Shown here: positions 1 through 55,513 of the stretch, one piece after another
Layout of the letters: the number at the start of each line of letters is the position of its first letter
Numbering within the stretch: position 1 is the stretch's first letter
NCBI GenBank assembly: GCA_022072125.1
Contig: JAJVIH010000005.1
Location: 1-55,513 of the forward strand
DNA length: 55,513 nucleotides
DNA from: Myxococcota bacterium
GTDB lineage: Bacteria > Myxococcota > JAJVIH01
Direction of reading: 5' to 3'
Made by a program: the position numbers and the translations under genes
Notes under the pieces: model-generated
Database searches by the model: none
Told to the model about the DNA's origin: nothing
The model's input: only the letters and a program-made list of their open reading frames with translations

Positions 1-18
1 AATTGATTCCTCCAGGAC

Positions 19-1011
19 TCAACCCTGTTCCTGGGCCTGGGCTTCCAGCACGAGAACGGGATCCAAGCCTTCCACCGGATCCGCCAGAAGTGAATGATAC
101 AGCCCGTCGTAATCCACGCGCAGCGGATTGTGCGGTCGGCGGCCAAACCATCGCTGCAGGAAGCCTTCGTTGCGGCCCAGACGATCCTTGAGGCGCCGCG
201 ACACCGGCAACAGCATTTCCGACGCCTGATACCGCCACGGCGACCACTCGGAAACCGCCGAGGAGCCGTCCGCCGAGGGATTCAACTCGTGTTGTTTGAG
301 AAATCCGCGCTCCACCGCCCACGCCGCCAGCGCGAAGGGCAGCCGCTTGAGTAGAAACGACGCGGCGTCCTCCAGCCGTTCATTCTCCTTCTGCGAGGCG
401 AAGCGGTATCCGCCCCGGTGATACAGCAGGGCCAGATGGAAGCGTTCGGGCGCGGTCAACAAGCCGTCAAACCCCGTGCGCTCGCACATGATCATCAGGA
501 TGTTGTGGATGGCGCGGCCCAAACCGGTTCCCGGGTGTTTTTGGCCGGGCAGGCGCGGGTGTTCGCGGGAGAAGCAGGCCCGCGGATTCTGCATGGACAG
601 CCAGTTGATGATCATCATGTCGAACAACTCCTGATCACCGGCGTCATTTTCGACGGGCGCGCGCATACGGCACAGGTGAATGCGCAGGTCCATGACGCGG
701 TGCTCGTCATCCGGTTGACCGCCCAGCAGCAACTCCAGGCGCTGATGATAGGGGTCTTCGCGGCTGACCCGGAGTTCGATATCGCCCAGACCCTGCGCGA
801 CCAGGCGATCATGGAGTCCATAGGCTTTCAGGCCGAGTTTGAGGCCATCCTCCGTGTAGAAGTTCAGGAAGCGGGAGTCGGATACGCTGTTCAGATCGCC
901 GGCGCGCAGGTCCATATCCGCCATGGACAGCGGGCGATCGGGATTGACGCCGGTGAGTTCGAGCACGCTCAGCCGGTTGGCGATGCGCCGGTAGTGGGGG
1001 TCCACGGACAT
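19..1011 (-). CDS. Conserved-looking protein of unknown function
   Basis: A 330-residue soluble protein with no signal peptide or membrane helix. I do not recognise the family. The sequence is ordinary globular protein, rich in Arg, Leu and Asp, with a middle part containing many aromatic and His residues and a basic stretch before the C-terminus. It stands alone, divergent from panC. The ATG at 1011 lies only 6 nt downstream of a perfect TATAAT on the same strand, with an ATGACC box 17 bp further upstream, and there is no Shine-Dalgarno sequence. The transcript may therefore be leaderless. Codon use resembles the neighbouring genes, so the frame is very probably real. The function is unknown. 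Confidence 0.75.
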   Translation of the reverse strand: MSVDPHYRRIANRLSVLELTGVNPDRPLSMADMDLRAGDLNSVSDSRFLNFYTEDGLKLGLKAYGLHDRLVAQGLGDIELRVSREDPYHQRLELLLGGQPDDEHRVMDLRIHLCRMRAPVENDAGDQELFDMMIINWLSMQNPRACFSREHPRLPGQKHPGTGLGRAIHNILMIMCERTGFDGLLTAPERFHLALLYHRGGYRFASQKENERLEDAASFLLKRLPFALAAWAVERGFLKQHELNPSADGSSAVSEWSPWRYQASEMLLPVSRRLKDRLGRNEGFLQRWFGRRPHNPLRVDYDGLYHSLLADPVEGLDPVLVLEAQAQEQG

Positions 1012-1017
1012 GGGCGC

Positions 1018-1046
1018 ATTATACCGGATGGAGCCTGTCCGGTCAT
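1018..1046 (-). promoter_or_regulatory. Candidate sigma70-type promoter of the 19-1011 gene
   Basis: On the minus strand, ATGACC (1046-1041) and TATAAT (1023-1018) are separated by 17 bp. The -10 box matches consensus 6/6 and the -35 box 4/6. The expected transcription start falls on or next to the A of the ATG at 1011, which would give a leaderless mRNA. Confidence 0.5.
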
Positions 1047-1189
1047 GGAGCCATCATCGTCCCGCATGAACCCATATCGCCGGGGGCGGACAGACGGGGC
1101 GGGGGATCCGCCGGTGATGAAACCGGGGAATACCGGTTGGGATTAGCGCGGCGCGGCGCGGTGCGGTACACATCCCCCCAGGTCTTCCG

Positions 1190-1206
1190 GACCCGGAATC
1201 CGGGTC
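1190..1206. promoter_or_regulatory. 17-bp palindrome upstream of panC
   Basis: GACCCGGA-A-TCCGGGTC is a perfect 8-bp inverted repeat around one base, about 40 bp before the panC start. CCGGAATCC occurs inside it and again at 1208-1216. It could be an operator or a short 5'-UTR hairpin. No regulator gene is adjacent. Confidence 0.3.
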
Positions 1207-1246
1207 TCCGGAATCCAGGCTCCAGACCACCGCGCAGGCAACACAC

Positions 1247-2110
1247 ATGAAGATCATCAGGACCGTTCGCGCCATGCAGAAATGGGCCCTGGCCCAACGC
1301 CAGGCGGGTCTGACCATAGGCTTTGTTCCCACCATGGGCGCCCTGCACGAAGGCCATATTTCCCTGACCAGGATCGCGCGCAGGCGCGCGGACCTGGTTG
1401 TGGCTTCCATCTTCGTCAATCCCAAACAGTTTGGGCCGCGGGAAGACTTTTCAAAATATCCCCGCGCTGAAAAGCAGGACGCAAGAATGCTCAAGGCCGC
1501 CGGCGTGGATGTACTGTTTCTGCCCTCCGTGGATGAAGTCTATCCCGGAGGGCACGCCACGTCCGTGAATGTCGAGGGACTGACCAGCGGGCTGTGCGGC
1601 CCCTTCCGGCCCAGCCATTTCCAGGGCGTGGCCACCGTGGTCGCCAAACTGTTCAACATGGTGTCGCCCGATGTGGCGGTGTTTGGCGAGAAGGATTTTC
1701 AGCAACTGGCGGTGATCCGGCGCATGACCGCCGATCTCAATTTCCCCATCCGCATCGTGGGCGGCCCCACCCTGCGCGACGCCGACGGCCTGGCCATGTC
1801 CTCGCGCAACCGCTACCTCGGCGCGGAGGAGCGTCATCGCGCGTTGGCGATCCCGCGGGCGCTGTTTGAAGCGCGCGAGCGCGCGGCGGCGGGTGTGACG
1901 GATGTCCCCACGCTGCGGGATGGCGTGATCCAGCGCCTGGGCCAGGCAGGTCTCAAAGTCCAGTACGTGGAATTTGTGGACCCTGAATCGCTGCGGCCGG
2001 CGGACAAGGTGCATGGCCCCACCCAACTGGCGGCGGCGGCTTTCTGCGGCGACACCCGCCTGATTGACAACCTGCGGATTGATCCACCCCGCCGCAAGAA
2101 GAACCGATGA
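1247..2110 (+). CDS. panC: Pantoate--beta-alanine ligase (pantothenate synthetase)
   Basis: This enzyme makes pantothenate from pantoate, beta-alanine and ATP in the cytoplasm, the last step of vitamin B5 synthesis. The 287 residues match the usual length. Family motifs are in order: PTMGALHEGH (28-37), which contains the ATP-binding HxGH-type signature; FVNPKQF near residue 57; GEKDFQQ near 147; and a KMSKS-like MSSRN near 190. The ATG is preceded by GCAGGCAACACAC, a weak ribosome site. The stop codon overlaps the smpB start by 4 bp (ATGA), so the two genes are translationally coupled. The other pantothenate genes are not in the window. Confidence 0.97.
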   Translation: MKIIRTVRAMQKWALAQRQAGLTIGFVPTMGALHEGHISLTRIARRRADLVVASIFVNPKQFGPREDFSKYPRAEKQDARMLKAAGVDVLFLPSVDEVYPGGHATSVNVEGLTSGLCGPFRPSHFQGVATVVAKLFNMVSPDVAVFGEKDFQQLAVIRRMTADLNFPIRIVGGPTLRDADGLAMSSRNRYLGAEERHRALAIPRALFEARERAAAGVTDVPTLRDGVIQRLGQAGLKVQYVEFVDPESLRPADKVHGPTQLAAAAFCGDTRLIDNLRIDPPRRKKNR

Positions 2111-2568
2111 GCGAAGGAAGGAAAATCATCGCCAGCAACCGCAAGGTGTATTTCAACTACGCGGTCGAGGAGACCTTTGAAGCCGGCGTGGTGCTGACCG
2201 GTTCCGAGGTCAAGTCCATCCGCGCGGGCAGCGTGCAACTGGCGGACTGCCACGCCTTGGAGCGCGGCGGCGAAATCTGGGTCTACGGCGTCAACATCGC
2301 CACGTATCCCAACGCGGGCCCGTACAACAACCACACGCCAGACCGGCCCCGCAAGCTGCTTTTGCACAAGCGCGAAATAGATAAGCTGGTGGGCCTCGTG
2401 GCCGCCGCCGGCAAGACCATCATTCCGCTGTCCATGTACTTCAAGGATGGCCGCGTGAAGCTGGAGATCGCCGTGTGCAAGCACAAGAAGCTGCACGACA
2501 AGCGGGCGGCCATCAAGGAGCGCATGGATTCCCGCGAAATGGCGCGCGCCCGCAAAATCGGACGCTGA
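2107..2568 (+). CDS. smpB: SsrA-binding protein SmpB
   Basis: SmpB binds tmRNA and brings it to stalled ribosomes for trans-translation. The 153 residues are the normal length. Typical features are the N-terminal NRKVYFNYAVEETFEAG segment, the VLTGSEVKSIRAG motif, and a basic C-terminal tail (HDKRAAIKERMDSREMARA) that enters the decoding centre in the known family. It starts inside the panC stop (ATGA). I searched the adjacent intergenic DNA by eye and saw no ssrA gene. The pairing with panC is probably an operon of convenience. Confidence 0.97.
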   Translation: MSEGRKIIASNRKVYFNYAVEETFEAGVVLTGSEVKSIRAGSVQLADCHALERGGEIWVYGVNIATYPNAGPYNNHTPDRPRKLLLHKREIDKLVGLVAAAGKTIIPLSMYFKDGRVKLEIAVCKHKKLHDKRAAIKERMDSREMARARKIGR

Positions 2569-2745
2569 TCCGGGCGGACCGGGAGTTTTGCCGCCCTTCC
2601 CCCCAATACGGCGGACGTCCGGCATTCCAGTTGAGTTGGAAACGGGCTTCCCCGCACGCTTTCAGGCGCGGATGATGACAGACGGCGGGCTATCCGCTGG
2701 GGTTCTGCGGAACGCAACCAAGCCCCGCCCTTTCCGCGCAGGGTA

Positions 2746-4857
2746 TTAACTGATCTTCTTTTTGAGTTTGGAGAAGAGGCCGCCGCCCTTGGTTTCCGCC
2801 ATCGGCGCTGTCTCGGGAATTTCCTCGAAGGTCAGGGGTGCGCTCTCCTTGCGGATGCGGGTCAGCAGTTCAACCGCTTCCGTCATGTCTGGACGCAACT
2901 GCACCGCGATCTCCAGGTGCTGGATGGCTTCCTCGTCGCGCGCGTACATCCTGTACACCTCGGCCAGCAGGTAATGGGCGCGCGCTTCCGTCTGGTTGTG
3001 TTCCAGTACGTGTTTGAGGGTCAGTTCGGTATCGAACATCAGATGGTCGCGCTCGTCATGCGGCCCCATCTTCTCCATCATGCGCACCTGCACGGTCGCC
3101 AGGCCCAGGTTGTATTCATTGTGGGTGGGCAAAAACTCCAGAGCGCGCTTGATGGATACAAAAGCCTCCTCCAGGTTGCCCTTGCGCAGCATGTAATCGC
3201 CCTTCTGGAACGCAATCTCGGCGAGGCTTTCCTCCTGGGTGATGCGCGGCTTTTGCGGGGCCATGGCGGCGGCCTGGGCGGCGCGGATTTTCTCCACCAG
3301 TTCGACCCGTTTTTTGGGATCAATCAGGACCGCATACGCTTCGTTGACCCGGGTGAAGATGCGGTTGACCTTCTGCTGCACGTCGGGCGCGGCCCTGCCA
3401 ATGCGATCGGGATGGAAAATTTTGGCCAGCGTGAAATAGGCCTTTTTGATCTCGGCCTCGGTCGCATCCACGGGGACTTCCATCACATCGAAATAATGGG
3501 ATGTGTCGAGGTCCGCCATCTTCTCGTCAATCAGCTTGGCGAGATCTTCCGGCGTCTGGGAAGGTTGCCCCGCGCCGGGATCAGTCACCGCGGGCATGGA
3601 CCGCGTCAACACCCGCTTGACGGGCGTGGTTCCCGGACGCGCCGTCCCGGGGGCGGCGGGCAGGGTTCCGCTGGCGTGACGCGCGGCCGGAGCGGCGGAG
3701 CCGGTCTGCTCCCGCGCGGGCGGACTGATGTTGGGGTTGGTCCCGGGCGTGACCGCGGGCATCACCGGGTTGGAAATGCGCACCTGGTTGGGCTGCGCGC
3801 GGGACATATTGGTCTGGGAAACCGGATGCGCCGGCGCCCCGGGCGGTTGCGGAACCCAAGGCGCCACATAGGGTTGAACCCCCGGCGTGGCGGGCCGGGG
3901 GGGCGGCGGATTTCCTCCCAAATTGGGCAGAGGCGGCGGAGGAGGCATGGAGGCATGCGCCCCAGCCGGAAGGGGAGGGGGAACCGGCGGGAAACTCGAA
4001 CTGGATGGCGCTGGCGGATCCATGTTCAGCCATGGAGCGTCGCCAATGGGCCCCAGATCGGGGATATCTCCCGCTTCGTGGTGCATTGGCGCGGGTTTGG
4101 GCGGCAAGGCCGCCATGGATTGGGCGGTGGAGCCCACGGCGCCGGCGTCCGTCACCAGGGATGCCGAGAGCAGGAATCCGAACAGCAGGGTCGCTTCAGC
4201 GCGGTTCAGGCCGGAACTGGCGGCGAACTGCTCCAGGGTCATGGGTTTTTCGAGCTTCCGGGCCGCGGTGAATTCCGCCTTGTCCAGCGGCAGGCTGCTT
4301 TCCTGGAGATCGTAATCCCCGGACAACTGATACGCATGATCGTCCGCATGCCGGAGGATCAATTCGGTTTTTTGCGCGTTTTTTATTCCGTTGTACAGCA
4401 GGGGCATGAAATCCACCCGCACCGGCTCCAACGGGAACGGCGGTTCCGCGGTGAGTTCAAAATGAAAATTGCCCCGGGTCAGGTAAAACAGGCGGTTCAA
4501 CCGGCGGCGATGCTGGGTCTCCAGCGCCTTGGCGATGTCCAGTTCGGTCACCAGTTTCATGTCCTTGAGAACATCGCCCTGGCGTTTTTTGCTTTTGACC
4601 ATCTCGATGAGCGACTTGTTGTACTGGTCCTCATTGATCAGGTTCATTTCCAGCAGGATGCGCCCCAGGGGCTCCATGATCTTGCTGCTTTTGATGAAAA
4701 CCGGATCGCCGCTCTGGAAAACCACGCCGGTTTTCTCATCGTCGGTGACAATATGAAGAACCCCCGTGGCGAGATTCCGGTTCAGCCGGGCGAATACAAT
4801 TCCGATGTAGGTGTCGGAAAGGTCTCCCCGTAAGTACAGATTATCGCTGCCACTCAT
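2746..4857 (-). CDS. PATAN/DUF4388 - J-domain - TPR protein
   Basis: This 703-residue cytoplasmic protein has three parts. Residues 1-240 look like the PATAN/DUF4388 module common in myxobacterial regulatory and social-motility proteins. Residues 250-440 are a Pro/Ala-rich disordered linker. A J-domain follows at about 451-520 and carries the HPD tripeptide near residue 482, which stimulates DnaK-type ATPases. The C-terminus (about 540-690) has TPR-like helical repeats and ends in a Lys-rich tail. There is no Gly/Phe region or zinc finger, so it is not a general DnaJ. It is the last gene of the giant surface-protein operon, and its start overlaps the GGCT-like gene by 17 bp. A role as a specialised co-chaperone or scaffold is inferred. 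Confidence 0.85.
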   Translation of the reverse strand: MSGSDNLYLRGDLSDTYIGIVFARLNRNLATGVLHIVTDDEKTGVVFQSGDPVFIKSSKIMEPLGRILLEMNLINEDQYNKSLIEMVKSKKRQGDVLKDMKLVTELDIAKALETQHRRRLNRLFYLTRGNFHFELTAEPPFPLEPVRVDFMPLLYNGIKNAQKTELILRHADDHAYQLSGDYDLQESSLPLDKAEFTAARKLEKPMTLEQFAASSGLNRAEATLLFGFLLSASLVTDAGAVGSTAQSMAALPPKPAPMHHEAGDIPDLGPIGDAPWLNMDPPAPSSSSFPPVPPPLPAGAHASMPPPPPLPNLGGNPPPPRPATPGVQPYVAPWVPQPPGAPAHPVSQTNMSRAQPNQVRISNPVMPAVTPGTNPNISPPAREQTGSAAPAARHASGTLPAAPGTARPGTTPVKRVLTRSMPAVTDPGAGQPSQTPEDLAKLIDEKMADLDTSHYFDVMEVPVDATEAEIKKAYFTLAKIFHPDRIGRAAPDVQQKVNRIFTRVNEAYAVLIDPKKRVELVEKIRAAQAAAMAPQKPRITQEESLAEIAFQKGDYMLRKGNLEEAFVSIKRALEFLPTHNEYNLGLATVQVRMMEKMGPHDERDHLMFDTELTLKHVLEHNQTEARAHYLLAEVYRMYARDEEAIQHLEIAVQLRPDMTEAVELLTRIRKESAPLTFEEIPETAPMAETKGGGLFSKLKKKIS

Positions 4858-5224
4858 AAGTCCCTCGCGCCCGCCTCCAGTCGCCGCGTGGCACGACTGG
4901 ATGGCCCTGCGCGATCCCCCTATTCAATGCATATGCCAAGACCTGTTCGCCCGAAGTCAGGCGAACCAACTGGCGGGTGTATTCTACCGGGACGCGCTCG
5001 TATTTATCCAACAATATCAATCGGCGCGTGTCAATTTCGTACACTTCACCCCGGACCCCCGTCCTTCCCATCCGGACCAGACCTGGATATCTGCCCAGGT
5101 TGACGAGCGAATAGAGGGCAAGGGTCTGCCGCCGTCCCAGACAGCGGCAGCCCTTCAGGTAGTGGTTGGCGGGTTCCCGCCGGAGCAGCGTTCCGTATAC
5201 AAAGAAACGCAAGGCATGCCTCAT
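4841..5224 (-). CDS. Gamma-glutamylcyclotransferase (GGCT/AIG2)-like protein
   Basis: About 127 residues with the GGCT-fold signature. FFVYGTLL near the N-terminus forms the substrate loop, VRGEVYEI lies in the middle, and LLDKYERVPVEY carries the conserved acidic residue that acts as general base in this family. The family makes 5-oxoproline from gamma-glutamyl peptides or amines; the substrate here is unknown. I chose the ATG at 5224 because it overlaps the stop of the giant gene as ATGA and sits just before the conserved fold. An upstream in-frame ATG at 5260 would only add residues read through the giant gene. The 3' end overlaps the next gene by 17 bp. Confidence 0.85.
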   Translation of the reverse strand: MRHALRFFVYGTLLRREPANHYLKGCRCLGRRQTLALYSLVNLGRYPGLVRMGRTGVRGEVYEIDTRRLILLDKYERVPVEYTRQLVRLTSGEQVLAYALNRGIAQGHPVVPRGDWRRARGTYEWQR

Positions 5225-8200
5225 TCGCGCCTGCGCGGACGGCGGCGCAACGCCATCCACAAACCGGCCATCACCACCATCGCCACGGTGAATGGAGCGC
5301 CATCATGCGGGCCTTGCTCGGGCAGGGCGCACGAGCAGCCCGGCGACTGAATGCGGGCCAGCGACTTGCCATTGCCCACGCCCACGCGCAACGCCATGGT
5401 CAGGGCGCCGGTTCCCGTTCCCGTCAGTGCGGTGTTCTCGCAGCCGGAGATGAGCGGAATGGTCAGGTCCACCTCGGACTGGCCCACCAGATCCACTGTC
5501 GTTTCGCCGCGATAGATCACGCGGCCGCGATTATCAATCGCCTCGATGGTGAAGGTGCGGGCCGGGCCGGAAGTGATCTCGACCTCGATCTCCTCTTCAT
5601 CCGCCTGGAAGGTCACCACCGCCGCCGGATTGATGTCCGGAGCGGAGACCGTCATGCGGTAACTGACCACCTTGATCGGGTTGCAAATCTCCGCCGTGAC
5701 GTTGAGGGTGACCGGGGCCTCGTTGGACTGGCCGCCCTTGTCATCCCGCACCACCAGCGCGAACTGGAAGAGCGAACTGTCCTCGATTTGCGGCACGGTG
5801 AAGACCGGCGCGGAAGCCGAGCCATCCGACAACAGAACTCCCGGTCCAGACACCTGCGTCCACTGGTAGGTCAGCGGATCGTTGTTGGGATCGGAAGACC
5901 CGGCGCTGCTCAACTCCACCACGTCGCCTTCGCGGATGACCGGGTCGCCCTCGATGACGCTGCTCACCTTGTTCAACGCAGCCACGGCGACCGGCGGCTC
6001 GTTGATGTTGTTGGCGACGTTCAGGGTGACATCCACGGGAAGGGAGTTGGTCTTGCCGTCGTTCACCACCAGGCGGAAACCGTAGGACTTCGGGGCGGTC
6101 ACCGTGGGAGCGGTGAAGGTGATGACAGAGGTGTTGGACAGGCTCACCCCCAGCGCGTCGCCGGACACCTGCGCCCAGATGAACTCCAGCTTGTCTCCAT
6201 CGGCGTCGCTGGAGCGGGAGGCGTCCAGCGTGACCGTGGCGCCCTCGTTGAAGGTCTGGCCGGAGATATCCACCACATCCGCCACGGGGGCGTTGTTGGG
6301 GAGATTGGCGACGGTGACCTGGACGGTATCCGGAGCGGAATCCACCAAACCATCGTTCACGATCAACTGGAATTGCAGCGTCTCGGAGCCTGGCTGAACG
6401 CGCGGGGCGGTGAACGTGGGGTTCTCGGGAACCTCGGCGTTCAGGGTGACGGTGGGTCCGCCGGTCTGGGTCCACCTGTAGGTCAGCGGGTTGTTGTCTG
6501 GATCGGAAGACTGCGTACCGTTCAGCACCACATCGTCGCCCTCGGAGACCTGCAGATCGGCGCCCGCGTTGGCGACCGGCGCGCGGTTGGGTTTGTCGGT
6601 GACGGTGATGTCCACGGTCGAGGGGTCGGATTTGGATCCCGAGTTGTCCTCGACCACCAGTTCAAACCGCAGCACGGTATCCGCGGTGACCTGCGGCGCG
6701 GTGAACGTGGCGCGGGTCGCGTTGGCGCCGGTCAGATTGACGGAGGTTCCGGCAATCTGGCGCCAGGCGAAATTGAGCCGATCCCCATCGGGATCATTCG
6801 ACAGCGAGCCATCGAGAGTGACCGCGAGGCCTTCTTCAATGGTTTGCGGCGGGCCGGCGTTGGCGACGGGTTTGATATTGACCTGACGGAAGGTGACCTT
6901 CACCGTATCCGGCAGGGAGTCTTCCTTGCCGTCGTTGACCACCACCTGGAAGATGGCTTCCTCATCCTTGTTGACCGCCGGCGCCCTCAGGGTCGGCCTG
7001 GCCGATGTGGGATCGCTCACCACGGTGGCCGGTCCGCTGAGTTGCAGCCAGGCATAGCTGAGGGTTTCGCCGTCGTCGTCCTTCGACAGGCTGGCGTCAA
7101 GCTGGAAGTCCTTGCCTTCGTCCACGGCGAAGTCCTCGCCGGCGTTGGCGATGGGCTTCCGGTTCTTGGTGTCGCGCACAACCACCGTGACCGTCTTCTT
7201 CACGCTGGCCTCGCCGTCGGACAGGGTCACCTCGAACCGCAGCGACTGATTGCCGACGATCGGCATCGGCGACACGAAACTGGCGGAGGAGGCGCTTGGC
7301 GCGCTCAAAGTGACCGGCGATCCGCTGATCTGCGTCCATTGGAAGGACAAGGTGTCGCCATTGGGATCGCTTCCCGATGACGTCAGGAAGGCCACCTCGC
7401 CCTCTTCCGCATCCACTGTATCTGGCGCGGTCAACACCGGCGGCAGGTTCAGCAGGGTCACGCTGGCGGACTTGCTTTCGCTCGCGCCAACCACCGTGAC
7501 ATTGGCGCTGCCGCGGCGGGTCCCCGCCACGAGGGTGACCGACATATTGCCGCTGTTGGCGACAGGTGTTCCCTGAACCGTCAGGCGGCTGTCCTGCACC
7601 TGCACCGTGATGGCGGTTCCATTGGCCACCGTGTTGCCAAAGGCGTCGCGGATATTCTGGGCGCTCAACACCACGGTGCTGGTTCCGTCCGCGTTGACGG
7701 TATTGGGATTGACGGCGACCGATCCGATGAGCGCGGGCGGCCCGGGAATCCACGTGACCGTCGTGGTGGCCGAGGCTTCGCCCGGTTCATCCACCACGGC
7801 GTTGACGACGGACTGGCCGGTCACGTTCGGGGAACGGACCGTAAAGCTGATGGCGCCGCCCGAGGTCGCCACCTGAACGCCCGGCGTTCCCGGACTGGCG
7901 TCGGCGGTGGTGATCAGACCCGTGGAAGCGGTGACCGTCAGCAGTTTGCCGTCGGGAACCGGGTTGCTGTTCTTGTCGCGCACCGGACCGGAGATCGTGC
8001 TGACGGCCGTGCCGTTGGCGATCACCGAGGCCGGATTCGGCGTGAGGACGATGGTTCCGAAGGGTTCGCCCACGGGCACCACGTTGCGGATGGTCACCGT
8101 CACGTCATCCGGGTCGGAGAACAGACCTCCGGCGTCGCGGACCACCAGACGGAAGACCGCGCTGGAGTCGGCGCGAATCACGGCGGGCGCGGTGAAGCCT

Positions 8201-11200
8201 GGGTTGCTGATGGCGTTGTCGCTCAATGAAATCGGCTGTCCCGCGATCTGGGTCCACTGGAAGGTGACCGCCTGGCCGTTGACGTCGTTGCCGGAGCCGG
8301 TGAGGGAGGCCAGCGTGCGTTCATCCACCGCGAAATCAGAACCCGCGTTGGCGGCGGGCTTGACGTTGGCGAAGTCCACCGTGGTCTGGCCGGCCGCGTT
8401 GCCCAGCACCGACATGGCGTCTACCGTGGCGGTGACGATCTGGGTCGAGGACTTCAGCGTGAAGCTGATGACGCCCGCCGTGGTTTTGACCTGAATGCCC
8501 GGATGCCCCAGGTCTTCATCCGGCGTGGTGATGGTCCCGCTGGTGGCGGAGACCGTGATCAGGGTTCCATCCGGAACGATTCCGGTTCCAATGCGCTGGA
8601 TGGCGGTGCTGGTGATGGTGGTGGTGGAAACCCCATCCGCCGGAATGATCGCGGGAACCGCGGTCAGGATGAAGGGTCCCGCCGGCGTGTCGGCGGGCAC
8701 GCAGGCCGTCATCAGGCAGTTGTAGCCGGGCAGGCACTCGGTGTCGCTGACGCAGGCCGCGCCGCAGTTGGGTCCGTTACATGCATAGGGGGAGCACTGC
8801 ACGGTTCCCTGGCTGAGGCAGAGTCCGGCGCCGTCGCACTGGTGGGCGTTGTCCACCGTGCCGCCGGTGCAGGATTGCGCCAGACATTCGGTTCCGGCGG
8901 CGTACAGGCGGCAGGCGCCCGCGCCATTGCACATGCCGTCTTGCTGGCAGGAGGCGGCGCCGTCGTCCAGGCATTCGTTGTCTGGGTCGGTTCCATTCTG
9001 GACAGGGGCGCACAAGCCGTTGGCGGCGCCGTTCTTGGCCAGCGAGCAGGCTTCGCAGAGACCGCCGCAGGCGCTGTCGCAGCAGAAACCGTCGGCGCAG
9101 GAATTGCTCTGGCACTCGTTGGCGCCGGTGCAGACCATGCCCTGGGCCTTCTTCGGCTGGCAGGCATTGGCGCCGTCGCAGTAATAACCGCTGACGCAAT
9201 CGCTGTCGTCCACGCACGAGTTCGCGCACGCCGCCGATCCCGGGGCGCCCGTGCATTTGTACGGATAGCAGGACTGCACACCCATATCATCACAGACGCC
9301 GCTTCCGCTGCAGGTATCCGGAACATTCAGAATCTCGTTTTCGGCGCCCATGCAAGAACTCTGCAGGCACTCCACGCCGCTGGCGTACAGTTCGCAGGTC
9401 CGCGCGCCCGAGCAGGAGCCGTTCTTCATGCATGACGCCGGGCCGTCGTCGAGACATTCGTTGTCCGGATCGTTTCCGCCGGGAACGGGGGCGCAAAGCC
9501 CATCCGCGGCGCCATTCCTTGCGAGCGAGCAGGCTTCGCACAGGCCGTTGCAGGCGGTGTCGCAACAGAACCCATCGGCGCAGAAATTGCTCCCGCACTG
9601 GGAGTCGCCGGCGCACGCCATGCCCTGGGCCTTCTTCGGCTGGCAGGTGTTCGCGCCGTCGCAATAATGCGTGCTCACGCAGTCCGTATCGGAGACGCAG
9701 GTGTTGGCGCAGGCGGCGGAGCCCGGCGCGCCCGTACACTTGTACGGCGCGCATGAGGTGGTGTTGTTGTCCACGCAGGTTCCCAAGCCGTTGCACTGAT
9801 CGGCGTTGACCAGGGTTTCGTTCTCCACGCCCGTGCAGGAGTTCTGCTGGCAGACAACGCCGTTGGCGTACAGGCGGCAGGCGCCCGCGCCGTTGCACAT
9901 GCCATCCCGCTGGCAGGATGGCGCGCCGTCGTCGGTGCATTCCGCATCGGGGTCGGAGCCGGTCAGAACGGGAGCGCACTGGCCATCCGGAGAGCCCGTC
10001 TTGGCCGCCAGGCAGGCTTTGCACAAACCGCCGCATGCGCTGTCGCAGCACACGCCATCGGTGCAGAAGTTGCTCTGGCACTGGTTGCCTGCCGTGCACG
10101 CCACGCCCTGGGCCTTCTTCGGCTGGCAGGTGTTCGCGCCGTCGCAATAATGCGTGCTCACGCAGTCCGTATCGGAGGCGCAGGTGTTGGCGCAGGCGGC
10201 GGAGCCCGGCGCGCCCGTACACTTGTACGGCGCGCACGAGGTGGTGGCGTTGTCCACGCAGGTTCCCGAACCGTTGCACTGGTCGGTGTTGACCAGGGTC
10301 TCGTTTTCCGCACCCGTGCAGGAGTTTTGCTGGCAGACAACGCCGTTGGCGTACAGGCGGCAGGCGCCCGCGCCGTTGCACATACCGTCCTGCTGGCAGG
10401 AGGCGGCGCCGTCGTCCGTGCATTCGTTGTCCGGGTCGGAGCCGAAGGTGACCGCGCGGCAATTGCCGTCGGCGACGCCGGTCTTGGCGGCGGTACACGC
10501 CTGGCAGAGACCGCCGCATCCGTTTTCACAACACACGCCATCCGTGCAGAAGTTGCTCTGGCACTGGTTGGCGGCGGCGCAGGTGTCGCCCAGCAGCTTC
10601 TTGGGAACGCAGGCGTTCGAGCCGTTGCAATAATGGGTGCTCCGGCAATCGGCGTCGCTCGTGCAGGAGTTCAGGCACGCGGCGGAACCGGGAACGCCGG
10701 CGCAGCGGTAAGGAGAGCAATCCACCGTGCCCTGGTCGGAACACGCGCCAGCCCCGTCACAGATATCGGTGGAGTTAAGGATGTGGTTCTCGCCGCCGGT
10801 GCAGGAGTTCTGCAGGCAGGCCGTGCCGTTGGCGTACAGGCGGCACGAGCGCGAACCGGAACAGAAGCCATCCTTCATGCAGGAAGCCGTTCCATCGTCC
10901 ACACATTCCGCGTCGGGGTCCTGTCCGGATGGCACGGCGGCGCATTGACCATTTGGAGCGCCGGATTTGGCCATGGAGCAGGCCTCGCAGAGGCCGTTGC
11001 AGACCGAGTTGCAGCAGAAACCATCGGTGCAGAAGCTGCTGAAGCACTCGTTGTTGGCGAGGCAGACATCGCCGTCCACCTTCTTAGGCTGGCAGGTGCT
11101 CGCGCCGTCGCAGAAGTAGCCGCTGACGCAATCGGAGTCCGACGTGCAAGCGGACAGGCAGGACGCCGCTCCCGGGGCCCCGGTACACTTGAAGGGCGCG

Positions 11201-14200
11201 CACAGCACCTGGCCCATGTCGGTGCAGAAACCGGAGCCATCGCACATATCCGCCGCATTCAACAGTTCGTTTTCGGAACCAGCGCAGGAGTTCTGCACGC
11301 ACTCGGTTCCATTGGCGTACAGGCGGCAGGAGCCCGCGCCGTCACACGCGCCGTCCTGCTGGCAGGAGGAGGCTCCGTCATCCGAACATTCGCTGTCCGG
11401 GTCCTGGCCCGTGGCGATGGCGGAGCATTGACCGTCCGCCACGCCGTTTTTGGCGTAAGAGCAGGCTTTGCACAAACCGCCGCACGCGCTGTCGCAGCAC
11501 ACGCCATCGGTGCAGAAGTTGCTCTGGCATTGGTTGGCGGCGGCGCACGCCACGCCCTGGGCCTTCTTCGGCTGGCAGGTGTTCGCGCCGTCGCAATAAT
11601 GCGTGCTCACGCAGTCCGTATCGGAGACGCAGGTGTTGGCGCAGGAGGCGGAACCCGGAGCGCCCGTACACTTGTACGGCGCGCACGAGGTGGTGGAGTT
11701 GTCCACGCAGGTTCCCAGGCCGTTGCACTGATCGGCGTTGACCAGGGTTTCGTTCTCCACGCCCGTGCAGGAGTTCTGCTGGCAGACAACGCCGTTGGCG
11801 TACAGGCGGCAGGCGCCCGCGCCGTTGCACATGCCGTCCCGCTGGCAGGAGGAAGCGCCGTCGTCGGTGCATTCCGCATCGGGATCGGAGCCGGTCAGAA
11901 CGGGAGCGCACTGGCCATCCGGAGAGCCGGTCTTGGCCAGCACACAGGCTTTGCACAAACCGCCGCACGCACTGTCGCAGCACACGCCATCGGTGCAGAA
12001 GCTGCTTTGGCACTCGTTACCCAATGAACACACCACGCCCTGGGCCTTCTTCGGCTGGCAGGTGTTCGCGCCGTCGCAGTAATAACCGCTGACGCAATCG
12101 CTGTCGTCCACGCACGAGTTCGCGCACGCCGCCGATCCCGGGGCGCCCGTGCATTTGTACGGCGCGCACGAGGTGGTGTTGTTGTCCACGCAGGTTCCCG
12201 AACCGTTGCACTGGTCGGTGTTGACCAGGGTCTCGTTTTCCGCGCCCGTGCAGGAGTTCTGCTGGCAGATCGTTCCGTTGGCGTACATCCGGCAGGAACC
12301 GGCGCCATCGCAGTAGCCGTCATTGGCGCAGGAGGCGGCGCCTTGGTCCACGCATTCCGAATCGGGGTCCTGTCCGGATGGCACGGCGGCGCATTGACCA
12401 TTTGGAGCGCCGGATTTGGCCATGGAGCAGGCCTCGCAGAAGCCGTTGCAGGGGCTGTCGCAGCAGAAACCGTCGGCGCAGGAATTGCTCTGGCACTCGT
12501 TACCCAACGAACACGCCACGCCCTGGGCCTTCTTCGGCTGGCAGATGTTCGCGCCGTCGCAATAATGCGAGCTCACGCAATCCGAATCCAAAACGCAGGT
12601 GCTCGCGCAAGACGCGGATCCCGGCGCACCCGTGCATTTGAACGGCGCGCACGAGGTGGTGGAGTTGTCCATACAGGTTCCGGAACCGTTGCAGGTATCG
12701 GCGTTGACCAGCGTTTCGTTCTGCGCGCCGGTGCAGGAGTTCTGCACGCATTCAACGCCGTTGGCGTACAGGCGGCAGGCGCCCCCGCCGTTGCAGAAGC
12801 CATCCCGCAGGCAGGAGGCGGCGCCGTCGTCCGCGCATTCCGAATCGGGGTCTTGTCCGGTAGGCACGGCGGCGCATTGACCATTTGGAGCGCCGGTCTT
12901 GACGGCCGAACAGGCTTCGCAGAGGCCGTTACAGGCCAGGTCGCAGCAGAAACCATCCACGCAGTTGCCGCTGGTGCATTCGGCTCCGGAGGCGCAAACC
13001 GCCCCATTCGATTGTTTGGGGTCGCAGGAGCCTCCGTTACAATAGTGTGTGGACACACAATGGGCGTCAACGGTGCAAATCGTCCGGCAACCCGCGGCGC
13101 CGGGGGATCCTTCGCAAATATACGGCCCGCACTCCTCGACGGGTACGGATTGGCAACTGAAAACCTCCCCAGGCTGGCAGGTATACGCCGGCTGGAAGGT
13201 ATCGCTGTCCACGCAATAGTTCTGCGTGCATTCGGTGCCCGCCGCATAAATACGGCAATTGCGGGAGCCATTGCAGGAACCATCGGTGCTGCAGGCGGAA
13301 GGACCCTGATCCGTACATTCGCTGTCCGGGTCCTGGCCATCGGGCACGGCCTGGCACTGACCATCGGGCTGACCGGTTATCGCGTTGACGCAGGCCTCGC
13401 AGGTATTGTCGCAGGCCGCATTGCAGCATACGCCGTCGGCGCAGTGGTTGCTCAGGCACTGGGGATCCGCGGAACAAGCCGCCGCAAGGGGCTTGCGCCA
13501 GAAACATCTCGCGTCTCCATCCTTGCAATATTCGTTGATGGTCCACAAAACGGTCTGGGTCTGGTCAATCGGACCTTCCTCGCCATTACCGCCGCTGACC
13601 ACCGCCCGGTTGTGGGGCGCCCCTATGTATGCGGCGGACATATTGCGCAGGGCCACGGCGTTGGAAACCCCGCCATGTGTTTGCCACTGGTTTCCAAGGG
13701 GATCGTAAGAATGAATATCGCTGGTCAGGCTATCGCCAATCGCCAAGCCGCCGTACACGTCAAACCGGTTGCGGGATTCATTCCACCAATAAACCGCCGC
13801 GCCGGTTGGAGGGGGCCTTCCTCCCGGATTCAGATTGGTCCATGTCGCCGTGCCTGCATCGTATCTCCACGTATCATCCAGGTAGTTGGTTCCCTCTCTG
13901 CCGCCAAACAGCAAGACGGCATTAAACGCCGGAGAATAAACCATGGCGTGTTCGCGGCGCTGGGTGCCTGGGAATATGTCAAAGGTGATTGACTGGTCGA
14001 GAACATTGTACTTGATGATCTGGGCGGAGTCGGCTGGGACCATGGTTTCCCCACCCAGGATCATCAGGTAGCAGGAATCGAACTTGGCCATCTTTGCATG
14101 CGCAACCGCGACGCCTCCGGCGTTGGCCACTTGCAGGGACCATTCGCCCGCCACCGGATCAAACTTCCAGATGTCGTTGAGATTTGAACTGCCATCCGTG

Positions 14201-17200
14201 CCGCCGTACATGTAGATGCCCGCATTACAGCTATCCATGTAGGTCATGGCGTGCCCAAACCGCGCGGTGGGCTTTACGGAAGGATTCAGCAGCGTCCACT
14301 GGTTGGTGACAGGGTTATATTCATAGGTGTCATTCGTGGGTCCGTCGTTGTCTCCGCCAAAATAATAGGCCTTACCAGTGGAGGGGGCATAGGCCATCGC
14401 GGCGTACACCGCGTTGGCGGGATAAAGCGCGGGAGACTGGTTCTGGATCACATACGGACCTGCACATTGCTCATCGGTTGAGCAAATGAATCCGGAGGCG
14501 CAGACACCATTGCCGCAGAAGCTGGAGGAGCACTCGGAGTTCACGATGCAGGCTTGCCCATTCGGACGGGGAGGAACACATACGCCTCCGTCGCAAAAAT
14601 ATGGCGGCGCACAGTGGGAGGGCATGGAACAGGTCGTGCGGCAGCTCCCGGCTTCGCAGGAATAACCTGAACACATCGCCGGGGTGATGTTATTGTCAAC
14701 TTGCTCGTCGCAGTCGTCATCCAGGCCGTTGCACGATTCGCCAACCGGGGCGTAACAGGAGCCGGAGCCATTACAACTCCCGCAGACGCCCGAACCGAAA
14801 CACTCGTTTTTCGGATCGAGTCCCGGGGCGGCGGCGGCGCAAGAACCGCCGCCATTGCATACGGAACACATGGGGCACTCGGAATCGGGATCGGTATTGG
14901 TAAGAATATCGGCGCACACGCCGTCGGTCCCGCCGGTTTTGGCGGCGGAACAGGCCTGGCAACTTCCCGTGCAGATGGTGTTGCAGCAAACTCCATCCAC
15001 GCAATTGCCGGAGGCGCATTCAGTTCCTATCGTGCAGGACGCTCCATCGGCCTGCTGAGCCACGCACTGATTGGAGCCGTTGCAGTAGTTGCCCGGCGTG
15101 CAGTCGGCAAGGGTGGAGCAAGCCGTCAAACAACTGCCGCCGCCGCCGCACCGGAAAGGGGTGCAATCCGTCTGGCTTGGATTGCCGCAATCACCCGCGC
15201 CATCGCAAAAGGCCGTGCTATTCGCGAATTCGTTGTTCACACCGCTGCAGAAGGGATTGGCGCACTGGGTGGCGGGGCCATATTTGCGGCACTGCCCCGA
15301 ACCGTTGCACATGCCGTCGTCTCCGCACGAAGTAGGCGGCGAACTGGCGCAGTCATTGTGCGGATCGGTGTTATCGTATGCGGGCGCGCAGGTTCCGTTG
15401 GCCCCCCCAGTCAATGCGTTGGCGCAGGCCAGGCAGGGCTGGTTGCATGCGCTTTCGCAGCAGAAACCATCCACGCAAAAACCGTTGTTGCACTGGGCGC
15501 CGGTGACGCACGCATTGCCTTGTGTGCGCCCCATCACGAAAGCATAATCGCCGGTTCCCGCCAGATTACCCGGGTCATAATAATAACGGCTTTTGCTGGC
15601 GCGGGGATCCAGGTGCAATGGGTGAATGACCTGGGCCCTCCAATAAATAGACGGGAAAGGCGACGCTTCGAAGAGGGGGAACGTGCTGAAGCTCTGGGGC
15701 AACGACAACGGGACATTATTCGCTCCGCCGTTGGCGTCAACGCCCACGGGAATGAAGGGGCTCATGACCAGCCGGGCGCCGGGCGTCCAATAACCGCCAT
15801 CAATGGCGTTGAATCCGGGAAATCTCAGGTTGAAGCCGCTCGTCAGTTGATTGATCGAACCTGGCGGCATGGGAACGCCAATGTTTTTCATTTGCGTGAA
15901 ACGCCAGGCCCGGCCTTTACCGCCGCCGTGGTAAATCGTCACCGCGCCTTCGTAGTTGTTGCCATTGGTGTAGGTGGGGGCGCCCACCACGAAATCGGAA
16001 AATCCATCGCCGTTGGCGTCGCCGACGCCGGCGATTCCGCTGCCAAACTCCGTGGGAGGAGTAGGACCCGTATAGGTCAGCAGGGTCTGGTTCGACGGTC
16101 CGGACGGAGAACCATACATCACATAGACAAGACCATCATTGGATGAATAAAACGGCGTGCCAAAGGCGAAATCATTGAAGCCGTCGCCGTTGATGTCGCC
16201 GATGGGAGCGGCGCTATGCCCCATTTGGTTGCCTGCGCCGCCAAAGCTCCAGTCATCGGTGGTGTCAATCGCCGCGCCGCCCTTGTACCAGCGGACCACG
16301 CCATCGTTGCTGTTATAACCAGAGGCTGTAATGATGAAATCGTTGAAGCCATCGCCATCCGTGTCGCCGACGCCAGTGATGGTAACTTTGGAGCCGGCGA
16401 GTCCGAAACTGGAATTGATGGTGGCGGCGGGAACTGTCGAGGGGAGTTGGCCGGTCCCCACATCGTTCCGGCCTTCGTAAATGGTGACGGTCCCGCCGGT
16501 TTGCCGGCTCCCCACCGCGATATCGCCGTAACCGTCGCCGTTGATGTCGCCCAAATATCCGACCGCCATGCCCAAATTGACCTCGGCGTCTCCCATGACT
16601 TCCCAACCGGAGAACACCAGCGGATTGACGCCGGGCGACCCGGTGAAGAGAAGGGCCTTGCCATTTCCAGATGGATTGGGCTGCCCAATCAACAAATCGC
16701 CAAAACCATCCCGGTTGATATCTCCGATAGAGGCGATCGAGGCGCCAAAATGACTGACGGCGGGACCGGACAACGTATCGTTGGGAGTGGCCGGCAGGCC
16801 GCTCGCCCCGGTGCTGATATAAACATGCACATTGAAGGCATTGTTGCCGATGTCCACCTGGCTGATGGCGACATCGGAATACCCGTCGCCGTTGAAATCT
16901 CCGCCCGCGGCGGAAACGCCATACGCAAATCCGGAGGGCGCGGACGCCTGCCAGACGGGCGAACCCAACCCCGCGCCGCCGCCGTAAAACAGCCAAGCGT
17001 AGCCGGTATTGGCGTTGGGGTTGGTGAAAAGCGCGTCGTCGTAACCATCGCCATTGATATCGCCCACCCGGAAGGCGTTCTTTCCCATGGTGGTGTTATT
17101 GACATTGGGTTCGTATTGCCCGGTGGGTTGCAGCGGCGTTCCCAGGGGCCTGCCAAAAAACAACGACACACGGCCTTCCAGGGTCTGGCCGCCGGTGAAA

Positions 17201-19335
17201 TTGGGCGAACCCACCACCACGTCGGCGAAACCGTCGCCATTGAAATCCCCCACCGCGGGCCGGTGACCAAACCGGTGCTGCCCGGAGCCCAGGATTTCCT
17301 GGCGGGCGCCGCTGCTGTCGTCAAGAAACAGGGGTGAAGCGAAAGGAGGGTTTGACCGCATCCGGTAAACATTCACCACGCCGTTCGCATTGTTATAGAA
17401 ATCGTCGGAGACCACCACATCAGGCCAGCCGTCTCCGTCCACATCGCCCACATCCAGTTGATTGAAGGCCCCGGGATAAGGAGGGGACACCACCCGCGCC
17501 GGCGGGCCGCCGTAGCCATTGTTATCGGCGCCAGCCAGCCAGATTCTGATTTCCGTGTTTCCCGCATTCCAATCCGGCGAGGAGAAGATGATGTCCGTCC
17601 GCTTGTCGCCATCCAAATCCCCCACCTGACGGACAAATACTTCGCCGCTTGGAGAAGCAGGCACGATCAAAGGAGTGGCGTACGCCGTGGGCGGGGGGGT
17701 GGCCACTCCCTTGATATTGAAATATTTTCCCACGGACGGGGACCCGGCGATGAAGTCGCTCAAGCCATCCCGGTTGTAGTCGCCTGTCCACGCCACGGAT
17801 TCGCCGAAGCGATCTCCGCTCACAAAACTCAAACTCGAACCCAGGATGGTCGCGGTGTTGGTCAACAGAGAACCCGTGTTTCCGTAAAACACCGTGACTT
17901 TACCCTTGTTGACATCAAATCCCGGCGAACCTGCGATAAAATCGGCGAACCCGTCGCCGTTGCTGTCGCCAATCCCTTCCACCACCCAGCCCAGGTTGTC
18001 GCTTCCTGTTCCGGTGACGGTGCGGGTGGGCGTGGGTGCGACTCCGCCGGGATTGCTGCCCAGGAACAGGTCCACCTGCCCGCCGTTGCTATTGAGAAAC
18101 AACGAGCCTACCACCATGTCGCCCACGCCATCGTTATTGAAGTCGCCGATGCCGGCCACGTATGTGCCGTACTGGGCGGGGCCTGTGATGGTCTGGGTGG
18201 GGGTTGGGTCAAATCCGTTGGGATTGCCGTGGAAAACCAGCACCTTGGGAGGGCTGGCGTCCGGCATGCTCACGGCGAGGTCTCCAAAACCATCGCCATT
18301 CACATCGCCGATCGCATGGTTATGGTAACCCAGTTCAGCGGCGGCGATATTGGACTCATACAGCCAGGAGGGAGGGGTGATGACGGGGTCAATATGAATG
18401 GGGTACCGGGCGTCGCGATCATTCACGGCGATCACCACCGCGGAACGGGCGGGAGTCAGATCGCCCTTCGCGTTGACGCCGGTGGGCAGGGTTTCAACGG
18501 ACATGCGGGCGTCCAGTTTCCGGCCTGCTCCGTCGAAGACCTTCAGTTCCGTGTATTGCAGCACATCGCGTTTACCGTCGGTGAATACAACGGTCTGCCC
18601 GCCCTGCTCCGCGCGGGCTTGCATGCCATTGAACATCACGGTGACTTTCAGGCCGCCATCACCCGCGGGTTTGTCATCCACATAAAAGCCATGCTCCAGG
18701 CCATCGGCCAGGTTGCGGAAGTATTCGCGCACGCCCGGACGCTGGATCTCAATCCGTCCATTGCATTCGCCCGAAAGACCTTTTGGATCACTGGCGCCGC
18801 AATCCGGACGAATCAGTTTGCCGGCCAACGCGCCGGAAACCGGGCCCGCGCGCCCCACCCCGCCCAAACCAATTTTCAGCTTCCAGGACTGTTCCACGGG
18901 ACTGGTTTTTTTCCGGCCGGATTTTGAAGTTTCATAAGAGCGGACTTCCATCCCATCCGGGCTAATATTTCCCTGCAATCCACGGAAGGGATTCACTGCC
19001 TGATATCCGCCGCCCCGGTTTTCAATCCGCAGACGATCATGATTCAAACGTCCCGCGACGGATTGCATCCATGCCTGATTGACGGGGGGCTGGGTGGCGA
19101 GCGGCTTGCTGTCAAATACCGGATTAAAATTCCGCGATACGCCCGGTGCGGGCGCCGGAGCGGCCGGAGCGGCGGCGCCCGGAACAGGAGCGGAACCGGC
19201 TTTTTTAACGGGTGGTTCCTCGCCACACCCCGCCATAACCGCTGTTATCGCCGCCATCAAAACCGCAAACTGGAAATTGCGGCCACATGGAAGATTGCGG
19301 CCACATGAATGACCTATCCCCTGATTCTGCTTCAT
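5221..19335 (-). CDS. Giant modular surface lipoprotein: FG-GAP, kelch, Cys-rich, PKD and MYXO-CTERM-like parts
   Basis: One intact 4704-residue frame. A lipobox (VMAGC, Cys37) ends the signal peptide. Residues about 317-1155 hold 14 FG-GAP repeats of the type GDxNGDGxxD, enough for two seven-bladed propellers. Two and a half Cys-rich units follow (about 1270-1620) and include a MopE-like CNGLDDDCDEQVDN motif near 1535. Next come about six kelch repeats (1627-1940), ten Cys-rich units of about 160 residues (1945-3548), three invasin-like Ig domains and seven PKD-type domains (3549-4550). The C-terminus has PGCSC, a hydrophobic helix and RRRPRRRE, as in MYXO-CTERM sorting signals. A Shine-Dalgarno AGGTG lies 5 nt before the ATG. 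The signal peptide contains a tandem CGRN duplication (18-bp period, 19276-19307). A cell-surface adhesion or binding role is inferred. Confidence 0.95.
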   Translation of the reverse strand: MKQNQGIGHSCGRNLPCGRNFQFAVLMAAITAVMAGCGEEPPVKKAGSAPVPGAAAPAAPAPAPGVSRNFNPVFDSKPLATQPPVNQAWMQSVAGRLNHDRLRIENRGGGYQAVNPFRGLQGNISPDGMEVRSYETSKSGRKKTSPVEQSWKLKIGLGGVGRAGPVSGALAGKLIRPDCGASDPKGLSGECNGRIEIQRPGVREYFRNLADGLEHGFYVDDKPAGDGGLKVTVMFNGMQARAEQGGQTVVFTDGKRDVLQYTELKVFDGAGRKLDARMSVETLPTGVNAKGDLTPARSAVVIAVNDRDARYPIHIDPVITPPSWLYESNIAAAELGYHNHAIGDVNGDGFGDLAVSMPDASPPKVLVFHGNPNGFDPTPTQTITGPAQYGTYVAGIGDFNNDGVGDMVVGSLFLNSNGGQVDLFLGSNPGGVAPTPTRTVTGTGSDNLGWVVEGIGDSNGDGFADFIAGSPGFDVNKGKVTVFYGNTGSLLTNTATILGSSLSFVSGDRFGESVAWTGDYNRDGLSDFIAGSPSVGKYFNIKGVATPPPTAYATPLIVPASPSGEVFVRQVGDLDGDKRTDIIFSSPDWNAGNTEIRIWLAGADNNGYGGPPARVVSPPYPGAFNQLDVGDVDGDGWPDVVVSDDFYNNANGVVNVYRMRSNPPFASPLFLDDSSGARQEILGSGQHRFGHRPAVGDFNGDGFADVVVGSPNFTGGQTLEGRVSLFFGRPLGTPLQPTGQYEPNVNNTTMGKNAFRVGDINGDGYDDALFTNPNANTGYAWLFYGGGAGLGSPVWQASAPSGFAYGVSAAGGDFNGDGYSDVAISQVDIGNNAFNVHVYISTGASGLPATPNDTLSGPAVSHFGASIASIGDINRDGFGDLLIGQPNPSGNGKALLFTGSPGVNPLVFSGWEVMGDAEVNLGMAVGYLGDINGDGYGDIAVGSRQTGGTVTIYEGRNDVGTGQLPSTVPAATINSSFGLAGSKVTITGVGDTDGDGFNDFIITASGYNSNDGVVRWYKGGAAIDTTDDWSFGGAGNQMGHSAAPIGDINGDGFNDFAFGTPFYSSNDGLVYVMYGSPSGPSNQTLLTYTGPTPPTEFGSGIAGVGDANGDGFSDFVVGAPTYTNGNNYEGAVTIYHGGGKGRAWRFTQMKNIGVPMPPGSINQLTSGFNLRFPGFNAIDGGYWTPGARLVMSPFIPVGVDANGGANNVPLSLPQSFSTFPLFEASPFPSIYWRAQVIHPLHLDPRASKSRYYYDPGNLAGTGDYAFVMGRTQGNACVTGAQCNNGFCVDGFCCESACNQPCLACANALTGGANGTCAPAYDNTDPHNDCASSPPTSCGDDGMCNGSGQCRKYGPATQCANPFCSGVNNEFANSTAFCDGAGDCGNPSQTDCTPFRCGGGGSCLTACSTLADCTPGNYCNGSNQCVAQQADGASCTIGTECASGNCVDGVCCNTICTGSCQACSAAKTGGTDGVCADILTNTDPDSECPMCSVCNGGGSCAAAAPGLDPKNECFGSGVCGSCNGSGSCYAPVGESCNGLDDDCDEQVDNNITPAMCSGYSCEAGSCRTTCSMPSHCAPPYFCDGGVCVPPRPNGQACIVNSECSSSFCGNGVCASGFICSTDEQCAGPYVIQNQSPALYPANAVYAAMAYAPSTGKAYYFGGDNDGPTNDTYEYNPVTNQWTLLNPSVKPTARFGHAMTYMDSCNAGIYMYGGTDGSSNLNDIWKFDPVAGEWSLQVANAGGVAVAHAKMAKFDSCYLMILGGETMVPADSAQIIKYNVLDQSITFDIFPGTQRREHAMVYSPAFNAVLLFGGREGTNYLDDTWRYDAGTATWTNLNPGGRPPPTGAAVYWWNESRNRFDVYGGLAIGDSLTSDIHSYDPLGNQWQTHGGVSNAVALRNMSAAYIGAPHNRAVVSGGNGEEGPIDQTQTVLWTINEYCKDGDARCFWRKPLAAACSADPQCLSNHCADGVCCNAACDNTCEACVNAITGQPDGQCQAVPDGQDPDSECTDQGPSACSTDGSCNGSRNCRIYAAGTECTQNYCVDSDTFQPAYTCQPGEVFSCQSVPVEECGPYICEGSPGAAGCRTICTVDAHCVSTHYCNGGSCDPKQSNGAVCASGAECTSGNCVDGFCCDLACNGLCEACSAVKTGAPNGQCAAVPTGQDPDSECADDGAASCLRDGFCNGGGACRLYANGVECVQNSCTGAQNETLVNADTCNGSGTCMDNSTTSCAPFKCTGAPGSASCASTCVLDSDCVSSHYCDGANICQPKKAQGVACSLGNECQSNSCADGFCCDSPCNGFCEACSMAKSGAPNGQCAAVPSGQDPDSECVDQGAASCANDGYCDGAGSCRMYANGTICQQNSCTGAENETLVNTDQCNGSGTCVDNNTTSCAPYKCTGAPGSAACANSCVDDSDCVSGYYCDGANTCQPKKAQGVVCSLGNECQSSFCTDGVCCDSACGGLCKACVLAKTGSPDGQCAPVLTGSDPDAECTDDGASSCQRDGMCNGAGACRLYANGVVCQQNSCTGVENETLVNADQCNGLGTCVDNSTTSCAPYKCTGAPGSASCANTCVSDTDCVSTHYCDGANTCQPKKAQGVACAAANQCQSNFCTDGVCCDSACGGLCKACSYAKNGVADGQCSAIATGQDPDSECSDDGASSCQQDGACDGAGSCRLYANGTECVQNSCAGSENELLNAADMCDGSGFCTDMGQVLCAPFKCTGAPGAASCLSACTSDSDCVSGYFCDGASTCQPKKVDGDVCLANNECFSSFCTDGFCCNSVCNGLCEACSMAKSGAPNGQCAAVPSGQDPDAECVDDGTASCMKDGFCSGSRSCRLYANGTACLQNSCTGGENHILNSTDICDGAGACSDQGTVDCSPYRCAGVPGSAACLNSCTSDADCRSTHYCNGSNACVPKKLLGDTCAAANQCQSNFCTDGVCCENGCGGLCQACTAAKTGVADGNCRAVTFGSDPDNECTDDGAASCQQDGMCNGAGACRLYANGVVCQQNSCTGAENETLVNTDQCNGSGTCVDNATTSCAPYKCTGAPGSAACANTCASDTDCVSTHYCDGANTCQPKKAQGVACTAGNQCQSNFCTDGVCCDSACGGLCKACLAAKTGSPDGQCAPVLTGSDPDAECTDDGAPSCQRDGMCNGAGACRLYANGVVCQQNSCTGVENETLVNADQCNGLGTCVDNNTTSCAPYKCTGAPGSAACANTCVSDTDCVSTHYCDGANTCQPKKAQGMACAGDSQCGSNFCADGFCCDTACNGLCEACSLARNGAADGLCAPVPGGNDPDNECLDDGPASCMKNGSCSGARTCELYASGVECLQSSCMGAENEILNVPDTCSGSGVCDDMGVQSCYPYKCTGAPGSAACANSCVDDSDCVSGYYCDGANACQPKKAQGMVCTGANECQSNSCADGFCCDSACGGLCEACSLAKNGAANGLCAPVQNGTDPDNECLDDGAASCQQDGMCNGAGACRLYAAGTECLAQSCTGGTVDNAHQCDGAGLCLSQGTVQCSPYACNGPNCGAACVSDTECLPGYNCLMTACVPADTPAGPFILTAVPAIIPADGVSTTTITSTAIQRIGTGIVPDGTLITVSATSGTITTPDEDLGHPGIQVKTTAGVISFTLKSSTQIVTATVDAMSVLGNAAGQTTVDFANVKPAANAGSDFAVDERTLASLTGSGNDVNGQAVTFQWTQIAGQPISLSDNAISNPGFTAPAVIRADSSAVFRLVVRDAGGLFSDPDDVTVTIRNVVPVGEPFGTIVLTPNPASVIANGTAVSTISGPVRDKNSNPVPDGKLLTVTASTGLITTADASPGTPGVQVATSGGAISFTVRSPNVTGQSVVNAVVDEPGEASATTTVTWIPGPPALIGSVAVNPNTVNADGTSTVVLSAQNIRDAFGNTVANGTAITVQVQDSRLTVQGTPVANSGNMSVTLVAGTRRGSANVTVVGASESKSASVTLLNLPPVLTAPDTVDAEEGEVAFLTSSGSDPNGDTLSFQWTQISGSPVTLSAPSASSASFVSPMPIVGNQSLRFEVTLSDGEASVKKTVTVVVRDTKNRKPIANAGEDFAVDEGKDFQLDASLSKDDDGETLSYAWLQLSGPATVVSDPTSARPTLRAPAVNKDEEAIFQVVVNDGKEDSLPDTVKVTFRQVNIKPVANAGPPQTIEEGLAVTLDGSLSNDPDGDRLNFAWRQIAGTSVNLTGANATRATFTAPQVTADTVLRFELVVEDNSGSKSDPSTVDITVTDKPNRAPVANAGADLQVSEGDDVVLNGTQSSDPDNNPLTYRWTQTGGPTVTLNAEVPENPTFTAPRVQPGSETLQFQLIVNDGLVDSAPDTVQVTVANLPNNAPVADVVDISGQTFNEGATVTLDASRSSDADGDKLEFIWAQVSGDALGVSLSNTSVITFTAPTVTAPKSYGFRLVVNDGKTNSLPVDVTLNVANNINEPPVAVAALNKVSSVIEGDPVIREGDVVELSSAGSSDPNNDPLTYQWTQVSGPGVLLSDGSASAPVFTVPQIEDSSLFQFALVVRDDKGGQSNEAPVTLNVTAEICNPIKVVSYRMTVSAPDINPAAVVTFQADEEEIEVEITSGPARTFTIEAIDNRGRVIYRGETTVDLVGQSEVDLTIPLISGCENTALTGTGTGALTMALRVGVGNGKSLARIQSPGCSCALPEQGPHDGAPFTVAMVVMAGLWMALRRRPRRRE
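8690..13500 (-). repeat. Ten tandem Cys-rich coding repeats, about 480-bp period
   Basis: Inside the giant gene, units of about 160 codons repeat ten times. Each has the order CDGANTCQPKK, FCxDGxCCDSxC, CxxDGxCxGxxxCRLYANG, QNSCTGxEN, and CAPYKCTGAPGSAxC. Some copies are almost identical at DNA level. About 320 bp starting at 9642 match those starting at 11572 with a few substitutions, four units apart. More than 100 bp around 9181 match those around 12079, six units apart. The unit resembles Cys-rich repeats of myxobacterial surface proteins. Confidence 0.9.
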
Positions 19336-19459
19336 CGCTGCACCTGGCGTTACGGGCCGTGGTGGGAAATTGCCCGTCTTCCCCCCGGAACCTTTTTAGA
19401 CTACATCTACCTAACATGATGGGGATGGTCTGTTCAACCAGCGGTGATGGATATCACAC

Positions 19460-19473
19460 GTGACGGTTGTCAC
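19460..19473. promoter_or_regulatory. CRP/FNR-like palindrome upstream of the giant gene
   Basis: GTGAC-GGTT-GTCAC contains the two half-sites GTGA and TCAC spaced by 6 bp, the arrangement bound by CRP/FNR-family regulators. It lies about 125 bp upstream of the 19335 start, in the only gap before that operon. I saw no convincing -10/-35 pair between it and the gene; a TTGAAC at 19437-19432 lacks a good partner. Confidence 0.35.
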
Positions 19474-19631
19474 CTGACCGGGCGAGCACGGGGCGCCACA
19501 TCATCCGTTCAGGTCAAGACGATGGAGGGACCGGAGTTTGCCTTGGCGCGGCGTGCATTTTCATCGAACGCAAAGCCGGCTGGCCCCCGGCATGCCTGGC
19601 CGCGGCGCCCGCGCGGGAGCGATCCGGTCAA

Positions 19632-20030
19632 TCAGGAGTTCATGGGGCCCGCCGGCCCCGGCGCTTTCGCTGGCGGGGCGGATTCAGATGGTCTCTCCGG
19701 CGCCGCAACGCGGGAGGCGTCCATCCGCTCCGGAGAAGCAGCGGATGGAGGAGCGCTGGCGGATTTCCGGCGCGGACCGATGAGGAACACCCACGCCGCC
19801 TGAAACGCGATGATGGCCGCCCAGAACGCCAAAATGCGCGGCGCGGCGAAGGCCTGGCCGAATTTCGCCTGGTTGTACAGATTCTCCGCGACCAGCACGG
19901 CGCCGCAAACCAGAAATACGATGACATGGGCCTTGAGATTCGCCCTGGCGTCGTATCCGGATTCCAGCGCCGGACCATGGGGCCCGGCGCTGGAATCGGT
20001 GGACATTTGCGGTTGGGCCGCTTCGCTCAT
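19632..20030 (-). CDS. Small two-helix membrane protein
   Basis: 132 residues: a hydrophilic N-terminus, two hydrophobic helices (about 33-53 and 66-85) separated by a short polar loop, and a Pro/Ala/Ser-rich tail. The layout resembles 2TM-domain proteins, whose function is unknown. Its ATG overlaps the stop of the acyl-CoA dehydrogenase gene (ATGA), so it is translated from the same message. The tail is low complexity and probably disordered. A role in fatty-acid oxidation is suggested only by the coupling. Confidence 0.75.
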
Positions 20031-21202
20031 TTGTTGCTCCGCTCGAAGATTTCCTTGGCGATGATCAGCCGCTGGATCTGCGAGGTGCCTTCGTAAATCT
20101 GGAATATCTTGGCGTCGCGCATGAGCTTCTCGACCGGCATTTCGGTGCTGTAGCCCATGCCGCCGAACACCTGCACGGCGTCGGTGCAGACGCGCATGCA
20201 GGCGTCCGCCGCGAAGGCCTTGGCGTAGGCGGCGAACTGGGTGTTGCGCTCGCCGTTGGATATCTTGAACGCAGCGAGGCGCACCAACTGGCGGGCGGCT
20301 TCGATATCCTTCGCCATGTCGGCGATCATGAAGGAAACCGCCTGGTGCGCGGCGATGGGCAGACCGAAGGTCTTGCGCTCCTTCGCGTACTCCACCGCGT
20401 AATCCATGGCCGCCTGCGCCACGCCCACCGCCGCCGAGGCGACCAGCGGACGGGTGTGATCAAACGCCGCCATGGCCAGGCGGAACCCCTTGCCTTCCTC
20501 GCCGATGAGGTTGGCCGCGGGAACCTCCACATTCTCGAAGGTGATGGCGCGGGTGTCGCTGGCGCGCTGGCCCATGTTCCATTCCTTCTTGCCCACCACC
20601 ACGCCGGGCCACTCGCGCTCGACCACGAAGGCGCTCATGCCGCGGTGGCCGGCGTCCTTGTCGGTCTTGGCGAGCACGAAATACCACTTGGCGTGGCCGC
20701 CGTTGGTGATCCACATCTTCTGGCCGTTCAGGATGTACTTGTCGCCCTGCTTGACCGCCGTGGTCTTGATGCCGGCGACATCGGAGCCCGCGCCCGGCTC
20801 GGTCACGCAGTAAGCGGCCATCATCAACTGTTCGGTCATGGGCGCGATGTATTTCTTGAGGATGGATTCCTGCGCCCCGAACAACAAGGGCGCCACCGCC
20901 AGGGTGTTCGCTTCAATGGCGGTGCCGATGCCCGAACAGCCCCACGCGAGTTGTTCGCCGATCAAGGTGGCGTCCAGCACGTTGAGGCCGACGCCGCCCA
21001 GGCTCTCCGGAATGGCGGTGTTCATCAGCCCCAGATCAAAGGCTTTTTTGAGCACATCCCAGGGATATTCCCCAGTTTCGTCATGGTGTCTGGCCACGGG
21101 ACGGATGACATTCTTCGCAAAATCCCGCGCGGTCTGCTGAAGCTGCTGCTGTTCATCGGAGAGGCTGTAATACAAGCCGCCCGTGGGTTTCTTTTCAGAC
21201 AT
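20027..21202 (-). CDS. Acyl-CoA dehydrogenase
   Basis: This 391-residue FAD enzyme oxidises acyl-CoA to trans-2-enoyl-CoA in beta-oxidation or amino-acid breakdown and passes electrons to ETF. Family signatures are present: [48 protein letters not shown], and the catalytic Glu in [10 protein letters not shown] (Glu371). The open frame extends upstream to 21847, but the ATG at 21202 has a GAGGAG site 6 nt away and begins the conserved domain. It is divergent from a thiolase gene, which supports a role in acyl-CoA degradation. Chain-length preference cannot be read from the sequence. Confidence 0.95.
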
Positions 21203-21246
21203 ATCAGGCTCCTCGTTTGCGGTGACGTGGATGAAAACAGGCGGGC

Positions 21247-21275
21247 AGTATAGCGGGCCATGTCTGGCGTGGCAA
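21247..21275 (-). promoter_or_regulatory. Sigma70-type promoter of the acyl-CoA dehydrogenase operon
   Basis: On the minus strand TTGCCA (21275-21270) and TATACT (21252-21247) have a 17-bp spacer. Each box matches consensus 5/6. The predicted start near 21240 leaves a leader of about 38 nt carrying the GAGGAG ribosome site. Confidence 0.65.
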
Positions 21276-21415
21276 TCGGAAGATGATTTTCGCGGACGGC
21301 GGACTCCCGCGCCGCCCTTCACGGATTGCGCGGGACGCCGCCTTCCCGGAAACCAGCCCGGGGCCCGCTTTCGCGCCCCATGCCCGCATGCCGTGCATCC
21401 GCGTGAAGGCGGACC

Positions 21416-21444
21416 TTTTCCACGGACGGCGGCGGGTGTATAAG
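21416..21444 (+). promoter_or_regulatory. Candidate promoter of the thiolase operon
   Basis: TATAAG (21439-21444) matches the -10 consensus 5/6. TTTTCC (21416-21421), spaced 17 bp, is a weak -35 box (3/6). The predicted leader is about 30 nt and contains GAGGAG. Confidence 0.4.
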
Positions 21445-21479
21445 CCCCCCGCCGCAACCGGCGGCGCGAGGAGTTGATG

Positions 21480-22658
21480 ATGGAACAGGTTGTTATTGTA
21501 TCCGCATGCCGCACCCCGGTGGGCCGGGCGATCAAAGGGGTTTTCAAGGACACCCGTCCTGATGACCTGCTGGCGGCGGCCATCCGGGAAGCGGTGCGCC
21601 GCGCGGAAATCAACCCCAGCGACGTGGAAGACGTGATCTGCGGTTGCTCGCGCGCCGAAGGCCCGCAGGGAAAGAACATCGCCCGGTACGGCGCGTTGCT
21701 CGCCGGATTGCCGGCTTCCGTTCCCGCGTCCACGCTGGCGCGCGCCTGCGCCTCCGGATTACACGCCATGGCGGAGGTGGCGGCGCGCATCGCCTCGGGA
21801 GAGATGGAGACAGGCGTCGCCTGCGGCGTGGAGAGCATGACCCACACGATGGCCTACGCCCCGTCCGCGGAGGGGGCCAATCCGCGTCTGATGGCGGAAA
21901 CGCCGGGCGCCTACGCGACCATGGGCATGACGGCGGAAAATGTCGCCAGCCAGTTTGGAATCAGCCGCGCCGAACAGGATCGCTTCGCGCTGGCCAGCCA
22001 GCAGAAAGCCGGCGCGGCGCTGCAATCGGGCCGTTTCGCCGATGAGATCGCGGCGGTCAAAACCAGCCTGTGGACGCAGGAAGGCGAAAGCTTGGTCGAA
22101 AAAAAGATCGAGGTGACCCGTGACGAATGCCCGCGTCCGGAAACCACGCTGGAGGGCCTGGCCAAGCTCAAACCCGCCTTTCTGGAAGGCGGCAGCGTCA
22201 CCGCCGGCAATTCATCCACCCTGTCCGACGGCTCCGCCGCATGCGTGATGATGTCCGCGCGGGAGGCCAGGCGCCGGGGACTGCGTCCGCTGGGCGTGTT
22301 CCGCGGTTTCGCCGTGGTGGGGGTGGACCCGGCGATCATGGGAATCGGCCCCATCCCGGCGGTGAAAAAGCTGTTCGCGCGGACCGGATTGTCCATGGAC
22401 CAGATCGATCTGGTCGAACTGAACGAGGCCTTCGCCAGCCAGGCGGTCTGCTGCGCGCGCGAACTCGGCATTCCCAAGGAAAAGCTCAACGTCAACGGCG
22501 GCGCCATCGCGCTGGGACATCCGCTGGGCGCGACCGGCGTCAAGCTGTCCACGCAGATCCTGTATGAATTGCGGCGGCGCGGATTGCGGCGCGGACTGGT
22601 GACCATGTGCGTGGCCGGGGGCATGGGCGCGGCCGCGATCCTGGAAACGGCGGAGTGA
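21480..22658 (+). CDS. Thiolase (acetyl-CoA acyltransferase)
   Basis: A 392-residue thiolase that cleaves 3-oxoacyl-CoA with CoA, or runs in the condensing direction. The nucleophilic Cys90 lies in [10 protein letters not shown], His347 in [15 protein letters not shown], and the second catalytic Cys377 in CVAGGMGAA, all as in the family. The start region reads TTG-ATG-ATG. GAGGAG (21468-21473) is 6 nt before the second ATG, so I chose 21480; 21477 is the alternative. The stop shares one base with the next start (TGATG). Together with the divergent acyl-CoA dehydrogenase it suggests a beta-oxidation locus. Degradative and biosynthetic thiolases cannot be separated by eye. Confidence 0.95.
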
Positions 22659-23077
22659 TGTACAAAACCGGCGGTTATACCGAGTGCCATTGCGCACACT
22701 GCAACCTGGTGCTGGGCCATACCATCATTGCGCTGGTGGACGCCCGGCCCGCGCGCGTCAAATGCAACACCTGCCAGTGGGAGCATGTGTGGCGGGACCC
22801 TTCCGGCGCCGCGCGGCGGAGAGGCGAATCCGCGGATGCGCCGCTCTCCAGGCCGGCGGGGAAACCCACGGCGAAAACGGGCGAATGGCATATGCGCATG
22901 AACGGACGCGACGCCAACCGGGCCCGCCTGTACAATCCGGCCGAATATTTCGAGGTGAATGAGATCATCAAGCACAATACCTTTGGCGCCGGACTGGTGA
23001 TGAGCCACCGCGACAACAAAAAAATGGACGTGCTGTTCGAATCCGGGGTCAAAACCCTCGTGTTCAGAAAAAAATAG
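22658..23077 (+). CDS. Small protein with N-terminal Cys pairs (zinc-ribbon-like)
   Basis: 139 residues. Cys12/Cys15 (CAHC) and Cys36/Cys39 (CNTC) could form a zinc ribbon. A charged, flexible middle follows. The C-terminal domain (FGAGLVMSHRDNKKMDVLFE) looks like a small beta barrel of the CarD/Tudor-like kind, but this is only a resemblance. The start codon overlaps the thiolase stop by one base (TGATG). I do not recognise a named family. A nucleic-acid- or RNA-polymerase-binding role is possible and unproven. Confidence 0.8.
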   Translation: MYKTGGYTECHCAHCNLVLGHTIIALVDARPARVKCNTCQWEHVWRDPSGAARRRGESADAPLSRPAGKPTAKTGEWHMRMNGRDANRARLYNPAEYFEVNEIIKHNTFGAGLVMSHRDNKKMDVLFESGVKTLVFRKK

Positions 23078-23088
23078 GAGGTCATGTC

Positions 23089-23988
23089 ATGGTGCGACCG
23101 GCAGTGGTGACGCATGGCGGCGCTGGACACACGCTGGACGACAACGACGGCGCCCAGCGGGCGGCGGAACTGGGACGCGCGCGCCTGGCGGGCGGCGCCA
23201 ACGCGGAGGATGGCGTGCTCGCCTCCGTGGTCGATCTGGAAGACGATCCGCGTTTCAACGCCGGCACGGGCTCCAATTTCCGCATTGACGGACAGACCAT
23301 CGAAATGGATGCGGCGATCATGACCGGCGACGGACGATCGGGCGCCGTCGCCAACCTGACCGCCGTGCGCAATCCCGTGCTGATCGCCAACGAAGTGCGG
23401 GTGCGCACCCCCCACGTGCTGATGGCTGGAGAAGGCGCGCTGCGCTTCGCCCGTGCGCTGGGTTATGGGCCGCATGATCCGGCGACTGAAACCGCCCGCA
23501 GGAAAATTGACTGGGCGCGCCGCGGGCTGAAGGGTCTGGCCGGCGGGGATGACGAGGAGTTTGAAATCTGGAAAAGCGTCAACCTGCGCGATGTCTGGAA
23601 TTTTCCGCTGGAAATCGGCGAGGCGCTGGGAGACACCGTCGGCGCGGTCGCCCGCGATGAACAGGGGCGTTTCGCCGCCGCGGTGTCCACCGGCGGCACG
23701 CTGCTGGCGCTCAAGGGCCGCATTGGCGACACCCCCCTGATCGGCTGCGGACTCCACGCGGGTCCGAAGGGCGCGGTGGCCGCCACCGGGGTGGGAGAAG
23801 AGATCGTCCGCCGCTTCCTGTCCAAAACCGTGTACGACTGGATAGCTTCCGGCATGCCGGCGCAGGAAGCCTGCGAACGCGGCATCCAGTTGATCGGGAA
23901 TTTTTATGGCGCGGGCCTGATCGCGGTGGACGCAACCTCCACCGGCCGCGCATCCAACCGCGCCATGCCCAGCGGGACCGTGGAATAG
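23089..23988 (+). CDS. Asparaginase/isoaspartyl peptidase, Ntn-hydrolase (type 2)
   Basis: 299 residues. The family cleaves itself autocatalytically before a Thr that becomes the nucleophile, then hydrolyses isoaspartyl peptides or asparagine. The N-terminal THGGAG motif, the FNAGTGSN segment and the cleavage-site region LGDTVGAVA (Thr183) are present, followed by STGGTLLALKGRIGDTPLIGCG as in the family. A good AGGAG site (23076-23080) lies 8 nt before the ATG. The Ntn fold and Thr are clear; the substrate and any named symbol (iaaA) are not certain. No signal peptide is seen, so it should act in the cytoplasm. Confidence 0.9.
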   Translation: MVRPAVVTHGGAGHTLDDNDGAQRAAELGRARLAGGANAEDGVLASVVDLEDDPRFNAGTGSNFRIDGQTIEMDAAIMTGDGRSGAVANLTAVRNPVLIANEVRVRTPHVLMAGEGALRFARALGYGPHDPATETARRKIDWARRGLKGLAGGDDEEFEIWKSVNLRDVWNFPLEIGEALGDTVGAVARDEQGRFAAAVSTGGTLLALKGRIGDTPLIGCGLHAGPKGAVAATGVGEEIVRRFLSKTVYDWIASGMPAQEACERGIQLIGNFYGAGLIAVDATSTGRASNRAMPSGTVE

Positions 23989-24025
23989 AGGGCGTTCGCC
24001 GGAAAGCAGCGTCTTTCAGCCGCGC

Positions 24026-25240
24026 TCACGGCCCCACGGGCGGGCAAAGGCGATCCAGATCGGGGCGGGTATGGCACTTCAGGCAGGCTGTCTGGTTGCG
24101 GTTGCGCATGAATCCGCAGTTGCGATCAAACCCCGCCGGATGCGGATTGACAAAGCCGCGCGATCCCCTGCCCTTTCCGCCATGGCAGGCGATACAATCC
24201 TTCTCGGCATGACAGGAAACGCAGGTGTTCATGTTGCGCTGGGCTTCCAGAACATGGGCGTTTTTCTCCAGGCCCGGCGATGACGACGCCCAATCAGACG
24301 GGTGGATTTTCAACGCCCGCGGCGTCAGTTCTCCCAAGGCCGCCACGCCCGTGCGCTGGTGGCAGGTGATGCAAAAACCCTGCTGGCGGTGGCAGGCCTG
24401 GCAGTCCATGGCGTTCTTGCGGGCCTCCACCGCATGCTGGCTGATGTAATCCGCCGGATGAATGCCCTGGGGTTTCATCATTCCGGCATGGCATTTGAGG
24501 CAATCATTGGGCTGGTGGCAGTTCTGGCAATAGGCCTCGCCGGTTTTCGCCACGGGACCATGGCTTCGTTCGAATCCGGGCGCATGGGCGTCCCCCCGCA
24601 ACACCCCGGAGGGCAATAGCTGTCCATTGGGATAGCTCGTCTTCACCTTTCCCGCCGGAGTGGCGAGATGGCATGCGGTGCAGCGCTGGGTGGCTGCTTG
24701 TCCGTCGTGACAGGCCAGGCACGAGGTCATCTTCGGCAGATGGGCCCGGGTGGCGAGGTGGGTTGACTCCACCCCCGCATGGCACTGGGAGCAGTTCATT
24801 CCCTTGTCGAGATGCAGTTTGTGGCTGAAATGCAGGTGGGGCGGCGGGAAAAACACCGTGTCCGCCGGCCCGGCGCCGGTGATCTCCCCCGCGTGACACA
24901 ACCGGCATTCCCGGGGGTTGACGGCGCCGCCGGCGGCGCGCGGATGTTCCGCCGGAATCGCGTGGCATTTGGCGCAAGCCTGGGCGGCGCGCGGAATCAG
25001 GTTATCGCTGGAACGGGTGCTGGAGGCGGCGGCATGGCAGTCCTGGCATTTCATCCCCGCCTTGCCGAGGTGAATCCGGTGGCTGAAATTCAGCGCGGCG
25101 CTTCGCGGCGGGAAGATGATCTCCGAGGGCGAATTCCGGTTTTCGGGCAGGCCGCGCCACCCCAACGCGGCGGCGGCCGCCAGACTGGTTGCGCCCGCGC
25201 AGGCGAGGATCACCCAGCGCGGCATGGTCCGGAACTTCAT
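24026..25240 (-). CDS. 13-haem c-type cytochrome
   Basis: 404 residues with a signal anchor (WVILACAGATSLAAAAALG), then 13 CxxCH haem-attachment motifs: CQDCH, CAKCH, CRLCH, CSQCH, CLACH, CTACH, CQNCH, CLKCH, CQACH, CITCH, CVSCH, CIACH and CLKCH. Extra His residues such as HRIHL and HKLHL could be distal haem ligands. It should sit in the periplasm, possibly tethered to the inner membrane. Its ATG overlaps the stop of the barrel gene (ATGA). With that barrel and the haem-motif lipoprotein upstream it resembles a porin-cytochrome conduit. No close named family was recognised beyond multihaem cytochromes. Confidence 0.92.
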   Translation of the reverse strand: MKFRTMPRWVILACAGATSLAAAAALGWRGLPENRNSPSEIIFPPRSAALNFSHRIHLGKAGMKCQDCHAAASSTRSSDNLIPRAAQACAKCHAIPAEHPRAAGGAVNPRECRLCHAGEITGAGPADTVFFPPPHLHFSHKLHLDKGMNCSQCHAGVESTHLATRAHLPKMTSCLACHDGQAATQRCTACHLATPAGKVKTSYPNGQLLPSGVLRGDAHAPGFERSHGPVAKTGEAYCQNCHQPNDCLKCHAGMMKPQGIHPADYISQHAVEARKNAMDCQACHRQQGFCITCHQRTGVAALGELTPRALKIHPSDWASSSPGLEKNAHVLEAQRNMNTCVSCHAEKDCIACHGGKGRGSRGFVNPHPAGFDRNCGFMRNRNQTACLKCHTRPDLDRLCPPVGP

Positions 25241-26601
25241 CGTCCCTCCCCAAAAAACAGTTCCGCCACCAGGAAAACCCGGGTGCGGAAGCGGGTCAGG
25301 TTGTTGAAATCCTGTTCCCCCAGCACCTTGAAGCGAACCCAGCCGTCCGGGCGGTAATGCACCGCCAGATTGACGCCCAGCCCGCTGATCGCGCGCGACA
25401 GGCCGCCGTCGCGGCTGGACCCGTAGTGGTTGACGCCGCCTTCCAGCCCAAACCAGTCATCCATGAACCAGTAATATCCTTCAGCGGTGAACAGCCGCTG
25501 ATGGCCGCCAGAGCCCGTGCGCCCCGAACCGCCCACACTGCCCCCCCAATGTTCCGGCCTCCACCCCACCTCGCCCAGCAAACCGTGATCCCATTCGTTG
25601 GAAAAACTGTCCTGATCCGGCAAATCGGGTTCGTTGATGTCCCGCTGCTGGAAGCGGCGCAGGGCGTATCCCCCGCGGACATGCCAATCGCCCCGGGACC
25701 AGGCGAGCCGCGCGCGCGCTTCATCGTAGGGCTGGGTGTTGAAGTAGGCGAAGATCGAATCCGCGGAGAACAGCGGATAATGATGGAACACTTCTCCCGT
25801 GGCCGCCCACTGGCGATCCGGGGTCCAGCGGGCGCCCGCGAGCAGCCGGTCCATCAACCGGTAGGAAAAATTCCAGACGGCGTCCGCGTACACGCGCAGG
25901 GTTTCCGGGGCCGCTTCCAGATTGACGCCGGCGCCGCCCCGTTCCTCGACAATCGAACCATCAAAGACCCGCCGCCAACCCGACCGGACCTGAATCCCCT
26001 TGCCGCCCAGGTAATTGATGGCCGCGCCGCTGGTCACCTGCACCCGGCCGTTGGACTGGACGCCATCCGGCTCCCCGAGACCAAATCCAAATCTTCCGGT
26101 TTTGGCGGCGAACCCGGACCAGGCTTCCAGTTCAAAACCCATGGCGGACCGCCCGCTGACGGTCAATCCATCGAAGACATGGAACCCCAGCACATCCGTG
26201 CGGATTTGGCGTCCGAGCGTCCAGCCCAGGAAGCCAAACCATTCCTCGCCTTTCAGATGCAGGAACATCAGATCAAATTCGTTGTGCTGGAGTTCAGGCA
26301 ACAGGGCGCGCTCCAATGATATAACCCCGAACTCGGCGGCGTAACGGAATCCGGATTCCAGCCGGAGGGAAAAATCCCGGCCTGTCATGTCATCCACCGC
26401 CAGATTGACGGTCTGGATGGCCCGCCGCCGCGACAACACGTCGGCCGCGTCGCCGGAGAACGCCGCCCCCGCGGTGGCGATTTGGTCAATGATTCCCGTG
26501 GTTTCCGTATGCAGGTAATAACGGGTGGCGTGGGCGGGCGGCGGCCATCCGGCCAGCATGGCGGCGATCAACAGCAATGGCGCCCGGAAACGGATGGTCA
26601 C
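25237..26601 (-). CDS. Predicted outer-membrane beta-barrel protein
   Basis: 454 residues with a cleavable signal peptide (LLLIAAMLAGWPPPAHA, ending AHA). The mature part has alternating hydrophobic strands rich in aromatic residues and Gly, and it ends with a strand reading VFLVAELFFGEGR. That pattern fits an outer-membrane porin of roughly 16-20 strands. It lies between the lipoprotein and the cytochrome genes and overlaps both by 4 bp (ATGA), so the three are made together. By analogy with MtrB/PCC-type porins it could hold the cytochrome in the outer membrane. That function is inferred from context, not from sequence similarity. Confidence 0.8.
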   Translation of the reverse strand: MTIRFRAPLLLIAAMLAGWPPPAHATRYYLHTETTGIIDQIATAGAAFSGDAADVLSRRRAIQTVNLAVDDMTGRDFSLRLESGFRYAAEFGVISLERALLPELQHNEFDLMFLHLKGEEWFGFLGWTLGRQIRTDVLGFHVFDGLTVSGRSAMGFELEAWSGFAAKTGRFGFGLGEPDGVQSNGRVQVTSGAAINYLGGKGIQVRSGWRRVFDGSIVEERGGAGVNLEAAPETLRVYADAVWNFSYRLMDRLLAGARWTPDRQWAATGEVFHHYPLFSADSIFAYFNTQPYDEARARLAWSRGDWHVRGGYALRRFQQRDINEPDLPDQDSFSNEWDHGLLGEVGWRPEHWGGSVGGSGRTGSGGHQRLFTAEGYYWFMDDWFGLEGGVNHYGSSRDGGLSRAISGLGVNLAVHYRPDGWVRFKVLGEQDFNNLTRFRTRVFLVAELFFGEGR

Positions 26602-27362
26602 GGGACCGCCGTCATTTCCGCAATCCAGCGGAAGATCAGAATCTGGTGTTCCGTGGATAACGGGGCCGCGGGCGCGGGGGGCATGATGGGGTCCGCGCCA
26701 ATGACCGAGAGGTAGATGGCGCTTTCCCCAGGTTTTCCCGGCTGGATCAACGGTTTACCCGTGGACGAGGGCTGTCCAATCAGATTTCCGGGCGCACCGG
26801 GTCCATCGAGTCTCAAGCCCCGGCTCACCACATCTCCGCCATGACAGCCGGAAGCGTTACACCCCTGGGCGAAGATCGGGGCGATATCACGGGCATAGTC
26901 CGCCGGAACGGGTCTGGCCGGCGGCGGCGGACGTCCTTTCACCCGGAATTTCCAGTCTGTCTCATGGGGGAGCCGGTTGCCCGCCAGGTCCGTGACATTG
27001 GCGATGACGGCCCGGTATTCCGCCTGCTCGTCCTCCAACTGGCCGGGGAAAGGACGGAACACCAGGGACAAGTCCGAAGGGCGCCACAAAACCTCCCCGG
27101 AGGCGGCGATCTCCCCGGGGCCGTGAACCGAAAACGTGGTGGAGCTGACCGAACGGGGGTCCAGGGCCTCGCTGAACCATGCGGTGACCCAGGTGCCGGT
27201 CGCGGCGCTGGTTTCATCCCCGGCCGGGTTGGTCCGGACGATACGGGGAGGCTCCCGGTCGAACTGGAAAGGAGGGTCCGCTCCGGGTTCGGCGCAACCG
27301 GAAAGGATGGCCAGGGCCAGCCCCATGAGCAGGGCCCGCCGGAAGGGGCGTTCGATTTTCAC
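26598..27362 (-). CDS. Lipoprotein with Ig-like domain and a C-terminal CX4CH haem-type motif
   Basis: 254 residues from a GTG start. The open frame runs further upstream, but the lipobox signal peptide (RRALLMGLALAILSGC, Cys23) fixes the start near 27362; a Shine-Dalgarno site is not evident. A Big_5/SbsA-like Ig domain follows (PRIVRTNPAGDETSAATGTWVTAWF... type). The C-terminal part, GCNASGCHGG and then IYLSVIG, resembles the cytochrome-c-like modules of large environmental bacteria, with CX4CH in place of CxxCH. A single haem is plausible. The gene is first in the cytochrome operon. Confidence 0.8.
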   Translation of the reverse strand: MKIERPFRRALLMGLALAILSGCAEPGADPPFQFDREPPRIVRTNPAGDETSAATGTWVTAWFSEALDPRSVSSTTFSVHGPGEIAASGEVLWRPSDLSLVFRPFPGQLEDEQAEYRAVIANVTDLAGNRLPHETDWKFRVKGRPPPPARPVPADYARDIAPIFAQGCNASGCHGGDVVSRGLRLDGPGAPGNLIGQPSSTGKPLIQPGKPGESAIYLSVIGADPIMPPAPAAPLSTEHQILIFRWIAEMTAVP

Positions 27363-27408
27363 GGGACGGGTGTGTCCGCGATCACACTGGGAATCCGGAT
27401 GGGATGAT

Positions 27409-27414
27409 ATTATA
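27409..27414 (-). promoter_or_regulatory. Candidate -10 box of the cytochrome operon
   Basis: A perfect TATAAT on the minus strand, about 47 bp before the GTG at 27362. No good -35 hexamer exists at 16-18 bp, so the promoter may need an activator. It lies in the 106-bp gap shared with the divergent Wzc-like gene. Confidence 0.35.
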
Positions 27415-27468
27415 AGAGAACTGGCCCTTTGGTTTGTGGACGAGTCCGGAATATGGTAAGGGGCCGCG

Positions 27469-29781
27469 TTGGATACACAGGCGGCGGCGCCGCTTTCGGG
27501 ACTGGGAATGGCTGAAACCACAGACATATCGGGTATGCAGGCCGGGGCCGCGGGCGGCCTGTCGGATAACGTCAATTTCAAGCAGATATTCACTGTCGTT
27601 CGCAAGCGGCTGGGCTTTGTGCTGGTGTTCATCATTCTGGCGACCACGGCCACCGCGATTTACACCTGGAAACAGCCGCGTATCTACCGCGCCCAGGGCA
27701 CCATGATTCTGGACTCCGCCACGCCCAAGGTGTTCGGCGATCAGGTTCAATCGGTGGTGGACGAATCCGGCGGCAAGTTTTACACCAACAAGGAATTTTT
27801 CAACACCCAGTTTGAAATCATCAAAAGCCGCCCCCTCGCGGAGCGGGTGGTGGAGCGCCTGGGGCTGAACGCGGACCTGGACTTCATCTATCTGGGCCAG
27901 ATTCCTTCCGACAGCCGGAACAAAATCCACAATGTCCAGAAAACCGCCGCGTCTCTCATCAAGCGGATTGAGGTCAAACTGGTCAAGGACACCAAGGTGG
28001 CGCAGGTCATTGTGGAGGATCGCGATCCCAAGCGCGCCGCGCTGATCGCCAACACCATCGTGGATACGTACCTGACCTATAACCTGGAAAGCCGCCTGGC
28101 CATCACCCGCGAGGCCTCGGACTGGCTGGCCGAACAAATCGCCGACATGAAGGTCCGCCTCTCCAACAGCGAAATGGACCTCTTCAACTTCAAGCGGGAC
28201 AACAATATTCTGACCGTCGCCCTGGAAGATACCGACAAACTGGCGGCGGAAGGGCTGAACCAGCTTCACACCCGCTACATGACCCAGAAGGCGGATCGCA
28301 TCACCATCGAGCAGACGGTCAAGAATATCCGGGAAACCATCAAAAACTCCGGGCGGCTGGAAATTTTTGGCGAGGCGGCGAGCCAAAGCGACGTGGTCAG
28401 GGAATTGCGCGCCCGGGAAGCCGCCATCGTGGAAGAGCTGACCGATCTGGAATCCCAGTACGGGGATTTGCACCCCAAGGTGAAATCCACCCGGGATCGG
28501 CTCAAATTTGTCCGGGACTCCCTCGACAAGGAACTCCGGTCCATTCTCACCAACCTGGAGCTGAAGCTCAAAACCACCATTGAAATCGAGGAAAAATTCC
28601 TGCAGTTGTACAACAATGAACGGGAACGGGTGTTTGAAGCCAGCAAAAAAGAAATTGAATTCAACCGCCTGAAGCGCGAGGCCGAGAACAACAGCAACCT
28701 GTACAACATGCTGCTCAAGCGTGCGAAGGAAACCCACTTGGCGGGCCTGCTCAACACCAATAACGTCCGCCGCCTCGAACCGGCCCTGGCGCCCACCAGG
28801 GCTTCCAAGCCGAATGTTCAACTCAATCTCGCCCTGGGCTTTTTCGCCGGGCTGATGCTGGGTCTGATCGGCGCCTTCACCTGGGAAACCCTCGACAGCA
28901 CCATCAAGGGCGTGCAGGACATCGAGGCCATGAACCTGTCGGTCATCGGCGTGATCCCGCTGGTCAAGAGCGGACGCCGCGACCAGATCCGCAACCCCGA
29001 TCTGGACCTCTATATCCATGACAATCCCAAGAGCACGGTGGCGGAATTCTGCCGATCCATCCGCACCAATCTGCTCTTCATGTCGCCTGACAAGCCGATG
29101 CGGCGGCTGCTGATCACCAGTTCCAACCCGCGTGAAGGGAAAACCGTCACCTCCTGCTACATGGGCATCACCATGGCGCAGTCGGGCGGACGCACCCTGC
29201 TGATTGACTGCGACATGCGCCGTCCGTCGCTGCACAAGGCGTTTGGCCTGACCCGTGTCACCCAGGGGTTGAGCAACCTGATCCTGGGCGACTGCAAACT
29301 CGACGACGTGGTCATCAAAAGCCGGGTGGACAACCTGTGGATCCTCCCGGTCGGATCCATCCCGCCCAACCCCGCCGAACTGCTGCACACGGATTCCTTC
29401 CTGCGCATCATTGACGAGGCCTGCAACAAGTTTGACCGCGTGATCATTGACTCCCCACCGCTGGGACCGGTCGCCGACTCGCTGGTCATCGCCACCCACA
29501 TGGATGGCGTGGTGGTGGTGGTTCAGCCCGAAAAGACCTCGCGCGACCTGACCAAGCGGGTCGTCTCCGGGCTTCGCGATGTCAAGGCCAATATCCTGGG
29601 CGTGATTTTCAACCAAGTGGATATCGAGCGCCGTCAGTACGGATACCGCTACTACTATGGCGGCCAGTACTATTATTACTACGCTGATCGCGAGGACCGG
29701 GAAGGCGGCAAGGATGGCAAGGGCAAGGACTCCCCGCCGCCCGGTTCCGGTGGGCAGGATGACAAGCGCGCCGCGGCCTGA
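27469..29781 (+). CDS. Wzc-like polysaccharide co-polymerase / BY-kinase
   Basis: 770 residues. This inner-membrane tyrosine autokinase controls chain length and export of an exo- or capsular polysaccharide. TM1 is near 48-67, followed by a periplasmic Wzz/GNVR-type region with long coiled coils, and TM2 near 452-470. The cytoplasmic kinase has a Walker A (SNPREGKTVTS, about 550-560), Walker A' (LLIDCDMRRP) and Walker B (VIIDSPP). A C-terminal Tyr cluster (YGYRYYYGGQYYYYYAD, about 723-741) is the usual autophosphorylation site. The TTG at 27469 has AGGGG 6 nt upstream; the ATG at 27508 is the alternative. No other polysaccharide genes are in the window, so the partner Wza is elsewhere. Confidence 0.92.
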   Translation: MDTQAAAPLSGLGMAETTDISGMQAGAAGGLSDNVNFKQIFTVVRKRLGFVLVFIILATTATAIYTWKQPRIYRAQGTMILDSATPKVFGDQVQSVVDESGGKFYTNKEFFNTQFEIIKSRPLAERVVERLGLNADLDFIYLGQIPSDSRNKIHNVQKTAASLIKRIEVKLVKDTKVAQVIVEDRDPKRAALIANTIVDTYLTYNLESRLAITREASDWLAEQIADMKVRLSNSEMDLFNFKRDNNILTVALEDTDKLAAEGLNQLHTRYMTQKADRITIEQTVKNIRETIKNSGRLEIFGEAASQSDVVRELRAREAAIVEELTDLESQYGDLHPKVKSTRDRLKFVRDSLDKELRSILTNLELKLKTTIEIEEKFLQLYNNERERVFEASKKEIEFNRLKREAENNSNLYNMLLKRAKETHLAGLLNTNNVRRLEPALAPTRASKPNVQLNLALGFFAGLMLGLIGAFTWETLDSTIKGVQDIEAMNLSVIGVIPLVKSGRRDQIRNPDLDLYIHDNPKSTVAEFCRSIRTNLLFMSPDKPMRRLLITSSNPREGKTVTSCYMGITMAQSGGRTLLIDCDMRRPSLHKAFGLTRVTQGLSNLILGDCKLDDVVIKSRVDNLWILPVGSIPPNPAELLHTDSFLRIIDEACNKFDRVIIDSPPLGPVADSLVIATHMDGVVVVVQPEKTSRDLTKRVVSGLRDVKANILGVIFNQVDIERRQYGYRYYYGGQYYYYYADREDREGGKDGKGKDSPPPGSGGQDDKRAAA

Positions 29782-29808
29782 TCCGGCCGGCGCCATGAGG
29801 TGAGGCGG

Positions 29809-31146
29809 TTGTCAGTCCACCCGGATCAGCCGCACCTCTATGTCGCTCCGGTATTGCGGCCGCTTTCACCCCGCCGGGCGGAATACCTGACCGATCACGC
29901 CATTCTCGTGGAACGGGGAAAAATCTCCGCCGTCGCCTCCGCCGCCAGTTTCGCCGGGTCCCCGGGCCTGCGCCGGATTGTTCTGGAAGGCCAGATGATC
30001 ATGCCGGGCCTGACGGACGCGCATCTCCACCTCGCCCAACTCGACGCGGTCGCCCTCGATGGACACGAACTGCTCGACTGGCTGGAGCATCATATCTTCC
30101 CGGCGGAATCGGCGCTTTCCCACGAGGAACTCGCCCGCGACACCGCCCGCCGGTTTTTCGCCGAACTGACGGAAGGCGGAACCACGGCGGCGGCGATCTA
30201 CACATCCCTGCACGAAAACGCCTGCCATATCGCCTTTGAAGAAGCGGAACGCTCGGGCCTGCGCGCCGCCATGGGGAAGCCGCTGATGGACACCGGGGGC
30301 CCCTATTCCGAATCCACCGGAGAGGCGATTTCATCCATGACCCGCCTGTTCCGGCGCTGGCATGGCGCCGGAGAAGGGCGCCTGCAATTCGCCGTGACGC
30401 CCCGTTTCGCCCTGTCATGCAGCGACGGACTCATGGCCGCCGCCGGACGACTGGCCCGGGACAACGGTCTGCTGGTCCAGACCCACATGTCTGAAAATCT
30501 GGATGAAATCCGCGCGGTCCGGGAACGCTTTCCACAACATTCCTCATATGGCGCGGTCTATGATCATTTTGGACTGATGGGGCCACGCACCCTGCTGGCC
30601 CACTGCATCCACCTCACGGAGGATGAAAAGCGGCTTCTCGCGGAACGGGAAGCCACGGTGGCCCATTGCCCCCGGTCCAACCTGTTCCTGCGCAGCGGCA
30701 TGATGCACGTTCGATCCGCGCTGCAAAACGGCATTCGCGTGGGGCTGGGCACCGATATCGCGGCGGGCCCCACCACGTTCATGCCCGATGAAATGCGCGC
30801 GGCGATTGATGTTTCCAAGGCCCGGTACGCGCTGGACAAAAGCGCCAACGGCTCCGCCGCTGAACCGCTGACCCCGGAGGAAACCCTCTACATGGCGACG
30901 GCGGGCGGGGCGGACGCCCTGGGATTGCATGGCGTCCGCGGACGCCTGCTCCCCGGCGAGGAGGCCGATTTCATCGCGGTGGATATCCAGTCGCTGCACC
31001 CGCAGGGAGGCCCGCCGGGATTCCGGCTGCCGGAACGGCCCCTGCTCTCCCGTTTCATCTACCGCGCCACTCCCGCCATGATCACGGGCGTCTGGGTCCG
31101 CGGACGGCGGCTCAAGGGTGAAAATCCGCCCACCGCCACACACTGA
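29809..31146 (+). CDS. guaD: Guanine deaminase-like amidohydrolase
   Basis: About 445 residues. The family converts guanine to xanthine and ammonia with one zinc ion. The metal motif PGLTDAHLHLAQ is near residue 66. LLDWLEHHIFPAE and RRFFAELTEGGTTAA are typical of guanine deaminases. His in QTHMSEN, His in LAHCIHL and Asp in GLGTDIAAG complete the metal set. Two starts are possible: TTG at 29809, with GAGGTGA 5 nt upstream, and GTG at 29800 without a ribosome site. It is co-directional with the Wzc-like gene, 27 bp downstream, with no clear functional link. A related amidohydrolase substrate cannot be excluded. Confidence 0.85.
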   Translation: MSVHPDQPHLYVAPVLRPLSPRRAEYLTDHAILVERGKISAVASAASFAGSPGLRRIVLEGQMIMPGLTDAHLHLAQLDAVALDGHELLDWLEHHIFPAESALSHEELARDTARRFFAELTEGGTTAAAIYTSLHENACHIAFEEAERSGLRAAMGKPLMDTGGPYSESTGEAISSMTRLFRRWHGAGEGRLQFAVTPRFALSCSDGLMAAAGRLARDNGLLVQTHMSENLDEIRAVRERFPQHSSYGAVYDHFGLMGPRTLLAHCIHLTEDEKRLLAEREATVAHCPRSNLFLRSGMMHVRSALQNGIRVGLGTDIAAGPTTFMPDEMRAAIDVSKARYALDKSANGSAAEPLTPEETLYMATAGGADALGLHGVRGRLLPGEEADFIAVDIQSLHPQGGPPGFRLPERPLLSRFIYRATPAMITGVWVRGRRLKGENPPTATH

Positions 31147-31220
31147 TCGTTGAATGATCCGGACCACCTTGGTGCTTGCTGAATGGCCTCCTGCCCGCCG
31201 GGCGCCGCCGGAAACGGAGA

Positions 31221-31715
31221 TTATTCCCGCGGAGGAGGGGACTCCTCCGCCTGTTTTTCCAGATCGGCCTTGAAACGGGCCAGTTCCCCGGCGGGCATGT
31301 AAAAGGCCGCCGCCAGGCCGGGATTGATCGCCAGCCCCAGTTCGGGCGGAACCCTGGACAACAGCCAGTCGGCGTCCACCAGCACCGCCGTCCGCATGTT
31401 CTGAAGGTGGGGGTTCTCCTTCTGGTTCATGCGCGCGCGCGAAGTAAACGCCAGGATCATCTGTCCCTGCCGCTCCCAGGCCGACACGATCAAATCCATC
31501 TTGCCGCCGAGGGCGTCATTGGCGTCGCCGCGCATGGGCGTATAGAGCTTGGAACGCAACAACAGGTCGAGGAAACGGCTCATGTCGCCCTTGCCCTTGC
31601 AGAGGGCCTTCAGTTCGCGTTCCAACTCATTGGCCGGGACAAATTTATCCAGGCTTTCACTCAGACTGTCGCCCGGCTGTTTTCCAAAACGGAAGAGACT
31701 GGAAAGGAATTTCAT
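31221..31715 (-). CDS. SseB-like domain protein
   Basis: 164 residues, soluble. The N-terminal half (ELERELKALCKGKGDMSRFLDLLLRSKLYTP) matches the start of the SseB N-terminal domain: an acidic and hydrophobic helix, then a strand ending in a Tyr-Thr-Pro or Tyr-Val-Pro. The family is widespread and its role is unclear. Here it is the last gene of the eight-gene GlmL-like membrane operon, and its ATG overlaps the previous stop (ATGA). There is no type III secretion gene nearby, so the SseB name should not be read as a virulence function. Confidence 0.8.
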   Translation of the reverse strand: MKFLSSLFRFGKQPGDSLSESLDKFVPANELERELKALCKGKGDMSRFLDLLLRSKLYTPMRGDANDALGGKMDLIVSAWERQGQMILAFTSRARMNQKENPHLQNMRTAVLVDADWLLSRVPPELGLAINPGLAAAFYMPAGELARFKADLEKQAEESPPPRE

Positions 31716-32440
31716 GGCTGTTTCATTTCCGCGGATTCAGCCGGAGGCTTCCGGAGCCGTCCGGTCAAAAAGACTCCCGCCACGACCAGCACCGTGAAAA
31801 CCAGCGTGGCGTAGTGGTAATCGTATAATTCCTGGGCGCGGCCAATCGCCAGGGAAATCCGGCCCATGACGGTATAGCCGAAGGAAGCGCCGAAGGAGAT
31901 CATCAGGAAATACATGCCCACCCGCGAGGCCGCTCCCAACGCGCCCTTGTGCTCGCGGGAGAAAAAGAAAAACAGCAGGCAGCAGATCAGGCCGGCGAAG
32001 CCAATCCAGTTGTTGATCGCCTCGCGCCAGGTGGTCTGGCCGGACGCCCACAGCGGCTGCATGCTGGACTGAATCTGGATGATCAAATCCGACGAGGCGA
32101 AACCGATGATTTGCGCCCCCGCGAACGCGCCAATCACAAACGCGATGGGAATGGTCGCCAGCCAGGCGATCTTTTTGAACAGGGTCGCGAACATCAACAG
32201 CGAGAGCGCGATGGGCGTGAGCGCCATGGCCAGTTTTCCCGGATCGCCCCCGGATTCCCGCAAGGGCATGATCAGTTCCGGGAGGATATTGGTGTGGAAC
32301 ACCACGACCAGCCAATAACCCGCCGAAACCCCCAGGTAGATATGCTCCGCGAGTTTGTAGAAGGGGTTGTCCTTGTAAAGAAAGGACAGGATGAACACCG
32401 TCAACCCCACCCCAACCCAGGCGCCCATGGTCTCCATCAT
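31712..32440 (-). CDS. Polytopic membrane protein of the GlmL-like operon
   Basis: 242 residues with about six or seven hydrophobic helices, starting at VGLTVFILSFLYKDN and ending near YATLVFTVLVVAGVFLTG, then a short cytoplasmic tail. The segment KDNPFYKLAEHIYLGVSAG and the gene order may help find homologues. The start has AGGAGG 7 nt upstream and overlaps the preceding stop (ATGA). I recognise no characterised family. It probably forms part of an inner-membrane complex with the neighbouring products. Confidence 0.85.
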   Translation of the reverse strand: MMETMGAWVGVGLTVFILSFLYKDNPFYKLAEHIYLGVSAGYWLVVVFHTNILPELIMPLRESGGDPGKLAMALTPIALSLLMFATLFKKIAWLATIPIAFVIGAFAGAQIIGFASSDLIIQIQSSMQPLWASGQTTWREAINNWIGFAGLICCLLFFFFSREHKGALGAASRVGMYFLMISFGASFGYTVMGRISLAIGRAQELYDYHYATLVFTVLVVAGVFLTGRLRKPPAESAEMKQP

Positions 32441-33279
32441 GGCTTCCTCCTGCCCAGGAAGTAGACGGCGTTGCCCAGCACGATGGCGAAAATGATCAGC
32501 AGGTGGCCGATGTTCTGGGTGTCCAGCCCGCTGATGGCCTTGCCGTCAACGCCCAGGATTTTTTCATAGTCCGCCGAGCCTTTCATTCCCGCCGAAAGGC
32601 CGAACAACTGCCCCGACTTGTAATAGGGAATATAGTCCAGCGCCGCCACCGCGGTGGTGGCGCACGCCATCCGCACGCCGTAGCGCGACTGGACCTGTTG
32701 CACCCATTCCTTGATGCCCGGATACCCCGCCGACACGTTGATCATCGCGGCGAAATCCTTCATGCCGTTGACGCCATTCATGATGGGGTAGCTGTCCAGG
32801 CGCCCTCCCTGGGTATCGGCGGAATACACCGAACGGATGTCATCGGACACGCTTTTGATGACCAGGATTTCCCCGGGACGGAATCCCAGGTTGATGTAAT
32901 CCGTTCCATACTGTTTGTTTGCAAAACCGGGCTTTCCGCCCACCCCTTTTTTGACCTCGTCAATGGCTTTGGTGACCAGCGGCGGCGCGGCGGGCCACAA
33001 ACTCATCACCACCACCTTGATGTCGCGCTGGAACAGGTGCTGGTACAGGGCCACCGAGAATGGGTACAACTCGGGGGCCGAAGCCGGGTCGAAATCGCTT
33101 GACACCAGCACGGTGCTGCCGGGGGGGATTTTTTCTATTCCATCGTAAATATCCTGGACCATCCGGTCCTGGGCGAAGGGCAATTTGAGCGGCATCAGCA
33201 ACGGGGCGAGGAGAGCCAGGCCCATGAGCAGAAAGAGCCAGCGGCGGTCGAGATGGGTCAGGCGTTCACGCAGGTTCAT
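32437..33279 (-). CDS. Membrane-anchored extracytoplasmic domain protein
   Basis: 280 residues. A helix at about 14-33 and another at about 257-276 flank a 220-residue domain that should face the periplasm. The domain opens with GSTVLVSSDFDPASAPELYPF and contains the repeated pattern of a three-layer alpha/beta fold (VVVMSLWPAAPPLV, LVIKSVSDDI). GVRMACATTAVAALDYIPYYKSGQLFGLSAGMKG-like residues near the C-terminus are conserved-looking. No enzyme motif is recognised. The gene is 4 nt downstream of the next upstream gene in the operon. Confidence 0.85.
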   Translation of the reverse strand: MNLRERLTHLDRRWLFLLMGLALLAPLLMPLKLPFAQDRMVQDIYDGIEKIPPGSTVLVSSDFDPASAPELYPFSVALYQHLFQRDIKVVVMSLWPAAPPLVTKAIDEVKKGVGGKPGFANKQYGTDYINLGFRPGEILVIKSVSDDIRSVYSADTQGGRLDSYPIMNGVNGMKDFAAMINVSAGYPGIKEWVQQVQSRYGVRMACATTAVAALDYIPYYKSGQLFGLSAGMKGSADYEKILGVDGKAISGLDTQNIGHLLIIFAIVLGNAVYFLGRRKP

Positions 33280-33283
33280 GGCT

Positions 33284-33931
33284 TCATCCCGCCAGGTAAG
33301 AACGTTCCATGCCCAGTATCACGCGGATGCCGGTGCTGATGGCCCCCAGCGCCGCCCCAACCATGATGGCGCGTTTGCCGGCGAGGTTGGGCACGTCGTT
33401 GATCCAACTCACCAGGTCCGGCAGGTTCAGCGCGCCGCCGGTGAGTTTGGCGGAGAGCAATTCGCCAATGGGCACGCGCCCCAGCATGACGATGATGGCC
33501 GCGGCCAGCAGCAACGTGGCCTCCACCGAACGGGCGCGGAACGCCCGGAACGCCGCCGAGGTGATGTAAAAGGCCAGCAACGCGAACATGGTGGACTGCA
33601 ACGGCACCAGCAGGTGGGTGAACATCCAATTGGAAAAGCTCCCCTTGTCGTCGAATTTCCCCTGTTCATAAAAACCCAGCCCGGCGGTGGCGATCATCGC
33701 CGCCACCATGATCGCCTTGTACATCCAGTCGCGCTCCTTGCGGACGATGCGCGGGAGGTTGACGATCAGGATATTCAGCGTGCCCAGCACGATCATGGCG
33801 GACATGACCGAGATGCCCCATTTTTCAATCGCCGCCTTGGGATGCTGCACCAGGGGATGGGGCGAGAAATATTCCACCGTCATGATCACGCCGGTGATGA
33901 ATGTAACAATCAATGGGATCGTTTTCTTCAT
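33284..33931 (-). CDS. Polytopic membrane protein of the GlmL-like operon
   Basis: 215 residues with about six predicted helices. The first (PLIVTFITGVIMTVEYF) acts as signal anchor, and an amphipathic loop (LPRIVRKERDWM) lies between helices two and three. The C-terminal part (RAIMVGAALGAISTGIRVILG) is a last helix with a short tail. Only 4 nt separate it from each neighbour. I see no transporter signature. Its hydrophobicity and its place in the operon suggest an integral subunit of the same complex as its neighbours. Confidence 0.85.
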   Translation of the reverse strand: MKKTIPLIVTFITGVIMTVEYFSPHPLVQHPKAAIEKWGISVMSAMIVLGTLNILIVNLPRIVRKERDWMYKAIMVAAMIATAGLGFYEQGKFDDKGSFSNWMFTHLLVPLQSTMFALLAFYITSAAFRAFRARSVEATLLLAAAIIVMLGRVPIGELLSAKLTGGALNLPDLVSWINDVPNLAGKRAIMVGAALGAISTGIRVILGMERSYLAG

Positions 33932-33935
33932 GGCG

Positions 33936-35561
33936 TCATTTCATGGCGGCGATTTCAAAGAACTGGCTGAATTGCGGCATGCCCAGGGACAAACTGACGG
34001 ATCCGATCACTATCAGGCCGATAAACAGCATCTTGGCCCAATCCGCGGCCTTGAGCGTGGACAACATGCGGGGGTCCTTGGACATATAGGCCGATGCGGC
34101 GAAAAGCTCCTCGCCAATCAGGGTGTAATCGCAGGCGGCGATGAAGAAGGGAAGCTGGGTGACTTCCGCGGTCCCCGCCACCTGGATCGCCTTCGCCTGA
34201 AAGCCGGTTTCCGACAGGATCAGCGATTCGGCGTAGAAACCGCCCAGATAGATATTGGCGGCGGGTTTGTCCCGCAGCATGATGCCGTTGACGCCAGCGG
34301 TGAAGGCGAATTGCTCTTGCGACAGATAAGGAACCGACTCCGGCTTGAAGGCGTCCGGACGGCCGGCGTTGTAATAAGCCTGCTTGACCACGTCCGCGGC
34401 GACCTCGCGCACGAACGGGATCATATTGGGGGCCACGATGTCGCTGTCGTATTCGGCCACCATCTCGGCCACCTTGCCCAGGATCAGCATGGAGCTGATG
34501 GTCTGGATATTGGTCATGTCCAGAATGCCGGGCACGTAAAGAACCGGGCGGCCCATTTCCGTCGCCCGGCCAATCGCTTCCTCGATGGCGTCAATGCCGG
34601 GAATGCGCCGCACATACAGGTTGGCGGACCGTTTCGCCTGCCACATGAACCAGAAGATCAGCCCCGCCACGGCGGCCAGCAGCAGCGCCACGTTCAGCCG
34701 CAAACCATTGAACCATGCGGCTTCCGCCGCCACGGGAAGCGACGGGCCGGAGACCGCTATTTCATCCCGCGCCTGGGCGGACGCGGCGAGGAACCCGGCG
34801 CGCAGCATAAACGGTTTGTCGCCGCCGGGAACCGCTTGCAGGCTGACCAACACCACATCTCCCGCCAACCCGCTGATTTTTTCCTCCTCCAGGGCCTTGA
34901 CCGCCTTGTCTTTGTCCTGAAACACCAGATGTGCGGCGATGGGCAGGGGCGTGGGACCGTCCGCGGTGCTGGCGTCGAGGCGGAAGGCGTCCGGAATCAA
35001 TCCGGCCTTGCCGTCCCTGGAAAGTTCGATCCCCACGGCCACGCGGCCATCGGGCGTCAACGCCAGCGCGGCGATATTCATCAGCCCGTTGGAGGCGATA
35101 TTCCGCGTGACCGCGCGCAACCGCATGGAAACGCCGCGCTTGTCCGGTGGAATCTGCGCGGTCAGGGTATGGGTGATCTGGTCCTTGATCTCCCCGGCGG
35201 TTTCCGGAAGCAACGATCCGGTGGATTTGCCGGACGGGTCGCGGTGGACAACCACTTGGGCGGCGGCGGGTTTCCAGCCGCTGCCGCCGCCTTCGCTGAC
35301 GAGTACGCCCAGCGCCTGTTTTTCCGGGTCTCCGGACTGGCGGACGAACAGGCGCAGCGCGTCGCCGCTGTCATTCCAGCGATCCGCCGCGCCCAGGACT
35401 TCCGCCGGCCGCATGGACACGGGCCGCGCTTCCGCGGCCGCGCGCGCCGGTCCTTCCGCCTGGCCGGTTTCGCCGCCAACAGGCTTGCCGGGCTTCGCCG
35501 ACAGGATCACCCCCGCCGCGAGAAACAGCAGCACGCCAGCGGTTTCAAGCTGCTTTTTCAT
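33936..35561 (-). CDS. Large membrane protein, probably DUF6754-like
   Basis: 541 residues. An N-terminal helix (AGVLLFLAAGVILSA) leads to an extracytoplasmic domain of about 260 residues rich in beta strands. A central helix lies near 290-312 (LLLAAVAGLIFWFMWQAK). The cytoplasmic domain contains NLYVRRIPGIDAIEEAIGRA, MGRPVLYVPGILDMTNIQT and FTAGVNGIMLRDKPAANIYLG, and a last helix follows near 512-530. I associate this cytoplasmic domain with DUF6754 from memory; the function is unknown. Start and preceding stop share one base (TGATG). Confidence 0.8.
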   Translation of the reverse strand: MKKQLETAGVLLFLAAGVILSAKPGKPVGGETGQAEGPARAAAEARPVSMRPAEVLGAADRWNDSGDALRLFVRQSGDPEKQALGVLVSEGGGSGWKPAAAQVVVHRDPSGKSTGSLLPETAGEIKDQITHTLTAQIPPDKRGVSMRLRAVTRNIASNGLMNIAALALTPDGRVAVGIELSRDGKAGLIPDAFRLDASTADGPTPLPIAAHLVFQDKDKAVKALEEEKISGLAGDVVLVSLQAVPGGDKPFMLRAGFLAASAQARDEIAVSGPSLPVAAEAAWFNGLRLNVALLLAAVAGLIFWFMWQAKRSANLYVRRIPGIDAIEEAIGRATEMGRPVLYVPGILDMTNIQTISSMLILGKVAEMVAEYDSDIVAPNMIPFVREVAADVVKQAYYNAGRPDAFKPESVPYLSQEQFAFTAGVNGIMLRDKPAANIYLGGFYAESLILSETGFQAKAIQVAGTAEVTQLPFFIAACDYTLIGEELFAASAYMSKDPRMLSTLKAADWAKMLFIGLIVIGSVSLSLGMPQFSQFFEIAAMK

Positions 35562-36694
35562 CAGCTTCCCTCGATGGCCTCCACATTGGCGCGCGGAACC
35601 ACCGCCCGTTCACCGCCCTCGAACTCCACTTCCAGCACGCGCACCATGGTTTCCGACGCCATCCGTTGCAATTCATGGGGAAGCGCGGACACCCGCCCGA
35701 TGCGCCCGAAATACGGATACCGGATGCAGCGGATCAGACTTCCCACGTCAATCCCCTTGACCTCCTGGCCGCGCTCATCCACCGCCTCGGTCCCTTCCGG
35801 CCAGGTGACGATGACCTCGGGCCGCATGACGCCCGCGCGGATCTGCGTGGCCCCATTGACGCTGGCGCGCTGGCCTTCCCGCGATCGCAACAACTCCCAG
35901 GTGCGGCGCGCCATGCCGATTTGACCAAACCCCTCGGTGATGACCAGCGTGGTCCCCAGCTTCTCCGTGCCGGTGATGGCGACGCCCAGTTCATACCCCA
36001 GAATGCGCCGGATGTCGTCGAAATGGAATCCGCCCGTGACAACCGCCTTCACACCCAGTTCCCGGGCGCGCTCGAAACCCGCGCGCGTCAGAAATCCGCC
36101 CCCCACCACCACCTTGCCGCGGTGCTGTCCGCCAAAATCCCCGGCGTCCAGCATCGCATCAGGCGACGCCGCCAACATCATGATCTCGCCCTTGACCTCG
36201 CCGCCCAGGCCGATGATGCCCTGGATCTGCATGGCCACGGTCTTCACCACCACGCCCTCGCCGGGGATAAGCTCCTCCACCACGCCGTCCACGTAGGCGT
36301 CAATGGCGACTTCCACCGGCTTCTCGCGCAGCATGATCTGCCCGGAGACTTTTGAAATGCTCTCGATGGTTCCCTCCACGGGCGAAGCCAACTGGCTGCG
36401 GAAGAACCCCAGAAAACCCTCGGACTCGCCGATCAGTTCGCCCTTGGCGACCTCGTCTCCCTCCCGCTTGCGCAAGACATGGGTAACCTCGGCGGGCATG
36501 ACTGACAGGATATTCGCCGCGTTCACCGGAAAGACCTTGCCGGGCAGACTGGTGCGCGCCACGATGTCATCCGCCTTGAGGCGCTGGCCCGTCACGGGCA
36601 GCACCTCGCCGCGCAACGGCAGTTTCCGCTCCTTGCGGATGACCGCGCGTTCGCTGACCTTGAGCCCTGGCGTGAATACGTTCGCCATGTTCAA
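35561..36694 (-). CDS. Lipoyl/hybrid-motif and KOW-like protein
   Basis: 377 residues, soluble. Residues about 45-160 contain Gly-rich turns such as LASPVEGTIESIS and YVDGVVEELIPGEGVVV, reminiscent of biotinyl/lipoyl or RnfC-like barrel-sandwich folds, without a clear lipoylation Lys. The C-terminus (FGRIGRVSALP... then VVPRANVEAIE) looks like a KOW/translation-type small barrel. The middle part holds several Gly-Gly turns (VKAVVTGGFHFDDI). Its start overlaps the GlmL-like stop (ATGA). A scaffold or regulatory role for the membrane complex is inferred from context only. Confidence 0.75.
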   Translation of the reverse strand: MNMANVFTPGLKVSERAVIRKERKLPLRGEVLPVTGQRLKADDIVARTSLPGKVFPVNAANILSVMPAEVTHVLRKREGDEVAKGELIGESEGFLGFFRSQLASPVEGTIESISKVSGQIMLREKPVEVAIDAYVDGVVEELIPGEGVVVKTVAMQIQGIIGLGGEVKGEIMMLAASPDAMLDAGDFGGQHRGKVVVGGGFLTRAGFERARELGVKAVVTGGFHFDDIRRILGYELGVAITGTEKLGTTLVITEGFGQIGMARRTWELLRSREGQRASVNGATQIRAGVMRPEVIVTWPEGTEAVDERGQEVKGIDVGSLIRCIRYPYFGRIGRVSALPHELQRMASETMVRVLEVEFEGGERAVVPRANVEAIEGS

Positions 36695-38517
36695 CCTTCC
36701 GGGTACTCGTCAAAATCCCGGGACCAACGGGCCAGCCGCGCCACCCGATCAGACGCCTGCCGCAGGTCCAGGAAGGGACGGCGTCCGCGGCCATCCAGCG
36801 CGATCCCCACCACGCCGCCGTGGATCATTTTCTCCACTGGTTGATCGCGTCCCGCCCCCAGGTCCACGCCGCGGGCGGGCTCCGCCACGGCGCGGATGGG
36901 CTCGCCATACGTGGCGGGGACCAGGATGATTTCGCCATACCTGATGGGTCCGCTCCATGGCTTGCCCTGCGAGGACGGAATCTCCAGGCGCACATGAGCC
37001 ATCACGTCGCCCTCGCGCATGCGTTTGGACTCGACCGGAGCAATGCAGGCGCCCAGCCGGATCAGGCAGTCCTTTTCAAAAACCTGCAGCGCGGCGGTTT
37101 CATGGATGGTCGAAAGCACGCCCAGGTGGGGCATCATGAAAATGGAATCCACGGTGAGTTCGGTGAAGCCTTCGGGGAGGAAGGAATCAATCATTATCTT
37201 CATGGACTGGGAACGCCGGGGCGCGTGGGACAGGACTCCGCCCGATCCGATGATCATGTCGAGCTTCATCATGTTGACCAGGGTCTGGCCGCCTCCCGAC
37301 TGCTCGAACGCCTGGGAGATGTCGCGCTCGGTCTGCACGCCCTTGAGCGACACCGCGAATTCCTTGTGCTGCACCAGCGACAGGCGCAGGGCCTCGCGGG
37401 CGATGGCCTGCTCGATTTTCAACTCCTCCAGCCCCTGGGGGATGGTGGTGGGCCGGATCATCTTGTTGGCGATGCGGTTGCGCAGGTCCTCCGGCGAAAT
37501 TTCGATGGGCGTCCAGCGCATGATGTTTTCGACGCCCGCCTCCGCCAGCACGTTGCAGACGGAGTAGGACATGCCCAGGTTGGCGCTGACGGTGCGGTTG
37601 AATACGCCATCGAAGACCGAAAACACGTCCGTGGTCGCCCCGCCAATGTCCACGCCCAGCACATTGACGCCCTTCTTGCGGGCCTCCATTTCAATCAGCA
37701 GGCCGACGGCGCCCGGGGTCGGCATGATCGGCGCATCCGCCCAGTCCATCAGCTTGCGGTAGCCGGGCGCCTGGGCCATCACATGCTCCATGAACAGGTC
37801 GTGAATCTTGTCGCGGGAGGGCGCCAGGTCTTCCATCTCCAGTACGGGACGCACGTTGCCGGTGATGTGCAGGGCGCATTTACGGCCAAGGATTTCCCGG
37901 ATCAGTTCGCGCGCCTCCTTGTTGCCGGAATAGATGATCGGCAGGTCGTATCCCTGTCCCAGGCGCGGGCGCGGATTGGCGGCGCTGATCAATTCGGCGA
38001 GCTGAACCACATGCTTGATGGTTCCGCCGTCGGTTCCGCCCGCGAGCAGGATCATGTCGGGCCGCAACTGGCGGATGCGCTCGATTTTTTCGTGGGGCTT
38101 CCGCCGGTCGTTGGAGGCGATGATGTCCATGACGATGGAGCCGGCGCCCAGGGCCGCGCGCTGGGCGCTTTCGGCGGTCATGCTCTTGACCACGCCCGCC
38201 ACCACCATCTGCAGGCCGCCGCCAGCGGACGAGGTGGAAATGTAGATATCCGCTCCCGCTTCCCCCTGCTGCGGACGCAGGATGGCGCCACCGGCGATGA
38301 ACGGGCGCCCGCGCAACTCGGATATTTCCTGGATGGCGTTGAGAACGCCCCGGGTCACATCCTCGAATGGCGCCTCAACGGTGGTGGGCGCCTCGCCGCG
38401 GCCGGTCAGGCGGTATTCCCGGTTGGCCTCGTCGTATTCGATGAGGATGGCCTTGGTGGTGGTGGATCCGCAGTCGGTGGCGAGGATCGAACGGATATCC
38501 TCAGGCTTGCGCGGCAT
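36691..38517 (-). CDS. GlmL/MutL-like ASKHA-fold ATPase
   Basis: 608 residues. Phosphate-1 (ATDCGSTTTKAILIE), phosphate-2 (DIGGATTDVFSVFDG) and adenosine-type (IIGSGGVLSHAP) motifs identify an actin/Hsp70/hexokinase-fold ATPase of the GlmL/MutL type. The named family member helps glutamate mutase, but no glmES genes are present here. The gene sits in an operon of membrane proteins, which suggests a different client. Start chosen at ATG 38517, which directly begins the conserved domain; it overlaps the upstream gene by 17 bp. The C-terminal 100 residues are basic and may bind partners or membranes. Confidence 0.88.
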   Translation of the reverse strand: MPRKPEDIRSILATDCGSTTTKAILIEYDEANREYRLTGRGEAPTTVEAPFEDVTRGVLNAIQEISELRGRPFIAGGAILRPQQGEAGADIYISTSSAGGGLQMVVAGVVKSMTAESAQRAALGAGSIVMDIIASNDRRKPHEKIERIRQLRPDMILLAGGTDGGTIKHVVQLAELISAANPRPRLGQGYDLPIIYSGNKEARELIREILGRKCALHITGNVRPVLEMEDLAPSRDKIHDLFMEHVMAQAPGYRKLMDWADAPIMPTPGAVGLLIEMEARKKGVNVLGVDIGGATTDVFSVFDGVFNRTVSANLGMSYSVCNVLAEAGVENIMRWTPIEISPEDLRNRIANKMIRPTTIPQGLEELKIEQAIAREALRLSLVQHKEFAVSLKGVQTERDISQAFEQSGGGQTLVNMMKLDMIIGSGGVLSHAPRRSQSMKIMIDSFLPEGFTELTVDSIFMMPHLGVLSTIHETAALQVFEKDCLIRLGACIAPVESKRMREGDVMAHVRLEIPSSQGKPWSGPIRYGEIILVPATYGEPIRAVAEPARGVDLGAGRDQPVEKMIHGGVVGIALDGRGRRPFLDLRQASDRVARLARWSRDFDEYPEG

Positions 38518-38848
38518 GTGGGTCGGGGCGGAAATAGGGAGCCTCCACGGCGAGGGGATCACGCCCCTGGGCGCGCGCCTCCTCGAAATATTCGATGAAC
38601 TGGAGAATGAGATCGAGCGCCTGGGGTTCGTCAAGCAAAAGCGCCAGTTCGTTGAAATCCACCGCCGGGAAAAAAGCGTGCGCGATGGGAGCGAAAAACA
38701 CCATCAACTGGGAGCCGGTGCGCGCCAGCGGCCGCGATGACTCCAGCATGAAAATGGCGGGCGCGGCCATGTGATTGGCGGTAACCAGCCTGGCCAGCCG
38801 ATCCACCATGGACATCTGCCGCACGCTCAGTCCCGATCTGGATGACAT
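38501..38848 (-). CDS. Small unknown protein, first gene of the GlmL-like operon
   Basis: 115 residues. Predicted to be mostly helical, with a hydrophobic stretch (SQLMVFFAPIAHAFFP) that is too polar to be a clear membrane helix, and an acidic C-terminal half. The open frame extends upstream to 38992, but the preceding DNA holds a promoter and a terminator, so I start at the ATG at 38848. The 3' end overlaps the GlmL-like gene by 17 bp. No family recognised. Confidence in the start is moderate. Confidence 0.65.
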   Translation of the reverse strand: MSSRSGLSVRQMSMVDRLARLVTANHMAAPAIFMLESSRPLARTGSQLMVFFAPIAHAFFPAVDFNELALLLDEPQALDLILQFIEYFEEARAQGRDPLAVEAPYFRPDPHAAQA

Positions 38849-38879
38849 TGCAAGGATTCCCGGGGCGTCTGACGGCCTC

Positions 38880-38907
38880 AGATTAGCACAGCCCGGGCGG
38901 ATGCAAA
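38880..38907 (-). promoter_or_regulatory. Candidate promoter of the GlmL-like operon
   Basis: On the minus strand TTTGCA (38907-38902) and an extended -10 TGC-TAATCT (hexamer 38885-38880) have a 16-bp spacer. The boxes match 4/6 and 3/6, helped by the TGn extension. The expected start near 38873 leaves a leader of about 25 nt. Confidence 0.4.
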
Positions 38908-38929
38908 CTCCGCCGGACGCCCCGCGCCA

Positions 38930-38966
38930 CGGAAAATGAAACAGCCGGCCATGGAAGACCGGCTGT
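38930..38966 (-). terminator. Rho-independent terminator of the 38989-39651 lipoprotein gene
   Basis: The minus-strand RNA forms ACAGCCGG / CCGGCTGT (arms 38966-38959 and 38948-38941) with a 10-nt loop, followed by TTTCATTTTCC. It lies 22 bp after the stop at 38989 and separates that gene from the GlmL-like operon. Confidence 0.75.
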
Positions 38967-38988
38967 ATTCCGTTGATTGGGGAACGAA

Positions 38989-39651
38989 TCAACCAGGGAT
39001 TGCGGCGTCTCCGCTTGTGGCCGCACCGCCATCGCCGGGAACCGCGGCGTCGCTGTCCGTGGCCGCGCCGCCATCCCCCGGAATCGCGGCGTCGCTGCCG
39101 GTGGCGGGGCCGCCATCGGAACCGGTGTCATCCGTGGTTCCGGTGTCGCCGGGCGCGGCGCCATCGCCGGCTCCGGTATCCAGGGCGCCCGCGTCGGCGA
39201 TTCCACTGCCGTCACAGAATTTGCCGTCCACACGGCCGGTCCGGAACCTTTTTTCGATATTGGCCAGAAGCGCATCCCCCTTTTTGGATTTCAACTCCGT
39301 GGTCATTTTCAGGATGTGAATCGTGCATTCCGCCATGGGCAGGTTCTTTGGCGTCAGCACCACGGTTTTGGTCGTGTCGCTGTATTGGGCGGAAAGGATT
39401 TCCACCGGCGAGCGCGTTCCGCCGGCGAAGCTCTCCAGAACCAAACCCTTGCCGAAGGAAGCGGAGTCCATTTCCACGCCGAACACAATGACGATCGGGC
39501 TTGACGGATCGGCGTTGGTGGAGTTCCCGCTTGGCGACGTATCCAGAATGGTGATGACGGGAGGCGGCTCGGAAATCAGGACATTGGGTTTTTCGCAGGC
39601 CGCCAACAGCGCACCCGCCGCTGCAAGCGCGGCGATCAAAACTCGAAACAT
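38989..39651 (-). CDS. Lipoprotein with Ig-like domain and Ala/Gly/Asp-rich tail
   Basis: 220 residues. The signal peptide MFRVLIAALAAAGALLAAC gives a lipobox Cys19. A Big_5/SbsA-like Ig domain follows (ITILDTSPSGNSTNADPSSP then IVIVFGVEMD), similar in style to that of the cytochrome-operon lipoprotein. From about residue 150 the protein is low complexity (GDTGTTDDTGSDGG), including three copies of a 14-residue repeat. GGAAGGTG lies 6 nt before the ATG at 39651, which fixes the start. It is divergent from another Asp/Ala-rich lipoprotein gene. A surface or periplasmic role is likely; nothing more can be said. Confidence 0.85.
   Translation of the reverse strand: MFRVLIAALAAAGALLAACEKPNVLISEPPPVITILDTSPSGNSTNADPSSPIVIVFGVEMDSASFGKGLVLESFAGGTRSPVEILSAQYSDTTKTVVLTPKNLPMAECTIHILKMTTELKSKKGDALLANIEKRFRTGRVDGKFCDGSGIADAGALDTGAGDGAAPGDTGTTDDTGSDGGPATGSDAAIPGDGGAATDSDAAVPGDGGAATSGDAAIPG
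39002..39127 (-). repeat. 42-bp tandem repeat (three copies) in the lipoprotein gene
   Basis: Units begin with GCGGCGTC at 39002, 39044 and 39086, an exact 42-bp period encoding GDGGAATDSDAAVP-like 14-mers at the C-terminus. Such an array can gain or lose units by slippage without breaking the frame. Confidence 0.8.
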
Positions 39652-39732
39652 CCGGTTCACCTTCCTGTGAGGGGCGAGACCCCGTTCACCCCGGAGTACA
39701 TGATTCCCCAGCCTCTGCTGCATATTGATGTC

Positions 39733-39762
39733 AATTTAGTGCGCGGCTTTGAAGGGGGTCAA
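39733..39762 (-). promoter_or_regulatory. Candidate promoter of the 38989-39651 lipoprotein gene
   Basis: On the minus strand TTGACC (39762-39757, 5/6) and TAAATT (39738-39733, 4/6) have an 18-bp spacer. A second TTGACA follows just downstream without a good -10. The leader would be about 75 nt. Confidence 0.4.
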
Positions 39763-39928
39763 GTTTTTAGACCATTCAAATGGGGCGTTGGGCTGAAGTC
39801 CGGGGGACACCCCCGGATTACCGGGGCAAACGCCATGGAAAGTCCCCGGCGGCGCGCAAGCTTTTCAAGGGCATGGGCGGCGCCCTCCCCGCGGCGGGCA
39901 GTTGCGCCGCCGCAAGCATTCGCGTTAC

Positions 39929-40927
39929 ATGGCCGGTATGTCCCCCATCTCCAGGCACGATGTCGTTTGGATAACCGGGCTTTGCCTGTGGCTGGCGTCC
40001 TGCGGCGGCGGCGCATTCCAGGCGGTGGAGATTGAATGCGAAACCGACCGTTCCTGTCCGCCGGGCAAGGTCTGCGTCCGGGGGGTATGCAGCCTGGCGG
40101 GAGCCATCCGTCCCGGGCCGCTGAAACCCAAACAAGATGCGGGCGCCTCCATCACGGACGCCGGAAGCAAGGATTCCGCTTCAACTCCCGGGGACGCCGA
40201 TTCAACCGAAGTCTCCCCCGCGGATGCGGACCAGGACGACGCCCCCATCATGCCCTCTCCCACCGATGCATCCCTGGAAGACCTGCCGCCGCCGGAAGAC
40301 AGCGCCGCTTCCCCGGATCGGGACGCGGGCGATTCCGGGCCACGGGACGCCGCCACCCCCGATGCCGGCGACGCCCAGCCTGGTGATCAGGCCCCGGATG
40401 ACGCCCCCATTCCGGACTCTGGCGGCGGAGATCTGGCTCCGCCGGACAGCGGTCCCGCCGGATGCCAGCGGGGATCCGATTGTCCCGGTCAATATTGCGA
40501 CACCCTCACCGGACGTTGCGTGGACTGCCTCACCGCCATGGATTGCGGGGTGGGACGCTGCGGCCAACGGACAGGACAATGTATTCCTCCCGCGGTGGCG
40601 CCCTGCTCCGTGGACTCCGATTGTCCCAAACAGGCGCCGCTCTGCCAGAGCACCGGCGGAATTTTCCCGGTTTTCCGCTGCCGGGAATGCGCCAGGGACA
40701 GCGAATGCCCGGCGCCGCTGGGCTGCGTGGACGGATTCTGCGTGGATCGCGGCTCACCCGGCGGACAGGGGGCCCCCTGCTCAAGCCCATCCGATTGCCG
40801 GAAAGGCCATACCTGCGTGAAAGGCGCGAACGGCGCGTTGTCCTGCGCGGAAGAATGCCTGCTGATTTGCGGAAATCCCCGCCTGCAATGCGTGAACATG
40901 GATAGCGGGGTGGCGGTCTGCAAATAA
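39929..40927 (+). CDS. Asp/Ala/Pro-rich lipoprotein with Cys-rich C-terminus
   Basis: 332 residues from the ATG at 39929 (39938 is also possible). The lipobox is LWLASC (Cys25). A first Cys-rich motif (CETDRSCPPGKVCVRGVC) is followed by about 120 residues of Asp/Ala/Pro/Ser-rich linker (DAGS, DADS, PDAGDA). Then come four or five Cys-rich repeats of the type CxxxSDCPxxxxC, similar in style to those of the giant protein. It probably lies on the cell surface with disulphide-bonded domains. The gene is followed after 16 bp by a strong inverted-repeat structure. No enzyme or named family recognised. Confidence 0.8.
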   Translation: MAGMSPISRHDVVWITGLCLWLASCGGGAFQAVEIECETDRSCPPGKVCVRGVCSLAGAIRPGPLKPKQDAGASITDAGSKDSASTPGDADSTEVSPADADQDDAPIMPSPTDASLEDLPPPEDSAASPDRDAGDSGPRDAATPDAGDAQPGDQAPDDAPIPDSGGGDLAPPDSGPAGCQRGSDCPGQYCDTLTGRCVDCLTAMDCGVGRCGQRTGQCIPPAVAPCSVDSDCPKQAPLCQSTGGIFPVFRCRECARDSECPAPLGCVDGFCVDRGSPGGQGAPCSSPSDCRKGHTCVKGANGALSCAEECLLICGNPRLQCVNMDSGVAVCK

Positions 40928-40942
40928 TCCGCCCAAAAAGAA

Positions 40943-41027
40943 GGCCCTGCTACGGGTCCGAGGGGAGGGGGACCTCGGAGAGGGCTTACCGTGCAGGGCC
41001 GACAGGGGAGGGAAATCCGCTCCCTGT
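40943..41027 (+). ncRNA. Candidate structured RNA: bulged stem with purine loop, then a second hairpin
   Basis: GGCCCTGC-T-ACGG (40943-40955) pairs with CCGTGCAGGGCC (40989-41000), 12 bp with one bulged base. Inside, CCGAGG (40958-40963) pairs with CCTCGG (40973-40978) around the loop GGAGGGGGA. A second hairpin joins ACAGGGGAG (41002-41010) to CTCCCTGT (41020-41027). There is no U-run, so it is not a standard terminator. The purine loop resembles a Shine-Dalgarno or GGA-type (CsrA-like) site. The strand is uncertain. The rest of the 40928-41303 gap holds only the htpX terminator. Confidence 0.4.
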
Positions 41028-41244
41028 GACTCCAGTGTAAGCCTCCCGGAAGCCCTGTCAACATCCCCAATAACCAGAACCGGAAACTTCCCCCGCGCGG
41101 CTGGTCAGGGGAACCGGAAAAAGCTTCATATTCAAGGGTTTTCAGGCCCGAACCGTCAGAGCAGGCAGGGAGGGTGTCCCTTTTGGCCTTTCGCAGCCCG
41201 GCGTATCCCACCTCCCCGCGGCCGCCCGCCGGCAAACCAGGTCT

Positions 41245-41282
41245 TCAAACAAAAACACCCCGCCTCTCCCCGAGGCGGGGTG
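41245..41282 (-). terminator. Rho-independent terminator of htpX
   Basis: On the minus strand CACCCCGCCTC and GAGGCGGGGTG form a perfect 11-bp stem (41282-41272 and 41266-41256) with a 5-nt loop, followed by TTTTTGTTTG. It lies 21 bp after the htpX stop. Confidence 0.9.
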
Positions 41283-41303
41283 GATGGGTGATTCGACCGG
41301 AAA

Positions 41304-42161
41304 TCAGCGGATGGCGGCGGCCAGTTCCCGCAGGCGGCGGGCGCGTTCCGGAATCGGGGGATGGGTGGAGAACCATTCCAGCAGCGAACGTCCGCTCAGC
41401 GGATTGACAATGAACAGGCTGGCGGTCGCCGGGGCGGCCTCGTGGGGAATGGCGTGAACCCCCATCTCCAGTTTTTCCAGCGCCAGGGCGAGCGCTTCCG
41501 GATCGCCGGAAATCCTGCCGCCGGTTTCATCGGCCAGGTATTCCCGCGAGCGGGAGATCGCCATCTGAATCAGCATGGCGCCAATGCCCGCGATGATGGA
41601 AAACAGAATGGCTCCCATGAATCCCAGCGGGTTGCCGCCCTCTTCCTCGTCATCGCCGCCCCCGAGCAGGGCCGACCACTGGAAAATATTCGCCAGGTTG
41701 GTGATGATCGCGGCGATCGCGGCGGCGATGGTCGCCACCAGGATATCCCGGTTCTTGATATGCGCCAGTTCGTGGGCGATGACGCCGCGCAACTCCCGGT
41801 CAGTCAACAGACGGCGGATGCCCGAAGTGACGGCGACCACGCCGTTCGCCGGGTTGCGGCCGGTGGCGAAAGCGTTCGGCGCGGGATCGTCCATCCCATA
41901 CACCTTCGGTTTGGGGATCCCGGCCCGCTGGGACAGTTCTTCCACCATCCGGTGCAACGCGGGATCTTCTTCCGGAGAAATCTCCTTGGCGCGGTGCAGC
42001 ATCAGCACCATCTTGTCGCTGAAAAAGTACATCACGCCGTTCATCAGCACGGCGAAAATCGCCACCCCCCAGAACACCGTGGGGCCGAAGCGGCTGGCGA
42101 TCAGCAACATGAAGCCTGACAACAGGCCCAGCAGCATGATGGTTTTGATCTGGTTTTTCAT
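41304..42161 (-). CDS. htpX: Membrane zinc metalloprotease HtpX (M48)
   Basis: 285 residues. HtpX degrades damaged membrane proteins under envelope stress. Two N-terminal helices (IMLLGLLSGFMLLIA and FWGVAIFAVLMNGVMYFF) precede the zinc motif HELAH (His130, Glu131, His134). Two further helices flank a DDEEEGG loop, and SREYLADE holds the third zinc ligand Glu. I start at ATG 42161 because it begins the usual MKNQIKTxxL sequence; the upstream in-frame ATG at 42188 adds nine non-conserved residues. AAGGAG lies close to the start. The gene is divergent from a VOC gene. Confidence 0.95.
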   Translation of the reverse strand: MKNQIKTIMLLGLLSGFMLLIASRFGPTVFWGVAIFAVLMNGVMYFFSDKMVLMLHRAKEISPEEDPALHRMVEELSQRAGIPKPKVYGMDDPAPNAFATGRNPANGVVAVTSGIRRLLTDRELRGVIAHELAHIKNRDILVATIAAAIAAIITNLANIFQWSALLGGGDDEEEGGNPLGFMGAILFSIIAGIGAMLIQMAISRSREYLADETGGRISGDPEALALALEKLEMGVHAIPHEAAPATASLFIVNPLSGRSLLEWFSTHPPIPERARRLRELAAAIR

Positions 42162-42204
42162 CGCTCCTTGTTCTCCCGTGAAGGCCAACCGGTTGCGGAT
42201 GGCC

Positions 42205-42247
42205 CTTGACTGGGTATCAATGTGGCATTGAATCTGCTGGAGTCAAG
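42205..42247. promoter_or_regulatory. Nested inverted repeats between htpX and the VOC gene
   Basis: TCAATG-TGG-CATTGA (42217-42231) lies inside a wider pair CTTGACT (42205-42211) and AGTCAAG (42241-42247), almost concentric. CTTGACT also contains a TTGACT -35-like box for the plus strand. An operator for one or both divergent genes is possible. Confidence 0.35.
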
Positions 42248-42249
42248 AC

Positions 42250-42636
42250 ATGCGCATTCATCATCTTGCGTTGGGTTCCCCAGACCCGGAGCGGCTGGCG
42301 ATCTTCTACCGGCAGGCGTTCGGCCTGAAGGAACTCGCCACCCACCGGCATTCCGGCGGGGCCATCCGCTCGATCTGGCTGGACCTCGACGGAATCGTGC
42401 TGATGATCGAGTCCAGCGAGACCATCCGCCCCTATGTCCATGGACCTGACAGCGGCTGGTTCCTGACCGCTTTCGCCATCCGCCCGGAGGAGCGGGAGGT
42501 GTTTGAACAGCGGCTCGCCGCCCTGGACTGCCCGGTGGAAGGCCGCACGGACTGGACTTCCTACTTCCGCGATCCCGACGGCAACCGCATCGCCGTCAGT
42601 TATTATCCGGTTGGAGCGCGGCGCAATCCGGCGTAA
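42250..42636 (+). CDS. VOC/glyoxalase-fold protein
   Basis: 128 residues with one vicinal-oxygen-chelate module pair. RIHHLALGSPDPERLAIFYRQ provides a first metal-ligand His, and YFRDPDGNRIAVSYYPV is the classic C-terminal strand of the fold. Glyoxalases, dioxygenases and fosfomycin-resistance proteins share this fold, so the substrate is not determined. The ATG lies just downstream of the nested inverted repeats described separately, and GCTGGAG is 8-9 nt upstream. Confidence 0.88.
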   Translation: MRIHHLALGSPDPERLAIFYRQAFGLKELATHRHSGGAIRSIWLDLDGIVLMIESSETIRPYVHGPDSGWFLTAFAIRPEEREVFEQRLAALDCPVEGRTDWTSYFRDPDGNRIAVSYYPVGARRNPA

Positions 42637-42716
42637 CCGCCCAACGCGCAATCCGTCGCCTGAAGAGGCCGGCGGGCTGTCTGATGGATGAAACAGGCTC
42701 CGTCCTGTAGAGGAAA

Positions 42717-43883
42717 CTACCACTTTATCTTGCGCATGCGCTCGATGGCTTCGCTGATGCGCTCTTCCCGCAGGGTGAAGGTAAAGCGGACATATCCTTC
42801 CCCGTTGGCGCCGAAACCGGCGCCCGGCGTGGTGACGATTCCCTGCTCGTTGAGCAGCTTCTTGACGGTCTCCGTGCTGCTGTGGCCCTTGGGCGCGCGC
42901 GTCCAGAAATAAAAGGTGCCCTTGGGAGGCGTGATATCCCAGCCGAGCGAACGCAGGCCCTCCGCCAGCACGTCGCGGCGGCGCGTCCAGATTTTCAGGT
43001 TGTCGCGGATCCAGCCGTCGCCCTGATCCAGCGCCACGATCCCCGCATGCTGGATGGCCTGGAAGACGCCCGAATCAATATTGGTCTTGATGCGCCCCAG
43101 ACCCGCCACCAGGCTGGCGTTGCCGCAGGCCCAGCCCACGCGCCATCCGGTCATGTTGTAGGTTTTGGAAAAGGAATGAAACTCGATGGCGACATCGCGC
43201 GCGCCGTCGAACTCCAGAATGCTGGGAGCGATATAGCCGTCGTAGGTCATCTCGCTGTAGGCGTTGTCATAGGCGAGGATGAGTTGATGGCGGCGGCAGA
43301 ACTCGATGGCCTTCCTCAGAAAATCCGGCGGGGCCACCGCTCCGGTCGGGTTGTTCGGATAATTCAGCCACAGGATTTTCGCCGCCTTCAGGACATCCGC
43401 CGGGATGGCCTCCAAATCGGGCAGGAAACCATTGGATTCCTTCAGCGGAATGAACACCGGTTTCCCGCCCGCGAAGAGCGTTCCGGTGTTATACACGGGG
43501 TAGGCGGGGTCGGGGACCAGCACCGCGTCCCCGGGATTCAGGAACGCCAGCGGAAAATGGGCGATGCCTTCCTTGGAGCCGATCAGCGACGTGATCTCCG
43601 TGGCGGGGTCCAGCCTGACCTGGAAACGGCGCTGGTAAAAACGCGCCACCGCCTCGCGGAAGCCCGCCATGCCTTCGTAGGAAGGATACGGATGGTTGGC
43701 CGGATTGGCGGCTTCCTTCTGCGCCTCGCGCACAATGCCTTCCGGCGTGGGCAGGTCGGGATCGCCAATGCCGAAACTGATGAGGTCCACGCCGCGGGCG
43801 CGCACTTCCTGCTTCATGCGATCAATTTCCGCGAAGAGATAGGGCGGCAGCAGGCGCAGCCGTTCGGCGGTCTGGAAATTCAT
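42717..43883 (-). CDS. dapL: LL-diaminopimelate aminotransferase-like class I aminotransferase
   Basis: 388 residues, fold-type I PLP enzyme. SFSKTYNMTGWRVG holds the PLP Lys240; LNYPNNPTGAVA and YDNAYSEMTYDG are the usual cofactor and substrate motifs. The sequence style (FGIGDPDLPTPEGIV, HPYPSYEGMAGFREAVA) is that of DapL, which makes LL-2,6-diaminopimelate for lysine and peptidoglycan in one step. Other class I aminotransferases of this subfamily (alanine or aspartate type) remain possible. It follows the FAH-family gene by 49 bp on the same strand, so both are probably co-transcribed. Confidence 0.85.
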   Translation of the reverse strand: MNFQTAERLRLLPPYLFAEIDRMKQEVRARGVDLISFGIGDPDLPTPEGIVREAQKEAANPANHPYPSYEGMAGFREAVARFYQRRFQVRLDPATEITSLIGSKEGIAHFPLAFLNPGDAVLVPDPAYPVYNTGTLFAGGKPVFIPLKESNGFLPDLEAIPADVLKAAKILWLNYPNNPTGAVAPPDFLRKAIEFCRRHQLILAYDNAYSEMTYDGYIAPSILEFDGARDVAIEFHSFSKTYNMTGWRVGWACGNASLVAGLGRIKTNIDSGVFQAIQHAGIVALDQGDGWIRDNLKIWTRRRDVLAEGLRSLGWDITPPKGTFYFWTRAPKGHSSTETVKKLLNEQGIVTTPGAGFGANGEGYVRFTFTLREERISEAIERMRKIKW

Positions 43884-43932
43884 GGCTCCCTCGTTGAAAA
43901 CAGCGGACCGGCGCGGCCCGGAAATTCGCCCT

Positions 43933-44712
43933 TCAGGCGGCTTCGGCTTCTATGGGGTTGGACAATACGCCCACGCCCTCCACATTCACTTCCAGTTTCT
44001 GTCCGGCCTTCATGGGGCCGACGCCCGCCGGAGTTCCCGTGGACACCACATCGCCCGGCTCCAGCGTCATGATGGACGAAATATACACGAGCAATTCGGG
44101 AATGGACCAGGTCATGTCGCTGGAATTGCCCTGCTGGACCACCTGGCCATCGAGTTTGACGGTGATGGCGATCTGGGTCAGGTCGAGTTCCGTCACCAGG
44201 GCGGGCCCAAGCGGCGCGAAGGTGTCGAAGCCCTTGGCGCGGGTGAAGCGTTTGTCCTCGCGCTGAAGGTCGCGGGCGGTCACATCCACCATGGCGGTCA
44301 CGCCAAGAACGCCCTCCCGCGCCTGATCGAGGGTGGCGCGCTTGAGGCGGGCGCCCACCACCACCGCGATTTCCCCTTCATAATGCACTTCCGCGCTTTG
44401 CCGGGGCAGGATGATCGGCTTGCGCGGATGTTGGATGGCGCTGGGCGGCTTCATGAAAATCACCGGCTGTTCAGGCGCCACGTTGCCGAGTTCCCTGGCG
44501 TGCGCGAGGTAGTTGCGCCCCACGCAGATGATCTTGGTGGGCTCCACGGGGGCCAGCCGCCGCCATTCTTCAAAGGATTCCTCCGCGCCGGGAAAACTGC
44601 CCTTGGACCATGGGGGGCCGGGCATGCGCGCGACCACGCCGGGGCGCACCTCCACGCCCCACTGGGGCCGCTCTTCCCGGGAGAGATAACGGATATACCG
44701 GATGGAATTCAT
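43933..44712 (-). CDS. Fumarylacetoacetate hydrolase (FAH)-family protein
   Basis: 259 residues. The family cleaves C-C bonds of acylpyruvates, or decarboxylates or hydrates related 2-oxo acids, using Mg2+. VGRNYLAHARELG, the metal ligands Glu112 and Glu114 (HYEGEIAVVVG), and Asp143 (MVDVTARDLQ) are present. GDVVSTGTPAGVGPMKAGQ is the conserved C-terminal loop. The substrate is not determined by sequence. A perfect 19-bp palindrome lies 17-35 bp before the ATG and may be an operator. The gene precedes dapL, but a shared pathway is not evident. Confidence 0.9.
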   Translation of the reverse strand: MNSIRYIRYLSREERPQWGVEVRPGVVARMPGPPWSKGSFPGAEESFEEWRRLAPVEPTKIICVGRNYLAHARELGNVAPEQPVIFMKPPSAIQHPRKPIILPRQSAEVHYEGEIAVVVGARLKRATLDQAREGVLGVTAMVDVTARDLQREDKRFTRAKGFDTFAPLGPALVTELDLTQIAITVKLDGQVVQQGNSSDMTWSIPELLVYISSIMTLEPGDVVSTGTPAGVGPMKAGQKLEVNVEGVGVLSNPIEAEAA

Positions 44713-44728
44713 GCGCGGGATTTATCCT

Positions 44729-44747
44729 TTGCGCCGCGGCGGCGCAA
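44729..44747. promoter_or_regulatory. 19-bp palindrome upstream of the FAH-family gene
   Basis: TTGCGCCGC-G-GCGGCGCAA is a perfect 9-bp inverted repeat around one base, 17 bp before the ATG at 44712. On the minus strand it contains TTGCGC, 17 bp from a poor -10 (TAAATC). This is an operator position that would overlap the promoter. The rest of the 44713-44997 gap shows nothing else. Confidence 0.35.
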
Positions 44748-44997
44748 CCCATCCCGGTTGGGGCGGTTCCGGAAAAACGGATGGGTGGGCTCGCGGGTCC
44801 CCGGTTTGGGGAAATGACGGAATTTGTCCTCGCCGGGACCGGGCGTGTTCGCGCTGAACTGGCATGGCCGGCTCCCCCGCGGAAAGGCGGGACGGATGCC
44901 ACGCGCCAGGCCGGCATGGAAGTCCGCCTTCGCGCCCATTGCCAAACCGCGGCCGGCGGGGCAGATTGCGGGCCGCCGTCGCACCGCGAGGTATTGC

Positions 44998-45795
44998 ATG
45001 AAGCTGATCCAGCGCCCTGGAGAAATCGCCCACTATTACGGCGGGCAGTTCCATATCCTGAACGACCGCCACCTGCGCAGTATTCTCGCCGCGCTCTGTC
45101 AGGAAAAAACCGGCCAGCCGCTGTTCAACCATTTCATCCGGGAATGTTACGGCGTCCTGCTGGGGCGGGTGCTGGCCGAACAGTTTCCCGCCCGGCGCCT
45201 CCACGCCCCCACGCGCATGATCGCCGTCACTCCGGCGGCGGTGCTTGACGAGGAAGTGGTGGATCCCAACACCCGCGTGGTGGTGGTGGATGTCATGCGC
45301 GCGGGCATCCTGCCGGGGACGAAATGTTTCGACACCCTCAACACCATCATGACCCCGGCGAATATCCGGCAGGATCACCTGGTGATGAGCCGCGTCACCG
45401 ACGAGCAGGGAAAGGTCACCGGCGTCCGGATGTCCACCGAAAAGATCGGCGGCGACGTGGAGGGCGCGTGGATTCTCCTGCCGGATCCGATGGGCGCCAC
45501 CGGCGGCACCATCAGCAAGACGGTGGAGTTCTACAAGAACGAGGTGAAGGGGAATCCCGCCCGCATCATCGCCATCCACCTGATCATCACGCCGGAATAT
45601 GTGCGCCACGTGCGGGAGCGCCATCCCGATGTGATCGTTTACGCCGGGCGGCTGGACCGCGGCCTGTCCCATCCGGACGCCATGGCGGCGGTTCCCGGCG
45701 AAAAAATCGAACTGGAGAGCGGCCTGACCAGCAACAGTTATATTGTCCCGGGCGGCGGCGGATTCGGCGAGTTGATGAACAACGCCTTTGACTGA
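44998..45795 (+). CDS. upp: Uracil phosphoribosyltransferase-like protein
   Basis: 265 residues, longer than the usual 210. The phosphoribosyl fold is shown by VVVVDVMRAGILPGTKCF (residues about 90-107) and the PRPP loop DPMGATGGTISKT (about 162). The C-terminal GGGGFGELMNNAFD resembles the uracil-binding end of Upp enzymes (GDFGDR-like in the named family). The ATG has GAGG 7 nt upstream. Upp salvages uracil to UMP with PRPP. Some residues differ from the common enzyme, so a diverged substrate is possible. The next gene starts 73 bp downstream. Confidence 0.82.
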   Translation: MKLIQRPGEIAHYYGGQFHILNDRHLRSILAALCQEKTGQPLFNHFIRECYGVLLGRVLAEQFPARRLHAPTRMIAVTPAAVLDEEVVDPNTRVVVVDVMRAGILPGTKCFDTLNTIMTPANIRQDHLVMSRVTDEQGKVTGVRMSTEKIGGDVEGAWILLPDPMGATGGTISKTVEFYKNEVKGNPARIIAIHLIITPEYVRHVRERHPDVIVYAGRLDRGLSHPDAMAAVPGEKIELESGLTSNSYIVPGGGGFGELMNNAFD

Positions 45796-45868
45796 CCCCC
45801 CAAACCCTTGACCGGACTGGGGAGCGGCCCCTATTCTCCGCTGGTTTTTTGCGCTGGAACCCGCCTTG

Positions 45869-46768
45869 ATGGGAGCATTCACCGGATTCGCCGCCACCTT
45901 GTTCTCGCTGCTCGTGGCGGCGGCGGCCATCGCCGCCGTGTGCGGCTTCGGCCATGCGCTCCTGTCCAATATCCTGTTGATCTACGACCGCCGCGCGCGC
46001 CGGCTGGACGCCCAGGGTTATGATGCATTCCACGCCGAACTGCCGGCCGTCCGCACGGAGGAGTTCTGGGAAGGCGTGGCGCTCGAAGGATTGCATTCCT
46101 GGCTGAACCTGATGGCGTATCCCTTTGGGCTCCTCGACCTGGACAGCCTGTTCAGCCGGAAGGGAAGCGGCCCGCCCATCCTGTTCGTCCACGGCTATTT
46201 GCAGAACCGCTCCAACTGGTACGTGATGATGAGCCGGCTCCGGCGCCTGGGGGTGGGGCCGCTCTATTCCATGAACCTGAATCCGCCGTTCAGCCATATC
46301 GAGACATACGGCGGACAAATCCGCGACCGGGTGGAGCAAATCCGCCGCGAGACCGGCGCCCAGAAAGTGATCCTCGTGGCGCACAGCATGGGCGGGCTGG
46401 CCTCGCGCCACTACATCGCGCGGCTGGGCGGCGACGGCCACGTCGAAAGGCTGATCACCCTGGGTTCGCCCCATCAGGGAACCCGCTTCGCGATGCTGGC
46501 CTTGGGCCCGAACGCCCTGCAAATGGTGCCGTCGAGCCGGTTTCTGCTGGAACTGGCGGAAAGCGAAAAGGGCCGTCCGCTGCCGCCGGTGACGGTCATC
46601 TACTCCAACCACGACAGCATTGTGTTTCCGCCGGAGAACTGCGAACTGGCGCACGCCAGCGAGGTGCTGCGGGTCAATCACACGGGGCATATGAGCCTGT
46701 TTTTTCACGATGGCGTCTTTTCCCACCTGGCCGCCCGCCTGCGCCCGGGATTGCAGGTTCCCGCATGA
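45869..46768 (+). CDS. Membrane-anchored alpha/beta-hydrolase, lipase-like
   Basis: 299 residues. An N-terminal helix (TLFSLLVAAAAIAAVCGFG) anchors it in the membrane. The hydrolase domain has the oxyanion segment LFVHGYLQNRSNW, the nucleophile elbow AHSMGG (Ser near 172), the acid in YSNHDSIVFP and the His in VNHTGHMSL. The Ser-His-Asp set is complete. The family includes lipases and esterases with similarity to EstA/LipA; the substrate is unknown. The ATG at 45869 is chosen over the TTG at 45866. The stop overlaps the first ArsA-like gene (ATGA), which suggests joint expression. Confidence 0.85.
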   Translation: MGAFTGFAATLFSLLVAAAAIAAVCGFGHALLSNILLIYDRRARRLDAQGYDAFHAELPAVRTEEFWEGVALEGLHSWLNLMAYPFGLLDLDSLFSRKGSGPPILFVHGYLQNRSNWYVMMSRLRRLGVGPLYSMNLNPPFSHIETYGGQIRDRVEQIRRETGAQKVILVAHSMGGLASRHYIARLGGDGHVERLITLGSPHQGTRFAMLALGPNALQMVPSSRFLLELAESEKGRPLPPVTVIYSNHDSIVFPPENCELAHASEVLRVNHTGHMSLFFHDGVFSHLAARLRPGLQVPA

Positions 46769-47709
46769 GGAGTCTGCTGAACAAACGCACGATTTACGTG
46801 ACCGGCAAGGGCGGCGTCGGTAAAACCACCACCGCCGCCGCGCTGGCCAAATGGGCGGCGAGCGAAAACCGCCGCGTGCTGCTCTTTGAAATCAATTCCC
46901 AGGGGAGGCTTCCGGCGATTTTCGGCGGGCCGCCGCTGGGCCACGCGCCGCGCGAACTGGCCCCAGGCATATGGGGAGCCAACATCAACCCCCGCGAGAG
47001 CATGCACGAATACGCCCTGCTGGTGCTGAAATTCGAACTGCTCTACCGCACCATCTTCCGCAACAAGCTGGTGGATTATTTCCTCACCGCCGTGCCTTCG
47101 CTGGCGGAACTTTGCATGACCGGAAAGATCTGGCACCACCACCAGGTGACCGGAGAGTACCTGGGGACGCCGCCGCCGGACCTGATCATCGTGGATTGCC
47201 CCGCCTCCGGGCACGCCTACACGCTGTTGCATACGCCCAAGGTGATCGCCGAACTGACGCCTCCCGGACCGATGAAGGAGAACGCCCAAAAAATGTGGGA
47301 TTATTTCTCCAGTCCGTACGACGCGGCGTCGGTCTTCGTCACCCTGCCGGAGGAAATGCCGGTCAACGAAACCCTCGAGTTCGAGAAAAAATTCCGCGAC
47401 GCGGGCCTTCCCGGGGGGCCGGTGATCATCAATCGCGTCCTGCCTGGTTATGAAAACGCCGCGCGTTGGGCCGCCGCGCGCCGGAATATCCAGCAACTGG
47501 ACGGCGCCGCCCGCATGGTCGAAAGCCACGCCATCCGCCTCGCCCGCCAGCAGGAGCAGATGGATATCCTGCGCCAGCGGCTGCCCAGGCATCAGGTGGT
47601 GGAAATCCCGTGGATCAACCTGGAGGAGGAGCAGCACGAGGCCGCCCTGCCGGTGGCCACGATGTTGTCGGCCCGTTTTCCCCCGGATCAGGAGCCCTTC
47701 TCCGATTGA
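46765..47709 (+). CDS. ArsA/GET3-like ATPase, first of a pair, divergent switch region
   Basis: 314 residues. The P-loop TGKGGVGKTTTAAAL (Lys20) is of the deviant Walker A type used by ArsA and Get3. The Switch I region, normally DPA, reads LFEINSQGRL. The Switch II region is VDCPASGHAYTLL, in place of the usual DTAPTGH. It can bind nucleotide, but hydrolysis may be altered. It begins at the stop of the lipase-like gene (ATGA) and is followed by a more canonical paralogue 52 bp downstream. No ars resistance genes are near, so arsenite pumping is not supported. Confidence 0.85.
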   Translation: MRSLLNKRTIYVTGKGGVGKTTTAAALAKWAASENRRVLLFEINSQGRLPAIFGGPPLGHAPRELAPGIWGANINPRESMHEYALLVLKFELLYRTIFRNKLVDYFLTAVPSLAELCMTGKIWHHHQVTGEYLGTPPPDLIIVDCPASGHAYTLLHTPKVIAELTPPGPMKENAQKMWDYFSSPYDAASVFVTLPEEMPVNETLEFEKKFRDAGLPGGPVIINRVLPGYENAARWAAARRNIQQLDGAARMVESHAIRLARQQEQMDILRQRLPRHQVVEIPWINLEEEQHEAALPVATMLSARFPPDQEPFSD

Positions 47710-47761
47710 AGCTGGAGGACCGGTTGGACAAGCCGCCCCCGGCCATCGTTGAATTGACGCC

Positions 47762-48907
47762 ATGAAGCTTGCGCAACTCGCCGGACAGAAACGCATCATC
47801 ATCTGCGCGGGATCGGGCGGGGTGGGAAAAACCACCCTGTCGGCCGCGGTGGGCGCCCATTTCGCCGCGGCGGGCCGCAAGGTGCTGGTGGTGACCATTG
47901 ATCCGGCGCGCCGGCTGGCCAATTCCCTGGGGCTGACCCATCTTTCCCATTCTCCCACGCGGATAGAACCGTCCCTGTTCGGCGGGGGGGAGAGCTTCAG
48001 GGGCGAACTCTGGGCCATGATGCTCGACATGAAGAGCATGTGGGACACCGTGATTGAGCGCTACGCCACGCCCGGCAACCGCGATCGCATCCTGCGCAAC
48101 AGTTTCTACCAGTACCTCTCCACCTCGCTGGCGGGCTCCCAGGAATACATGGCGCTGGAGAAACTCTTCGAGTTGCGCAACGACAACCGCTTTGATCTGA
48201 TCGTGCTGGACACGCCGCCCACCTCCCACGCCCTGGATTTCCTGAACGCGCCGGATCGCATCATCAACCTGCTGGACCATGACGCCGTACACTGGCTGCT
48301 CAAGCCCTACCGGGCCGCCGGCAGCACGGGCAAGAAGATGCTGACAGCGGCCAACTCGGTGCTGATCAACGGCCTGGCCCGCTTCACCGGCGCGGAGATG
48401 CTCAACGCCCTGGCGGAATTCCTGCTCGCCTTCGAGCGCATGTACGAGGGCTTCGTCGAACGCTCGCGCCGGGTGAAGGCCATCCTGCGCGGGGGCGACT
48501 GCATGTTCCTGCTGGTGACCTCGCCGGAAGACAACGCCCGGGAAGAGGCCCTGGCCTTCCGCGACATTCTCCAAAGGCAGGGCATGCCCTTCGGCGCCTT
48601 CGTCATCAACCGCGTGGTGACGGCGCCGGGCGATCCGCCCCCTGAAAACGCCTTGCCGGGAATGATCCGCGAAAGCCTGCCCCCCGGAACTTCCGGACCG
48701 GATCCGTTGTCTGTCAGCCGTGAACTGGCGGCGTTGAGCCAACTCCAGCAATCGCTGGCGCGCAGGCACGCGCGGCGCATCCGCGAATTGTCGGAGAAAG
48801 CCGGCCCCGGCGCCCCCCTGTTCCGCGTGCCCGTATTTGACCGGGATGTCTGCTCGGCGCCCGACCTGCGCCGCTTCGCCGATGTCCTGTTCTCCCTCGA
48901 CTCCTGA
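47762..48907 (+). CDS. ArsA/GET3-like ATPase, second of a pair
   Basis: 381 residues. P-loop CAGSGGVGKTTLSAAV (Lys23), Switch I TIDPARRLANSLGL with the DPA motif intact, and Switch II VLDTPPTSHALDFL. These fit an active ArsA/Get3 ATPase. Family members bind arsenite, tail-anchored proteins or unknown clients. Here it follows a degenerate paralogue and precedes a TPR lipoprotein, so the two ATPases may work as a heterodimer with an envelope client. I start at ATG 47762. Functional assignment beyond the ATPase fold is inferred. Confidence 0.88.
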   Translation: MKLAQLAGQKRIIICAGSGGVGKTTLSAAVGAHFAAAGRKVLVVTIDPARRLANSLGLTHLSHSPTRIEPSLFGGGESFRGELWAMMLDMKSMWDTVIERYATPGNRDRILRNSFYQYLSTSLAGSQEYMALEKLFELRNDNRFDLIVLDTPPTSHALDFLNAPDRIINLLDHDAVHWLLKPYRAAGSTGKKMLTAANSVLINGLARFTGAEMLNALAEFLLAFERMYEGFVERSRRVKAILRGGDCMFLLVTSPEDNAREEALAFRDILQRQGMPFGAFVINRVVTAPGDPPPENALPGMIRESLPPGTSGPDPLSVSRELAALSQLQQSLARRHARRIRELSEKAGPGAPLFRVPVFDRDVCSAPDLRRFADVLFSLDS

Positions 48908-48920
48908 CGGAGGTTCCGGG

Positions 48921-50288
48921 ATGGCTTTCACCCCGACCGCAGAAGGTCCCCCAGGCAAATCCATCCGGCGTCCGCCGCCCCGGCGGGGGCGGCTCCTGGC
49001 GATGGGGCTTGTGCTCCTCGGGCTGGGAGGCTGCGCCGCCGCCCGCAAGGGCGATTCCCCGGCCGGCCTTCCGGATGAGGAACAGCCGCGCGACATCACC
49101 ATGCCGGAGTTGAAAATCACCGCCGGACCGGCCGCGGATCCAGAACTGGCCGCCTACGATGACGCCACCCTGCATGAAAAAGGCCTGGCCGCCTTCAAGG
49201 ATTACGATTACCCGCGGGCCGCCCGCTTCCTCTCCCGGCTCAACAGCGAATACCCCCAGAGCGAATACGCGGAAAGCGCCCTCTACCACTTGGCCGCCGT
49301 CAAGGGCCGCAACAACCAGTGCGGGGAAGCGATTCCCCTTTTCGAGCGTTACCAGATCAAATATCCCAGCGGCGAATGGTGGGGACAGGCCACCCTGTCG
49401 CTGGGACTGTGCAAAACCCACCTCAAGGATTACGACGGCGCCCTCGCCGAATACGACAGGGTCTTGCGCTTCCTGCCCGGCTCCGCCGCCGGGGTGGACG
49501 CCCTGTTCTACCGCGGCGAAGTCTTCCTGCTGCAGGAGCGCTGGCAGGAAGCCAAGGAGCAGTTCGCGGCGCTGATCCCGCGCTCCGGGCTGGTTCCCTC
49601 CGCGATCATCGAGGCCCACGCCCGGCTGGGCCGGGCCCATTTCGGCCTGGGCGAAATGAAGGAGGCGGAACATCACCTGAACGAGGCCGTCACCATCCAC
49701 CGGCGGGAGAGCCGCAAGGCCATCATTCCCTCCCGTTACGCCGCCGAAGCCGCGTTTTACCTGGCTGAAATCAAGAACCAGGAATACCGCAAGGCGCCGC
49801 TGACTTCCGAAAAGGACAAGCTGGAAAGCCAACTCGAAACCAAGGCCGCCCTGCTGCTGGAAGCCCAGGATTTGTATGTGCGCGCGGTCCGTTACGGGGA
49901 TCCGCTGTGGGCGGGAAATGCCGGGCTGGCCATCGGCGGCATGTACCGCGACCTCTATGACACGATTTACTCCATGCCGGTTCCGGAGGAACTGACCCCG
50001 CCGCAAAAACAGATCTACCGCAAGGAACTGCACCGCAAGCTGCAGATTCTGCTCAGCAAGGCCATCCGCATCTACGAGGGCAATCTGGACATGGCCCAGC
50101 GCGTGGGCGCCAACGACGCCTGGGTGGCGTCCACCCGCAAGAACCTGGAAGAACTGAAGAAAATTTATCTGTCCGAGCCGCTGATCGAGGATGAACCGGA
50201 CTCGCCCCCTGGTCCGGGAGAGCCGGGCGCGGCGCCCTCCCCAGCCTCGGGGTCTTCCGCCGCCGCGCCGCCGCCGGAAGCCGGTTGA
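48921..50288 (+). CDS. Outer-membrane-type TPR lipoprotein
   Basis: 455 residues. A long basic n-region is followed by LLAMGLVLLGLGGC (lipobox Cys38). Several TPR units follow: ALYHLAAVKGRNNQCGEAIPLF, ATLSLGLCKTHLKDYDGALAEY and further helical pairs up to about residue 420. The layout resembles BamD/YbgF-type assembly lipoproteins. The C-terminal 40 residues are Pro/Ser/Ala-rich. GGAGG lies 7 nt before the chosen ATG; an earlier in-frame ATG (48837) lies inside the ArsA-like gene. The last 124 bp overlap the convergent membrane-protein gene. Confidence 0.88.
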   Translation: MAFTPTAEGPPGKSIRRPPPRRGRLLAMGLVLLGLGGCAAARKGDSPAGLPDEEQPRDITMPELKITAGPAADPELAAYDDATLHEKGLAAFKDYDYPRAARFLSRLNSEYPQSEYAESALYHLAAVKGRNNQCGEAIPLFERYQIKYPSGEWWGQATLSLGLCKTHLKDYDGALAEYDRVLRFLPGSAAGVDALFYRGEVFLLQERWQEAKEQFAALIPRSGLVPSAIIEAHARLGRAHFGLGEMKEAEHHLNEAVTIHRRESRKAIIPSRYAAEAAFYLAEIKNQEYRKAPLTSEKDKLESQLETKAALLLEAQDLYVRAVRYGDPLWAGNAGLAIGGMYRDLYDTIYSMPVPEELTPPQKQIYRKELHRKLQILLSKAIRIYEGNLDMAQRVGANDAWVASTRKNLEELKKIYLSEPLIEDEPDSPPGPGEPGAAPSPASGSSAAAPPPEAG

Positions 50289-50914
50289 TTTTCGTCCGCC
50301 GCCGGCGCTGGGGAGCCAGAACCCATGGCGGCTCCATCCGGCGTCTCCGCCGCCCCTCCCGGATTCGCGGCGGGATCGCGCCAGGCCAGCACATCCGGAT
50401 GCTGGTTGACCGCCTTGACCGCCGCATCCCAACCGGGTTTCCAGGGCCAGGCGGCCAACAGGCCGATTCCCGCCGCCATCCCGAAATACATCAGGTGGCG
50501 AATGTCTTCGCCGCCCAGGGTGACCAGCATGCCCACGACCATGGGAATCTCCGCAATGCTGGCCGCGCTGACGTAAGCGTCAGCCAATCCGCCGCAACCG
50601 CGCCGCCGGTCCTTGCGAAGCAGCCGCACGATTCTTTCCGGGCGCAGCAGGCGTTTGCGCAGGAGATACGAACCCGCCAGCACCAGCGGCAGCGACAAAT
50701 ACCCCGAATCCAGCAGCGCGCGGACAAATTCAATGCCGCCCATGGGCATGAGAAAGCCCTGGTTGCGGGCGTAGGACGCCAGATAGAAATACAGCCCGTT
50801 GATGATCAGGTAGAGGTAGACGCCGCCCTTCACAATGACGCGCGGGCGGTTGAGTTCCCTGGGTTGTATGGGCGCGACGGCTTCCACCACTGGCTCCGGC
50901 TGGAGGCGGAGCAT
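50165..50914 (-). CDS. Membrane protein with disordered C-terminal tail
   Basis: 249 residues from the ATG at 50914; a TTG at 50938 would add eight. Four or five hydrophobic helices (GVYLYLIINGLYFYLASY, LSLPLVLAGSYLL, IPMVVGMLVTLGG, MYFGMAAGIGLLAAWPW) are followed by a 70-residue tail rich in Gly, Ala, Pro and Ser. The tail is coded by DNA that is antisense to the end of the TPR lipoprotein gene (50165-50288). No family recognised. The hydrophobic part has clear coding character, and the tail is the least certain. Confidence 0.7.
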   Translation of the reverse strand: MLRLQPEPVVEAVAPIQPRELNRPRVIVKGGVYLYLIINGLYFYLASYARNQGFLMPMGGIEFVRALLDSGYLSLPLVLAGSYLLRKRLLRPERIVRLLRKDRRRGCGGLADAYVSAASIAEIPMVVGMLVTLGGEDIRHLMYFGMAAGIGLLAAWPWKPGWDAAVKAVNQHPDVLAWRDPAANPGGAAETPDGAAMGSGSPAPAADENQPASGGGAAAEDPEAGEGAAPGSPGPGGESGSSSISGSDR

Positions 50915-51108
50915 GGCACGCCCGCCAGGAGCGATCAATTTTGGGGGAGCCGGGAAACGGCGCCGGACCCGGCGCCGCGAAGCCGTCCCATCCCCATTGC
51001 CTTGCGCGCCCCGCGACCCCCAAACCCGGGGCCATCGTCCCCTCCACGCCCTGCGGTCAACAGGACGGAGCGGGGGATGAATATCACCCGCCGCCCGGGC
51101 GGCCGGAG

Positions 51109-52110
51109 TCAGGCCGCGCGCAACAACTGAATGGCCCGGTTCAGGATGATGTGCAGGTTGTCGTGGCCCAGCGTGCGCAGGGCCTGCGCCGGCGTGAACC
51201 AGCGCACCTCCACCACGCCCTCGTCCTCCTGCGGATGGAAGCAGACCTCGTGGCAGGGCAGCCGCACCAGGTAGAAATGCACCGTCTTCAGGTGCGGATT
51301 GCCTTCCAGCGTGTAGTAGCCGTAACGCACCTCGCCCAGGCAGGTAATGATCTCCGGCTGCTCGGCGATGCCCAACTCCTCGCGGGTTTCGCGGATGGCC
51401 GCGTCCGCCGGGGTTTCGCCCTGCTCCAGATGGCCCTTGGGCAATTCCCAGGTGCAGCGCCCGCGCCGCTCCACCCGCGCCAAGGCGAACTGGATGCCCT
51501 CCGCGTTCACCCGCGACACCACCGCGCCGGAGGACACCTCGTGCCGGAAATTCGGCTGCATGTTCAGGATGTACCGGGTCTGCAGGTCGTGGGTGTAGTA
51601 GCGGTTGCGGCTGTCCACCCAGAAGCGCTGGCCGGCGGAGACGGCCCGGCGCACATCCACGTAGAGCACGCGGGGCTGGCCCCGGCGCAGGCGCCCGGCC
51701 ATGCGCAGGGCTTCCGCCTCGCTGCCGAAGAGCGGCGTCAACCCGGCGTTCCGGGGCGGATGGATCACCCCGGCCCGGCGGATTTTCTCCGCCACGCGGG
51801 ATGAGGTGGCGTAGTACAGCACGGCGGCGGGCGAGACCGGCTGCAACTTGCCTTCCTTTTCCTGGCGGACGGCGGCGGGACAGGGGCGCAGACGGAAATG
51901 GCCGTTGCGCAATTCAAAGCGCGCGGCCTGATCCGGCGTTTTCAGGAAATCCCGCAGTTCTTCGGCGGAAGGCCCCGGCCCGCGGCCGGCCAGCAGCATG
52001 ACCGCTTCGTCCAGCGGGGCGAAGCCTTCGCCGTCCCGGCGCAATCCCCCGTGGGCGGGCGGCAGGGACAACAACTGCGAGAGCCGCAGGATCAGTTCCT
52101 CGTGGCTCAT
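51109..52110 (-). CDS. KptA/Tpt1-like domain fused to a NUDIX hydrolase
   Basis: 333 residues in two parts. Residues 1-185 resemble RNA 2'-phosphotransferase KptA/Tpt1: LSQLLSLPPAHGGLRRDGEGF aligns with the family N-terminus, RFELRNGHFRLRP with its middle, and GRLRRGQPRVLYVDV with its C-terminal barrel. By eye the family Arg-His pair reads Ser-Leu (residues 15-16), and the QGHS motif is absent, so activity is doubtful. Residues 195-333 are a NUDIX domain with a full Nudix box from Gly226 to Ile248 (GHLEQGE... RETREELGI). The start overlaps the branching-enzyme stop (ATGA). The open frame continues further upstream, but only as the shadow of that gene. Confidence 0.8.
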   Translation of the reverse strand: MSHEELILRLSQLLSLPPAHGGLRRDGEGFAPLDEAVMLLAGRGPGPSAEELRDFLKTPDQAARFELRNGHFRLRPCPAAVRQEKEGKLQPVSPAAVLYYATSSRVAEKIRRAGVIHPPRNAGLTPLFGSEAEALRMAGRLRRGQPRVLYVDVRRAVSAGQRFWVDSRNRYYTHDLQTRYILNMQPNFRHEVSSGAVVSRVNAEGIQFALARVERRGRCTWELPKGHLEQGETPADAAIRETREELGIAEQPEIITCLGEVRYGYYTLEGNPHLKTVHFYLVRLPCHEVCFHPQEDEGVVEVRWFTPAQALRTLGHDNLHIILNRAIQLLRAA

Positions 52111-53726
52111 GCGGCGGCCCTCCAAGAGGCGGCGGCGAGGGCCCGGCTGTTGTAGACGCCATAATCCACGAAGGGAAAGATATTGTCGTAGCCTTCCAGC
52201 GCGGAGAGGTAGGCGGCGTCCACCTGTCCGGAGACAATCTGTCCGTACAGTTTGTTGAACCGGGAGACGTGGGCGCGGAAGCGTTTCTCCGCGTACTGGA
52301 CGGCGGTGTCCATGGTCATGATAAAAGCCCAGTCGGATGACTGCGCCAGCAGCAATTCGCGGGCGGATTGGTTCAGGGCGCGGCGAAGCAGGCCATCGGC
52401 GGCGGGATGGCGGTTGGCCAGTTCGATCATGCGGGTTTCGCAGGCCATCAGGTGCCGGTAAATCCAGTCGTTGGGACGCCCCAGCCAGACCTCGCCGTAG
52501 CCCTTGTGTCCCCAACTCGACATGGCGGGCAGGGCGGTCTGGTGGGCGGCGTGGCGGTGCAGATACAGGGATGGGGTGGTCGCCTTCAGGCCGGGGGCTT
52601 CGGTCTTCAGCACGCGAAAAACCGCCTCGATGAAATCCACGCCCTCGAACCACCAGTGGCCGAACAATTCGGCGTCGTAAGGCGCCACGATCACCGGAGC
52701 GCGGCCGTATTCCTGCTGGAGGCGCGAGGATTGCTCCACCCGGCCGCGGATGAAATGGCGGGCGTGATCCCAGATCCGATCGCGCGCCCAGCCGGGGTGG
52801 TAGGGCTCCTTGTGCTGGCCGCGTCCGGTGATGCGGAAGTATTTGACGCCGGTGTTCTTGCGGGCGCCGCCAGGCTGCACCCACGGTCCAATGTAGTCGA
52901 GGGGCAAATCCCAGCCGATGTCCCGGTAGAACTCGCGGTAGACGGGATCGCCGGGATATCCCGCCTGGGAACTCCAGACCTGCGCCGAGGATTCCGGATC
53001 GCGGGCGAACACGGCCACGCCGGCGGGAGTGTAGAGGGGAGCGAAAACATCCAGTTGCGGCCTTGGGATGGCGTGGCGCACGCCATGGGTGTCCATGAAG
53101 AAGGCGCGCAGCCCGGCGTCGCGCAGGAAGGTGTCGAGGCCGGGGTAATAGCCGCATTCCGGCAGCCAGATGACGCGCGGATCGCGGCCGAAATGGCGGC
53201 GGTGGCTTTCCACGGCGATGCGGATCTGGGCGTTCACCGCCTCGGGATGGGCCTGCATGTAGGGCAGGAAACCGTGGGTGGCGGCGCAGGTTCCGATTTC
53301 AATGCGCCCATGCTCCTCGTGTTCGCGGAAGGCTTCGAGCAGATCGCCCTTGCAGCGATCCATCAGGCACGCGCGGACGCCCTGAAAACGATCCAGGTAC
53401 ATGCGCGCCAGCGGCTCGAAGCGTTCGTCGCCGCGGGTGCGGACCACTTCCTTTTCCGCCAACCCGATCAGGTGGCCGAGGAAGCGCTGGTAGCGGCGGC
53501 GCAGCAAATCGTCGCGCAGCATGGCCGCCAGGGGCGGAGAGATGGTGATGGTCAGGCGCGGAGAGATGTTGTCGCGGGCGAGGTTGTCCAGCGCCTGGAC
53601 CAGCGGCAGGTAGGTCTCGGTGATGGCCTCGTATAGCCAGTCTTCCTCAAGAAAATGCTCGTGCTCGGCATGCCGGACAAAGGGCAGGTGGGCGTGCAGG
53701 ACAAGGGACAGATAACCAATGGTCAT
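52107..53726 (-). CDS. GH57 1,4-alpha-glucan branching enzyme
   Basis: 539 residues, full length for the GH57 branching-enzyme group. The catalytic Glu190 sits in VIWLPECGYYPG and Asp351 in APYDAELFGHWWFEG, as in the known structures. The N-terminal LHAHLPFVRHAEHEHFLEEDW and the C-terminal helical domain (QSSDWAFIMTMDTAVQYAEKR) are also typical. The enzyme adds alpha-1,6 branches to glycogen-like glucan in the cytoplasm. A DUF4912 gene lies 49 bp upstream, an association known for this family. The KptA-NUDIX gene begins at its stop (ATGA). Confidence 0.95.
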   Translation of the reverse strand: MTIGYLSLVLHAHLPFVRHAEHEHFLEEDWLYEAITETYLPLVQALDNLARDNISPRLTITISPPLAAMLRDDLLRRRYQRFLGHLIGLAEKEVVRTRGDERFEPLARMYLDRFQGVRACLMDRCKGDLLEAFREHEEHGRIEIGTCAATHGFLPYMQAHPEAVNAQIRIAVESHRRHFGRDPRVIWLPECGYYPGLDTFLRDAGLRAFFMDTHGVRHAIPRPQLDVFAPLYTPAGVAVFARDPESSAQVWSSQAGYPGDPVYREFYRDIGWDLPLDYIGPWVQPGGARKNTGVKYFRITGRGQHKEPYHPGWARDRIWDHARHFIRGRVEQSSRLQQEYGRAPVIVAPYDAELFGHWWFEGVDFIEAVFRVLKTEAPGLKATTPSLYLHRHAAHQTALPAMSSWGHKGYGEVWLGRPNDWIYRHLMACETRMIELANRHPAADGLLRRALNQSARELLLAQSSDWAFIMTMDTAVQYAEKRFRAHVSRFNKLYGQIVSGQVDAAYLSALEGYDNIFPFVDYGVYNSRALAAASWRAAA

Positions 53727-53775
53727 GGCGCGGGCTCCCGGCGAATGGAGAAGGAAGGATCACCAGACGCGAAGG

Positions 53776-55086
53776 TCAGGTGAGCCCGCGTGAAAATTCG
53801 CTGGCGCCGCCGCGCCACACCCGCTCGGAGCCGCCCAGAAACCACGTGGCGGAATGCGGCTTTTCCGGCGCGGACGGCGGAACAACGGGCCATGCGGCGG
53901 AGTCCGCCGGCAAGACCGGCGCGGACGGCTGGGCTCCGGACGCCATGCGGTGCGCGCCCGCCCAGTCGAGCATCTCCCGCAGCAACGGCATGGCCGAATG
54001 GGGCGCCCGCGCGGCGTCGCGGCCCATCAGGGAGACCGCCAGCGGCCACCAGGTCATGGCCTCCAGATAGGGGACATGATCGGGAAAGCGGTTGAAAATG
54101 TCTTCGGTGATGGTCGAGATTTCTTCCGGCGGCGTGGAGGCCCAGTTGGATTCGCCCAGCAGGTGTTCCCCGCCGCTGGCGGCCGCCAGCCACAGGCGGG
54201 CGCGGTACACATGGCCCGGTTCGGCGGCGAAATAGTATTCGCCCGGCCCGCCGTGAAATTCGATGGTCTTTTCCGGCTCGAAGCGCGGAACATGGAAAGC
54301 GTGCAGGCCCGCGCGCTCGAAGCTGACGCGCAGCCGCGCCGTCCGGTTGAAATACAGGTGATCCTGCACCGTCCGGTCCAGGTCCCACCAGAAGTAGATG
54401 GTCCGGGGATCGCGGACCAGCGAGTAGATCATGTTGCGGGCGTAGGACCCGGGCAACTCGCCTGGCGGATCAAAATCCGCGACCGCCGCGGCTTCTTCCT
54501 CCGCCAGGAAATATTTGCTGGCGACGGCCGGATCGAAGACGGCGGCTTCATCGCCGGACACATCTTCCGCGGACGTCAAAACAGCCCCCTCCGGCGCGCC
54601 GCCGGCAGCCCGCGCTTCCTGCTCCGGCGGGATGGAAGCGGCGGCTTCCGCCGGGGCGGGGCTGGCAGGCGCGGGCGAGGAAATCGCCAGCGCCGCTTCC
54701 GGGGCGGGCGCCATGGTTTCCACCGGACTGGCGCGGGCGGCGTCCTCCGGACTGGCCGCTTCCGGGAGCGGCCGGGGCGTGATCCTGGGATTGGAGGTGT
54801 TGTCTTGCGCGGCGCTGGAGGATTCTTCCTCCGCGCCGGGCCCGAAACGGCTGGACTTGCTCATCTCCGATGTCTCCTCGATATCGGAGGCTTGGGTGTC
54901 CCATTGGTCCAACAGATTATGAACGATGCTGGCGGAATACTGGCCAAGCTGGTCAAGGGCGTTCGCCACGCGGTTTTGCAGAACCCGTTTGCCGAGGGTG
55001 CGGCGATTGGGAATGGCCAGCCGCGACGCGATTTTCTCCAGCGCTTCGCGGTTCATTCGGTCCAGTTTGTCTCGCCAGTTGCTCAT
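53776..55086 (-). CDS. DUF4912 domain protein
   Basis: 436 residues. Residues 1-60 form helices of a Rho-N/SAP-like kind (LEKIASRLAIPNRRTLGKRV). A long Ala/Pro/Ser/Glu-rich linker follows (about 75-215). The DUF4912 domain is at about 225-350 and has IYSLVRDPRTIYFWWDLD and GEYYFAAEPGHVYRARLWLA. DUF4912 is often found beside GH57 branching enzymes, and its function is unknown. The gene is first in the operon, and no good Shine-Dalgarno lies before the ATG at 55086. A palindrome GAGGT-T-ACCTC (55126-55136) lies 40 bp upstream. Confidence 0.85.
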   Translation of the reverse strand: MSNWRDKLDRMNREALEKIASRLAIPNRRTLGKRVLQNRVANALDQLGQYSASIVHNLLDQWDTQASDIEETSEMSKSSRFGPGAEEESSSAAQDNTSNPRITPRPLPEAASPEDAARASPVETMAPAPEAALAISSPAPASPAPAEAAASIPPEQEARAAGGAPEGAVLTSAEDVSGDEAAVFDPAVASKYFLAEEEAAAVADFDPPGELPGSYARNMIYSLVRDPRTIYFWWDLDRTVQDHLYFNRTARLRVSFERAGLHAFHVPRFEPEKTIEFHGGPGEYYFAAEPGHVYRARLWLAAASGGEHLLGESNWASTPPEEISTITEDIFNRFPDHVPYLEAMTWWPLAVSLMGRDAARAPHSAMPLLREMLDWAGAHRMASGAQPSAPVLPADSAAWPVVPPSAPEKPHSATWFLGGSERVWRGGASEFSRGLT

Positions 55087-55165
55087 GGTCCGGTTTTGGG
55101 AGCCTTGCCTGCCTATGTTGGCGCCGAGGTTACCTCAGAGGCCGGGGAAGGGCAAACCCGTCCGC

Positions 55166-55457
55166 GGGGATCGAACCTCGAATCCCGCCGCCGCCGGAAG
55201 GCGGCGGCCAAAGCCCCGCGCCCCACGGTCCCCGGTTCATGCGGACGCCATGCCCGTACGGACCGCCGGGGACCGGCCCGTCCGCGGCCGCGCGCGCCGG
55301 ACGGAGCGCCGCGCGCGAGACGCGGAGCGGGGGCCGCCTACGGCGGCCATGGGGCGCGGGTGGGGGGGCGGCGGCGGGCGCGTACGCGCCCGCGCGCGGG
55401 GCTTTGGCCTCCCCCCGGCTTTCAGCCGGGGGGAGGCGGGCGCCGGGGATCGAACCT
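55166..55457. repeat. Hairpin-array element with 15-bp inverted and 13-bp direct repeats
   Basis: Non-coding, very GC-rich DNA. GGGGATCGAACCT occurs at 55166-55178 and 55445-55457. Inside, GGCCAAAGCCCCGCG (55206-55220) is the perfect reverse complement of 55395-55409. Each end also has a hairpin: 9-bp arms at 55187-55208 and 13-bp arms at 55408-55436. The core holds further inverted repeats: 55227-55235/55266-55274, 55278-55284/55298-55304, 55332-55348, and the palindrome 55376-55391. The direct repeat reads like a tRNA T-arm (GGTTCGATCCCC) on the minus strand. The remaining DNA in 55087-55513 shows no gene. Confidence 0.6.
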
Positions 55458-55513
55458 GGGGCGGAAAATACGAACCGGGAGAGGGGCGTGTTGCAGCACG
55501 GATACTGCATGGC

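Follow-up and report, generated by a model that had tools for sequence, protein, structure and literature searches.

The three overlapping genes on the minus strand between positions 27362 and 24026 of the window (the whole stretch of 55,513 nucleotides analyzed here, from a Myxococcota bacterium) raise the question of whether they encode a wire that carries electrons across the outer membrane. A first-pass annotation had proposed such a porin-cytochrome conduit. The three open reading frames that it had delimited were all found on the minus strand (Table 1), in the order lipoprotein, barrel with a signal peptide and cytochrome with 13 CxxCH motifs. Of the two ATGA overlaps that it had reported, the one between the barrel and the cytochrome genes holds, but the one between the lipoprotein and the barrel genes is a GTGA. 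Overlap or abutment of the barrel and cytochrome genes recurs in the relatives. The operon is an isolated three-gene unit: its downstream neighbor is a convergent beta-aspartyl peptidase gene and its upstream neighbor a divergent gene (27469-29781, plus strand) for a Wzc-type polysaccharide chain-length determinant/tyrosine autokinase, so that the promoter region may be common to the latter and the operon. The host genome holds a single copy each of the barrel, the cytochrome and the lipoprotein.

Table 1 Positions in the window of the operon genes and of their main sequence features
Feature	Coordinates	Strand	Basis
13-haem c-type cytochrome, 404 aa, c7-type haem pairs in N-terminal half	24026..25240	-	sequence, profile searches
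ATGA stop/start overlap, barrel to cytochrome	25237..25240	-	sequence
22-strand outer-membrane beta-barrel (predicted), 454 aa including signal peptide	25237..26601	-	sequence, AlphaFold, Foldseek
GTGA stop/start overlap, lipoprotein to barrel	26598..26601	-	sequence
Outer-membrane-type lipoprotein, 254 aa, Big_5 Ig-like and PSCyt1-like domain with CX4CH	26598..27362	-	sequence, domain search
CX4CH haem motif CNASGCH, lipoprotein residues 168-174	26841..26861	-	sequence
Lipobox LAILSGC, Cys23	27294..27314	-	sequence

The count of 13 CxxCH motifs in the cytochrome is exact. When its sequence was shuffled 20,000 times, the motif appeared 0.14 times on average and three times at most, so that its 13 occurrences lie far above the chance expectation. 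The profiles that match this protein are those of c7-type and related haem-pair families. Across 30 homologues, 9 of the 13 haem sites are invariant and the other four are conserved in 90% or more of the sequences; among the histidines outside the motifs, nine are invariant in the 30 sequences and two more are conserved at 97%. These invariant free histidines fit bis-histidine haems devoted to electron transfer rather than a catalyst. The AlphaFold model of the cytochrome is poor (pLDDT 67, pTM 0.51) and contains an N-terminal hydrophobic helix (residues 8-30); Foldseek searches with this low-confidence model returned only partial ActA-like matches, which were set aside. The helix had been taken for a single N-terminal anchor. 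Yet, since close homologues begin with clear signal peptides (for example, L040 MHRLHRNVLGVLALLLAATGVAWA-A), it is more likely to be a cleavable signal peptide. The Anaeromyxobacter homologue (L052) bears a lipobox.

Searches of Pfam, NCBIfam and the PDB with the sequence of the middle protein gave nothing above noise. Its AlphaFold model, based on an alignment with 33 homologues, is a barrel of 22 strands (mean pLDDT 83.7), and its Foldseek matches are outer-membrane porins and ushers, the best of them being ordinary porins. The first-pass annotation had staked its reading on a barrel of 16-20 strands: the predicted fold agrees, the number of strands does not. Porins of the porin-cytochrome complexes (Pcc) are reported to have 18-22 strands, a range that includes the 22 predicted here, and MtrB types about 28 (PMC4245776).

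The lipoprotein gene starts with a GTG codon at 27362. The lipobox and the CNASGCH motif of its product bear out its earlier description as a haem-motif lipoprotein with CX4CH; atypical CX3-4CH motifs also occur in the outer cytochromes of Pcc (PMC4245776). Residues 35-140 form a Big_5 Ig-like domain (E = 1.5e-12) and the C-terminal part matches the Planctomycete cytochrome domain PSCyt1 (E = 4e-4), slightly below the curated Pfam cut-off. Most f4 and Myxococcaceae loci also contain a gene for an Ig-like lipoprotein, which is about 140-165 aa long and lacks a haem motif. The gene order differs, as the lipoprotein comes first in the window operon and after the cytochrome in most relatives. A profile of the relatives' Ig-like lipoproteins from which the window protein was left out finds it at 2.6e-17; the window lipoprotein is thus most likely the same partner, shifted to the front and with a haem domain added. 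This profile also finds another Ig-like lipoprotein of the window (3e-4). A second Big_5-type lipoprotein of the window (38989-39723, minus strand) carries a long, low-complexity tail of near-repeats rich in Gly, Asp and Ala (AAIPGDGGAATDSD). Four Polyangiaceae-type loci encode, directly 3' of the cytochrome, a longer lipoprotein that has a CX4CH domain, and a profile of these proteins finds the window lipoprotein at 3.9e-6 among all the ORFs examined. These related lipoproteins rule out that the lipoprotein haem is unique to the window genome.

The distribution of the genes was surveyed in 195 Myxococcota genomes, a cytochrome within 600 bases of the barrel being counted as adjacent. The 13-haem cytochrome adjoins the barrel in 48 of the 50 strong barrel matches, and both genes are kept on separate contigs in the remaining two (G126 and G163); the homologues without a cytochrome partner that would have spoken against a conduit are thus not the rule. 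The barrels of these pairs share only 18-26% identity, yet their abutting one-to-one pairing is strict. One genome (G124) has the cytochrome and the lipoprotein and no strong barrel match. A profile search across assemblies, based on a five-row alignment, returned named matches from Myxococcota or Deltaproteobacteria-labelled assemblies, including species of Myxococcus, Pyxidicoccus, Archangium and Hyalangium. The exceptions were one Proteobacteria-labelled assembly and one distant match in Geobacteraceae, a nine-haem cytochrome without a barrel (L166). Remnants of the operon were found in two Myxococcus-like genomes: in one of them, the start of the barrel is fused in frame to the end of the lipoprotein and the whole cytochrome has been deleted (L128, 4667-5491), and in the other only barrel fragments are left (L127, 4633-4977). 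The operon is dispensable in both genomes.

The surroundings of the genes vary among the relatives. In three Myxococcaceae-family genomes, the cytochrome and the lipoprotein lie away from the barrel, which stands alone elsewhere in two of them (L115, L118, L125, L126, L133). In f4 genomes (L037, L039, L041), a small response-regulator gene and a pilT-like one for twitching motility lie near the operon, and tatA-like genes directly precede the barrel in L038 and L046. The closest relative (G004) has a second pair of barrel and 13-haem cytochrome (L048, 5158-11030), which adjoins a 701-aa protein with 30 CxxCH motifs and two further proteins, one with 5 haems and one, a lipoprotein, with 6; this conduit cluster is far richer in haem than the window operon.

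Related multihaem cytochromes are almost absent from the rest of the host genome. The sole one detected elsewhere is an ActA/QrcA-like pentahaem protein, whose gene (L054, 8894-9550, contig 9 of G000) lies beside that of a 1009-aa protein; the pair is probably an alternative complex III, and one may speculate that the pentahaem protein could be a quinol-side electron donor. A scan of the genome with PF09699 gave no match; as it missed even the operon cytochrome, it is uninformative on the cytochromes of this genome.

The predicted barrel fold, the 13 haem motifs, the conserved free histidines and the co-conservation across the phylum support the original proposal, and the operon probably codes for a conduit of the porin-cytochrome kind that takes electrons across the outer membrane. 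The recurring Ig-like lipoprotein, its CX4CH counterparts in Polyangiaceae, the operon remnants and the Anaeromyxobacter homologue point in the same direction, and the best reading is that of a Myxococcota subtype with the Ig-like lipoprotein as its third subunit. In such a conduit, the 22-strand barrel would be the sheath in the outer membrane. The cytochrome would be exported by means of a signal peptide and extend out of the periplasm into the barrel or all the way through it, and its haems, mostly bis-histidine, would form a chain. The lipoprotein would join them at the outer membrane as the third subunit and cap the barrel, or dock on it, with its Ig-like domain; in the window lineage, its lone CX4CH haem would lengthen the wire and would likely be the point where electrons leave or enter. 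In this scheme we infer the formation of the complex, the insertion of the cytochrome into the barrel, the face on which the lipoprotein lies, the direction of the electrons and their substrate. Several observations weigh against a conduit. The poor model of the cytochrome leaves its shape and its fit into the barrel tentative. The lipoprotein of the relatives is mostly haem-free, and no gene for an extracellular multihaem cytochrome lies beside the operon in most of their loci. Unlike typical metal reducers, the host genome is poor in related multihaem cytochromes. Finally, many carriers are Myxococcus-type soil bacteria, which are not known for extracellular respiration.

Other scenarios may explain some of these features. 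Myxococcus-type genera are aerobes, and the many carriers that belong to them could use oxygen as the final acceptor if the same barrel-cytochrome wire worked inwards and supplied the periplasm with electrons that a donor outside the cell, such as Fe(II), gives up. The lack of an outer multihaem cytochrome in most relatives would be congruent with this direction, as MtoAB/PioAB and PCC4 (PMC5566968) and the two-gene Anaeromyxobacter Pcc (PMC4245776) also do without one. Nevertheless, Anaeromyxobacter, which holds a homologous pair, reduces Fe(III) and its Pcc cytochrome is up under Mn(IV) reduction (PMC4245776), and an inward conduit seems unlikely. Alternatively, an ordinary solute porin and a periplasmic cytochrome acting as carrier or store could belong to one pathway with no wire through the membrane. 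Ordinary porins are indeed the best structural matches of the barrel, the cytochrome looks soluble and the lipoprotein mostly lacks haem. Yet, strict abutting one-to-one pairing at so low a barrel identity is the pattern of porin-cytochrome complexes (PMC4245776) and no transporter or enzyme gene recurs beside the pair in the mapped loci, which makes a solute porin quite unlikely. Anchoring of the cytochrome in the inner membrane, where it would connect the outer-membrane lipoprotein with the quinol pool and the barrel would only hold that lipoprotein, appears very improbable: the helix at residues 8-30 and the resemblance of the N-terminal half to the membrane-bound, quinol-linked cytochromes ActA/QrcA would agree with it, but homologues begin with obvious cleavable signal peptides, or with a lipobox in the case of Anaeromyxobacter, and the ActA resemblance is limited to common c7-type haem pairs.

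Wires across the outer membrane are known chiefly from metal-respiring bacteria. The chances appear evenly balanced that Myxococcota, including the social bacteria of the Myxococcus type, have a conserved conduit type of their own. It would combine the 22-strand barrel and the 13-haem wire with an Ig-like lipoprotein cap, which lacks haem in most lineages but bears a single CX4CH haem in Polyangiaceae and the window lineage. If they do have such a type, redox exchange with the cell surface would be a widespread and overlooked trait of these bacteria. The outer subunit seems to gain or lose haem between lineages; the haem may have arisen twice or been lost elsewhere. As the set is deeply conserved and single-copy in Myxococcota, including cultured species of Myxococcus, Pyxidicoccus, Archangium and Hyalangium, electron exchange with the surroundings is directly testable. 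No description of such a porin-cytochrome set in Myxococcota was found in the open-access literature. A published screen (PMC11475568) set a minimum of 15 haems for a whole cluster and would therefore miss sets of the window type, which total 13-14.

Among the known systems, MtrCAB, PioAB and MtoAB likewise use a barrel and a periplasmic multihaem cytochrome as a wire. In contrast to the window proteins, with 22 predicted strands and 13 haem motifs, MtrB-type barrels have about 26-28 strands and MtrA has ten haems. The barrel profile found no MtrB chain in the PDB, and the only match to MtrCAB was a weak generic one to a chain of entry 6r2q. TIGR03508, for ten-haem MtrA/DmsE cytochromes, gave the cytochrome 26 bits against a cut-off of 192. 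MtrB/MtrA membership is ruled out by sequence, strand number and haem number, in keeping with the first-pass view that this is not the standard MtrCAB set; of the MtrB and PCC families that it had named for comparison, MtrB is unrelated by sequence and the two-gene Anaeromyxobacter Pcc is related.

By their description, the Geobacter conduits OmbB-OmaB-OmcB, ExtABCD and ExtEFG share with the window set the three parts, a barrel of about 18-22 strands, a multihaem periplasmic cytochrome (12 haems each in ExtA and ExtG) and an outer lipoprotein that is the most variable part (PMC6148476). Their outer lipoproteins have 5-12 haems, whereas the window one has a single CX4CH on an Ig-like scaffold and most of its relatives none. 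In the ExtHIJKL conduit cluster, too, the outer lipoprotein is described as something other than a multihaem cytochrome, but it is rhodanese-like and the cytochrome there is pentahaem (PMC6148476).

The barrel of the window adjoins, in overlapping genes, a cytochrome within the 5-14 haems of periplasmic Pcc cytochromes. The outer-membrane lipoprotein cytochrome of most Pcc clusters may have a partial counterpart in the window lipoprotein, with its lipobox, one CX4CH and sub-threshold PSCyt1-like match, although most relatives lack the haem. The cytochrome and barrel profiles, both built without L052, find the Anaeromyxobacter pair, at 1.8e-40 for the cytochrome (345 aa, 12 CxxCH) and at 1e-29 over the full length of the barrel. 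Its genome (G035) is presumably that of Anaeromyxobacter dehalogenans strain 2CP-1, with which the gene properties agree. The pair would then match the two-gene Pcc with a cytochrome of 338-344 aa and 12-14 haems (Shi et al. 2014, PMC4245776). As in the window, a barrel is directly followed there by a periplasmic cytochrome of 12-14 haems. Unlike in the window, the L052 cytochrome has a lipobox and no Ig-like lipoprotein gene was seen there; cytochrome identity is only about 30%, and the window family is a group apart whose members are far closer to each other. Since both profiles find the Anaeromyxobacter pair, the window set is, judging from its sequences, a distant and distinct member of the porin-cytochrome kind and not an Mtr system.

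What the first reader, a model, noticed from the sequence alone, without database searches (positions are those of the whole stretch)
31221..38848. Eight-gene operon linking a GlmL/MutL-like ATPase to four membrane proteins, a barrel-sandwich/KOW protein and an SseB-like protein
Genes are joined by ATGA, TGATG or 4-nt gaps (one 17-bp overlap), have one candidate promoter at 38880-38907, and share no obvious known pathway. The ASKHA motifs (DCGSTTTK, DIGGATTD) are clear. The named family member serves glutamate mutase, which is absent here. The membrane partners include two proteins with extracytoplasmic domains and cytoplasmic parts. This suggests an ATP-driven membrane complex of unknown purpose, perhaps a trafficking, sensing or reactivation system.
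Basis: partly seen in the sequence, partly recalled or inferred. Interest (0 to 1): 0.78.

Follow-up and report, generated by a model that had tools for sequence, protein, structure and literature searches.

The report
Conserved ATPase-membrane operon, function unknown
Seven neighbouring genes encode what looks like an ATP-using protein pair sitting on a four-protein membrane assembly; the set keeps its order across several groups of never-cultured bacteria, and I found no description of what it does.

Summary
The operon is real: eight genes head to tail on the minus strand. Seven (here A-G) recur as a set in distant bacteria: B, a MutL/GlmL-type ATPase; C, a barrel-sandwich + swivel + KOW protein; D, a DUF6754 protein; A, E, F, G, no known family. 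In 82 of 82 loci the core genes share one strand, and wherever D-E, E-F or F-G are consecutive they lie within 200 bp (88/88, 86/86, 83/83). Of 20 chosen genomes with D, 18 have C, though in 11 of these it is not on the locus with D-E-F-G. A natural B-C fusion protein exists, once directly behind D-E-F-G. B is extremely conserved (250 of 608 positions at 95% or more). The glutamate-mutase subunit GlmE is not found (0 of 21 genomes over cut-off) and B misses the GlmL cut-off. The eighth gene (SseB-like) occurs in 0 of 83 related loci, so it is not part of the system. In several lineages the set adjoins glycine-cleavage and lipoate-ligase genes. Best reading: an ATP-driven inner-membrane machine, B-C as cytosolic engine, D-E-F-G as membrane part. 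That this is one system is well supported; its activity (transport, gating, trafficking) is inferred.

The parts
38501..38848 (-). gA, small soluble protein (115 aa), no known family
   Evidence: Homologues in 45 of 83 loci; directly before B where both occur (A-B 43/43 within 200 bp).
36691..38517 (-). gB, MutL/GlmL-type ASKHA ATPase (608 aa)
   Evidence: PF13941 E 2.7e-129; below the GlmL cut-off, 228.8 against 475 bits; 250 of 608 positions at least 95% conserved in 47 sequences; ATPase motifs nearly invariant.
35561..36688 (-). gC, barrel-sandwich + swivel + KOW/SH3 protein (375 aa)
   Evidence: RnfC_N E 0.002, below its cut-off; AlphaFold2 pLDDT 86.4; swivel and KOW matches Z 8-9; fused to a B-like ATPase in relatives.
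33936..35561 (-). gD, membrane protein with a variable N-terminal region and a conserved DUF6754 domain (541 aa)
   Evidence: PF20539 E 1.1e-105; Rossmann-like model of the L042 relative; hydropathy.
33284..33931 (-). gE, multi-pass membrane protein (215 aa), no family over cut-off
   Evidence: Homologues in 83 of 83 loci.
32437..33279 (-). gF, globular domain between two membrane helices (280 aa), no family
   Evidence: Homologues in 81 of 83 loci.
31712..32440 (-). gG, multi-pass membrane protein (242 aa), no family
   Evidence: Homologues in 79 of 83 loci.
31221..31715 (-). gH, SseB-like protein: co-directional neighbour, NOT part of the conserved system
   Evidence: PF07179 E 2.7e-9; 0 homologues in 83 related loci.

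Best explanation
A-G is one molecular system. B (ASKHA ATPase) and C (barrel-sandwich, swivel and KOW domains) work as one cytosolic unit, probably helped by A. The unit docks on an inner-membrane assembly of D, E, F and G, most likely through D's conserved cytosolic Rossmann-like domain. ATP binding and hydrolysis in B shift the B-C unit and thereby drive or gate the membrane assembly, which reaches outside through F's globular domain and D's variable N-terminal region. One engine may serve several D-E-F-G modules per cell. The most likely outcome is movement or gating of a solute or envelope component across the inner membrane. Shown: gene set, order, co-occurrence, B-C fusion, family membership of B and D, conserved ATPase motifs. 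Inferred: physical complex, topology, ATP-driven movement, transport.
For: Synteny: one strand in 82 of 82 loci; consecutive pairs within 200 bp D-E 88/88, E-F 86/86, F-G 83/83, A-B 43/43, B-C 42/46, C-D 36/46; complete A-G in 41 and D-E-F-G in 78 of the 82. Three block orders, ABC-DEFG, DEFG-ABC and ABC-DEFG-DEFG. C in 18 of 20 chosen D-bearing genomes, in 11 of them away from the D-E-F-G locus. In the window's phylum sample D is in 4 and C in 3 of 193 genomes, the three being among the four. B-C fusion proteins of 910-973 aa, with Pfam MutL and RnfC_N both over cut-off in the one scanned; one lies 76 bp behind a D-E-F-G block (L129). Around G202, D is in 42 of 42 genomes with 1-4 matches each, fragments counted, while 34 of 42 have exactly one full-length C. 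ATPase motifs nearly invariant.
Against: No interface, ATPase activity or transport was tested. G037 has A-D-E-F-G but no B or C; G198 and G199 have C and D but no MutL-family match, perhaps because these bins are incomplete. Some Fermentibacteria-type loci have a lone D. E and G show no recognised transporter signature. Some fusions sit beside a histidine ammonia-lyase gene rather than beside D. Topology rests on hydropathy and flanking charge only.
Confidence: 0.5

Rival explanations
1. A membrane-tethered accessory (reactivase, assembly factor or regulator) of the glycine-cleavage system or a related amino-acid/one-carbon pathway: B-C remodels a client enzyme as B12-dehydratase reactivases do, and D-E-F-G anchors it or senses a substrate.
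For: Glycine-cleavage genes lie within 3 kb upstream of A, same strand, in 13 of 33 loci with at least 2.5 kb of upstream sequence; a lipoate-ligase gene follows D-E-F-G in 13 loci. Names confirmed on single representatives: GcvT, GcvH, GcvPA, GcvPB over NCBIfam cut-offs, LplA over the Pfam cut-off only. ATPase + swivel recalls the glycerol-dehydratase reactivase (PMC7674605, passages).
Against: 20 of 33 such loci, the window included, lack the link. On the B tree the label needs 4 changes (18.0 in shuffles), but strongly supported branches force only 2, so it may be old gene order. D-E-F-G is duplicated and placed elsewhere, e.g. behind Opp-type genes.
Confidence: 0.17
2. A signalling complex: D's variable outer region and F's outer domain sense a ligand, and B-C is a nucleotide switch rather than a motor.
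For: D's N-terminal region varies strongly between loci: a PQQ-type propeller in L069, no Pfam family in the window.
Against: No kinase, cyclase or regulator is a regular neighbour in the clusters I listed; two multi-pass proteins and a strictly conserved ATPase fit work better than sensing (inference).
Confidence: 0.15
3. Two functionally separate blocks (A-B-C and D-E-F-G) that merely travel together.
For: The blocks are apart in several genomes, and G037 has only A-D-E-F-G.
Against: Co-occurrence when apart, in the sparse phylum sample, two joined orders, and a B-C fusion next to a D-E-F-G block.
Confidence: 0.1
4. B is a GlmL serving a B12-dependent glutamate mutase, and the neighbours are incidental.
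For: Same Pfam family as GlmL.
Against: B scores 228.8 bits against a GlmL cut-off of 475; GlmE is over cut-off in 0 of 21 genomes, with one sub-threshold hit in G200 (the control genomes gave no hit over cut-off, so there is no positive control); neighbours are conserved.
Confidence: 0.02

Closest known systems
GlmL/MutL accessory proteins of glutamate mutase (PF13941, NF040745) and the GlmL-related ornithine-degradation protein (NF040744)
   Same: Same ATPase family; residues 11-484 of B align to the whole Pfam model.
   Different: Less than half of both equivalog cut-offs (228.8/475 and 217.2/600 bits); about 120 extra C-terminal residues; partners are C and membrane proteins; GlmE not found over cut-off. 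A passage in PMC4682846 calls MutL/GlmL a chaperone for reactivating glutamate mutase.
Glycerol/diol dehydratase reactivases
   Same: Works like, perhaps: ATPase domain and a swiveling domain acting together (passages of PMC7674605).
   Different: Swivel domain is on a separate protein with barrel-sandwich and KOW domains; tied to a membrane module; no reactivase among the 50 structural rows listed for C, which does not exclude one.
RnfC/NqrA N-terminal barrel-sandwich domain
   Same: RnfC_N matches gC weakly and a fused relative just over cut-off, 26.2/25.6 bits.
   Different: gC scores 16.4 bits against 245.95 for rnfC; its middle and end resemble swivel and KOW domains.
DUF6754 (PF20539)
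   Same: D is a clear member.
   Different: A name without a function: 0 papers in the library hold 'DUF6754'; PF20539 occurs in no paper found.

Membership tests
Pfam MutL (PF13941) | Score over the family cut-off along the model | tested here: met
   432.3 bits against 27, model 1-450 of 450.
GlmL (NF040745 equivalog) | Score over the curated cut-off | tested here: not met
   228.8 against 475 bits.
GlmL (NF040745 equivalog) | Glutamate mutase (GlmE) in the same genome | tested here: not met
   0 of 21 genomes over the PF06368 cut-off; one sub-threshold hit in G200; no control genome over cut-off.
GlmL-related ornithine-degradation protein (NF040744) | Score over the curated cut-off | tested here: not met
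   217.2 against 600 bits.
DUF6754 (PF20539) | Score over the family cut-off | tested here: met
   352.9 against 27 bits.
RnfC (TIGR01945) | Score over the curated cut-off | tested here: not met
   gC 16.4 against 245.95 bits.
Dehydratase reactivase | Swivel fold on the ATPase partner, related to that of the reactivase | tested here: inconclusive
   gC residues about 129-301 match RraA- and phosphotransferase-type swivel domains at Z about 8.9; no reactivase among the 50 rows listed.
Dehydratase reactivase | ATP-dependent cofactor exchange on a client enzyme | not testable with these tools
   Needs biochemistry.
PADLOC defence systems | Any of the eight proteins matching a model | tested here: not met
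   0 of 8 proteins at E up to 0.1.
SseB (PF07179) | gH score over the cut-off | tested here: met
   37.7 against 21 bits; gH itself is not part of the system.

The most novel reading that the evidence does not exclude
A previously undescribed class of ATP-driven inner-membrane machine, powered by an ASKHA-fold (Hsp70/actin-type) ATPase with a barrel-sandwich/swivel partner instead of an ABC-, P- or F-type motor. One exchangeable engine (A-B-C, or a fused B-C) energises several membrane modules (D-E-F-G), and the machine is a core feature of whole uncultured lineages.
Probability: 0.3. Interest if true: 0.92.

Novelty: categorically new. Interest (0 to 1): 0.74.

Why it matters
An ATPase with 250 of 608 positions at least 95% conserved, kept with six partners across several phylum-level lineages, should do something basic. 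Yet three of the four membrane proteins have no family name and the fourth is a 'domain of unknown function'. By record title all 80 loci come from uncultured organisms, which may be why it has gone unstudied. In the sample around G202 (genome of a Fermentibacteraceae-labelled locus) D is in 42 of 42 genomes. The B-C fusion and the separable D-E-F-G block give ready constructs for testing what it does.

Tried and rejected
GlmL/glutamate-mutase role: rejected. gH as a component: rejected. Defence system: 0 of 8 proteins match PADLOC. Phage origin: 0 of the 5 proteins tested (A, D, E, F, G) match PHROGs. Homology among A-G: hhalign between family alignments gave at most 2.2% probability. Lipoylation or biotinylation of C: no invariant lysine seen in the barrel-sandwich region of the 34 sequences (by eye). 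Naming F, E or G by scanning members against Pfam at E up to 0.1: scattered weak hits only, each in at most 3 members. PDB sequence searches with B, C, F and DUF6754: nothing convincing; best for C was NusG, E 0.049. Plasmid collection with B: 10 records, all at 25.6-31.7% identity and annotated glmL, 'glutamate mutase L' or nothing. Mirror-tree correlations of 0.56-0.85 between the families fit co-inheritance but have no unrelated-gene control, so I give them little weight. Sigma-70 promoter: not supported.

Results against my reading: G037 lacks B and C; G198 and G199 lack B; G204 (1.2 Mb bin labelled ANME-2) lacks B and C and is probably a mis-binned contig. 20 of 33 loci lack the glycine-cleavage link. 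Fold matches of C and D are middling: no Foldseek match under E 0.001 for either.

Limits and dropped rows: the tool kept 80 of 302 related stretches. The search was seeded with DUF6754, so D is in every locus by construction. L010 and L031 repeat the contigs of L007 and L006; they were left out but are counted. The 20 genomes were chosen by me, mainly those without C beside D-E-F-G. In one search at most 10 first-look candidates were scored per genome. Many contigs are short, so absence from a locus is not absence from a genome. The tree is a quick one with long branches among the fusions.
Full report
OBSERVATION. The eight genes exist as described, on one strand from 38848 down to 31221, with junctions between a 17-bp overlap and a 4-bp gap. 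gC is better started at the ATG at 36688 (375 aa). A hairpin with a T-rich tail at 38966-38941 (minus strand) lies between the upstream gene and gA, but such hairpins are nearly as common in shuffled sequence (12 found, 7.6 expected, sd 3.1). No sigma-70 promoter was found.

WHAT THE PROTEINS ARE. B is a clear Pfam MutL member (2.7e-129) but far below both GlmL-type equivalog cut-offs. D is DUF6754 (1.1e-105), H is SseB-like (2.7e-9). A and F have no Pfam match at E up to 1; E and G have only sub-threshold ones (0.023 and 0.65) (members). AlphaFold2 of C (34 sequences, pLDDT 86.4) gives three parts. The N-terminal part is taken as a barrel-sandwich hybrid from Pfam RnfC_N (sub-threshold in gC; over cut-off in a fused relative); the structural rows barely test it. 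The middle (about 129-301) resembles swivel domains: RraA 1j3l Z 8.9, rmsd 4.1, 130 aligned; AF_0055 2hi6 Z 8.9, 2.8, 110; rifampin phosphotransferase 5fbu Z 8.9, 3.7, 107. The end resembles KOW/SH3 domains, e.g. 8ram_Z Z 8.8, 1.1, 51. Foldseek gave no match under 1e-3, so these describe folds, not relatives. The DUF6754 model, made from the short D of L042, is a Rossmann-like alpha/beta domain between two long helices (best Z 11.7, rmsd 3.3, 140 aligned, to Sir2 proteins; other listed rows 8.4-11.0). Hydropathy and flanking charges suggest that this domain is cytosolic and that F's globular part and D's N-terminal region are outside (inference).

CONSERVATION OF THE SET. A genome scan seeded with DUF6754 found 302 relatives; 80 loci were kept. 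Profiles of each gene over these and the three loci L006-L008 from the window's phylum (83 in all, two contigs present twice) found A in 45, B in 49, C in 55, D in 83, E in 83, F in 81, G in 79 and H in 0. Typical orders are ABCDEFG, DEFGABC in Riflebacteria-type loci and ABCDEFG-DEFG in Eisenbacteria-type loci. In 82 of 82 loci (window included, repeats removed) the core genes share one strand. Where two core genes are consecutive, gaps of at most 200 bp occur in D-E 88/88, E-F 86/86, F-G 83/83, A-B 43/43, B-C 42/46 and C-D 36/46; D was followed by F instead of E twice. D-E-F-G is complete in 78 and A-G in 41 of the 82. By record labels, A-G loci include Fermentibacterota, Eiseniibacteriota, Rifleibacteriota, Zixiibacteriota, Latescibacterota, Effluviviacota, Planctomycetota and Myxococcota. 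Labels of metagenome bins can be wrong; the Methylomirabilota one sits inside Riflebacteria on the tree.

CO-OCCURRENCE. Of 20 D-bearing genomes that I chose, 18 have C. In 13 of the 20 no C lay on the locus with D-E-F-G; 11 of these have C elsewhere, the exceptions being G037 and G204. In L121, L123 and L126 the C found elsewhere comes with A and B, and in L119 with B; in L120, L122 and L125 it stands alone. Of 21 genomes, 17 have a MutL-family protein over cut-off; the four without are G037, G198, G199 and G204. In the window's phylum sample D is in 4 of 193 genomes (G000, G037, G114, G156) and C in 3 of 193 (G000, G114, G156). By my arithmetic that overlap has a chance of about 3e-6, or about 2e-4 without the window's own genome. 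In the sample around G202, D is in 42 of 42 genomes; 38 of 42 have some C-like match, of which I count 34 with one full-length C, two with a split C, and two with a fusion (one of these plus a short fragment) but no full-length C.

THE FUSION. Further C-like matches in that sample lie in open frames mostly of about 920-1050 codons. Those read out are a MutL-type ATPase (residues 1 to about 500) joined to C-like stretches (about 570-920), 910-973 aa in all. Pfam agrees on the one scanned (MutL 260.3 bits; RnfC_N 26.2 against 25.6). Nine of them form one clade apart from B, with long branches. In L129 the fusion follows D-E-F-G after 76 bp; in L130, L131 and L133 it lies about 4-7 kb from a D-E-F-G block. 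In L115 and L116 it neighbours a histidine ammonia-lyase gene. A natural fusion of two adjacent genes is strong evidence that B and C act together.

GENOMIC SETTING. In several lineages the order is gcvT-gcvH-gcvPA-gcvPB-Z-A-B-C-D-E-F-G, in others with a lipoate-ligase gene behind (13 loci). Representatives of GcvT, GcvH, GcvPA and GcvPB pass their NCBIfam cut-offs, and the ligase passes Pfam's. Z is a small putative membrane protein with only sub-threshold DUF2207 or bacterial-PH matches. With at least 2.5 kb upstream of A, 13 of 33 loci show the link; the window and the Myxococcota-type loci do not. On the B tree the label needs 4 changes (18.0 in shuffles), of which strongly supported branches force 2, so descent of an old gene order cannot be excluded. 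Genes for a TonB-type receptor (27 loci), ExbB-type protein (15 loci) and Opp-type transporters also recur nearby (one representative each checked). These are leads to amino-acid or envelope functions, not proof.

MECHANISM. The set behaves as one system with two blocks, A-B-C and D-E-F-G. Around G202 D is multiplied while full-length C stays single, so one engine probably serves several modules. B's ATPase motifs are nearly invariant. I favour an ATP-driven inner-membrane machine acting through D's cytosolic domain; the work it does is not shown.

COMPARISON AND NOVELTY. No family or system tested accounts for the set. Reactivases share the ATPase-plus-swivel idea (PMC7674605, passages read). 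MutL/GlmL is called a chaperone for glutamate mutase in a passage of PMC4682846; GlmE is not found here. The listings of searches for DUF6754, PF20539, PF13941 and 'glutamate mutase L', GlmL combinations, reactivases and ASKHA, uncharacterised families of uncultivated taxa and Fermentibacteria or Eisenbacteria with glycine cleavage showed nothing on this system; the library holds open-licence papers only. I rate the system categorically new as a kind, while B and D belong to named families.

Noticed in passing
L045 3293-3730 and homologues directly before A, e.g. L006 3269, L019 5706, L058 5687, L126 4287: A small putative membrane protein (Z) usually precedes A in FCB-type loci and may be an eighth component; none was seen directly before gA in the window.
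   Followed up: partly
L115 2157-6762 and L116 3612-8171: A second kind of B-C fusion stands beside a histidine ammonia-lyase gene and away from D.
   Followed up: partly
L008 7186-12878 (G037): A divergent A-D-E-F-G operon with a 1055-aa D and no B or C found in the genome: perhaps a version driven in another way.
   Followed up: partly
L129 14692-15948, L130 16295-17446, L131 2819-4000: Lone D genes without E-F-G, followed by acetyltransferase-like genes (named by eye), in Fermentibacteria-type genomes.
   Followed up: no
L117 5958-6932 (G201): A diverged 324-aa relative of C standing alone.
   Followed up: no
G196 C1 496580-497524 and 2582234-2582833: The MutL-family gene is split into two matches about 2.1 Mb apart in one contig: rearrangement or misassembly.
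   Followed up: no
L069 7940-9949: D here carries a PQQ/BamB-type propeller region in place of the usual N-terminal region.
   Followed up: no
window 5221-19335, minus strand: A single open frame of 4704 codons whose start looks like a lipoprotein signal.
   Followed up: no
window 29800-31146, plus strand: An amidohydrolase-family gene convergent with the operon; a different amidohydrolase-like gene (by eye) lies between A and B in L123.
   Followed up: partly
window 38989-39723, minus strand: Lipoprotein-like gene with a repetitive Gly/Asp/Ala-rich end just upstream of the operon.
   Followed up: no
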